The notes beneath the pieces were generated by a model. That model made no database searches, was not told the DNA's origin, and saw only the letters and a list, made by a program, of their open reading frames with translations. Position numbers and translations under genes: made by a program. A stretch of DNA of 64,000 nucleotides. Origin: Gossypium raimondii (lineage: Eukaryota; Streptophyta; Magnoliopsida; Malvales; Malvaceae). The stretch spans positions 873,001 through 937,000 of the forward strand of contig NC_068573.1 in the NCBI RefSeq assembly GCF_025698545.1, in the 5' to 3' direction. How positions within the stretch are numbered: position 1 is the first letter of the stretch; every line of letters starts with the position of its first letter. Positions 1 to 64,000 of the stretch are shown here, in pieces.

Positions 1-286
1 ATATATATATAACTTATTTATATTTGTATGTATATTTACTCACTTATATGTCTTTACACATTTTTAAATTTACCTGCATACCTATATGTATCTATATACC
101 TATTTTATTTTCATAAATACATATACACATATAAATATCTCCTTTTATAATTTTATTCATTCTCTTTATTTATTTATGTTTTCATCATCATTTCAAAAGA
201 GTATTTTAACTTTACTCCCCTATATACTTGTATTTTTTACATATTATTAAAATTTGTCTTTTTTTCATTTATTTTTATCGTTGTTG
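1..286. other. AT-rich intergenic DNA, no gene
   Basis: Very AT-rich sequence that opens with a short TA run. It contains no open frame of note and no recognisable element. It ends where the CACTA-type terminus begins at 287. Confidence 0.6.
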
Positions 287-490
287 CACTACACCAAAAT
301 TGGGTTTTAGCTGGCAGTTTTAGTGGCGTTTTTCGAAAAACACCGAAAAAAATAGAGAATTAGCGGCGCTTGAGAGGAAGCGCCGGTAAAAACTGAGCTC
401 TAGCAGAGTTTTCAAGAGAACACCGCAAAAAATATGCATTCGCGGCGTTTCTACTTAAAACGCCGCAAAAAAAAAAACGGAACGGCGTCG
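287..490 (+). mobile_element. Terminus of a CACTA (En/Spm) DNA transposon
   Basis: The sequence begins CACTACACCAAAATTGGG, the typical terminal inverted repeat start of plant CACTA elements, preceded by the trinucleotide TTG that could be one side of a 3-bp target duplication. The next 190 bp holds GC-rich subterminal motifs in both orientations (GCGGCG, GGCGTTT, AAACGCCGC, ACACCGCAAAAA), another hallmark of this superfamily. I found no matching opposite end (TTTGGTGTAGTG) and no transposase in the window, so this is a one-ended relic or a non-autonomous copy whose other end I could not locate. The 490 boundary is where the subterminal motifs stop. Confidence 0.7.
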
Positions 491-2329
491 TTTTGTGATT
501 TCAAGTGTCGATTTGGACCTATGTTGTCTCAAGTTTTATATGTTTTTTTTGTTTGTTTTTCAATTGTATAGTCAGTCTTCGGTTTTAGAATTTTTTTCAT
601 CTCTTGTAACACGTTTTTTAGTCTTGCTTATGCACGTAATCTTAGTTTTACAATTGATTTTAGGGATGATTTTATTGTCGTCCTCTCTAGTTTGGTGAAT
701 GTTCAATTCTTTTGTTGATTTTTGCTTGCCGCTTTGGGCTCAATTCTTTTGTTGATTTTTGCTCGCCGCTTTGGACCATATCCTGGGCTGATTTCCTTAT
801 TGTATTAAGTGCTTGCAATCACTCCAGATATGTTGTGCTCTTTGTTGTGTTAATGGAGCTTGTCCTTTATCATCTACAACGAATATTTGCTATTTTTTTC
901 TCTGAATTATATGGTTCCATTCATCGAATGAATTAATGAATTTACCTTTCAAAAAATATATATATAATTGAAAATTTATTTTCAAAATTTATTTTTGATA
1001 TTATAAAATTGTAATATTATTTAAAAATCAATTTTAAAATGAATATGAACAAATGGATGTCTTGGTTTAAATAAGCTTGAACGTTCTTTTGTTTAGGTTC
1101 ATTCTAAACTTGCATTTTATAATTCTTATTAATTTTTAGATTTTTTAAAATTTTATCTCTTAATATATCCTTTTTTTTTAGTCTGGATTGTTTACTCATG
1201 TTCATATTGGACACGAGTATGTATGAGTAAGATTTTTCTAATTATTTGTTTCTTTTAATAATTTCTATATTTTTTATAACTTTCTATAATTTTCAATAAT
1301 TTTTTATATTTTTTATAGATTTTAATAATAATATAAAAATCACATCCAAAATGGACTTGAACAAATGCATGTCTAAATGCAAATAAATATGAACATCCAC
1401 TTATTCAAGTTGATTGTGGACATGCATTTTTTAGTATTTTTAAAAATAAATTTTATTAACTTTTTAGAATTTCTTATTATTTAAATATTTCATGATGTGG
1501 AAAGATGCCGCATTAGCATTAGCGATATGCGGCATGCCACTTGCCATCGATTCGTGCCCTCGTGTAATACCTTACACCTAATTCAAGAGACAATCGGACG
1601 CAAAGCGCCACATTCGTTGTCGAAGCAACTCAAAATGAACATATACACAAGCAATCATATGAAATTTCGAATCAAAAAAATTAATTGGATATCAAATAAT
1701 TAAAGGACATTAGGACACTACAAGTACATACGATACTTAAAGGTCAAAAACAGTGAAATACAGAATCACGTTACATTTTTGGGGTCAAAATATCAAAATG
1801 GAAAGCTATGTCTCAAGATAGTTATATCATGTCTTAAATATACCTCCACTATTTCAGACCCAACTTTTAAAGTTTTATGCTTAAGACATTGAGGACCAAT
1901 GTCATGAATTCAATGCTCATCTACAATATTATATTCATTCATTTCATATTTAAATATCATTTACAACTTCTGAGCATTAAAGAGTCATTGTCCCTATTAA
2001 TTAAACAAGGAAACATATAACATAGAGTCGGATGAACTTCAAACACACCAAATAAAATAACAAATATTCCATGCATGTAATAACACGAATTCTAACCAAA
2101 CACATCATAAATGTGCAATGCACAACTATATACTCTTCAAACACACCAATATATATATATATATATATGTATAGCTTAACCAAAATATTCTCCAAATATA
2201 CAAACTCGCGGGTGCATAAAGCAAACTTGACAATATAAACAAGATCAAAGAGTTCAATATCTTATGGCATGCTACTATACTAGAACACATGCCTCTTTTT
2301 TTTTTTGAATTTTAGCTTTGAAGTTTCAT
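491..2329. other. Intergenic DNA, possibly transposon interior; no gene recognised
   Basis: About 1.8 kb without a supportable gene. Frames of 64-74 codons occur but have no recognisable family and biased low-complexity composition. From about 950 to 1480 the DNA is almost pure A/T. A slightly more GC-rich patch at 1497-1640 was examined on both strands without recognising anything. A TA dinucleotide run sits near 2149-2168. Confidence 0.5.
703..775. repeat. 37-bp direct tandem duplication
   Basis: Two adjacent copies of a 37-bp block (703-739 and 740-775), each starting TCAATTCTTTTGTTG and ending GCCGCTTTGG, with only a few mismatches. It is most simply a recent slippage or unequal-exchange duplication. 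Confidence 0.85.
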
Positions 2330-2487
2330 GTCTCGAAACTTAACCCTCACGTCTCTAGACTTAAGTATCAAGACAATGCACCATGTCTCAAGACTTTGAA
2401 TTGAATTTTTGGTATTTTAATTTCAATGTTTTATGTCTCGAGACTTGGTACTCTATGTCTCGAGACAAATATGCCATGTCTCGAGAC
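2330..2487. repeat. Cluster of six GTCTCGAGAC-like palindromes
   Basis: Six decamers of the form GTCTCNAGAC or one-base variants lie at 2330, 2351, 2385, 2435, 2457 and 2478. The last three are the perfect palindrome GTCTCGAGAC, usually preceded by AT or CAT. Spacing varies (21, 34, 50, 22, 21 bp), so this is not a simple tandem array. No gene is associated with it. Confidence 0.75.
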
Positions 2488-4287
2488 ATGTACCAAGAAA
2501 TGCATGAATTACATGAAAATGTTATTAAGATCTCAAAACATGTTCTTGATGTGTTGAGAGACATGCCCATAAATGCAGAAAACAAGCATTGCAAGTCATG
2601 CAATTGAGTCTTTAAATGTGTCTAAACATGTATAACATGCAACCAAACCAGCACAAACATATTTGACATGTAAAGTCTCAATCATGCTCATTAACACAAT
2701 AGATAAAAAATCCATTAGACAAGTAAAATGTGAACCATAAAACATACATTTCAACTTGAGAATTTTCTTCACTTATCCAACTCAGAAGCATCCAATAGAC
2801 CCAAACAAAAACATACCAAACATGCCAATTATAACAAGTCCACATGGAAATATACTCAAAACATAATAATTCACCTACTGACCGAGGTATATGCCCAAAA
2901 CTAAGTTCCAAAGCATGAAATTACAAAGTCTAATAATTGTAGCTAAGACTTAAGAGCTTGGATGTTAGCATTGTGGAATCAAGATTTTTACTCACTCTTT
3001 CTACTTGTGTCACGGCCAGCACAAAAGAACCCATAGCTGGTGCACATAATTCAAACCTTTTATGTTCCCTTGGGGGTCATTCAGCCTGTCGGAACTGGCC
3101 CATTACTTGGAAGAGACTCAAGGCCCATCTACTTTTTCTTTCTCTCTATTTCCTTGTTTTCCTTCACCTTACCCATATCCGTCACTTCTCATCATGACTA
3201 CCATGATGTCTGACGTCTTCTCTCGCATCAGACCATCGATCCCAAACCACCAAAGTGAATCTCTAAGCCTCCTCTTCAAATCTATAAGATTAGATTTCTC
3301 AAAAAAAAAACCCTCAAAAATTTTGAGGTCGCTCCCAAGGGTTTAGAATTTTTGTGCTCCAATTTCCTGATCCCTCCGCCGGTAAGGCCTAATTTTGCGA
3401 TGTCTTTCTACTTGTCTATGGCTACTATTTTACCATTTGGATCGTCTAACCATTGCATGGAGCTCGCTAATCGAACCTTGACTAGACCCAAGGTGCTTTT
3501 TTCTCCCTATTTGTTGCTTTGTTTATTGCAAGGGTTCAAGTGTATGGAGTTGTTGTCGGCTAAATAAGGATTTAGATAGGTAGTGTGGTGAGCGATTATG
3601 ATGAACGGTGGTGGCTATGATGGAGGTGATGGTTGACGAATGAAGGGTTCAAAGAGTTAGATTTAAATGATAGTGATGGTGAGTGAATGAAGCTTGAGTC
3701 AGGTTTGTAGAGGAGTTTGGCCAAGTGATGGTTACGGGATAAGAGTCAATGAAGGTATGACAATAGTGGTAGGCAGTTATTTGATGGAAGCAATGATGAC
3801 ATCGTTAAGGGAGGGAGGCAACTAGGGTTCTTAGGTTAGAAGGGTAAAGATGAAGAAAATAAGAGGAGAGAGAAAAAAATGAAAAAGAAAAGAAAATCAT
3901 TTGGATTTAATTGTGGAAGAGATGGATTAATAGTTGAGGGACTACTTTGATCAATTTTGTTAACGAATATGACGAAATTAGCAAAAATAAATCAATTGAG
4001 TAACCAAAATAGTAACGATTTAATATTAGAGTGACTAATGGAGTAGATTATTTTTATCATTATGACAAGGGCATCTTATTCCTGCCTCTCCACGTTTTGA
4101 TTAATCTTAAAAATTTTCATAATTGTGAGCAAATTGTGAAATTTAGAAGGTCTACAGATTCTCATTGGATTATACTTTGCAATACAACAAAGTCCATATA
4201 ATTAGTTTTTACTGAACAGCATAGCAATACCAATAAATGTCCACTCTATTTATGTTTTATATTTATTGGATTAGAACAATAAGCTCC
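2488..4287. other. Intergenic DNA downstream of the TBL gene; no gene recognised
   Basis: No supportable gene. The stretch 2950-3560 is less AT-rich and pyrimidine-rich and holds open frames on the plus strand, one of them Ser/Pro-rich at 3062-3346, but none shows a family signature, and none has an evident intron-exon continuation. The stretch 3590-3900 is purine-rich and also unassigned. The 3' UTR of the minus-strand TBL gene should lie just below 4288. Confidence 0.45.
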
Positions 4288-7200
4288 TTAAGTTTGGATG
4301 AGAGCTGCAAAGAGTAATTCATTCCATGTATCAGGAACTCCTGGGAGACACCAATGTGTACAATCGATGCCGTGGCGGCCTCTATAGCCAAAGACTGAAG
4401 GGTGACCATCCTTTCTTAGTTGGGACAAGCCAGTTATGTCAAGTAGATGAACTGGCTTTGACACACTTCGCAACACTTTGTTTAAAATAACTTGAGCTGG
4501 ATGTGGACCTGCCAGATACTCCCCGCTTAACAATGGGCGTATTTCCCCTACGCATGTATTCGCTGTTCTATCTACCCAATCCTTGGAACTGATACAAAAA
4601 GAGCACAGACCAAGTCAATCCTTTACCTTTTGTGTGATACTTTGATTGGTAAACAACATTAGTAGTCATCCAACTATGATTTTTTTCACCCAATTATGAA
4701 AAGTTACAAAATGTTCACTCAACTATTCAATTTTGTCTTTTTTTAGTTACCTAATTATTTTGGATTTTTGAGTGCTTCCATTTTTTACGTTAGCCAGTGA
4801 CCAAAAAAGATAATTGAATAGTTGAGTGATCATTTTGTAACTTTTCATAGTTAGGTGACTAAAACAGAAATTTATTAATAGTTGGGTGACCTCTACCTTA
4901 GTTTACCCTAATTTGATTCGAGTTGTTATTGGTAAAAATATCATGGAGGCCCTTGTACTAGGAGTCAGATTGCATATTGCTTTTTTTACTTAAAAAATTG
5001 GCAAATCAAAGAATAAATAAACCATTTTTATTAAAAATTTCATTAATTCTTACTGTTTAAAACTGCTGTCATTGACGAAATAACCAGATAATTACACGTG
5101 GTGTGCCACATGTACCTTATATTGACATAAAAGGAGCAGTTTTCAACCGTAAAAGTAGATGAAAATTTTCAAAGGATAATTTTATTCTTTGATCTAATAT
5201 ATAAAAATTAATTTACTTTCTTTTTAGTAGAGAGTAAAATGCAATTAAACTTCTAATATGAAAAATCTGAATGATACTTTGATGTTAGTTATTCAAAAAT
5301 TACAAACAAATTGCTTACTTCATATGATCGGGGGAGACGCCTTGGAAAAACACCTTGGTTTTAGCAGGATCCACATTCAAGTTCACCCATCTCGCCCATG
5401 TCCTCAATGCTTTCTCATATGCAACCTTGCGATTCATGTCTTTGTGAGTTACATTATTGTCTTGGACATAATCCCATCTGCAATAGCATATCCAACCAAT
5501 GTTCTTTCAAAGCTTTATGTTTATTTGGGCATAATGATGAATGTAACATTTAATGTTTATATTTTTTTTGTTAATTTGATCCTTATTTTTTAAAAAAATT
5601 AAAGAGTAAATTTAACTCTTTCAAAACGAGTTAAATTGTTTTCTTTAATAGAAATATTGACTAAAATATTAATATTTTAACAATATTGATATGATAACTC
5701 GTTACAATCAATGCGGATATGATACTATTTATCTTATATGTCGCATCAATAAATAATTTAAATATTATAAATATATTAAATTTTAAAAAATATTAAAAGA
5801 ATTATAAGTTCATAAAAATTCAAAGAAAAACATAAAGTATACGTGAATTGCTATGCGATTTGCTATGATTGAAAATTTAATATTTTAATGAGTTTTTTAT
5901 TTTAAAAAATAGCAATTCGAATCTTTTTAAGAGATTAAGAGTCAAATTTAATTGAAAAGATAAAAGCGACTCACGGTTGTTTTCGACCGGTGTGGAGCCA
6001 CCAATGCCAAGTGTCAAAGATCAATACATCAACTCCTTTCCATAGTGGTCCACCCCCAATTGAGTTGAGTTTTAGGACTCGCCCGTGTTTTCCATTAACA
6101 ATATCAACAAGAAACGCATTGCGCGACAACATAATTGAAACTCTATATGCCTGAAATGAAAGAGAATGGAATCCTCTGATATAAGAAAAATAAATTGGTA
6201 AATTACCCTAATAGTCACTTTAGATATTGTTTGTTCTTATTTTGGCCGTCTCAATTTTTTTTTTTTGCTAATTTGGTTAATTTTAAAATTGAAATTGATC
6301 AAATTGGTCATTTCACCATTAAATGGTAATGAAAGACTAATTGTGCATTTCCATGTTAATCACTCTAAAATTAGAGTAAATTATATGTCAATCACTTTAA
6401 ATAGGGGTCGTTTCTATTTTGATCACCTCAAAATTTTTTTTGTACAAATGCACTGCTAGTCTTTCATTACCAATTAGCGATAGAGTGATAAATTTGATCA
6501 AATTCATTTTAGAGGTAACCAAATTAATAAAAAAATTATTCGGGAATGACCAAAATAAGAACAACTCTTATTTAAAGTGACTAACGATGTAGTGTACCAA
6601 ATAAATAAAAAATTACCGGGAAGCTGAATGTGGAGAGGCCCCCAATCCTTTGAGAGGTGTATTTGGCATGAGGTGTAGATTTATGAAGCAAACATACGAG
6701 TGAGAGCCATTGATTTGAACTCAGTGAGTCACCTACAAACATAATTCGTTTCCCTCTAAATCTTTGTAAAAAGTCTCTGCCATTGAACCTGCGTTGTTCA
6801 AATTCAATTATAAGGTGATGGTTGCATTTAAAAAAAGAAATGAAGTAATTGAAGATAGCCAAAGCCCCTGCTACTTTGTTTCGGTTTATATTAAGTGATT
6901 ACATCAAAGGGTAGTTTCAAGTTGGCTAATTTATTTAGAAACACTTAACTACCCTTTTGTAAGCTCAATTTTAAAATTTTTATTCTTTTATGTGTTTGAT
7001 TTTTTATTAAAAATAGATAAATTGAAATAAAAGTACCATGGAAGTCCCTGTACTAGAAGTCAGATTACATTTTGCTTCCTCTACTAAAAAATGAGCAAAT
7101 TAGTCCCTGTACGTTAGATTAAAGAGCAAACTAATCATTCTGTTAAAAAATCCATCAATTCTTGTGTTAAAAATTGGTCCTTGTATGTCAACATGAGGTA

Positions 7201-8607
7201 CATATGGCACACCACTTGTCACTGTCTAGTTATCCGTCAACCATACCAGTTTTTAACAATTCATATGGATGAAAGTTTAATAGGAAGGACCAATTTGCTC
7301 TATGATCAAATGTATAAAGACTAATTTGTCCATTTCTTAAACAGAAGGGCAAAATGCAATCTAACTTCTAGTACAAGGGCCTCAATAGTACTTTTACCAA
7401 CAAATTGGTCATTTCATGATGTTGTAGCACGATAAAATTTTGAGTATATTACACATTTAGTCACTCAATTATACGAAAGTTTTCGTTGTGGCCACTTAAC
7501 TATGAAAATTTACAATTTAGTTACTCAACTATTTGAGATTGTGTTATGGTCACCCAATTGTTAAATGGTTAACAAAAGGATGACGGTGATCTTTTCTAAA
7601 TTTATATAATAATAAATTTAACCTAAATATTACATATTATATTAACAAAAAAAGTAGTCAATTTAACTTTAATTTTCTTTAAAAATTTAAAAAAATGAAA
7701 ATTACAAAAATGTGTTTGTATCAATCAATTACCCATTCTATAATGCTTTATCTATATGTTTAAAATCTCATTTGGTACAATGCTTTATCTAATATAAAAC
7801 AAAAATGGCGTAATTTTTTAATTTAAATGTAAATAAAAATACTAAAATAAGATAAATTTAATTAAATTGAAACAAAAACTCTAAAATAGAAAACCACACT
7901 CTTACGTAATATATAGTATTTTTTTCAAACATTTGGAAAAACACATGTATCGGCTGAAATTAAAGGCGATGAGAAGTGTTTGCGGGGAGGTCGGATTTTC
8001 GCAACAAGTTTTTGATGTATCGTTTTTTTGGATGCCGGTGGATCCCTTAACATATTGTCCTATGTCAAGATTTTATCTTCTAATTTTATGAATAGTCTTG
8101 AACGGTTCACGGAGTGTGAGCGCTTTGGTTAGTACAACAGAAGGTATTTCAGGTTGCATCTCTAACAATTTAGGTGCTCTCTATCTCCGTGAACCCTTCA
8201 GAACTCTCTGTAAAGTCGAGAAACAATACTCCGACATGAGCCAATACTTTTCGTTGAGAGATCCATACACTTCAAAAGTTTCTCTTAAAAGAGAGTTTGA
8301 CCTTCCCTCAGCACTAAAAATAAGTGACAAGTAATTGAAAGGAAATTGTAGAAAAGAAAAAGGAAGGTAAAAACCTTGGCAAAATGCATGCAGTGGGTTG
8401 CCATCTAAATTTTTGATAGAGATGATCGGGTCGACCATTGTGTTGGCAGTTGAACTGTTCAAGTATGAAGGGGCAATCAGTGAAATTGTAAAGAGGGTAT
8501 GAAGCATCATACGCCCATTTCCCTTTGTAAACATTGCATCTGCTTCCGTTCACCGCCTGCCAAAATTCAATTACAATGAAAAATACTGCAAAACCAAATG
8601 GACCCAT
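4288..8607 (-). CDS. TBL/PMR5-like polysaccharide O-acetyltransferase (PC-esterase family), 5 exons
   Basis: Trichome birefringence-like proteins are Golgi enzymes that O-acetylate xylan, mannan or pectin. Exons read on the minus strand: 8607-8375, 6788-6617, 6150-5975, 5477-5319 and 4588-4288. All have GT-AG borders and phases that join without a break (1041 nt, 346 aa plus stop). The start [10 protein letters not shown] gives a short hydrophobic signal or anchor segment. A TBL domain follows with the CNVYKGKW and [15 protein letters not shown] motifs. The catalytic Ser block is [11 protein letters not shown] (exon 2), the conserved Trp-rich [11 protein letters not shown] is in exon 3, [10 protein letters not shown] is in exon 4, and the catalytic Asp/His block [12 protein letters not shown] is near the C-terminus. 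The length is slightly short for the family but the domains are complete. An upstream in-frame ATG at 8715 exists, but the 8607 start better matches a TBL leader. The exact TBL subgroup and the sugar acceptor cannot be told from the sequence. Confidence 0.93.
4662..4895. repeat. Fold-back (MITE-like) element in TBL intron 4
   Basis: Imperfect inverted repeat. The left arm (about 4664-4738, with GAAAAGTTACAAAATGTTCA) is mirrored by the right arm (about 4812-4893, with TGATCATTTTGTAACTTTTC). It has no coding capacity and lies wholly inside the fourth intron. Confidence 0.7.
4932..5277. repeat. Fold-back element, family A, in TBL intron 4
   Basis: Long imperfect inverted repeat. The left side carries GGCCCTTGTACTAGGAGTC followed by AGATTGCATATTGC, and the right side carries AAATGCAATTAAACTTCTA. 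The same arms recur at 7028-7403, so this is a dispersed family rather than a chance palindrome. It lies between the intron 4 acceptor (4589) and donor (5318). Confidence 0.7.
6186..6600. repeat. Fold-back element in TBL intron 2
   Basis: About 415 bp with mirrored ends. The left reads TAATAGTCACTTTAGATATT then GTTCTTATTTTGGCC. The right reads GACCAAAATAAGAAC then TTTAAAGTGACTAACG. It fills almost the whole second intron (6151-6616) and has no coding capacity. Confidence 0.7.
7028..7403. repeat. Fold-back element, family A, in TBL intron 1
   Basis: Inverted-repeat element of about 375 bp. The left arm has GTCCCTGTACTAGAAGTCAG and ATTACATTTTGC. The right arm has GCAAAATGCAATCTAAC and TTCTAGTACAAGGGCC. 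It is related to the copy at 4932-5277, and a half copy of the right side appears at about 9060-9175. A one-sided fragment of a related repeat follows at 7438-7600. Confidence 0.75.
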
Positions 8608-10297
8608 CGCTAAAAGGACAGAACCTGGTGTGAAAGGTAATAAGAAGAGAGTTGTGGAAAGCCAAACAAACAAGTTATTGTGAAGGAGATGGGGAAAACC
8701 AAGAAAAAAAACCAAATCGAAATTCTAGCATTTAGGGAAGGTCAAACTATAATTTTACAATATGTTAACTTAGGATTTTATGAATTTTAGGGGTCTAAAG
8801 CTACAATTATTTTTTAAAAAAGTAATGGTTATACAATATTTTTAAACAAAATTGACACCTACTCTTTTATTGGGTCCATATTGTTATTTTTAATAAAATT
8901 TTATAATTTTATGATTTTAATAAATTTAAACGTTAAAAGGGCTTAATTGATTTTTTTTAATTTGTTACTTCCAATAATATGTAAAGGTTAAGAGTTAAAA
9001 TTGTTATTAGACCTTATATATAAATACCAAAACAAATATTTAACCGCGCAACTTTAATAGAGGGGTTGTTTTGCTCACTCATCTAACATACATGGGCTAA
9101 TTTGTCCATTTATTCAATAGAGAGGCCAAAATGCAATCCAAAATATGATGTAGGGAGTTTTATTGTAATTTTACCTCAAATATTCTTATTCAACTTTATT
9201 TTTTGGCTAGTAACTTTTTGTAGTTTTGTTGTGTTAATTTTAAAGCTTAATAATAATTATATTATTTTATTAATTTAGTCTTTATTCTTTTTTTAAGTTA
9301 AATTTGGTGTCCTCAACCTATTAAAAAATCGAATTTAACCATCAACCTTTCAAAAAGAGTAAGAATTGTTGTTTCTTTAACGACAAACGACAATCTTGAC
9401 TAAAATGCTAAATTTTTAAACATGATAACCTACATGACAATCCATATGTACTTCATATGACTTTTTTTTTGAAAATTTTATGAACTTTTTATTTTTACAA
9501 TTTTAAAATTATTTATTGATTTGATATATAAGATGATAGTCTCATGTCAACATAAAGTACATGTAGTATATCAACGTCGTTAAGAAATTAATATTTCTAC
9601 TAAAGAATAATTTGAGAATTTAATTAAAAAAAAGGATGAAATTGATAAAAATATAAAGAATTAAGATGAAAATAATTTGAACAACTTTTCCATCTTTTGA
9701 TGGGAAGAAAGTCTACATAGTGACCGACAGAATTTATGACCAAATTCATAACGCCTCAAATCGGTGAACTTTATTTTTGGTTATTTACAAAAGAAAATGT
9801 CAACTCCATTTATGATGTCAAAAACCAGTGTTTATATTTTCTTTCTTTCTTTCATACTTGACGAAATGCCTAAGCGATGGTTTTGTTGTCACAAATAGAA
9901 AATTGCATTCTAGGTTTTTTTAAAAGTGGTTAATGGTGCAAACCAAAGCTTTTTAAATCTATAAAATTCTCTATCCTTGAATAATATAAAATCTTTGCTT
10001 GCAAGCAAAGTTGCCAAGTCATGAACTTTTTGTGTGCTCTGTCTAGTTTCTTAACTGAAATATCAAATACTCATCTCGCCTTTTATTATTTTTTAAAACC
10101 AAATAATTTATGTTAATATTGTCCACTCTAACTCACTTTCTACAAATTGCTTTATTTATTCACAATTTTTTACTTGCCATTATTCACTTGCATCTTTTTT
10201 AAGATAATTTTCACAAGCAATCCACGAGATAATGATTGATGAAGTGTTCTCTTTTTTTTTTTTTTTATAGAGAAGGATCCGAAAGTCACTACTTCAA
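8608..10297. other. Intergenic DNA upstream of the TBL gene
   Basis: This should contain the minus-strand TBL promoter next to 8608, but I see no convincing TATA box. The part 9060-9175 is a half copy of the family A fold-back element. The part 9290-9640 looks like another weak fold-back. The rest is AT-rich with homopolymer runs and no gene. Confidence 0.5.
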
Positions 10298-11560
10298 TTA
10301 ACACGAATCAAGAATAATACAATTATGGATATCGTTTGGATACTCCATAGCAAAAGACAAGTTACAATGGTTATTCAAGGCAAGACTACAAAGGATATCC
10401 ACTACTTTATTCCTATTGCGGCCAATCCACTGAACATTGGCTTCTATAAAAAGCTCAAGCATACCTCTAACTTCTTTGATCCGATGGCCCAAGATTATAA
10501 TGTCTTCACGGTGTTTCAAAAACGGTTGACCAAGTTCGCACAATCGGACTCGAAGATGACCGTATTGAAATTAAACAAGTGGGCCAAAGTGATGCCCTCA
10601 ATCAACGCAAAAAGCTCCGCCCACTCCGTACTCATATGACCCCCCTTGTATCCCGCACTACCACCAAGAATAAAACCATCACAATCACAAATAACAACCC
10701 CAAACCTAGTTTTGTTGTCAACCACAACGGCATCCACATTAACCTTAACAAAATTGATTGGGGGTTTCTCCCATTTTTGGGGGCTAGGAGTCAAAGGAAG
10801 AATTGGTTTGATCGTAAGATTATGTATTCGGAAGTCATCCCCAAGCATCTTAGCCCTTTCCCAAATGACCCCAGCATCCTCGTCCTTACCTCGGAAGATA
10901 GCATTGTTACGACCATTCCACCCATTCCACAAAATCATGATCAAGTCTTCAAAAGCCTTTTTGTCCAAAACCCGCATAGCATCCTCTAACCAATCAATGC
11001 ATCTCTCGTAATCATTGCCGAGAAACTGTCCATCAAGCCCACCTAGGGCGAGAATTGCAAGAGCTTTCGGACACTTTTTGAGAGCGGAATGGCGATCTCC
11101 TCCCCTCCACCACACCTCGGACAACCCCTCCCAACACTACGCTTAATGGAAGAGATTTTAACATTTGTCGGGAGTAAATTTTAAGAAGGATCCGAAGTTT
11201 CCATATAAACCTCCAAAAAAGCCGATTGAGACCAAACCCGATCTTCTTGAGCAAGAGCCACGAATATGCCAATTTCGTGGTGTAGCACCTATGATCATTA
11301 TGGAACCAAATAACTCTATCCATTCGACCATTGGGAGTAATGGGCAGCTCACGGACCCAATCACTATCCCAAGCAATATTATTAGGAATCCATAAATCAC
11401 GAACCACCCTCTCCTGGATGTCAACACTAGAGACACACAAGGAGTTGCCATCAAGTCCTTCAAAACCCCCTGTCCAACCCGATTCTCACTCTTTTGCCAT
11501 CACCAACTTGCCATCCAAAACTGACTTCGAGAGCTTTATCCGCTGTTCAACCATCTCAGG
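10298..11560 (-). pseudogene. 3' tail of a non-LTR retrotransposon (LINE): zf-RVT and RNase H-like region
   Basis: Minus-strand reading gives, upstream, a Trp-rich segment (VIWFHNDHRCYTTKLAYSWL, about 11370-11290) typical of the zf-RVT region that follows the reverse transcriptase in plant LINEs. Downstream (about 11124-10300) there is a plant RNase H-like (RVT_3) domain with INFVKVNVDA (normally KxNxDGA), FESDCANLV and NWIGRNRNKVVDILCSLAL-like ends. The two parts lie in different frames, so at least one frameshift separates them. No reverse transcriptase or endonuclease is present upstream; this is a 5'-truncated, dead copy. A Ty3/copia origin is unlikely because no integrase or LTR belongs to it. 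Confidence 0.7.
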
Positions 11561-11599
11561 ATGAAACACATCACCATCCGGGAAATACTTAGAACTAAG

Positions 11600-14500
11600 T
11601 GTTGGGAAATGTGCCCATGTTGTAGTAAACATGTAACTATTTTCTATTTATTTGAACGATGAATAAATAAATAAAGTTAATTTCACATTTCACTATTATG
11701 TCTTTTATATTTTGCGTGCATAGCGAAATTGTGACAAGCAAATATTAGCTTATTGATTGTCTAAAGTTCAAACTGAAGATAAGTGGTATTGTGAAGAATG
11801 TTTACATTGAAAGAAAGACAACTTACTTCAGTAGATAATCTAAATGAGTCCATAATCCCGTAAGATAATCCAAGTGAGCATTTGATTCAAAATCTGTAAA
11901 TTTTGGTAATGCTTTATAACCCTGTTTCGACGATGGATACAGGTTAGGGGTGTTACACTACTCGTGGAGTCAACTGCTCTGATAGCCAAGACTAGCCATC
12001 TCCTCAGTTGGAATTGTAGGCAACATAATAATCCTTCTCAGTACTTGCTCCGATAGCCAAGACTAGCCCGTGTCTCAGGCCGTGTGGGCATTCGAAATAG
12101 GGCACACAGCCGTGTCCCAGCCCGTGTCTAAACTTGTGAGCTCTCTGACTTGGGTCACATGGCCAAGCCACAAGCCCGTGTGCTTGGCCATGTGAGCATT
12201 CTGTTTTGTGCAAAGTAAAGATACAGGGGACACATGGCTGTGTCACCTGGCTATGTGTCACACACGACTGAGACACACGTCCGTGTCTCTGCCCGTGTGG
12301 ATAAGAATAGACCATTTTCCTAGCCATATTTCTCACCCAATTTGTCATCAACCTAAATCAACATTTTTGGACATCAACAAGCCATAACAAGGCATTCAAA
12401 TCAAGCCAAAATCAATACTTAAACATGTAATACTATCACATACCAACAATATGCCCTTAGGCTCTTTAAATAACAGCATAACTCATATCAATCAAACAAC
12501 CAATTTCACCTACATTACCAAATACATATATGCATAATTTACCAAATATACCTATTCAACCCAACCATCAATATACCTATAAGATTTCCATCATTCAACC
12601 ATTTCAAACACACATCAAACATGATAAGGCCACTTACATACACATCAAAATTTATCCATCACAAGCCATTTAAATGACTAGTCCCAACAAACATTTATAT
12701 GCCATCATTGGCCAAATTAACCTATACATGCCATTATAACCAAAATTAATTTACTAATTATACCAAAAAGGCTGATGGATAGTGTGAAGTTGCTCCAACC
12801 AGCTTCCAACCAAAATGAACTTCCAAATTGCTATAAAACATGAAAAATAACATAGAGTAAACATTTAAGCTTAGTAAGTCCGTTTAACAAGGAAATTAAC
12901 TTACCATTTAATCACATTGAAGGTAAGCATGCTAATATAACCAAACCAATTTGGCCAAAAGCATAAACACATATCCTCAACGTGTTAGCCATGTAACACT
13001 TTCCATAACCAATAAACATGGATGTACATAATCACTAGGTAAGATTTACATACATGTATTATCCATCTCATATTTCAATATATCATGTAATATCCTTTCT
13101 ATATATTTCAAGTATATATCCATAATAGTTCATTTCAAACTCATATTGTTTCATAGCAGAACTTTGCTCATTGAACCATTTAAAATATCGTTGGATACAC
13201 GGGTAGTAACACGAAGTGTAAAAATCTATAATCTATCAATTCATGTACTTGTATACTTATACAAGCATGTAAACTAGAAGCTCATGTGAGCTGAGTAACA
13301 GGAAGCTCATACGAGCTGTATATCGGGAAGCTCTTGCGAGCCAAATATCGGGAAGCTCATGAGAGCCAAGTATCGAGAAGCTTAAGAGAGTTGTGGTGTG
13401 TCCGTAACACATGCAGGATCACATCCATATCGGGAACCCTAATGACATGTCATTTGTATCCTTCAAATTTCTAAGGTTCAAACGAGACACGATAATTATT
13501 GGATATGTGATCATAATTACACACGGAAATTTGTACAAATCGCATACAACAACATTCAATTATAAAATATATAAATATACAATTTAGTTACACTAACTGA
13601 CCTCGATAAGTTTTCGTATATACGAAAGCTACTAGTCCGATACTTTTTCTTTGCCTCAATCTAACTCCGTATTAGGTCTATCCGAATATATACGAATGAA
13701 TTTAACTCAATTTAACATAATTCATATTCAATTTAATCCAACACACATCTTTGGCAAAATTACTATTTTACCCCTATACTTTTAATTAATTACAATTTAG
13801 TCCCTAGGCTCGAAAAATGAAATTCATACAATTTAATCCTTATTCAAGCCTTGTTGATTTTCATACATATCAATAGTAGCCCATGTATTTCACAAAATTC
13901 AAAATTTTTCCATAACTTTTTTATCTTTTCAATTTAGTCCCTAATTGATAATTTTATCAAAGTTCTCTTTACAAAAGTTGTTTATCTAACAACAACCTTT
14001 CATTTTCTATCATAAAACTTCAAAATTCAACTATACTCATCGATGGCAAAACCCTAATACTTTAATGGTTTTGTAAATTAATCCTCGAGATAGCTAGATT
14101 AAGCTATTGCGATATCGAAAACATAAAAATCATTAAAATGGGACAAGAATACTTACCCAAATAAGAAAAATAAGATGATGAAAATAGATTTTTATTATTT
14201 AATATTACTTTAAATCTTTAATTTCCAAAATTAACCTTAATATTTTTTCAATTTCCAATGATGAATAATCATACTTATCCACTAACTCCTCTAAATGGTC
14301 TTTTTGCTATATAAGGACCTCCAAATTTAAATTCCATAGCTATTTGATACTTTTAACTACTAGAATTCAATTTTTACTCTTTATGCAATTTAGTCCTTTT
14401 TATCAAGCTAGGTATGTAAACGGTAAAATTTCTTAACAAAATTTTCATACGATATTTCTATCATATTGTAGACCATAAAATAATATTAAAATAAATTTTC

Positions 14501-15900
14501 TTCTGACCTCGAATTTGTGGTCCCGAAACCACTATTCCGGATGAGTTGTTACAAGTAGAGACATAGATGTATTCATTGGTAGAATGATATATTAGACTGG
14601 ACCCAAGATGAATTAATTTTGAATCCATTTGTGAATTAATTCACTTGTGATGTTCATAGTGTGATTTACCTAAATCCTAAGTTAGTCATTAACCATGTGT
14701 ATGCAACTCGTGTGTTTTGATATAAGTGGAGGCTTATGCTCTAAAGATGATTGAGCCCATAGCCAGTATGTTTGGTACATGACTTATGTATGGCATGGTT
14801 TTATTAGCAACAATGAAATTCTTATGTCAATTAAAGAGTTAATGATATCCTCTCATTGGCATTGTGTGGATTGATAAATATGGAACATGGCCACGGGTTG
14901 TTTGTTCTCGAATGAGCAATTTATCACAGTCATTTGTTGATTGTGGTCATATTAATCATTAATAAGACACAATGGTGACAATAAGATAAAAATAGGATTG
15001 TATTAAGTAATGCATTTAACTCAAAGGAATCAAGGATATCATATGAGGGTAACACACACATGACGAGGTCATTGGACAAAATAATTGGATGAATTGCTTT
15101 CGTAAAGAGTATACAATAAAGAGTTTTCAATCATGGTACTTCTTGTGAACTAACTGAATGATTAAGTAATTGCGAATTATTGGAACGATGCTTCTAGACA
15201 TAATTGCAATCACTAGAGCCTAATTGTATATGTCTGATTGGTCCCTCTACTAGCTCAACAAAAGCTAGATCGGATTGCATTTGAATTAGAAGAAAATTCT
15301 ACGACTTAGGAAATAATTTAATTGAGTCGATTATTTGATGTGGAATTAAATTAGGTGGTCGTAAGAATAGTTCAACTAAAGAATTTGATTAAAGAATTTT
15401 CTTGAAAAATTAATTTAGAAAATCTAAGTGATTTTTGGAAAAATTAATTTTGATCAAGTAAAATTAAATTAATCAAATCAATTAAAATTAATTTGATATT
15501 TTTGGAAGTTAATTTTCAAGTTAGACAATTGGCCCAATAGGTAATTGAACTTGAAAATTGGACCTAAGATCGTAAATTCGGCCCGGAAGCCCAAAACTGA
15601 GACCAATACCCAAAAACTGGTCGAACTAGGCCAAGTATGTGAAATTGGGCTGACAGTCCAATCGGTGGCTAGACCGGACCGGTTGGGTCGTCATTGACCT
15701 GAATTGAACCGGCAGCAGCTGAACCGACTCAGGGTGTCGTAAGAGTGTCACACCTACATCACTGGACACGGTAATGCTGATGGCCGTGACGGTAGCATCT
15801 CGGTAGCCGGCGGTGATTGGTCATCAGTGATTGAGCAATGAAAGAGTTACACTCCTACTAGGACTCTACTAGAGAATTTGATTCCAGATTAATTATTCAA
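11600..15900. mobile_element. Nested LTR-retrotransposon remnants (copia-like LTR sequence interrupted by gypsy-like LTR sequence)
   Basis: The outer part (about 11601-11890 and 14555-15900) starts TGTTGGGAAATGTGCCCATG and reads like a Ty1/copia LTR and its flank, with no coding frames. The inner part has two minus-strand LTR-like borders: TGTAACACCCCTAACC at about 11957 and TGTAACAACTCATCCGG at 14553. Between them is GC-rich, palindrome-laden sequence (12040-12310, repeated CCCGTGT, CACATGGC and CACACGG), a 25-bp tandem repeat, and AT-rich LTR-like DNA. No gag or pol was found, so these are solo LTRs or deeply deleted elements. Precise borders and the order of insertion are my inference, supported by memory of similar LTRs in cotton. 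Confidence 0.55.
13277..13401. repeat. 25-bp tandem repeat, five units, each an imperfect hairpin
   Basis: GAAGCTC starts at 13277, 13302, 13327 and 13352, and GAAGCTT at 13377, an exact 25-bp period. Each unit contains a short inverted repeat (AGCTCATGTGAGCT in unit 1, AGCTCATACGAGCT in unit 2, AGCTCTTGCGAGC in unit 3), so the DNA or RNA could form a row of small stem-loops. It lies inside the gypsy-like LTR region. Confidence 0.88.
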
Positions 15901-16030
15901 AAAATAATATTATTTTAATATTTTAATATTAAATTTAATTTTATACTCATCTTAATAATATTTTATTAATTTAATCATAAATTTATTATCTTAATATTTA
16001 ATTTAATGTATATATTGTATACATTCTATT
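15901..16030. other. AT-rich junction before the heparanase array
   Basis: About 130 bp of nearly pure A/T. Homology among the array units starts abruptly at 16031 (AAGGAAACTAAAATTTAC), so this is non-array DNA at the left edge. Confidence 0.6.
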
Positions 16031-19000
16031 AAGGAAACTAAAATTTACAAATTCATACATAGCTAAGAACGGTAGTAACAAAAGAAAAATAAGTTAGAAA
16101 CTTTTAACACATTCTAAAACTTCGAACAAGGTTTAAAGGTATTACATTTTGGATAAGGAAATAATGTAGTTTAAACACAGACAGGGGCATGGAAGTCTCT
16201 AATGGTTTCGTAGACTATGGAATGAGCTGCAACCGAGATGGCTGTGGAAGCATTAACAAGCTTTGGATCCATCGCCGGAATGTCGAATGTATCTGTCAAA
16301 ACCATTGAACGACATTCAGCAACATGATTTGACCTTGTATATTTCCACCTAATGCAGTAAGATGATACTCTTCCCTATGCAGGTAACTTTTAAATTCAAA
16401 ATTAGGCTTCGCAGCATCCGTGGATCTCAAATTACAACGATGATGTTCGTAACTTGAAAGGGTTACATCGAACGAGCTGTCTTTCAACAAGTTGACAAAA
16501 ATGATAGAATTCCCAGGCTACAAAAGGAAAAAATTATCCAAATAATACATGATAAAAAAAAAGAATTTGAAAAATGAAAAGTTAGCTTTATCAAAGATAG
16601 CTTACCTTTTTCTTCGGGTTAGACTCTTGAGACTCTTGAGTTACAGCAAGTACAATGTTTTCCATAAGCCGGTGCCATAGAAGCGAACTACAAATGAAAC
16701 AAGTTAAGAAGATGAAATGAAAGCGGTTATAGGGGAAAAAAGCAAGGGCAAGGCTAACACAATTTTTGTGAAGATACTCACCCGTAGTAATCGGGATTGG
16801 AAATAAATGTTGTAGTCTTAAGTAAAGCATAATTTCCACCAAATGAGAGTTTGCCTGCGGAAAACCTTGTGATTGTAGGTTGAAGCCATTCCTAATTGAT
16901 CAAAATACCTGTTTAAGGTGGAAATTTCAATCGCGTGTTGTATTATACGCAAAAAAGGTTAGAGGCAAAGGAAAATGAGAGAAAAATATTACCAAAATCC
17001 ATCAGCAAAGGTTGGAGACACATCTTTAGCACCGCCCTGAAGAGCTCCACCAGATTTAGAAACCCAAGCTCCCGACTGCGGTTTAAACTTGTGGACAATA
17101 TTAAAAACACCCCTATAGGTTTGGGCAACTTGATTCAAGTACGAAGGATCTTGAATCTTGGTAATCAAGTTTAGATCATCACCTGCATAGGCATCAATCG
17201 AATTAAGAAATAGACCATACTAGTAATAAGCAACCATCTAAACGCTCTTCGGTAAACACTAGATCGAGATATATTTGGATACCAGATCCAAGATTGTAGA
17301 TGTGGTGCGTAACCCCGTTAACAACTTCTTGTCCCGAAACTTCTAGGAAGGAATTAAACCATTTCTCGTCATAAAAGCCACTAGGACCTAGAACCTTTGG
17401 TTGAGTTTTGGGATCTGGGTGTAATTCTTTCACCATATTCTTAAGTACTATTACGTCTTTTCCATATTGTTCAGCCTCAACCCTTGTGCCCATCCCAGCT
17501 CCGGAGAGTTGATTTCCTGGCAAGATAAATTGATTAAAGCACGACCGAAAAATAAAAAGGAAAACGATCCCATACGGATCTTCGGGAAAACAATTTTAGT
17601 TACCAAATTCGTAAGAATCAACTTTGTATCCCCTGGAAATAGCATACTTCATGAAATCCCTTGCATTTTGTGAATTCCAATCGCCAACCCAAAGACCCTT
17701 TTTCGCTTTGTGACTCGTTTCTTCCCAGAAGAGCATTCAACCTGAATGTAACCTTTACTTTTCATAATGCCAGATTAATAAAGTCAATATTTTTTCTTTA
17801 GAAAAGAATGTGAAGGTTTAATTCCTTTCGAGAATAGATTGATATACCCACCCAGTTTGATTGAAAAATTTATTCAGTTCGTCCCATCTTTCCACGGGAA
17901 GGCACCCTTGGGAGAACCCAAATAAACTGCCTTCTTTTTTCATGAAATTGGGGCAATTCTTAACTTCTCCTACTCCGTACACCACTTGATCTTGCAACGA
18001 CCCACCAACTTTGATTCTTAAAGAATTGAATGCTGAAAGTAATTTTCAAAATTAGTCTGAAATGATTCTTACCAACATTGAACCAAGTTTAGTCCCACTC
18101 GTTCTCACAACCACTCTTAAGAGATAGCTTTTAACAGTATTCGAATCACATTATTTGCAACTTCCTTTCCGATTCTCAGATTATGAACTACCTTGTACGA
18201 ATTAATGGTAGACACATTTAATTTCACACACGTAGAACTCACCTTTTGTTGCATTTATTAGCACCTGCTTTTTCAAATCCTGCAAACAAATATAAAATAA
18301 AACAATAAGACTCAATGTTTATCTAAAATGCATTTTTCACACACACGCGCACAAAATAAGCATTTCATGCCAAATTTAAAAGTCCAGCCTTTCCCCAAGG
18401 ACATTGATTATAGTTGCATTTTTCAGTAGGCCACCAATCCAGTGTAGCACATACGAAGTTATCATCTGTTTCAGCAACCGATGTTGATCCTTGAATCACC
18501 ACGTTCACATTTTGTGTAAAAGAAAGCGATATCCGAGAAACAATTATTACTAGGCCGAATATGCATTTCAAATCCATTTTCACAAAATCTAGATATTACG
18601 AAAGAGCAGGAAGAATTGATGTAATGGCATTTTAATCGAGCATGTTTATATGTACACATTAAAAGGTTTGTTACAATTAGATTTGAACAAAAAAAAGACT
18701 AGGAAATTTAATCGTGGTGAAAGCATCATTATCATTTAGTTTTAAAGCTACAATTTTGCAGGTGCAACTTCTTCCGTTTTAGTTACGATCGGAATAATGA
18801 TTCCAACTCATTAGTTGGCATGAAAATCTGATTTTAGAACCTCTTTCGTTTCATCTACCATGTAAGTTCCAAAATAAAGGCATGTATTGCTGACTTAAGT
18901 TTTATGTCTTGCTCCCTAAAATATTAAGTGAAAAACAATGTGCATTTTGTTACAAGGAAGGCTGTAAGTTTAAAATTATTTTAACCAGTAATTCTTGCAA

Positions 19001-20828
19001 GTTTACGGAGTTTGCGAAAATTATAACTTGCAATAATTTGACCTATCATTAATCATGAAATAATTGAGACACTTTTTAAATAGTAGCAACTATTTAGAAA
19101 ATTTTACCTCCGTTAGTGTCTCTGCAAATTTGTAGAGGACGACCTATCTACTCTGCCTCCATAAGCCTAAATCTCTTACACGAGTTTTCATAAACTCTTA
19201 CCTATCGTAAAAGTACTAGTGTAGATAAATGAACTTTCATATCTAACTTTAATTTGCTCGATATTTAAAAATAATATATACTTTTTATTAATTCTCTAAT
19301 GTACGGATCTTAATAGAAAGTTTTTTTTTTCATTATTTTATGCAGAATAGACACCACAATCTTGTTATAAGAAAACGAATTGTTGGTTTTGAGAATTTAA
19401 GTCCAGGCTTACAAATAACACCTCTTAATGGTGATGACATGAATTACCAAGACTAAGCACGGCTTATTTTCGTCTACTGTGTAACAATATGTAAAAGAAA
19501 ATCCTGTTAAAATCTAAAACCTCTCAAATAGTTTACTTTTCTTTTATGAAGCTTTTTTGCGCCTTTCTTAAACAAATTCAAAACCAATTGGGGACGAACA
19601 TATGCAGCCCAAGTGCCCATATTTGAATTTTTTATATAATAAAAGCCCAATAGGTAAGCCACCTGCCTAGTGGACTCGACACTTGACTGAGTTGCCTAAG
19701 TAATAAAGAATTCTTTGGCCAAATTCTTCGCAGTATATTTTTCCGTAGAAATTCGTTGTCACGAGCACTCCAAACTACTCGCAGTTATTAATTTAATATA
19801 TTTGAATGTTTATAAACTTTAGAATACAATATAAAACTATTTGACTTTTTTACGTTTTATAAAATTTTGAAATTCCACCAACTGACGATGAAATTGTGTA
19901 GATATATTGTTCCACGGTGGCATTTTTCCTTGTTGTTCTTTGAACCGCTTCATTTTTCACAAGCGTGATGAGTTAACCCCCCGTATTCAATCGTCATTGT
20001 TTCCTCGCGTTTGACTAGTACAAGCACAAAATTACCCCTGTTTAATTTTAAAGTGATTGAATTACTCGTGGTCTAATAGCTTATTATCGCAAATAGTCAA
20101 TTCCATCTTTAATACTCCTCTTTTGCTCACTTTCTAATAGTACATGGACTAAATCGGTCCTGACTCAATTGTACTAGGACCTCTTGGGACATTTTCCCCT
20201 ACTTGTAAACTCCACTAACCAAATGAAGTAACATAGGAATAATCATAACAGTAAAACAAGAATAATAAAATAAAATAATTCATGGGAATGTTATGAACGA
20301 ATATGCTAGTCGAACTAGGTCTCCAAGGTGCGACGTGAAAGAGTAATTAAACACTACAAAACTAGAATGACCGGGTTGAAGTAGAACAAATTCAATATTC
20401 AGCAAGGAAGGTTGAAGTAGAACGATAACGGACCCTGACAAAACATGGCCTTTATTATCCTTTCTTTTCGCCAAACGTTGGAAAAGAATACTGTTTTCTT
20501 CCGATATCGTTCGCTCTATTTTTAATTTTTTTTGGTACGTTGTCATATTAGGAAAACCATTGCTAAGGTAAACCAACGATTCTCGATTCATTACGTTGCA
20601 TTTTATTGGTTCGTCTTTATCATTAAAATGTGTAGGGAACTGTTTTTAATTTTGAAATTGCATTTGCAACTTGTGGTTGAAGATATATGGCAAAGTAGTA
20701 GGTGAAAACAAATAGTGGAAACATGGCGAATCTAAAATAAGACCGACAACGTGTCGTTCATGCCCGAGGGATTACTTCGTTTATGCAACATATAGTTGGA
20801 AATGAATTGAGATAAGGAAGAAATTTTG
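16031..20828. repeat. Array unit 1 (4,798 bp)
   Basis: First of four direct repeats. Each begins with the short block AA(G/C)GAAACTAAAATTTAC at 16031, 20829, 25642 and 30458. The unit contains heparanase-like copy 1 on the minus strand (16171-18577) and about 2.25 kb of gene-free upstream DNA (18578-20828). A 103-codon minus frame at 20280-20591 is not kept in the other units and is not taken as a gene. Confidence 0.95.
16171..18577 (-). pseudogene. Heparanase-like GH79 copy 1, frameshifted and catalytically dead
   Basis: Homologous exon by exon to the intact copy 2. Lesions seen by comparison: an extra T in exon 4 (T run 17699-17703); Lys (AAA, 17055-17057) in place of the nucleophile Glu; Cys changed to Arg and a one-base insertion in exon 7 near 16837-16843, leading to an early stop; in exon 8 a 9-bp duplication (about 16622-16639) and a 27-bp deletion that removes the segment around LRVYAHC; and a one-base deletion in exon 9 near 16304. 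The acid/base position is Gln (17509-17511), as in the other copies. Exon 1 with its signal peptide and the upstream TATA-like box are intact, so transcription is possible. It cannot give a functional GH79 enzyme. Confidence 0.92.
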
Positions 20829-20968
20829 AAGGAAACTAAAATTTACAAATTCATACGTAGCTAAGAACGGTAGTAACAAATGAGAAATAAGTTAGAAACT
20901 TTTAACACATTCTTGAACTTCGAACAAGGTTTAAAGGCATTACATTTTGGATAAGGAAATAATGTAGT

Positions 20969-23395
20969 TTAAACACAGACAGGGGCATGAAAGTCCCTGA
21001 TGGTTAGGTAGACTATGGAATGAGCTGCAACCGAGATGGGTGTGGAAGCATTGACAAGCTTTGGATCCATCGCCGGAATGTCGAAAATATCTGTCAGAAC
21101 CATTGGAACGTCATTCAGCAACACGATTTGACCTTGTATATTTCCACCTAATGCTGTCAGATGATACTCTTCCCTATTCAGGTGACTCCTAAATTCAAAT
21201 TTTGGCTTCGCAGCATCCGTGGGTCTCAAATTACGACGACGATGTTCGTAACTTGAAAGGGTTACGTCGAATGTGCTATCGTTCGACAAGTTGATAAAAA
21301 TTATAGAAATCCCGAGCTACAAATGGAAAAAAAATTATCCTAATAGTACTTGACAACAGTATAGGATTTGAAAAATGAAAAGTTAGCTTTATCAAATATT
21401 GCTTACCTTTTTCTTCGCACAATGAGCATATACACGCAAATTAGGGTTAGACTCTTGAGTTACGGCAAGTACAATACTTCCCATAAGCCGGTGCCATAGA
21501 AGCGCACTAGAAATGAAACAAGTTAAGAAGATGAAATGTCAGTGGCTATAGGGGAAAAAGCAAGGATAAGGCTAACACTGTTTTTGTGAAGATACTGACC
21601 CGTAGTAATCGGGATTGGGAATAAATGTTGTAGTGTCAAGTAAAGCATAATTTCCGCCGATGAGAGTTTGCCTGCAGAAAACCTTGTGATTGTAGGTTGA
21701 AGCCATTCCTAATTGATCAAAATACCTGTTTAAGGTGGAAATTTCAATCGCGTGTCGTATTATACACAGAAAAGGTTGAAGGTAGAGGAAAATGAGAGAG
21801 AAATATTACCAAAATCCATCAGCAAAGGTTGGAGACACATCTTTAGCACCGCCCTGAAGAGCTCCACCAGATTCAGAAACCCAAGCTCCCGACTGCGGTT
21901 TAAACTTGTTGACAATATTAAAAACACCCCTATAGGTTTGGGCAACTTGATTCAAGCACGAAGGATCTTGAATCTTGGTAATCAAGTTTAGATCATCACC
22001 TGCATAGGCATCAATCGAATTAAGAAATAGACCATACTAGTAATAAGTAAGCATCTAAAAGCTCTTCGGTAAACATTGGATCGACATATATCTGGATACC
22101 AGGTCCGAGATTGTAGATGTGGTGCGTAACCCCGTCAACAACTTCTTGTCCCAAAACTTCTAGGAAGGAATTAAACCATTTCTCGTCATAGAAGCCACTA
22201 GGGCCTAGAACCTTTGGTTGAGTTTTGGGATCTGGGTGTAATTCTTTCACCATATTCTTAAGTACTATTACGTCTTTTCCATATTGTTCAGCCTCAACCC
22301 TTGCGCCCATCCTAGCTCCGGAGAGTTGATTTCCTGGCAAGATAAATTGATTAAAGCACGACCGAAAAATAAAATGGAAAACGATCCCATGCGGATCTTT
22401 GGGAAAACAATTTTAGTTACCAAATTCGTAAGAATCAACTTTGTATCCCCTGGAAATAGTATACTTCATGAAATCCCTTGCATTTTGTGAATTCCAATCG
22501 CCAACCCAAAGACACTTTTCGCTTTGTGACTCGTTTCTTCCCAGAAGAGCATTCAACCCGAATGTAACCTTTACTATTCATAATGCCAGATTAATAAAGT
22601 CAATATTTTTTCTTTAGAAAAGAATGTGATGGTTTAATTCCTTTCCAGAATAGATTAATATACCCACCCAGTTTGATTGAAAAAGTTATTCAGTTCGTCC
22701 CATCTTTCCACGGGAAGGCACCCCTGGGAGAACCCAAATAAACTGCCTTCTTTTTTCATGAAATTGGGGCAATTCTTAACTTCTCCTACTCCGTCCACCA
22801 CTTGATCTTGCAACGACCCACCAACTTTGATTCTTAAAGAATTGAATGCTGAAAGTAATTTTCAAAATTAGTCTGAAATGATTCTTACCAACATTGAACC
22901 AAGTTTAGTCCCACTCGTTCTCACAACCAATCTTAAGAGATAGCTTTTAACAGTATTTGAATCGCATTATTTGCAACTTCTTTTCCGATTCTCAGATTAT
23001 GGACTACCTTGTACGAATTAATGGTAGACACATTTAGTTTCACACACGTAGAACTCACCTTTTATTGCATTTATTAGCACCTTCTTTTTCAAATCCTGCA
23101 AACAAATATAAAATAAAACAATAAGACTCAATGTTTATTTAAAATACATTTTTCACACACACACGCGCACAAAATAAGCAATTCATACCAAATTTAAAAG
23201 TCCAGCCTTTCCCCAAGGACATTGATTATAGTTGCATTTTTCAGTAGGCCACCAATCCAGTGTAGCACATACGAAGTTATCATCTATTTCAGCAACCGAT
23301 TTTGACCCTTGAATCACCACGTTCACATTTTGTGTAAAAGAAAGCGATATCCGAGAAACAATTATTACTAGGCCGAATATGCATTTCAAATCCAT
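20969..23395 (-). CDS. Heparanase/beta-glucuronidase-like GH79 protein, copy 2 (intact, 9 exons), acid/base Glu replaced by Gln
   Basis: Plant GH79 GUS/heparanase-like proteins are secreted beta-glucuronidases acting on cell-wall arabinogalactan proteins. Exons (minus): 23395-23189, 23095-23059, 22848-22664, 22568-22421, 22333-22100, 21999-21810, 21725-21600, 21506-21407, 21316-20969. All borders are GT-AG and the phases join to 1575 nt, 524 aa, close to the family's ~540. The start MDLKCIFGLVIIV gives a signal peptide, cut probably before NVNVVIQGS. Family blocks: CATLDWWPTEKC, RIKVGGSLQDQVVYGVG, VTFGLNALLGR, THHIYNLGPG, CRQTLIGGNYALL and LNREEYHLTA. Residues 193-195 read GNQ where active relatives have GNE (proton donor). 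The nucleophile is kept: Glu313 in WVSESGGA. The spacing of 118 residues equals that of human heparanase (225 and 343). Likely binds glycan but hydrolyses poorly; that part is inference. Confidence 0.9.
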
Positions 23396-23454
23396 TTTCA
23401 CAAAATCTAGATATTACGAAAGAGCAGGAAGAATTGATGTAATGGCATTTTAAT

Positions 23455-23470
23455 CGAGCATGTTTATATG
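23455..23470 (-). promoter_or_regulatory. TATA-like box of heparanase copy 2
   Basis: On the minus strand the sequence reads ACATATAAACATG, about 65-75 bp upstream of the ATG. The same box is kept at the equivalent place in copy 1 (about 18640-18655), copy 3 (about 28272-28287) and copy 4 (about 33084-33099). It also marks the left edge of the surviving fifth-unit fragment at 44390. The call rests on sequence and conservation only. Confidence 0.45.
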
Positions 23471-25641
23471 TTCACATTAAAAGGTTTGTTACAATTTGAT
23501 TTGAACAAAAAAAAGACTAGGAAATTTAATCGTGGTGAAAGCATCATTATCATTTAGTTTTAAAGCTACAGTTTTGCAGGTGCAACTTCTTCCGTTTTAG
23601 TTACGATCGGAATAATGATTCCAACTCATTATTTGGCACGAAAATCTAATTTTAGAACCTCTTTCATTTCATCTACCATGTAAGTTCCAAAATAAAGGCA
23701 TGTATTGCTGACTTAAGTTTTATGTCTTGCTCCCTAAAATATTAAGTGAAAAACAATGTGCATTTTGTTACAAGGAAGGCTGTAAGTTTAAAATTATTTT
23801 AACCAGTAATTATTGCAAGTTTACGGAGTTTGCAAAAATTATAACTTGCAATAATTTGACCTATCATTAATCATGAAATAATTGAGACACTTTGTAAATA
23901 GTAGCAACTATTTAGAAAATTTTACCTCCGTTAGTGTCTCTGCAAATTTGTAGAGGACGACCTATCTACTCTGCCTCCATAAGCCTAAATCTCTTACCCG
24001 AGTTTTCATAAACTCTCACCTATCGTAAAAGTACTAGTGTAGATAAATGAACTTTCATATCTAACTTTAATTTACTCGATATTTAAAAATAATATATACT
24101 TTTTATTAATTCTCTCGTGTACGATCTTAATAGAAAGTTTTTTTTCATTATTTTATGCAGAATAAACACCACAATCTTGTTATAAGAAAACGAATTGTTG
24201 GTTTTGAGAATTTAAGTCCAAGCCTAAAAAGAACACCTCTTAATGGTGTTGACTTGAATTACCAAGACTAAGCTCGGCTTATTTTCGTCTACTGTGTAAC
24301 AATATGTAAAAGAAAATCTTGTTAAAATCTAAAACCTTTCAGATAGTTTACTTTTCTTTTATGAAGCTTTTTTGCGCCTTTCTTAAACAAATTCAAAACC
24401 AATTGGGGACGAACATATGCAGCCCAAGTGCCCATATTTGAATTTTATATATAATAAAAGCCCAATAGGAATGCCACCTGCCTAGTGGACTCGGCCCTTG
24501 ACTGAGTTGCCCAAGTAATAAAGAATTCTTCGGCGAAATTCTTCGCAGTATACTTTTTCCGTAGAAATTCGTTTTCACGAGCACTCCAAACTACTCGCAG
24601 TTATTAATTTAATATATTTGAATGTTTATAAACTTTAGAATATAATATGAAACTGTTCGACTTTTTTACGTTTTATAAAATTTTGAAATTCCACCAACTG
24701 ACGATGAAATTATGTAGATATATTGTTCCAGAGTGGCATTTTCCTTGTCGTTCTTTGACCCGCTTCATTTTTCACAAGCGGGATGAGTTAACCCCCCGTA
24801 TTCAATCGTCATTGTTTCCTTGCGTTTGACTAGTACAAGGACTAAATTACCCCCGTTTAATTTTAAAGTGATTGAATTACTCGTGGTCTAATAGCTTATT
24901 ATCGCAAATAGTCAATTCCATCTTTAATACTCCTCTTTTGCTCACTTTCTAACAGTACATGGACTAAATCGGTCCTGACTCAATTGTACTAGGACCTCTT
25001 CGGACATTTTTCCCTACCTGTAAACTCCACTAACCAAGTGAAGTAACTTAGGAATAATCATAACAGTAAAACAAGAATAATAAAATAAAAAAAGTCATGA
25101 GAATGCTATGAACGAATATGCTAGTCGAACTAGGTCTCCAAGGCGCGACATGAAAGAGTAATTAAACACTACAAAACTAGAATGATCGGGTTGAAGTAGA
25201 ACAAATTCAATCTTCAACTAGGAAGGTTGAAGTAGAACGATAACGGACCCTGACAAAACATGGCATTTATTATCCTTTCTTTTCGCCAAACGTTGGAAAA
25301 GAATATTGTTTTCTTCCGGTAACGTTCGCTCTATTTTTATTTTTTTGGTACGTTGTCATATTAGGAAAACCATTGCTAAGGTGAACCAACGATTCTCGAT
25401 TCATTACATTGCATTTTATTGGTTCGTCTTTATCATTAAAATGTGTAGGGAATTGTCTTTAATTTTGAAATTTCATTTGCAACTTGTGGTTAAAGATCTA
25501 TGGCAAAGTAGTAGGTGAAAACAAATAGTGGAAACACGCCGAATCTAAAATAAGACCGACAACGTGTCGTTCATGCCCGGAGGATTACTTCGTCTATGCA
25601 ACATATAGTAGGAAATGAATTGAGATAAGGAAGAAATTTTG

Positions 25642-28600
25642 AACGAAACTAAAATTTACAAATTCATACGTAGCTAAGAACGGTAGTAACAAATGAGAAA
25701 TAAGTTAGAAACTTTTAACACATTCTTGAACTTCGAACAAGGTTTAAAGGCATTACATTTTGGATAAGGAAATAATGTAGTTTAAACACAGACAGGGGCA
25801 TGAAAGTCCCTGATGGTTACGTAGACTATGGAATGAGCTGCAACCGAGATGGGTGTGGAAGCATTGACAAGCTTTGGATCCATCGCCGGAATGTCGAATG
25901 TATCTGTCAGAACCATTGGAACGTCATTCAGCAACACGATTTGACCTTGTATATTTCCACCTAATGCTGTCAGATGATACTCTTCCCTATTCAGGTGACT
26001 CGTAAATTCAAAATTAGGCTTCGCAGCATCCGTGGGTCTCAAATTACGACGACGATGTTCGTAACGTGAAAGCGTTACGTCGAATGTGCTGTCGTTCGAC
26101 AAGTTGATAAAAATTATAGAAATCCCGGGCTACAAATGGAAAAAAAATTATCCTAATAATACTTGACAACAGTATAGAATTTGAAAAATGAAAAGTTAGC
26201 TTTATCAAATATTGCTTACCTTTTTCTTCGCACAATGAGCATATACACGCAAATTAGGGTTAGACTCTTGAGTTACGGCAAGTGCAATACTTCCTATAAT
26301 CCGGTGCCATAGAAGCGCACTAGAAATGAAACAAGGTAAGAAGATGAAATGTCAGTGGCTATAAGGGAAAAAAGCAAGGATAAGGCTAACACTGTTTTTG
26401 TGAAGATACTGACCCGTAGTAATCGGGATTGGGAATAAATGTTGTAGTGTCAAGTAAAGCATAATTTCCGCCGATGAGAGTTTGCCTGCAGAAAACCTTG
26501 TGATTGTAGGTTGAAGCCATTCCTAATTGATCAAAATACCTGTTTAAGGTGGAAATTTCAATCGCGTGTCGTATTATACACAGAAAAGGTTAGAGGTAGA
26601 GGAAAATGAGAGAGAAATATTACCAAAATCCATCAGCAAAGGTTGGAGACACATCTTTAGCACCGCCCTGAAGAGCTCCACCAGATTCAGAAACCCAAGC
26701 TCCCGACTGCGGTTTAAACTTGTTAACAATATTAAAAGCACCCCTATAGGTTTGGGCAACTTGATTCAAGTACGAAGGATCTTGAATCTTGGTAATCAAG
26801 TTTAGATCATCACCTGCATAGGCATCAATCGAATTAAGAAATAGACCATACTAGTAATAAGCAAACATCTAAAAGCTCTTCGGTAAACATTGGATCGAGA
26901 TATATTTGGATACCAGGTCCGAGATTGTAGATGTGGTGCGTAACCCCGTCAACAACTTCTTGTCCCGAAACTTTTAGGAAGGAATTAAACCATTTCTCGT
27001 CATAGAAGCCACTAGGGCCTAGAACCTTTGGTTGAGTTTTGGGATCTGGGTGTAATTCTTTCACCATATTCTTAAGTACTATTACGTCTTTTCCATATTG
27101 TTCAGCCTCAACCCATGCGCCCATCCCAGCTCCGGAGAGTTGATTTCCTGGCAAGATAAATTGATTAAAGCACGACCAAAAAATAAAATGGGAAACGATC
27201 CCATGCGGATCTTCGGGAAAACAATTTTAGTTACCAAATTCGTAAGAATCAACTTTGTATCCCCTGGAAATAGTATACTTCATCAAATTCCTTGCATTTT
27301 GTAAATTCCAATCGCCAACCCAAAGACCCTTTTCGCTTTGTGACTCGTTTCTTCCCAGAAGAGCATTCAACCCGAATATAACATTTACTCTTCATAATGC
27401 CAGATTAATAAAGTCAATATTTTTTCTTTAGAAAAGAATGTGATGGTCTAATTCCTTTCCAGAATAGATTAATATACCCACCCAGTTTGATTGAAATAGT
27501 TATTCAGTTCATCCCATCTTTCCACGGGAAGGCACCCTTGGGAGAACCCAAATAAACTGCCTTCTTTTTTCATGAAATTGGGGCAATTCTTAACTTCTCC
27601 TACTCCGTACACCACTTGATCTTGCAACGACCCCCCAACTTTGATTCTTAAAGAATTGAATGCTGAAAGTAATTTTAAAAATTAGTCTGAAATGATTCTT
27701 ACCAACATTGAACCAAGTTTAGTCCCACTCGTTCTCACAACCACTCTTAAGAGATAGCTTTTAACAGTATTTGAATCGTATTATTTGCAACTTCTTTTCC
27801 GATTCTCAGATTATGGACTACCTTGTACGAATTAAAGGTAGACACATTTAGTTTCACACACGTAGAACTCACCTTTTATTGCATTTATTAGCACCTTCCT
27901 TTTCAAATCCTGCAAACAAATATAAAATAAAACAATAAGACTCAATGTTTATTTAAAATGCATTTTTCACACACACGCACGCACAAAATAAGCAATTCAT
28001 ACCAAATTTAAAAGTCCAGCCTTTCCCCAAGGACATTGATTATAGTTGCATTTTTCAGTAGGCCACCAATCCAGTGTAGCACATACGAAGTTATCATCTG
28101 TTTCAGCAACCGATGTTGATCCTTGAATCACCACGTTCACATTTTGTGTAAAAGAAAGCGATATCCGAGAAACAATTATTACTAGGCTGAATATGCATTT
28201 CAAATCCATTTTCACAAAATCTAGATATTACGAAAGAGCAGGAAGAATTGATGTAATGGCATTTTAATCGAGCATGTTTATATGTACACATTAAAAGGTT
28301 CGTTACAATTTGATTTGAACAAAAAACAGATTAGGAAATTTAATCGTGGTGAAAGCATCATTATCATTTAGTTTTAAAGCTACAGTTTTGCAGGTGCAAC
28401 TTCTTCCGTTTTAGTTACGATCGGAATAATGATTCCAACTCATTATTTGGCACGAAAATCTGATTTTAAAACCTCTTTCGTTTCGTCTACCATGTAAGTT
28501 CCAAAATAAAGGCATGTATTACTGACTTAAGTTTTATGTCTTGTTCCCTAAAATATTAAGTGAAAAACAATGGTTATTTTGTTACAAGGAAGGCATTAAT

Positions 28601-30457
28601 TTTAAAATTATTTTAACTAGTAATTATTGCAAGTTTACGAAGTTTGCGAAAATTATAATTTGCAATAATTCGACCTATCATTAATCATGAAATAATTGAG
28701 ACACTTTGTAAATAGTAGCAACTATTTAGAAAATTTTACCTCCGTTAGTGTCTCTGCAAATTTGTAGAGGACGACCTATCTACTCTGCCTCTAAAAGCCT
28801 AAATCTCTTACACGAGTTTTCATAAACTCTTACCTATCGTAAAAGTACTAGTGTAGATAAATGAACTTTCATATCTAACTTTAATTTACTTGATATTTAA
28901 AAATAATATATACTTTTTATTAATTCTCTAGTGTATGGATCTTAATAGAAATTTTTTTTTCATTATTTTATGCAGAATAGACGCCACAATATTGTTATAA
29001 GAAAACAAATTGTTGGTTTTGAGAATTTAAGTCCAAGCCTACGAAGAACACCTCTTAATGGTGTTGACTTGAATTACCAAGACTAAGCACGGCTTATTTT
29101 CGTCTACTGTGTAACAATATGTAAAAGAAAATCCTGTTAAAATCTAAAACCTTTCAGATAGTTTACTTTTCTTTTATGAAGCTTTTTTGCGCCTTTCTTA
29201 AACAAATTCAAAACCAATTGGGGACGAACATATGCAGCCCAAGTGCCCATATTTGAATTTTATATATAATAAAAGCCCAATAGGAATACCACCTGCCTAG
29301 TGGACTCGGCCCTTGACTGAGTTGCCCAAGTAATAAAGAATTCTTCGGCGAAATTCTTCGCAGTATACTTTTTCCGTAGAAATTCGTTGTCACGAGCACT
29401 CCAAACTACTCGCAGTTATTAATTTAATATATTTGAATGTTTATAAACTTTAGAATATAATATGAAACTGTTCGACTTTTTTACGTTTTATAAAATTTTG
29501 AAATTCCACCAACTGACGATGAAATTATGTAGATATATTGTTCCAGAGTGGCATTTTCCTTGTCGTTCTTTGACCCGCTTCATTTTTCACAAGCGGGATG
29601 AGTTAACCCCCCGTATTCAATCGTCATTATTTCCTTGCGTTTGACTAGTACAAGGACTAAATTACCCCCGTTTAATTTTAAAGTGATTGAATTGCTCGTG
29701 GTCTAATAGCTTATTATCGCAAATAGTCAATTCCATCTTTAATACTCCTCTTTTGCTCACTTTCTAACAGTACATGGACTAAATCGGTCCTGACTCAATT
29801 GTACTAGGACCTCTTGGGACATTTTTCCCTACTTGTAAACTCCGCTAACCAAGTGAAGTAACATAGGAATAATCATAACAGTAAAACAAGAATAATAAAA
29901 TAAAAAAAGTCATGGGAATGCTATGAACGAATATGCTAGTCGAACTAGGTCTCCAAGGCGCGACATGAAAGAGTAATTAAACACTACAAAACTAGAATGA
30001 TCGGGTTGAAGTAGAACAAATTCAATCTTCAACTAGGAAGGTTGAAGTAGAACGATAACGGACCCTGACAAAACATGGCATTTATTATCCTTTCTTTTCG
30101 CCAAACGTTGGAACAGAATATTGTTTTCTTCCGGTAACGTTCGCTCTATTTTTATTTTTTTTGGTACGTTGTCATATTAGGAAAACCATTGCTAAGGTAA
30201 ACCAACGACTCTCGATTCATTACATTGCATTTTATTGGTTCGTCTTTATCATTAAAATGTGTAGGGAACTGTCTTTAATTTTGAAATTTCATTTGCAACT
30301 TGTGGTTAAAGATCTATGGCAAAGTAGTAGGTGAAAACAAATAGTGGAAACACGCCGAATCTAAAATAAGACCGACAACGTGTCATTCATGCCAGGAGTA
30401 TTACTTCGTCTATGCAACATATAGTAGGAAATGAATTGAGATAAGGAAGAAATTTTG
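25642..30457. repeat. Array unit 3 (4,816 bp)
   Basis: Third direct repeat, with gene copy 3 (25782-28209) and spacer 28210-30457. By eye it is closest to unit 4: they share the AT in place of AG at the exon 4 acceptor and CACCAAAAAATAAAATGG-like intron variants. This suggests that units 3 and 4 are the youngest duplication pair. Confidence 0.95.
25782..28209 (-). pseudogene. Heparanase-like GH79 copy 3, exons intact but exon 4 splice acceptor lost
   Basis: All nine exons align with copy 2 and are open (exon 1 28209-28003, exon 2 27909-27873, exon 3 27662-27478, last exon ending at the stop 25782). The acid/base position is Gln (27140-27142) and the nucleophile Glu is present. The base before exon 4 differs: copy 2 has AAAG then GTTACATTC, but here it is AAAT (acceptor AT at 27383-27384). 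The nearest upstream AG, 5 nt away, would put TAA directly after the last exon 3 codon and stop the protein at about 143 residues. Unless another acceptor is used, the gene cannot give a full protein. The call of pseudogene is therefore an inference; a cDNA could overturn it. Confidence 0.65.
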
Positions 30458-33400
30458 AACGAAACTAAAATTTACAAATTCATACGTAGCTAAGAACGGT
30501 AGTAACAAATGAGAAATAAGTTAGAAACTTTTAACACATTCTTGAACTTCGAACAAGGTTTAAAGGCATTACATTTTGGATAAGGAAATAATGTAGTTTA
30601 ACCACAGACAGGGGCATGAAAGTCCCTGATGGTTACGTAGACTATGGAATGAGCTGCAACCGAGATGGGTGTGGAAGCATTGACAAGCTTTGGATCCATC
30701 GCCGGAATGTCGAATGTATCTGTCAGAACCATTGGAACGTCATTCAGCAACACGATTTGACCTTGTATATTTCCACCTAATGCTGTCAGATGATACTCTT
30801 CCCTATTCAGGTGACTCGTAAATTCAAAATTAGGCTTCGCAGCATCCGTGGGTCTCAAATTACGACGACGATGTTCGTAACGTGAAAGGGTTACGTCGAA
30901 TGTGCTATCGTTCGACAAGTTGATGAAAATGATAGAAATCCCGGGCTACAAATGGAAAAAAAATTATCCTAATAGTACTTGACAACAGTATAGAATTTGA
31001 AAAATGAAAAGTTAGCTTTATCAAATATTGCTTACCTTTTTCTTCGCACAATGAGCATATACACGCAAATTAGGGTTAGACTCTTGAGTTACGGCAAGTA
31101 CAATACTTCCCATAAGCCGGTGCCATAGAAGCGCACTAGAAATGAAACAAGTTAAGAAGATGAAATGTCAGTGGCTATAGGGGAAAAAGCAAGGATAAGG
31201 CTAACACTGTTTTTGTGAAGATACTGACCCGTAGTAATCGGGATTGGGAATAAATGTTGTAGTGTCAAGTAAAGCATAATTTCCGCCAATGAGAGTTTGC
31301 CTGCAGAAAACCTTGTGATTGTAGGTGGAAGCTATTCCTAATTGATCAAAATACCTGTTTAAGGTGGAAATTTCAATGCGTGTCATATTATACACAGAAA
31401 AGGTTAGAGGTAGAGGAAAATGAGAGAGAAATATTACCAAAATCCATCAGCAAAGGTTGGAGACACATCTTTAGCACCGCCCTGAAGAGCTCCACCAGAT
31501 TCAGAAACCCAAGCTCCCGACTGCGGTTTAAACTTGTTGACAACATTAAAAACACCCCTATAGGTTTGGGCAACTTGATTCAAGTACGAAGGATCTTGAA
31601 TCTTGGTAATCAAGTTTAGATCATCACCTGCATAGGCATCAATCGAATTAAGAAATAGACCATACTAGTAATAAGCAAGCATCTAAAAGCTCTTCGGTAA
31701 ACATTGGATCGAGATATATTTGGATACCAGGTCCGAGATTGTAGATGTGGTGCGTAACCCCGTCAACAACTTCTTGTCCCGAAACTTCTAGGAAGGAATT
31801 AAACCATTTCTCGTCATAGAAGCCACTAGGGCCTAGAACCTTTGGTTGAGTTTTGGGATATGGGTGTAATTCTTTCACCATATTCTTAAGTACTATTACG
31901 TCTTTTCCATATTGTTCAGCCTCAACCCTTGCGCCCATCCCAGCTCCGGAGAGTTGATTTCCTGGCAAGATAAATTGATTAAAGCACGACCAAAAAATAA
32001 AATGGAAAACGATCCCATGCGGATCTTCAGGAAAACAATTTTAGTTACCAAATTCGTAAGAATCAACTTTGTATCCCCTGGAAATAGTATACTTCATCAA
32101 ATCCCTTGCATTTTGTGAATTCCAATCGCCAACCCAAAGACCCTTTTCGTTTTGTGACTCGTTTCTTCCCAGAAGAGCATTCAACCCGAATGTAACATTT
32201 ACTCTTCATAATGCCAGATTAATAAAGTCAATATTTTTTCTTTAGAAAAGAATGTGATGGTTTAATTCCTTTCCAGAATAGATTAATATACCCACCCAGT
32301 TTGATTGAAATAGTTATTCAGTTCGTCCCATCTTTCCACGGGAAGGCACCCTTGGGAGAACCCAAATAAACTGCCTTCTTTTTTCATGAAATTGGGGCAA
32401 TTCTTAACTTCTCCTACTCCGTACACCACTTGATCTTGCAACGACCCACCAACTTTGATTCTTAAAGAATTGAATGCTGAAAGTAATTTTAAAAATTAGT
32501 CTGAAATGATTCTTACCAACATTGAACCAAGTTTAGTCCCACTCGTTCTCACAACCACTCTTAAGAGATAGCTTTTAACAGTATTTGAATCGCATTATTT
32601 GCAACTTCTTTTCCGATTCTCAGATTATGGACTACCTTGTACGAATTAATGGTAGACACATTTAGTTTCACACACGTAGAACTCACCTTTTATTGCATTT
32701 ATTAGCACCTTCTTTTTCAAATCCTGCAAACAAATATAAAATAAAACAATAAGACTCAATGTTTATTTAAAATGCATTTTTCACACACACGCACACACAA
32801 AATAAGCAATTCATACCAAATTTAAAAGTCCAGCCTTTCCCTAAGGACATTGATTATAGTTGCATTTTTCATGAGGGCCACCAATCCGATTGTAGCACAT
32901 CTGAAGTTATCATCTGTTTGACAACCGATGTTGATCCTTGAATCACCACGTTCACATTTTGTGTAAAAAAAGCGATATCAGAAACAATTATTACTAGGCT
33001 GAATATGCATTTCAAATCCATTTTCACAAAATCTAGATATTACGAAAGAGCAGGAAGAATTGATGTAATGGCATTTTAATCGAGCATGTTTATATGTACA
33101 CATTAAAGGTTCGTTACAATTTGATTTGAACAAAAAACAGATTAGGAAATTTAATCGTGGTGAAAGCATCATTATCATTTAGTTTTAAAGCTACAGTTTT
33201 GCAGGTGCAACTTCTTCCATTTTAGTTATGATCGGAATAATGATTCCAACTCATTATTTGGCACGAAAATCTGATTTTAAAACCTCTTTCGTTTCGTCTA
33301 CCATGTAAGTTCCAAAATAAAGGCATGTATTACTGACTTAAGTTTTATGTCTTGTTCCCTAAAATATTAAGTGAAAAACAATGGTTATTTTGTTACAAGG

Positions 33401-33885
33401 AAGGCAGTAATTTTAAAATTATTTTAACCAGTAATTATTGCAAGTTTACGAAGTTTGCGAAAATTATAATTTGCAATAATTCGACCTATCATTAATCATG
33501 AAATAATTGAGACATTGTAAATAGTAGCAACTATTTAGAAAATTTTACCTCCGTTAGTGTCTCTGCAAATTTGTAGAGGACGACCTATCTACTCTGCCTC
33601 TAAAAGCCTAAATCTCTTATACGAGCTTTCATAAACTCTTACCTATCGTAAAAGTACTAGTGTAGATAAATGAACTTTCATATCTAACTTTAATTTACTC
33701 GATATTTAAAAATAATATATACTTTTTATTAATTCCCTAGAGTATGGATCTTAATAGAATTTTTTTCATTATTTTATGCGAATAGGCATACAATATTGTT
33801 CTAAGAAAACGAATTGTTGGTTTTGAGAATTTAAGTCCAAGCCTACGAAGAACACCTCTTAATGGTGTTGACTTGAATTACCAAG
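30458..33885. repeat. Array unit 4, truncated on the right
   Basis: Fourth direct repeat. It runs through gene copy 4 and about 860 bp of the upstream spacer, then homology stops at about 33885 inside the motif GAATTACCAAGA. Beyond that lies the AT-rich block. The last kilobase has more small indels against unit 3 than the rest of the unit. Confidence 0.93.
30598..33021 (-). pseudogene. Heparanase-like GH79 copy 4, disrupted exon 1 and lost exon 4 acceptor
   Basis: Exons 2-9 are open and match copy 2, with Gln at the acid/base site (31954-31956) and Glu in WVSESGGA. Exon 1 (ATG at 33019-33021) carries several one- to two-base indels between about 32869 and 32990. The frame shifts after the STSV residues and a TGA follows near the WWP motif. 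The exon 4 acceptor is AT at 32197-32198, the same change as in copy 3. The terminal residue is Gly instead of Val through one base change before the stop. The cluster of indels lies close to the junction with the AT-rich block, so part of it could be consensus error. Confidence 0.8.
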
Positions 33886-36800
33886 ATTGAATTATGTAGA
33901 ATTAATTAATATAAACGATCTTCAGAATCAGATAGTACCTATGAACGAATTTGATCACTTGCTAACTTACTTACAAATAATACTTATCACAACTTACTTT
34001 CGGATAATCTGAATTACTATAATCAACACTTCTGATCTTAGATATCGAACTATAGTACCTTATACTTTTGATAACTGACCATTAAAGTAACATTTTAAAA
34101 ATTCGTTTAAAATCATAAGCTTAATCAATGAACTATCTTCCAATATTATTGATTCTAATTTCATAATCGAATTTTCAAACGATCTTGATAACTTAGAATT
34201 TTTCAAATAGAATTGAATTGACAGCTTTCCATCCTTTTCACAATAACACTTGTTAACCATTACGTGCACTTTATCATTATCCACTTATACTTAATATGTA
34301 AATTTAATAAATATGAATCTTGAACACTTTCTTCAATTAATCTCAAAATAATAGTTTTAATGATATAAAATATCAACTTTTCATCAACTGATATAACATT
34401 ACCAATTAAGTCACCTATGTCCCAACATTATTAATTGCTCTACATCTTGAAACATTATGTAATAGTACATTTATACAAATAATCTGATACATCTTAAAGT
34501 TACACTGCAATTAGTTAAACATATTCACAGATCATCATTTATACTCAATAAACATTTTGCAATCATTTAGACACATGATTAAATTATATGAATGCATATT
34601 TAGTCAATATTTCAAATCTATTAAATTTCAAATTTACAGTAAACTCTGAATGTGAATAATTTGATTCAAATTTAAATTATACTTTTCATAAGTGTCACTA
34701 TTACAATTAAATTAAATTACATGTATCATACACATTTTATCTGTAAACGATTTGTTAAACATTTGTTACATTGAATATATTACAATATGCATATTCGATT
34801 TACAAGAATATTATCAGATATATTAAGCAAATTAAGTTAATATTTTGAACGGATTTTTCAATTACTCTAACGATTTGAATAAATGATAATTGCTTTTCAA
34901 TAATAACGATCAATTTATTTAGATATACAATATTAGATATTTATCATTTAAATTAAATTTTAAAGTGAATTGCAACTTCTATTATCTAATATAACAATTT
35001 TACATTTCGAAACTTTATCAATACATTTTTAAATCATTTCAAATTACATTATTAATTCATTAGTTAACAATTAGTTAAGTATCTAATTTAATTTCCATAA
35101 CATATTAAACTTTAAACTTTAATATATCTATTTAAGCAAATTTTATGAATTATGTTCTAATACTTGCTAATTCTATAAAATATCTGAAATTTATTATTAT
35201 AGTAATTTAATTCGAACATCCTCTATAGTACTAAATTATCTAAATAAACTAATTGACATTATATCTATGCATTTTAATAAATTTAAGTAATTTATAATAT
35301 TGAGACAATTATATACTAATTAGAATGGTATTTAAAAACTATATAACTTTCAAATTTAAATGCTAAGTTGAAATTTTTCTACTATTACCTATAAATATTA
35401 TCTAGTTAATAATGCTAATAATTTTGTAAGTTTTAATTCAATTTCCATTGATAATTAATAGTACGATGATTAACTTATCTATTATCTTTATTTGAAATGT
35501 ATTACATAATTAATATTGTATAATTGACTTCATAATTGATAAATCAGCATTACTTTTAAATATCATGTATGAATTATCATACTAATAGTTCAGTATTTAA
35601 CAATTTCAATTAAAGTAAATTAATATAACACTGATTGATAATTACAGATTTAATTATACAATATTACATATTGAAAATTAGTAATGCTATAATCTATAAT
35701 CTTAGTCATAATTAGAATGATATCTTTTATAAATTAATAATCTATTTACTATACATTGTAAATTTGATATCATCATGTTATTACTAAAATAGATTTAATG
35801 CTTAGTATGAATTCATAATCATATGAAATTGCTTATAAGTACTATTAATATCAATATAGCAATGCACAATTTTGACTTTTAGAAATCATACTATCTTTGA
35901 ATGTAATTAAGTATCTAGTAGAAGATAATTAATTTTATTCTCTAATTATTTGACATTGAATATAGTAATGGATAAGTATACATCAAATGTAAGCCAATGG
36001 TAATGTCACAGAGCATTGTACTGCTTGATTGCAAGTTATTTTACAAGCTTAAACTTGTCAATCAGTGATTCATTATATTAGAATTATGATAATAGAATGC
36101 TGATATTATCTAAAATTTATGAATAATTCATCTTCATAATTTGTGCATTAATAGTAACATTTATCGTTAAATGTGAACATTGAATATTCAGACTGAATTC
36201 AAATATATCTAGCAATTTACAGATAATTATCTCGATTATTAATATCTGAATATTAGTAATGAATCTTGAAATTCTAAGTACTCCGATAAATCTAATGTAG
36301 TCATAATAACAATGACATTTTTAAACTTTTGAACATGTAATTAAATGGTAAAATATAAACATTATAGTAAACTTAAATTCGTTATACTTCTTGAATTGAA
36401 TATGTTCACTATGATGATAGATTTGAATCTACAATGATAACATTGACCGTCAGAACATTTATATAAATTTGCAGAATTTAACGTAAATTTAAACTCATTT
36501 TGCTTGAATATAGAAAATACTGTGTAACAGTTGAATGATCATGAGTCAATGTACATATAAAATGCGATTGAAGTTAATAAATAATTAAGGTTAGATACGA
36601 ATACAGATCTATCTTACGCGAATGATCATCAGCAGTATGTCTATGCAAAATTCATGACTGAAATTTAGACTGGAAATATTACACAATACAGTTGGAATTA
36701 TGTCAAGTAAGGATGATTAAATTAATCGAATTATAATTTGAATCGTATTAGATTTGAATTATCGAACTATTCAAGTGTGACTAATGAATCTAATTAAGTA

Positions 36801-39800
36801 CAGTGACGTCATGAACTTATTCAGTATGAACTTAAGTAAACTCGATAATGAAAATTCACTAATGACAGATAATTATCAAATTATAAATTATTGCAAAGAC
36901 GCAAAATAGATATAAGTTTTATGAAAATTGTTACAATGTTTATTGACAAGTTTATACAGAAATGGTAAGAAATTTGATATAGTACAATATTCAATACATT
37001 GATCGACATGATGTATCTAATGTGAAGATAATGCTTGATGGAATCAGTTATATGCAAAGTATTTGAATCGATATTGAAGAATGATGATGATAATAGTGAA
37101 ATCTGGATTGAAGTATGAACATCAGTTGCTAACATGTAATTATAACTGGTTGGAAAATTGATGATTGTCAGAAGTAATTAATGTAGTAAGTAAGAATTTA
37201 CTGATAATCAGTCTAGCATAATCAATAATCGAATAACATGATCATAGAATGAAAACATATGTTGAGATAAGAATATGATATGTCCTACAGATTACCAATA
37301 GGTTGTAACGTAACAATTGAAATATATCATGATATCAATGCAAGATTGAAACTTAATAATTTAGTACAATACTTGGATATTTAAGATAGTAGTAAATTAA
37401 GCTCAATTCAAACTTTAGAATACATACTTCAAATTAGAACTTACATATTCAGCGTAGTATCTAGAACTTTGTAATGTGAGAATTTCAATAAATCTATGTA
37501 AGTAACATCTAGCTAGAATTCACTCATATTATGCAATCATACCGAATAGACTTAATGAAATACCCATGTCAAATTTAGAAATCAAATCATTTTAACTATC
37601 GTCTACAATATATATTTAAACTTATGTATCTTTTGTCCGAATGACAATACTTCCATATTAGACCAAGCATTTAAATAATTCATATTGATAATGAATTCTT
37701 ATAACTAATATTTAAAGAATTAAGATTCTAGTTATTCTATTCAACTTAATAACTAGTTCAGATAAAGTGATGTTCAATTAGCAATTACATTACCAACATT
37801 AGTCAAACTTCATTATGCTGATTGACACTTCTATAAACTTGAGTTGAATTAATTCCTAACAAAATTGACGTTAGATTGTTGCAAACATTATTAAATATTA
37901 TGTCAGCAATTGAATCCAACAATTCCCAATCGATACTCACGATTGACTTGAACATATTACAACTCCATTAAGTTTGCAATGTATTAATGACTTAGATTCA
38001 TCTAGAATGTTAATTCCAATGTTATAACACACAGCTGTATACAGTTTAATCAACTAAATTATACCAAATAGACTACATTTTAACTCGTTAAATTCGATAA
38101 TAATTCAATTCTGAATAGTCATCTGAATGATAATATTTCATGCAACCATTTGCAATCATTAATTCAATTAGACACAATGACCATTATCACTATAAGATCA
38201 ATTTTAAGTCACCTGATACTAATATTCTACAATTAATTTTCTCACTTTCACATCGACCATCATTGTCTAAAGTTAATTGAAAGATAATGAATTTCACATT
38301 GATTAATTTACATAGTACGTTAATATACTGAATTTACACACATTTAACAACATCTGAATTAAGAATTTTATCAACTTTTAAGATTTGATTTATATTGTTC
38401 ATAAATTATAAATGATGTACTGAATTTTAGCATTAACTTATATTACATTTCAAGTTTACATATTGACATTAACTCAAAATTAAGATGAAATATTATATTC
38501 GTATTAACTAATTTCGACACTTCTTTTAGTAAATGCAATTTACCATCGATAATATTAATTACAACTTTGCACACAAATTGAATTGATCTATCATTATTCA
38601 GAATACTCATTATTAAACGTTATTATGAATTAGATTAGTACGAATATTTAAAATGTGCATATTACATTGCCAAGTAATTATTATGAAATTGAAGTTCATT
38701 AATGCAATATTATAACATATATTTTAAATTACTTAATTAGTTTAAAATTTACATTTTTAATAGAAATTCTTAGAATCATTAATACTTAAAGCACTTTAAA
38801 TTACTACTGATTTGAGAAATACCATTTTACCGTAATTGAGCAATATAAACTATATGTACTTTATAGCATAACTTTTTACTAGTAATATTACAAATAATCT
38901 TCTATTTAAAATCATCACAGTAATTTAATATTACGAACATTTTGATTTATTTACAATAACTACAAATTTGACTATATATGATATTTGAATTCAATGTATA
39001 ATTAATTTCCATGACCGATTATGTAAATCCTCATTTAGAACTCTAAAATTCTCGAAATTTATGTTCTTCAGAAACTTAAATTGTTTAAAATCTAAGATTC
39101 GATAACTATAATATACTTAAGTTTGTCTTAATAAAGATTAATAAATGATTAGTACATTGTTTTAACATTAGTTGATTCTAGTTTGCTATTACATAATGCT
39201 AATGTTATTAATCTTTCATTGTTGAACGACTTAGAATTCAGTAATAATTCAAATTTCGTATTTTTACGATAATCATTACATTCTCATAATAATGCTTAAT
39301 TAATAGCAATTAAATGATTATGATAGATTCATCATATTTACGTAAATCTTACATTGATTATAATATTGCAAATTTCGTAATAAATATGAGTATACTTGTA
39401 GATATTATCTGAATTCTGCATCTTTTACAATTGTTCCAGATTTGCAATTTCTAGAGTCGTCTTCTTCCAGTATAATTCATCAATGTTTATGATGTACTCG
39501 TAATATAATTTTTACTGTTAAATCATTTAAATTGTATTGTTACTCTGTATATAAATATCTAATTATTTTATTTTGAATATCTTATAAGTACTGTTCTATA
39601 GCAAACAATATAATGTATAATGATTGTATTCTGTTTACTAAGTCATGAAACTCATACCAGACTTGAATACTAGAAATCAACATAATTCTAGAAAATAGAA
39701 TAAAAGTCAAAGTAATCTAATGCAATATAGCATCTTCTAAAGTTGAAGAATGTTAGATCTAATATCCAAAATCTTAAACATTGACTAATGTGAATAGAAA

Positions 39801-42800
39801 TAATTTATTGAATTACATAGAACATAAGGACTAGCATAAGTAGATGCATTATTCAGTACAATTTCATTCATAAGTCTGAAGATTACTTGTAAATTTTGAG
39901 ACGAATCATTTTGATAACTCATCATTTATTTATTAACATAAGTAAATTATGAATTTGATAAGACATAACATTAATTTACATTACTATTGTCAAATGCTGT
40001 ATGAAATATTAAATTAGTTAATGAATTAATTGCAAAGTTACTTACTAAATTTGAATGACTATATTAAATAGAGATGCAATGATTTGTAACATATTGAAAT
40101 ATAATACCGATGAATCTAAATACTAAGTCATGAAGTATCATTACTTGAATTGACTAGACAATTAGAGATTAGATCAAATTTACAATCTAATTATTGTACA
40201 TAATGATAAAAGTGCTAATCATGTATAACATAATTTAAAAATTTGAATTATCACATTGACTTGATCAAGTTTGAACATTGGAATTTAATCGAATTGATGA
40301 AGTTTACTAGTATGCTATATCCATCGTACAGGAAGTAATTCTATCGATCTAAATGTAAGATGATTTGCAAAGTGTAACAGCTAGATCTACAGATGATATC
40401 TTCGATAGTTAGACCTTTAAGTACATGACAAGATCATCATTACACATATGATTTAACTGAATTGTTTTAATTTGCATATAAACTTTAAGATCATAATGCA
40501 ATTAGATAGAATTGGTTAATCTGAAATCAAGTTTAACGATCTTATGAACAGTGATTAAAAGAACTATGTCGAACTTTTACTATCATAACCATTGAAATAA
40601 TGACATATTTATGTAAATTAAACTAATTCAAAATTTGAAACTATATTTAAAATAGGAACATTCACAACTTCATATAGCTAAGTTCACATATTCAAAATTC
40701 ACCATTATGGTTAAGGTTACATTGACAAATGACAGTGCAATTGATTAATAAATCGACAGAAGATTGAACATAAACGTTACTAATACACATGTTAGCAATT
40801 AATCATGATTCAATAACTAATTATGAAGTCAGATATTGAACGACAATTGTTTAAAAGTTTTCGAAGCTGATCTCTAGATAATTGCAACTAGCACATTTGA
40901 TTGTAAATGATTCAAATATAATTAGTTGAAGTATGATTACAATTGTCTTCTTCGTAACAATACAGGTCAGATTGTGAAGATATTGAAAGATCTTTAGATA
41001 TTCGTACATAGCATTGAACTTGAACTAGTTCATCATTTGAAATCTCAAATTCGTTATAACATTTTAGTACATGTAAATTCCGAATGGCTAAGCGAACTTA
41101 TTCTAAGCTATAATAGATACAAGCTATCAATCAGATTAAACATTAGTAATTCACTAATCTAAATGGCTTAAATCTCGTGAATATATCGTACTTACAATCT
41201 ATTTGAATCTCAAATGTACATTTAACTAGTATTCACTTATAACTTTTACGATATATTAGCATTAATTCGAATCATTCATATAACAATTTGAAACAATTTG
41301 ACTTAATTGACATAATTGACATTCAAAATGTCCAAGATTGTAAAACATTTCACTTTCAAACCTTGGAGTAACCATGACATCGACTATTGACTAATTATAA
41401 TCGCTATCAATTATTCCTCATCATATAACCATGATCACAGAATATTAAGAATTATGCAAAATAAATGATTAACAGACATTAATAAGTTATGTAACATTCC
41501 ATCTAATGATCATTCGAAACAATTTATTCGACTTATCGAAAACTGATTCCTCATTATATCCGTTATCAACATTCTTAGTTTAAAAGATCCACTTATTGCA
41601 ACCAATTTTGAACTTCTTAACCATGTCATTCAATAAAGAGATATTAATCATAATATACATGACTTCATGAAGCCGAATTTAAGTAGCATATTTTCAGAAT
41701 AAGTGTATTTTCAATACTATTGAATTTGAATAATTTACTAACGTTGAATTTGAACACTTTAATTAGTGCAACTTAGACGATTACTGTATATGATCCAAAT
41801 TTGAACATCTTTTTTGAAATAGCTGAATTCTAATCTTTGTCCAATACTGTTTAATTCATGTTATGTACAATTAATTGAAAGAAACTTAAATTCTAAGATT
41901 ATCAAATTCTTCAATACAATTTTAGTCTTAACAATAATTGCAAAATTTTGCTTTATAGAATAGTTTCAATGCAATTATGTAACTATTTAACTTACTACTT
42001 AGCTATTGAATACATATGTAAAGGCTAAATAACTTATTCAGATAAAATCTTTACCATTTACATTGTATACATATTAAAATTGATTAGAATATCAATAATA
42101 AAAATTTAACAAATTAATCTTATAAATTTACGACTAAGTAGCATATCAAAGACGCTAAATTATCGAATTAAACATTCTTCAAAGCTTGATTTAATCATTA
42201 AGATTCATATTTAGTTAGAACAAATTAGATTATCACTAATGCTATAATTAATCCATGTTCAATCATTGATAAGATAATTTTGTTATACTGATACAATTTG
42301 AACTATTGATGGTGAATTATGCATTCAAGTCACAATTTCTACATATTACAAATATACCCTTGTAATTCAATTGCAATCTAGGCATTTTACATTACATATT
42401 ACATTCTATAGAGTTCAATGTTGATAGTTAACAATTTAGAATAAGTGAAGCACATAGTATTATTTACGAAGTTTTCGTCAGTGCATAACTTACTATCAAT
42501 ACATAATTGAACAAATTAATGACAATATGAAATTCAGACTTGTTTACATAATCAATGAATTAAATCGAACATATTACATACTTAATTTATAGTTCATATT
42601 ACTTTCAGTAAATATGTTCAATTATTACAAGCGTGATTAATTTAATTTTACGAATGTAATTATTGATTTATAGTTGATTATATGAATAAAAGTTTTCACT
42701 ATTATTTTGAATAACTTAACATTATGTATAAATTACGTGAATCTTAAATTGAAAATACCGGTAATAGTCTATTGAGAGATCACTCATTACTTGTTTCCTA

Positions 42801-44389
42801 AAGAAATTATACGAATTTATAAATTATCTAATAAAGTACTAGATTAGATAAATGAACTATAGAACTTTAACATTGAATACTAAAAATAAATCATTATAAG
42901 ATACAGAGTAGCATACTATGAGAATTTGATCTTTATGAGACATAGTCAATATGTTCACTGGTAAAAGAAATTTGAAATTCATAGTACCTTTAAGATAATA
43001 TTACAGTTTATATCAATTACCAGATTATGAGTTATTTCATGTCTTTAAAACTATAGTAAGCAAATATGTTAAAAATTAACATCGCATATTTACTAAATCT
43101 TGACATTTATGACTTTTAAATTGCAAGTAACAATGGAATTACATATATGCACTTATTTGAACATATTAACAATATATACAATGTTCAATAGATATCTTGG
43201 ACGCTGAATTCAGTATAATTTTACGAATTAAACTTATTAAATTTATGCAAATCATGTTTAATCACTATGAGAATCTAGATACAGAAATCGCAGATAATTA
43301 GAATATTTATAAACTTTAGAATGTAGAATAAACATGTGATTTTGAACATTATTATTAGAAATTAAGATAACATATCAATATTGTACTAACTTGGCAATGC
43401 ATTCGATTAGTGTTATCAAGCTCAGTTTGAAGACGCTGATTAATTTATTCCTAGATCATGTGACTAAAACATTTAACCTATATTCGTTAAATTATGAATT
43501 CAATTAGTTAATGATTCAATGTATCCAATTATTGTCCAAATTAGATAATCTACCAAAGTTCATCTCATTAACGTATTCATCTAAAGTTACTTTAAATTGG
43601 TCATCTAAGTTGAAACTATAATTTCTACAAATTTGCTCAATGTAGCAATTGAATTACATACATTACGACTATGATAATAGACTTATATGAATGTCTAATA
43701 TCAATTCTGATTATTCATCTGTCAATGCAAACTTGAAGAATAGAAATCAACTGAATGATACTTGATAGAACAAATCTCAAATACATGTTAGTTAATTAAG
43801 ACATTACGTACAGTCATACATCATAATCATTTGTTCAAAAATATTGACATATAAGTTTTCAAATTCTCATGTTATTTAATGAAATTTATAAATTTCAATA
43901 TTAATAGAAGAATTAAAGCTTAATATACATCTCTATTAATTTGCATACTTCATGTCACGCATATAAATCAAATGTCACAAGTTACTGAAATTAGCACTTC
44001 AAGGTTCTTGACACTTGATGTCAAGCATATGAAATTAGAACATATTTGAACATCTGATCAAATAGGAAACTATACAGTTAACTGTCTATACATCTATAGA
44101 ACCAATTGAATTGAGCATAAAGATTTTAAGAATTAATAATTTAAAATTCTACACTTAAACGAATAGAACAACATTACAACTAGACTATTAATTACCATTT
44201 ACTTATGAACTAGACAATTGTAAGTTTCACAAGTTTGAATATGATTGCTACATACTAGATACCAATTGGAACATACTATTGATTCCCCAAGTACGATTGA
44301 TTAAGAAATTGAAGACACAAGATCTTAATTCACACTTTCAGATATACATCTATTAGACACTTTGACTCTTGATAATTACAATCTTCTTA
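33886..44389. other. 10.5-kb AT-rich gene-free block interrupting the heparanase array
   Basis: No gene, RNA gene, LTR, terminal inverted repeat, satellite period or transposon protein could be recognised on either strand. The G+C content is about 10-30% line by line. Only two frames above 60 codons occur (34060-34284 and 36881-37135, both minus); neither has a family signature and both fit chance at this composition. Homopolymer runs of seven or more were not seen, whereas they are common elsewhere in the window. CG dinucleotides appear about as often as composition predicts (about 12 in 36541-37140). The left border is the break in unit 4 at 33885. The right border is the start of fifth-unit homology at 44390. 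Possible origins: an unknown element, foreign DNA, filler DNA from break repair, or an assembly fault. Confidence 0.8.
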
Positions 44390-45362
44390 TATGTACACAT
44401 TAAAAGGTTCGTTACAATTTGATTTGAACAAAAAACAGATTAGGAAATTTAATCGTGGTGAAAGCATCATTATCATTTAGTTTTAAAGCTACAGTTTTGC
44501 AGGTGCAACTTCTTCCGTTTTAGTTACGATCGGAATAATGATTCCAACTCATTATTTGGCACGAAAATCTGATTTTAAAACCTCTTTCGTTTCGTCTACC
44601 ATGTAAGTTCCAAAATAAAGGCATGTATTACTGACTTAAGTTTTATGTCTTGTTCCCTAAAATATTAAGTGAAAAACAATGGTTATTTTGTTACAAGGAA
44701 GGCAGTAATTTTAAAATTATTTTAACCAGTAATTATTGCAAGTTTACGAAGTTTGCGAAAATTATAATTTGCAATAATTCGACCTATCATTAATCATGAA
44801 ATAATTGAGACACTTTGTAAATAGTAGCAACTATTTAGAAAATTTTACCTCCGTTAGTGTCTCTGCAAATTTGTAGAGGACGACCTATCTACTCTGCCTC
44901 TAAAAGCCTAAATCTCTTACACGAGTTTTCATAAACTCTTACCTATCGTAAAAGTACTAGTGTAGATAAATGAACTTTCATATCTAACTTTAATTTACTC
45001 GATATTTAAAAATAATATATACTTTTTATTAATTCTCTAGTGTATGGATCTTAATAGAAAGTTTTTTTTTCATTATTTTATGCAGAATAGACGCCACAAT
45101 CTTGTTATAAGAAAACGAATTGTTGGTTTTGAGAATTTCAGTCCAGGCCTACAAAGAACACCTCTTAATGGTGTTGACTTGAATTACCAAGACTAAGCAC
45201 GGCTTATTTTCGTCTACTGTGTAACAATATGTAAAAGAAAATCCTTTTAAAATCTAAAACCTCTCAGATAGTTTACTTTTCTTTTATGAAGCTTTTTTGT
45301 GCCTTTCTTAAACAAATTCAAAACCAATTGGGGACGAACATATGCAGCCCAAGTGCCCATAT
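44390..45362. repeat. Remnant of array unit 5: gene-upstream spacer only
   Basis: Near-identical to 28278-29250 of unit 3 (and to 33089-33885 of unit 4 as far as that goes). It starts at the TATA-like box just upstream of where the fifth gene's exon 1 should be, so the whole coding part of a fifth copy is missing. It ends after GCCCAAGTGCCCATATTT and jumps into intron sequence. Confidence 0.93.
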
Positions 45363-45556
45363 TTTAATTAGTCCGAAATGATTCTTCCTAAATTTTGATC
45401 AAATTTAGTCTCACGCATTTTCACAAACACTCTTAAGAGATTGCTTTTTACAATATTCGAATCGTAATATTTGCAACTTCTTTTTCAATTCACAAATTTT
45501 AAACTACCTTATATGAATTAATGATAGACACATTTAACATTACATAAGATGTCACC
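45363..45556 (-). pseudogene. Diverged fragment of heparanase-like intron 2 (sixth copy relic)
   Basis: Matches the intron between exons 2 and 3 of the array genes (27683-27873 in copy 3), including AATTAGTC(C/T)GAAATGATTC and ACTCTTAAGAGAT, in the same orientation. Similarity looks clearly lower than the near-identity among units 1-4, so it stems from an older duplicate. No exon sequence survives. Confidence 0.8.
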
Positions 45557-46860
45557 ATTTAGTCTAGTTACATTACAGTTTCTTCAAATTTTAGGATATG
45601 TTCGGACCTCATGGTATAATTAGATTAGATGTGTAATGACTACATCTATTTTTATTTACGATGACCTCTAAATCCCTAAATGTGTTTGGTGATATAATGT
45701 AATTACATTATAATTCTTTATATCATATGTGGTTGTGTAAATTATATTTATAGAACTACAAAATTTTCATTTCTAAAAAACAAGAAAATAATTATAAAAT
45801 TATCAATAAAACTTGAGAAAATTTCTATAAACAACAAAACTTAAAATCAAATCATTTTATATAATATGGTAGTATAATAAAATATTTGACAATATATTTA
45901 TTAGCAAAAATTAATAAGGAAAATATTTATTTTACAATTTTATCTAATTACTCTAAATTTCGTATTTGTTGGATTGTTTCTCTTTAAGATTAAGCATATA
46001 CTCATCATTGTCAATTGTGATTTGGTCAAGTATAAATAATTATGAATAAAAATCATGCAATTTAGTTAAAATAATATATAATAAATACTATGTAAATTTT
46101 TAATTATTTAATATGCGAAAATGTATGGAAATTTATCTCTAGAATTATTTAAACTAGATTAGTAATATAATATAATTATATATTAAAATTAAATATATGT
46201 CCTAAAATTAAATGCTATTATTACCAGATAAAAATAACTTTTAAACTTAAGGTAGAGACATGTTTGGAAAGTTATAAAATAATTAGATTTGAGTGTAATT
46301 ATTCAAATTATAATGAAATCTACTAATTGTAAGTGTTACACAAACATGATAGATATGTATACTTATAAACAATTTCATTTAAATCAAATTATTATTAAAC
46401 TTTCATACTTGAAAAGAAAAAGTGTAAACTATAATAGTACTCAAATATTTAATTTTGTGAATCTCATGCGATGGCTTAATAATTAAAGGTGTTCATCGTT
46501 CCAAGTGTGGTCCGAGTGCTATTCGCGTTGGTTGTTTAAGCTTTGTCATGTTATTGTAATTTACCCAAAAAAATATTTAATTTTGTAAATTATTATAAGG
46601 GTTTTTTAACTAAATTATGACAACTATTAGTAAATTTATTTTTATCGCTTAATTATAAAAAATTATATAATAATTATTTAAATAATCAATTTTATCTTTT
46701 TGTTATTACCAAATTATCATAATTTTTTTACTATTGATTAAAACAAAATCAAATAATTCGATAGCTAATTTGTAATTTTTCAGTGGGTAACTCTTAATAT
46801 AGTCCAAAAAGAACCCTTGAGGGGCAATGGCAATCTAGTAAAATCAGAAAAATTCAGTGT
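45557..46860. other. AT-rich intergenic DNA upstream of the aminotransferase gene
   Basis: No gene. The part 45590-46290 could be a MITE: it starts near ATGTTCGGACCTCATGG and has ACATGTTTGGAAAG at about 46259, but I could not establish clear terminal repeats. The rest is A/T-rich with runs, unlike the run-poor 33.9-44.4 kb block. Confidence 0.45.
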
Positions 46861-46868
46861 CAGAAACA

Positions 46869-46901
46869 AATACGTGACCTCCAATTGGCTATTAAAGCAT
46901 T
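46869..46901 (+). promoter_or_regulatory. Putative promoter elements of the AspAT gene (ACGT core, CCAAT, TATA-like)
   Basis: TACGTGAC (46871-46878, ACGT/G-box-like core), CCAATTGG (46881-46888) and TATTAAAG (about 46890-46897) stand close together about 190 bp before the ATG. The spacing suits a plant promoter with a 5' leader of about 150 nt, but there is no transcript evidence. Confidence 0.35.
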
Positions 46902-46940
46902 CTCACGCATTTCAAGGTTGTTACAGCAAATTGCTCAACT

Positions 46941-46960
46941 GGATTGGATTGGATTGGATT
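46941..46960 (+). repeat. GGATT pentamer microsatellite, four units
   Basis: Four perfect GGATT units followed by CGATT. It probably lies in the 5' leader of the aminotransferase mRNA. It is short enough to be length-polymorphic among lines. Confidence 0.8.
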
Positions 46961-47089
46961 CGATTAGCTTCACTCTTTTAATCTTATTTCATTTCATTGA
47001 TATAACCGAGAGAAAATCCTCCGATAACGCCATTGTCGCGCTTTTCTTCACTTTCTGTTTCAACTACGAACTTCTTTGTTGGTGACTAA

Positions 47090-53011
<5,922 letters not shown>

Positions 53012-54643
53012 GGTTAGAATCATAGCTGATATTGATCCTTCAAAAGATTTTTGGTGTGTTTGTAAGGACAATTAAAGGAGCATTGATAGAAGCTGAACTT
53101 AAGGTTTCTGCATTGAATAAATACTATGACTAGAATAGGAAAGAGGTAAAGATTGGATCTGTACCTGATTTGGCCTACAAAGGATGGATAGTTCATTTCC
53201 TTACTAGTTACAACTTTTAATAATTCAAGCAACTCGTATGTATCTTTGCTTGAGAAACAAAACAATGTAACTAATTAATGCCAATTCCGTTCATTTCTCT
53301 ATGGTATGTAGGTTAAAATTACCAGCAACATGATAGAAATTTTGTGTGTAGCCTTTGGGAACTCATGTTTCATAATTTAGATTTGGACTTTTAAAATAGT
53401 GTGAATTTGAAATCTTCAACATATTTTTGGATTTGACAAATCTATGTTTTGTTTTTCGTCAATAATAAATAACTAGATTATAAAATAAACCACTTTAAAG
53501 TCCAGGATAAATATGTCTTAGAATCTTTGTATATTTGCCTTTGGAATTTAAATTGTATGTTAAATTGTTAATGTCGGTAACATTCTTTTGTTATTACCAT
53601 TATTTTGTTTTGTTTTATTACATGTTTTGAGTTTTAAAATGTCAAACCATAGTAAACTTAATTAAATAATGTTAATGGTGAAAATAATTAGAATTTAAAA
53701 AATAATGTTAATATATATAGCTCAATAATGTTACGTTCAAAATCGAACGTTGCTTTGTTAAAATAAAGGCCAAAGTTAATATACCTAACTAATATTGGGT
53801 TCGTGGGGACGGATATTGTGCTCAATGGGAAATCGCTGGTCCTTCTTGAATGGCTATCACAAATCCCTTTAATTCTTTCATTTCTTTTTATGGTTAAGTT
53901 TTTGTTTTGGTTATTTAACTAAAAAAATTATATTTTAGTCATTAAACTATTTGAAAGTTTATTTAAATTATTAGGATAATTTTTTTGAAAGAAAAAAAGT
54001 GTCGTTAAAGAGCTTCAAGCTATGATTCGACGATCGATACGATAGATCAGTACCCATCGATGGGTAGAAGAACATACCTTAGATCCAAGTCAATTTGATG
54101 GTTAGTGTTAGAGATCGAAGATAAAAATTGTTTGAACTTTAGTTCACAAATTTGTAACATCCAAAATTGTTTAATAAAAAAAAATTGAACTGTATAATAG
54201 AAAGGGAAAGAGAGCTTTCGATCGTTGCAAGCAGTGCGAATAGAGAAAGACATATAGTATCGATTTTGACAACCTAGTGACTTAAATAAAAACTTTTTAA
54301 TAGTTACACGACCAAATTGTATAGTTTACCCTTTTTTTTATTTCAAGAGTGTCTTTCCTCAGGCAGTATCTTATTTTTCCAAAGTAGTCTTAAAAAAATT
54401 AGCATGTGTCTTTTTTCAAATATTTATTTTTAATATTTTATTATATCCCTACAAGGAACTTGCCAACCCCCTACATTATGGAATCTAAAAACTTCGTGTA
54501 CCAAATAATTTCCCAAAAAAATAAAATAGCAATTATGTTTTTATTTAGCATTATTTCTTCTTTTTTTCTTAAAAATATTATATAAGTTGAAAATGTTATA
54601 AAGTATTAAAAAATAATACCAACTTCAGTTTTTCATAGTAAAA
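53012..54643. other. 3' flank of AspAT and intergenic DNA
   Basis: The AspAT 3' UTR should occupy the first few hundred bases; no clear polyadenylation signal could be chosen. The part 53880-54320 is bordered by mirrored TTA-rich and AAGT-rich ends, suggesting another fold-back element around a more GC-balanced core with ATCGAT motifs. No gene was found. Confidence 0.45.
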
Positions 54644-55005
54644 TGTTGAGTAATTTTTCATTGTGTCTTATTAAAGGGGATAATCGAATATTTACATACA
54701 TGGTTACTGTTCATGGAATTGGCATTCTTAGTAGACTTTATGCATGTTGGACACATGTACTGTTCTGGGCTGTCTGCTGGACTTCATGGCCCCCCACATG
54801 CGAACTCCTTGGGTATATGCAAACTGGGACCGCGAGCTCCCTTTGCGAACACACCTTGGCATGTGTAAGCTGAGACCGCGAGCTCCCCTTGTTGACTTCT
54901 CACTGTAAAGCTTGCATGCATCCATCTGGTAAGGCCTAGCCGGGTCGCGGGTAGGCGACCCAAAACTTATCTGATTTTCGAGTTGGTGATCATAAGTACA
55001 TAACA
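54644..55005 (-). mobile_element. Left LTR of a Ty3/gypsy element (362 bp)
   Basis: Begins TGTTGAGTAATTTTTC and ends AAGTACATAACA on the plus strand (TG to CA on both strands), matching the right LTR at 60683-61090 in the same orientation. It is preceded by TAAAA; the right LTR is followed by TAAAG, a possible eroded 5-bp target duplication. It has one internal unit fewer of the ~45-bp GAGCTCC/TTGGCATGTG repeat than the right LTR. By gag-pol orientation this is the 3' LTR. Confidence 0.8.
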
Positions 55006-55335
55006 ATCTAGTCCCCCTATTAGGTCTAAGGAGGGTCATAAAGTGGCGTTCTTTAGAGCCATCACTTCGTATTTATACAGCTTGTTGAATACGCAGCGAC
55101 CACCGAAACATGACATTAACTTTGCCACGTGTACAGGTGGATCAAGCCTATCTACATTTGACCATTTGTGCTCCTCGGTTATTTGAATCATCAAAACAAG
55201 GGAAAGAAAAACTTCTTTAAAATAGGGGGTTTTAGAAACCCTAAACTTATAAATTTAACTTTTCTACAAGTAGGCTCGATTGAGGCTTTCTTCAAGGTAA
55301 ATCTTGTTAACTTCCTCGTCTCAGGTTTTAGCTTT
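55006..55335. other. Spacer between two oppositely oriented LTR copies
   Basis: About 330 bp, more GC-balanced than the surroundings and without a gene. It may be part of another LTR (it contains GTCCCCCTATTAGGTC and GCCACGTGTACAGGTGG). Together with the LTR copies on either side it would form the loop of a hairpin with ~350-bp arms. Confidence 0.5.
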
Positions 55336-55675
55336 GTTATGTACTTATGATAACTAACCCAGAAACTAGATAAGGTCCAAATCGCCTACCCGTGACCCAG
55401 CTAGGCCTTATCAGATGGATGCATGAAAGCACAGTGAGAGTCAACAAGGGGAGCTCACGATCTCAGCTCACACATGCCAAGCTGTGCTAGCAAGAGGAGC
55501 CCGCAGTCCCAGTTCTCATATACCCAATGAGTTCTCATATAGGGGGCCATGGAGTCTAGCAAGCAGCCCAAAATAGTACACATGTCTAGCATGCATAGAG
55601 TCTACTAAGAACGTCAATTCCATGAATAGTAACCATGTATATAAATATTTGATTGTCCCCTTTAATGAGACACAA
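55336..55675 (+). mobile_element. Inverted, truncated LTR copy of the same gypsy family
   Basis: Begins TGTTATGTACTTATGATAAC, which is the complement of the LTR end, and runs to CCCCTTTAATGAGACACAAC, where it breaks off about 15-20 bp before the expected ACTCAACA end. It lies opposite in orientation to the flanking LTRs and directly abuts the broken integrase region of the element. Confidence 0.8.
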
Positions 55676-58530
55676 CCTGGAAAGGCTCCGCTGGCTATTG
55701 GAAATAGACCGACGATATCAATTCCTCAAGTCGTGAATGCCCAGGGGCTCGACATAACTTAGAGAGGCTCCGATAGCTGTCTTTGTACCTTGGCATATCT
55801 ATGCCAAAAGTCACATGTGCGAACCAACTGATGTACATCCTTTTGAACTGTAGGCCAGTAATACCCTTGTCTGAAAATTTTTTGGGCAAGTAGCCTTCCT
55901 CCTAAATGATTACCACAGATACATTCATGAACTTATCACATCATATACTCAGCCTCAAATGGTGATAAACATTGCAACAGCCGATGCGAAAACCCCTTTA
56001 TATAGAATACACCCTCTAAAAGGGTATACCTAACAATTGTAGGACAAAATAAATTGTTTTAATTTACCATGTAATTGAATGATTCAATAGCTAACTACAC
56101 AGTGTAATGTTCAAACATCTAACTCATCCATTTTGGATTTTTTAGACATTTGTAGTTTATGATAATGACATACCTCACATCCTTGTGTTGTAGCTTTGCG
56201 ATCTTTTTCTTATCCAGCTTGTCATATGTGCCCGGGAGTGTACAAACTATGGGAGTCATCCATGTCTCCTCCTGGTCTATGCACAGAACTTGTGGCACGT
56301 TATAACTCGGGGTATCACTATACTCAAGCAGGACTTTTCCTCTTTGCTCAATAACAACAGAGGATGTTAGTTTGGATAAAGCATCTGTACACGTGTTGTC
56401 ACTCCTTGGAAGTTGCTTTGTCTGGACTTTATCAAATCCTATGAGCAATTGAGTTGCAACTGAATGATATTTCTTCAATACTGCATCCTTTATCTCGTAC
56501 TCACCATTCATTTGTTTTGCCACCAATTGTGAATCTATATGGATGACTAAATCATTCACTCTTAGTTGGCATGCTAGCTGCAGTTCTGGTATCAAAGCTT
56601 CATACTCAACAATGTTGTTGGATTTTTGAAACCCAAAAGATAATTCATACTATCATTCATTGCCACCAAGATCGATCAGGAGTACTCTTGCTCCCGACCC
56701 CGCTTTGACTGTAGAGCCATCAACATAAACTAACCAGCTTTTCAAATTATCAGTTTTATGTATACCCTCCTAAGGTGGGCTAACTACTAAGTTGTGTACA
56801 ACAAGTGAAAAAGATATCTTAGAATAAAATACAAAATCATTATGTATCATTATAGAAATAACGAATTAAATTATTGGTGTTCGCCAATGTTCAAATGAAA
56901 TTGTAAATAACATACACATTTAACTTCATAAAATGTTCATTATCCAATATTCAAGTTATAAGTTGTATTACATGCTGGGCCAACAGGCTTCTCGAAAAAA
57001 CACTCAACCATGAAGTCAACTAATACCTGGCCCTTTATTGTTGTTCTCGGGGCGAACTCCACTCCAAATTTTGCCAATTCAATGCTCCATTTTGTTACCC
57101 TTCCTGAGGTAGCGACGTAATTTGCAAGCTGCAACAATTAAAGCAAAGATACATTTTTCTATTTTTGAGTACCTCAGTTCGTCATTTTGGAGTACCTTGC
57201 TGATATAGTACACTGGAAATCGGTGAACATCCTCTGCTCTAACCAGTAATACTGCAATTGTCTCATTCGAGGTAGCCAAATACAAATAAAGGGTTTCTTT
57301 CACCCGCGGTGACTTCAAAAGCGGTGGGGAGGTAAGGTACAACTTCAGTTCTTCAAAGGCTATCTGACACTCCTTAGTCCATGAAAAAGAGGTTCTCAAG
57401 GCCTTGAAGAAAGGGAGGCATTTACGTACCATTCTAGAAATGAAGCTGTTGAGTGTCACTACCCTACCTGTAAGGCATTAAATATTATTTACTGTTCGCG
57501 GAAGAGGCATTTCCAAGATAGCATGGATCTTCTCCGAGTTCACCTTTATTCCCCTTTCTGAGATCATGAAACCCAAGAATCTACCAACTCGCACACTAAA
57601 AGCACACTTCTCAATATTCAACTTTATGTTGTAGGCCCTTCAAACTGTAAACGCCTCTAATAAGTTCCGTATATACTCCTCCATAGTCTCACTTTTCACC
57701 AGCATATCATCCACATAGACCTCAAGTCTGTGTCCTATCTGCTCGTTGAAAATTTTCTTTACCAACCTCTGATAGGTTGCTCACGCGTTCTTGAGACCAA
57801 AAGGCATGACTTGATAGAAAAAAAGTCATTCCTTGGTGATGAAAGCTTTTTTTCCTGGTCATCATGATCCAACAAAATCTGGTTATAACCTAAAAAGGCA
57901 TCCATGAAGCTCATGAACTTGTGACCTGCAGAAGCATTAACCAAACGGTTAATCGAAGGCAAAGGAAAATTATTTTTAGAACACTCCTTGTTGAGGTTGG
58001 TGAAATCAATACACATTCTCCACTTGACGTTTGCTTTTTTCACCATAATCACATTCGAGACCCAATCTGGATACTCAACTTCCCTGATAAAACCCGCTGA
58101 TAACAGTTTAGCTACCTCCTACCTCACGACTTCCACCACCTGCAGAGTGAACTTTCTCTTTTTTTGCTTAACTAGTTTCGCTTCGAGGAGTACATTCAAC
58201 TTGTTAAAGATCACCTGGAGATCTACCCCAAGCATATCTATTGCTAACCAGGCAAAAACGTCTGAGTTCACCTTCAGACACCAAACTAACATGTTTTTTT
58301 CTTCGATTGCTAACACTGATGAAATCTTTACAGTCCTTTCTTCATTATCGCAGAATAGATACAAAGTCTCAGTGTGCTCTGCTGCTTCTAGCTTCTTAAT
58401 TCTCTCTTCATCACTCACATCTAGGCTGTCCAAGGCTTGACTCAATAACTCTACCCCCTGTGAACTCTGCCCCCCAGTTGCGGGCTCTCGCGCTTGTTTA
58501 ATAGATAACATATGACATTGTCTCACAGCT
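55676..58530 (-). pseudogene. Degenerate pol of a Ty3/gypsy (Tat-like) element: RT, RNase H, second RNase H, integrase start
   Basis: In coding (minus) order: a degenerate segment before RT (58530-58120); reverse transcriptase with WRMCIDFTNLNKECSK, FMDAFLGYNQI and the catalytic YVDDM (57717-57703); RT connection and first RNase H (57459-56940, with FSWTKECQIAFEELK and VTKWSIELAKFGVEF); a gap; a second, archaeal-type RNase H (56595-56119, with HIDSQLVAKQMNGEYEIKD and LPRSDNTCTDALSKL); and the integrase zinc-binding/start region (about 55990-55690, RQGYYWPTVQKDVHQLVRTC). Stops and frameshifts separate the parts. The integrase core is absent, cut by the inverted LTR. Two RNase H domains are a known trait of the Tat lineage. 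The element cannot move on its own. Confidence 0.85.
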
Positions 58531-59299
58531 CACTAATCTGATCACAAAAACCCAACCCTTGTCCTTGTTGGGAACTTGATCTTCATACAGAACGTTGCAA
58601 CTACCATTTTTTTCATCCTCATTATTAGGTGCCGAAGATGGCATTGTATGCCATGGGATGATCCACAACCAAAAACTGAATGTATTATGTAGTTGTATGC
58701 TCGTCATCCCCCAAGGTGACTAGCAAAGTGATAAAACCCTTCACCTCGACTGGATGGTTCGAAAAACCATACAACGAGCTTACTTTGGATAAAGATTAGT
58801 CTTTCAACCCTATTTTTTGATACACTTCCCAAGATAACACCTCCACTGTGCTCCCACTTTCAACAAGTCTCATTTTAACCTCAAAAGCCTAAGATAGTCG
58901 CAAACCAATTCTTCATCATCATTACCAAATTTAACGTTCCATCTTTCCTGATGACATGACCTCTTAGAGGCACTAACAGACATCATACTTCTCATATGAG
59001 CCTTCCTCCCTGTATTAAAACCTACCCAGTCTTCATCTATACCTACAATCACACGATGGTTCTTTTGACCTTCTGTTTATCCTTAGGATCACCACGTGAA
59101 CCCTAACCCTACTGGGAAATACCTTGATCAACAAATTTAATGAGTTCGGCATTTCACACTGCCTCTCCAATAACATCTTTTAGAGTAAAATGGTTTTTAG
59201 TCTTATGCCCAACATCATTGTGGAAGGCACATTTGTCTTTTGAATTTGACGTTATTGTGCTATGCCTCATCGGAGATGGTTTGGACAGGATGCCAAGAC

Positions 59300-60603
59300 T
59301 CTTTACCTGGTTCAAAATATAAGTATGGGTAGTATTTAAAGAAGTGTAAACTTCGAACCTGCCTTGGGAATGTACTTCATCGTATGTTCTAGTTCAAACC
59401 TCTAAGGGACCTTGGGAGAATCACCTTGCGACTGTGTTCTCTACTGCCTATCACCCTGTGTTCACAACGACTGGCTAAGGGGTCCCTTCCTGCTGTGATC
59501 TCCCTCTCGGTTCCTAAATTGTTTGTCTTCTCTTTGAAAGGTGCCATGCGATGCCCTTTTAATCTCCTCTGCCTCTGCAAACTTGTAGGCTCGCTCATGC
59601 AGGTCTACCAAACTCTGGGGCCTGTTATCTGTAAAGGAATATTGCACATGGTCATTCTATACCCCTATAATGAAAGCGTCAATAGCCTACTGATCTTCTA
59701 AGTTCTTCGTGTTCAAAGTTGTCTCTTGGAACCGCTTCACATAGTCTTGGAGAGACTCAATTTCTCTCTATTTTACTGACATCAACCCCATAGGCATGCT
59801 CATAATTGCCCTATGAGCCCTGAATCTTTCCAAGAACATCTGACCCAACTGGGAGAAACTTTGGACTGATCCCTAAGGAAGGGACAAGTACCAATCATTC
59901 GCACTTCCTTTAAGTGTCGTGGAAAAAGCTATGCATTTTGCAGAATCCACTGCTCTTAGCATGTTCATATAATCATTGTACTACATCAGGTGAGCTCGTG
60001 GGTCCCTACTTCCTTCGAACATGTCTTTTGGGACCTTAAAATCACCTAATAAGTTCATTGCTGCTATCTCTAGGGCCAATGGATTGTTAGAACAAAAAAG
60101 TCGATCCATGTCTTGAGACTCAGGGTGCAACGCCCTCACATTCATCACAACTAATCCATCTCGTTCTGTCATTCTCTCGCATGCATGCTTGGACCTTCAT
60201 CCTGCGTATTCACATTATTATGGAAATCAGAATTATCAGACTGTACCTTCCTTTTTAACTCTTCATTTTACTTTAGTAACTCCTGCTAGAAAGTCTGTTG
60301 CTGCTTGAACTGTGCATCTTGTGCAGCCATTTGTTCTCTCATTAACTTTATTTGCTCCTGAAAAGCAAGAAGTTGTTGTGGCGATGTTTCTTGGTTAGAA
60401 AGGAGTGGTAGCCCATGACTAGAGGATATGTTCAAGTCTAATGGACCAGAAACTCCCTAATAAGTCACACTATTAAAGTTTTCCAGTCGATCAGCGAACT
60501 AACCGGCAAACAAATTTGCGTCATTGGGTTGACTGCCAGAACCCGAGGCTTCAACTTGTCCATATGAAAGATTGAAAGGGAAATTGTCATTTGAATGAGC
60601 CAT
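59300..60603 (-). pseudogene. Degenerate gag of the same gypsy element
   Basis: The likely start is ATG at 60603-60601 (MAHSNDNFPF). Downstream the minus strand carries gag features: a Gln-rich stretch (EQIKLMREQMAAQDAQFKQQ), then the retrotransposon gag core (MNLLGDFKVPKDMFEGSRDP, LKGSANDWYLSLPQGSVQSF, FLERFRAHRA), then RPQSLVDLHERAYKFAEAEE. Several in-frame stops interrupt it. No zinc knuckle was identified. The stretch 58531-59300 between gag and pol is on the same strand but too decayed to assign. Confidence 0.75.
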
Positions 60604-60654
60604 TGTAATTTTTTTCAAAATTTTTTTCTCAAACTGAAAGAAATCTACTGGCTG

Positions 60655-60682
60655 AAAATCTGTCCACGCTCACCGCACCAAT
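60655..60682 (-). other. Primer-binding-site-like segment
   Basis: Directly inside the right LTR the minus strand reads ATTGGTGCGGTGAGCGTGG. TGG two to three bases after the LTR end is the usual start of a tRNA-primed site, and it confirms that the right LTR is the 5' LTR. The tRNA could not be identified with confidence. Confidence 0.5.
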
Positions 60683-61090
60683 TGTTGAGTAATTTACTGT
60701 TGCGTCACATTAAAGGGGACAATCGAATATTTATATACGTGGTTACTGTTCATAAAATTAACGTGCTTAGTAGAATCTATACATGCTGGACACGTGTATT
60801 GTTCTAGGTTGCCTGCTGGACTCTGTAGGCCCCCATATGCTAGCTCCTTGGGTATATGCGAATTCGGACCACGAACTCCCTTTGCGAGCACACCTTGGCA
60901 TGTGCGAGCTAAGACTGCGAGCTCCCCTTATGAGCACCCATTGGCATGTGCGAGCTGATACCACGAGCTCCCATTGCTGACTTCTCACTGTAAGGCTTGC
61001 ACGTATCCATCTGATAGGGCTTAGTCGGGTTGCGGGTAGGCGACCCAGACCTTATCTGATTTTCGGGTTGGTGATCATAAGTACATAACA
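60683..61090 (-). mobile_element. Right (5') LTR of the Ty3/gypsy element (408 bp)
   Basis: Begins TGTTGAGTAATTTACTG and ends AAGTACATAACA on the plus strand. It is a direct repeat of 54644-55005 with many substitutions. The 46-bp length difference is explained by one extra unit of an internal ~45-bp repeat (around 60880-60975: TTGGCATGTGCGAGCT and CGAGCTCCC occur twice). Confidence 0.82.
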
Positions 61091-64000
61091 TAAAGTATTC
61101 ACAAAATTATTAGTTTCGTTCTATTTTGATCATTAAACTTTTTTTTATTTAATCATTAAACTTTTTAAAATTAAATATTTTTATCACTAAATTTTAATCT
61201 GTGTTTGAATTTTGATGGATTTATTATTGTGAATTTTCTAGTCTTCCAACTAATTTCTCAATATTCACATGTGTAATAATAATTTAAGGTAATTAAATTA
61301 AAAACATTAAGTGGCTTAAAAGTTAACCCTTCTTTTATGCATTATTTTTAATTTCTCAATATTCCAACTGATTTCTCAAACATATCTATTATTTTAATTA
61401 TTCAAATTTATTATATATATTTCACGAAATTGGATACATCTACTACAACACATTTTATGATTTTATTTTATTCAACTATAAGTAAATATAATATTGATTC
61501 GTAAAATATTTTAAAACTTTTTCATGATACACATATGAAGCGTGAAAGGTTAAAAACAATGTTAATAAGTTCACATTAGTAATATTGACTCGCATAATTT
61601 TAATTGAGAAAATATCCTTAATATGACAAAGTTATATTCGCTCATATTTTTAAAATCTTACAACTTCATGTACATCCAATCATAACGAGCTTGGATAGAA
61701 TTATCATATTTCGATGGTCATATCTTTCTTTTAAATTATTCCATAATTCAAGTGGATATTTCACACCAAATATTTTACTTTCAACCCTTTATGAGAATGA
61801 TAACAAAGGAAGATCATGACAAATGATCACGATCAGTTCAATTTTAATATAAGACATTCCACAATTATCATTCTAACATGCATATTTAAAAATTGAAAAC
61901 ATTGTAGTTTATATAAATAATATAATAGAATTTCAATATATATCAACCGATAAATTAAAATATACAACGGCATCCACTACTTACAAAATGTAGAGACATA
62001 ATTAAAACTCATTCGTAAATGAATTACCATCAACTCAAACACTAACAACCCTCATGCAAAACATTATACTTATATCTTATTGTTCATGCACCTCTTTCAG
62101 ACTTACTCTTTCAAAGTTTAACATATAGAATTGTAATACTTACCCAGGAATGAAATAACCACTGATTAGATCCAAGTCCTTAGCTTTCTGTTTACATAGG
62201 AAGAAATAATGTTAATGTTGAATCATAGTAGAGAAACCAGAGAATAGCATAATCAGGAAAAAGAAAAACTCCTCTCGAAAGCTCTTCCACATATATAAAT
62301 AACCTTAACTCTCTTACTGTAATTTGACAAGTGTCACTTGAATTCGATTTGTCCTACTTAATGGTCTATAGATTCTGAGTAAAACATTAATAAGAATCCA
62401 AAATAATAAATATCACATTAGTCAATCAAATTGATTCCTAATCAAAATACTTACAATGTAACTAGTACAGTAACTTAGACAAACATGGCGTACAATCCCT
62501 TGACGTTATCTCAAATCATAATTGCTCCATTACACTTACCAAAAATCTTCCTCTTCGCATAACAACGCGTTCTGATATAAGTCTACTTTCAACCATGACA
62601 ACTACTATACGCCCATTCTATATGCCAATTGAAACAATTGAGAGGATAACACTTCACCAAACAAGTTATTTGATACATCACGAAAAAACATAGAATCCGC
62701 CCAATCTGGGGTGTTACAAGAAAGATTAGAAGAGAATCATGTTGATAATGTAATATAAAATAAAGAACAAGAGAAATACGAGAACAAAAGAGAAGTAATT
62801 ATTTTATTTATCAATAGAAATATTTATAATATTTTTCCAAAGTCTATATTTATAGACATAAGAAATATAAATAAAATAAAATTATACAAGAGATTATTAA
62901 AGTAAATTAAACTTCTTATTTTGATGTACATCCACTTTATAATAAAATATTTATAACAATTTCAATATTAAATGATAATATGAAATTTTAATTGTTACTC
63001 AATGAGAACCATAAACTAAGAAATTGAATTTTTTATTTTTTAATAAAATAATCAAATATTATCATTTGTTAATAATTTAAGTTATACTATAAAATTAAAG
63101 GAAATTATAGTAAAAAGAAAACAAAAGACAAAAGAAAATATAAGACACAAGATGAGAGAATAGTTTTTCTTTCTCTTGGTTCATTTACAAGTCCCTTACA
63201 TGACTTTTTTTATAATCATTCTAACATAGAATCCCATAAGTTATCAAATTAATCGATAATAATTGTTTTTATGTAAAGAAAAGGCTTAAATAAAAACTAG
63301 CCACTAAATTATAACATTTTTCTCACTCAATTATTTAAATCATGATTTTGTTACACTTTTTAAATTAATCATTTTGTTTTCTTTAAAAAAATTTTAGCCA
63401 ATCAAATTCTGACACTTGTCAAAAAATTAAAAAATAATTTTTTTATCTTCCTTCTCTCGCCTTTCACCTCATTTTTTTCCTTTCCTCGCTATATTTTATA
63501 TTTTTTCAAGTAAACTACATCACAGATCACTCTAAAATAGCATCATTCCTATTTTGGTCACTCTAATTAAGATAATTGCTCTAATTTATCACTACCGTTA
63601 AAAATTATGTTAATCCACAAATGGATTGTTGACATGACAATTTTTTTACTTTTGACTAAAGCTAGGAACCATTCTATATATTAGTCCAGAATACTTTCTT
63701 TGGTTTATTTACAACATAAGAACCACCAATCCTCGTCATTGTCCAACGCTCACCATAAAAGCCACTTATTCGCATCCCAAAAATAAACTTAAATAATTAA
63801 AATATCTGATTTATTCAAATTGACATTAGCTATTCTCAACACTTTGACTCCCAATTCCTCATATCTTTGCTTAAAACTCGAGTTCCCAACTCTAAATCCC
63901 CTAAAGGAGAAGACAATGGTTGGTATTTGGTGTTGATGATTATATGAATTATCAGTTCTATTCAACCCAAGCTCAGCTACATCATAAGCTAAAAGAAATA
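61091..64000. other. AT-rich intergenic DNA with one LTR-like end
   Basis: No gene. On the minus strand TGTAACACCCCAGATTGGGC starts at 62718, the same type of start as many plant gypsy LTRs, so part of about 61600-62718 may be an LTR; the other end was not found. The part 63500-63620 contains TCACTCTAA and TATTTTGGTCACT motifs like the fold-back repeats of the TBL introns. Confidence 0.4.

Follow-up and report, generated by a model that had tools for sequence, protein, structure and literature searches.

What is the 10.5-kb stretch of AT-rich sequence that lies inside a tandem gene array of Gossypium raimondii, and how did it come to be there? The window, by which we mean the whole 64,000 nucleotides analysed (NC_068573.1, positions 873,001 to 937,000), had been read from its letters alone, and the original prediction picked out positions 33886-44389 as a run-poor block without coding that might represent an undescribed large element, foreign DNA, break-repair filler or an assembly fault. 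Similarity to the array ends at 33886 and resumes at 44387, at the unit position equal to 33090. The block itself is borne out by our analysis, with its edges corrected to 33887 and 44386; it is located on C9, approximately 0.9 Mb from the contig start.

The compositional oddities described for the block proved accurate. Between 33886 and 44389, A+T content is 76% (about 75% had been claimed), and there are no homopolymer runs of seven or more, one of at least six and 17 of at least five; approximately 15 runs of at least seven would be expected from block composition (zero-order model, 30 simulations; 15.2 by formula), in line with the dozen or more that had been anticipated. The predicted scarcity of GG and CC was likewise seen (observed/expected 0.32 and 0.51), while CG stands close to composition at 0.79, compared with 0.72 in the rest of the window. 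The absence of coding also held: the longest stop-to-stop frame in the block is 98 aa, and neither of the two block frames scanned contains a Pfam domain. No tandem period was found, with TRF reporting short, weak rows and no array, and the tandem and inverted repeats inside the block are short or low-identity pairs only. No RNA in the block passed the Rfam gathering score, and ARAGORN (bacterial code) found no tRNA in the window.

Given a further property, the anomaly is stronger than was originally stated. Identity between neighbouring bases falls below chance at every lag from 1 to 5 (z = -8.9, -14.6, -8.4, -5.4 and -3.2). The genomic controls were 20 stretches of 10 kb, sampled at fixed positions across ten of this genome's chromosomes. 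Averaged over lags 1-5, z was positive in all 20 (minimum +1.4), with individual lags falling as low as -1.0 (lag 2) and -3.2 (lag 3); the observed/expected ratio for runs of at least five was at least 0.98 in every control against 0.16 in the block, and that for GG was at least 1.04 throughout. All 15 block windows of 700 bp had a combined lag z of -3.1 or lower, and a single one of 280 control windows got as far as -3 (-3.0). In a scan of the window by 700-bp pieces, the highest combined z among 28 block pieces was -3.4, and none of 149 outside fell below -2.3. The repeat-avoiding state is even along the whole block, and begins and ends at its edges. Direct repeats are, if anything, scarce, with nine of 13 nt against about 21 under an order-3 Markov model and one of 14 nt against about 7; in two natural stretches of the window, put through this comparison as well, 13-14-base direct repeats were in large excess. 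Five-mer frequencies in the block are strand-symmetric (r = 0.93). The block is real as a statistical object, and its pattern is absent from all 20 genomic controls.

The surrounding DNA is a tandem array of GH79 (heparanase-like) genes at 16031..33886 on the minus strand, with a period of approximately 4.81 kb, defined by self-BLASTN and by Glyco_hydro_79n. Units start at 16031, 20829, 25642 and 30458, the fourth being incomplete, and are 93.7-96.7% identical over aligned spans in self-BLASTN at offsets of one, two and three units. The Pfam scan, which among the array frames of this kind covered the 130-aa one at 31648-32040, assigned it to Glyco_hydro_79n (E = 1.1e-29), and equally long frames at 17203, 22020 and 26834 hold the corresponding position in units 1-3. 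The start of unit 1 (16031-16900) carries many private substitutions relative to the rest of that unit, the first 400-column bin holding 21 and the second 47. Beyond the block, clean array sequence occupies 44387..45369, where the array ends; this piece is 98.7% identical to 28278-29259. Directly past it, a 171-bp piece at 45366-45537 is 82% like 32494-32664 and out of unit order, and is perhaps a remnant of an older unit.

In plain BLASTN (E 1e-5, word 11) the block has zero matches in the rest of the window, and its kinship with the array escaped the first reading since the garbling leaves the copy barely recognizable. A first hint of a match came from sensitive local alignment to the array unit, on the forward strand only. 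When seven 1.5-kb chunks of the block were aligned locally to a doubled unit with generic scores, forward z values were 5.9, 1.8, 1.0, 1.7, -0.4, 12.6 and 8.3, against -0.7 to 0.4 on the reverse strand and -0.8 to 2.7 for other targets in the window. The last two chunks run into each other across the unit boundary, and a continuous alignment joins block positions 41456-44241 to unit positions 2882-6304. A substitution matrix was learned from this alignment, which is part of the block itself; the generic-score chunk test was made without it. With the learned matrix, 14 of 29 overlapping 700-bp block windows reached a forward z of at least 4 and 15 stayed below it, and the reverse maximum was 3.5. 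Thirteen of the 14 lie on one line with a slope of 1.223 unit bases per block base and a residual sd of 57; the fourteenth (offset 8050, z = 4.7) lands away from this line and had been excluded before fitting. The first block window (z = 3.6), which stood outside the fit, falls 80 bases from the line.

When the whole block was aligned to the tandem array, the score was 1428. Eight surrogates reached 439-539, the reverse complement of the block 565 and its reversed sequence 518; four natural queries gave 324-495, while alignment of the block to either strand of two other targets gave 425-486. As one to five tandem copies of the unit were offered, the score rose through 683, 1011 and 1315 to 1430 and 1430, and this climb until four copies indicates that the block tracks successive units of the array. 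Alignment-free measures agree: of the 24 12-mers shared with the array, 9 gather in a single diagonal bin of 120 bp, against a maximum of 2 of 11 for the reverse complement, and a free slope scan with 9-mers had its forward maximum of 51 near slope 1.2, compared with 37 and 38 in two controls. The best-preserved part is 42287..43336 (+), where the 700-bp windows at offsets 8400 and 8750 reach z = 24.0 and 25.4, and where the alignment path runs through exact shared words at 42845 (14 nt) and 42833 (10 nt). Taken as sole template, unit 1 scored 1351, unit 2 scored 1418 and unit 3/4 scored 1428, units 2 and 3/4 being inseparable. The block (33887-44386, +) is therefore unmistakably a faint, collinear copy of the neighbouring GH79 unit in the same orientation as the array, and hence neither foreign DNA nor a new element. 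It corresponds to about 13.0 kb of array (2.70 units) compressed to approximately 0.82 of that length.

This homology bears directly on the suggestion of a genuine insertion, in which foreign DNA or an undescribed large element would have entered the array and created a 0.8-kb target duplication. The suggestion draws on the direct repeats of 0.8 kb on either side of the block (33090..33886 and 44387-45192, 97.1% identical). It also draws on distant-mode BLASTN (E<=0.1), which found no match in phages (33887-41886) or plasmids (33887-41886 and 38000-44386), and on a genome search with 36000-37500, a 1.5-kb piece of the block, whose single match was its own locus (C9:909000-910500, 100% identity). 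The block is nevertheless homologous to the host array, and its flanking repeats are plain tandem-unit sequence, each from a different unit. To say that the block has no terminal repeats, as had been done, is accordingly misleading, since the flanking direct repeat exists and both of its copies are parts of the tandem unit. A reading of these flanks as LTRs or as a target duplication was rejected, as each full unit carries the flank sequence. The left copy, which is unit sequence upstream of the gene, differs from the right at 23 alignment columns and agrees with at least one other unit in 5 of them, showing that the two come from different units; the idea that 33090-33886 is merely an error copy of 44387-45192 was rejected on the same count. 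A genuine insertion is, in our judgement, extremely unlikely.

How much of the array survives in the block is easily overestimated. The fitted alignment keeps 60% of array bases and is over-fitted, and an identity estimate of about 60% was discarded, because sequence corrupted at the fitted rates aligns back at a score of about 4700, not 1428. In a simulation grid of 12 settings with two runs each, the observed score was matched near 42-45% of array bases kept, at roughly 35-40% deletions, 16-21% insertions and 25-35% substitutions. These simulations suggest survival of only about 42% of the bases of the array. Over the 3.4 kb of unit that aligns best, 36% of C, 36% of G, 15% of A and 18% of T were deleted, and this preferential loss of G and C turns a unit of 33-35% GC into a block of 24% GC, accounting for its high A+T. 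With exon limits set by eye, the match fraction was 0.585 in exons (n = 3880) and 0.603 elsewhere (n = 9140). Exons being no better kept than the rest, no selection is visible.

Could the block be real DNA all the same? If this tandem array had an ancient arm that had diverged strongly, collinear tandem homology of the kind that we observe would result. Such an arm would, however, be expected to preserve exons better than their surroundings, and it would have neighbours of intermediate divergence, whereas the adjoining units are 94-97% alike with nothing in between. The shrinkage is also steady over 13 kb (sd 57) rather than concentrated in few large gaps, although the method favours short gaps, and short-range autocorrelation, negative in the block, is positive in natural DNA of this genome. 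We therefore give an ancient arm scarcely any credence. Templated copying of the array with an extreme error rate, such as break repair with repeated switching, might in principle have laid down 2.7 scrambled, repeat-avoiding units as genuine DNA; we regard this as exceedingly improbable. Among the origins initially proposed, the collinear, one-orientation copy of the GH79 unit thus speaks for an assembly fault and against an undescribed element, foreign DNA and break-repair filler.

At the right joint, the last 300 bases of the block correspond to unit positions 1328-1756 while clean array restarts at about 4010, out of register with the block end, so that approximately 2.25 kb of repeat is skipped. 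The right flank copy is nearest to unit 3 (98.7%), and its only private change over 807 alignment columns is a single substitution; the left copy carries 15 private changes. On the left, decay starts before the block, in a degraded tail of unit 4 (32872..33886). Relative to units 1-3, the 1015 bp of 32872-33886 hold 28 private events (17 substitutions and 11 indels), compared with 12 (11 substitutions and one indel) in the 2414 bp of 30458-32871, a rise in density with p = 1.3e-7. The share of indels in the tail is raised against units 1-3 (178 substitutions, 8 indels; p = 1.0e-6), with p = 0.067 against the earlier part of unit 4. Exon 1 (32872-33018) is open throughout in unit 3, while in unit 4 indels destroy the frame and stops are met. 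These clustered small changes are likely to be sequence errors rather than the marks of a pseudogene, and a pseudogene call for unit 4 is unwarranted on present evidence.

Steady shrinkage over 13 kb, small indels that ignore coding, misregister at the right joint and a decaying left flank together point to a poor read or a failed consensus. Derivation in repeat order, errors blind to coding and a break of register at the right joint, all present here, mark an assembly artefact; a sequence unrelated to its insertion site, as expected of a transposable element or foreign insert, is not what we find. We therefore conclude that the block is very probably an assembly artefact: the array goes on in the plant, and the assembly bridges it with garbled sequence. 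The source may have been a long read of low quality that was left uncorrected, or a consensus built from reads stacked wrongly, and such sequence would have closed the gap between array contigs in a form that polishing could not repair.

The current in a nanopore is set by a stretch of about 5 bases of DNA. A nanopore-type read would be the likeliest source, because deletions dominate in the block, homopolymers and short repeats are under-called and self-avoidance reaches about 5 bases. As reported in PMC8486125, nanopore errors are mostly deletions, then mismatches, then insertions, and about half of them fall in homopolymers or short repeats. The block fits this order (deletions > substitutions > insertions) and lacks homopolymers; repeated bases are not preferentially deleted, being lost no more often along the fitted alignment (lag 1: 0.208 vs 0.267). 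The estimated damage (~35% deletions, 16% insertions and 30% substitutions) is several-fold above the read error of 6-8% given in PMC8486125, and the strand-symmetric word use counts against pore noise, which need not be symmetric. When the array was corrupted at random and blind to context, lag-1 z was +3.5 to +5.6 with 44-53 runs of at least six, so that the avoidance was not reproduced. On the side of assembly practice, PMC8848313 describes gap closers as often inserting sequence unlike the true one, and PMC7476103 describes raw segments inserted in gap closing as needing correction.

The same peculiarities could come from software, in the form of a learned gap-filling model or of a simulated or test insert that mimicked the array but shunned repeats. 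Deep learning has been applied to gap filling in plant genomes (PMC12834303), and uniform repeat avoidance at lags 1-5, strand symmetry and long repeats no more frequent than under a Markov model would suit such a product. The block, however, is part of the assembly itself, judging from the perfect match of its 1.5-kb piece, and the left flank decays ahead of it, as in poor read sequence. We consider a software product improbable and retain the assembly artefact as our explanation.

The alignment path crosses two complete gene-length stretches of the unit, and two complete extra GH79 copies, with parts of others, are probably hidden in the block; their exact count is uncertain, given the duplicated and skipped register at the joints. 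For this array, gene counts, promoters and repeat annotation in the assembly are wrong, and the assembly does not give the true copy number. A genome search with the unit identified 38 places among the matches listed, those other than the window's own at 66-86% identity, and the only listed match above 90% was the window's own 44387-45369 piece; the listing lacks the window's own four units and is therefore unusable for a copy count or for the absence of further units. On the same chromosome, further GH79-like or unit-like sequences of 70-85% identity apparently form clusters at C9:3669217-3798437 and C9:5632142-5642874.

Elsewhere in the window, two matches to MIR7502, a cotton family, exceed the Rfam gathering score in opposite orientations at 5029-5173 (+) and 7141-7282 (-); they are the only Rfam matches in the window, and both lie inside a 69% inverted repeat (4926-5258 / 7403-7051). 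Three related sequences of 0.35-0.4 kb (54641-55006, 55334-55676 and 60680-61090; one inverted, 84%) surround reverse transcriptase and RNase H remains at 56119-57477.

Our verdict is that the block is ordinary in kind and not a biological feature, a truly odd sequence that now has an explanation. A false lead is removed and a hidden assembly error exposed. More generally, sub-chance autocorrelation at lags 1-5 could serve as a cheap, alignment-free flag for similar garbled blocks in other assemblies, which would otherwise pass as novel AT-rich DNA.

Finally, two known systems provide a frame for this locus. Like the tandem GH79 gene clusters of plants, the array under the block is GH79 (Glyco_hydro_79n), but the block differs from them in holding no usable gene, its reading frames having been destroyed. 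Set beside gap closure with error-prone long reads, the damage in the block is far heavier than in ordinary raw reads, and its homopolymers and short repeats are almost erased. In common with such closures, the block lies inside a tandem array between clean copies, is rich in deletions, has a degraded flank and meets the array out of register at its right joint.
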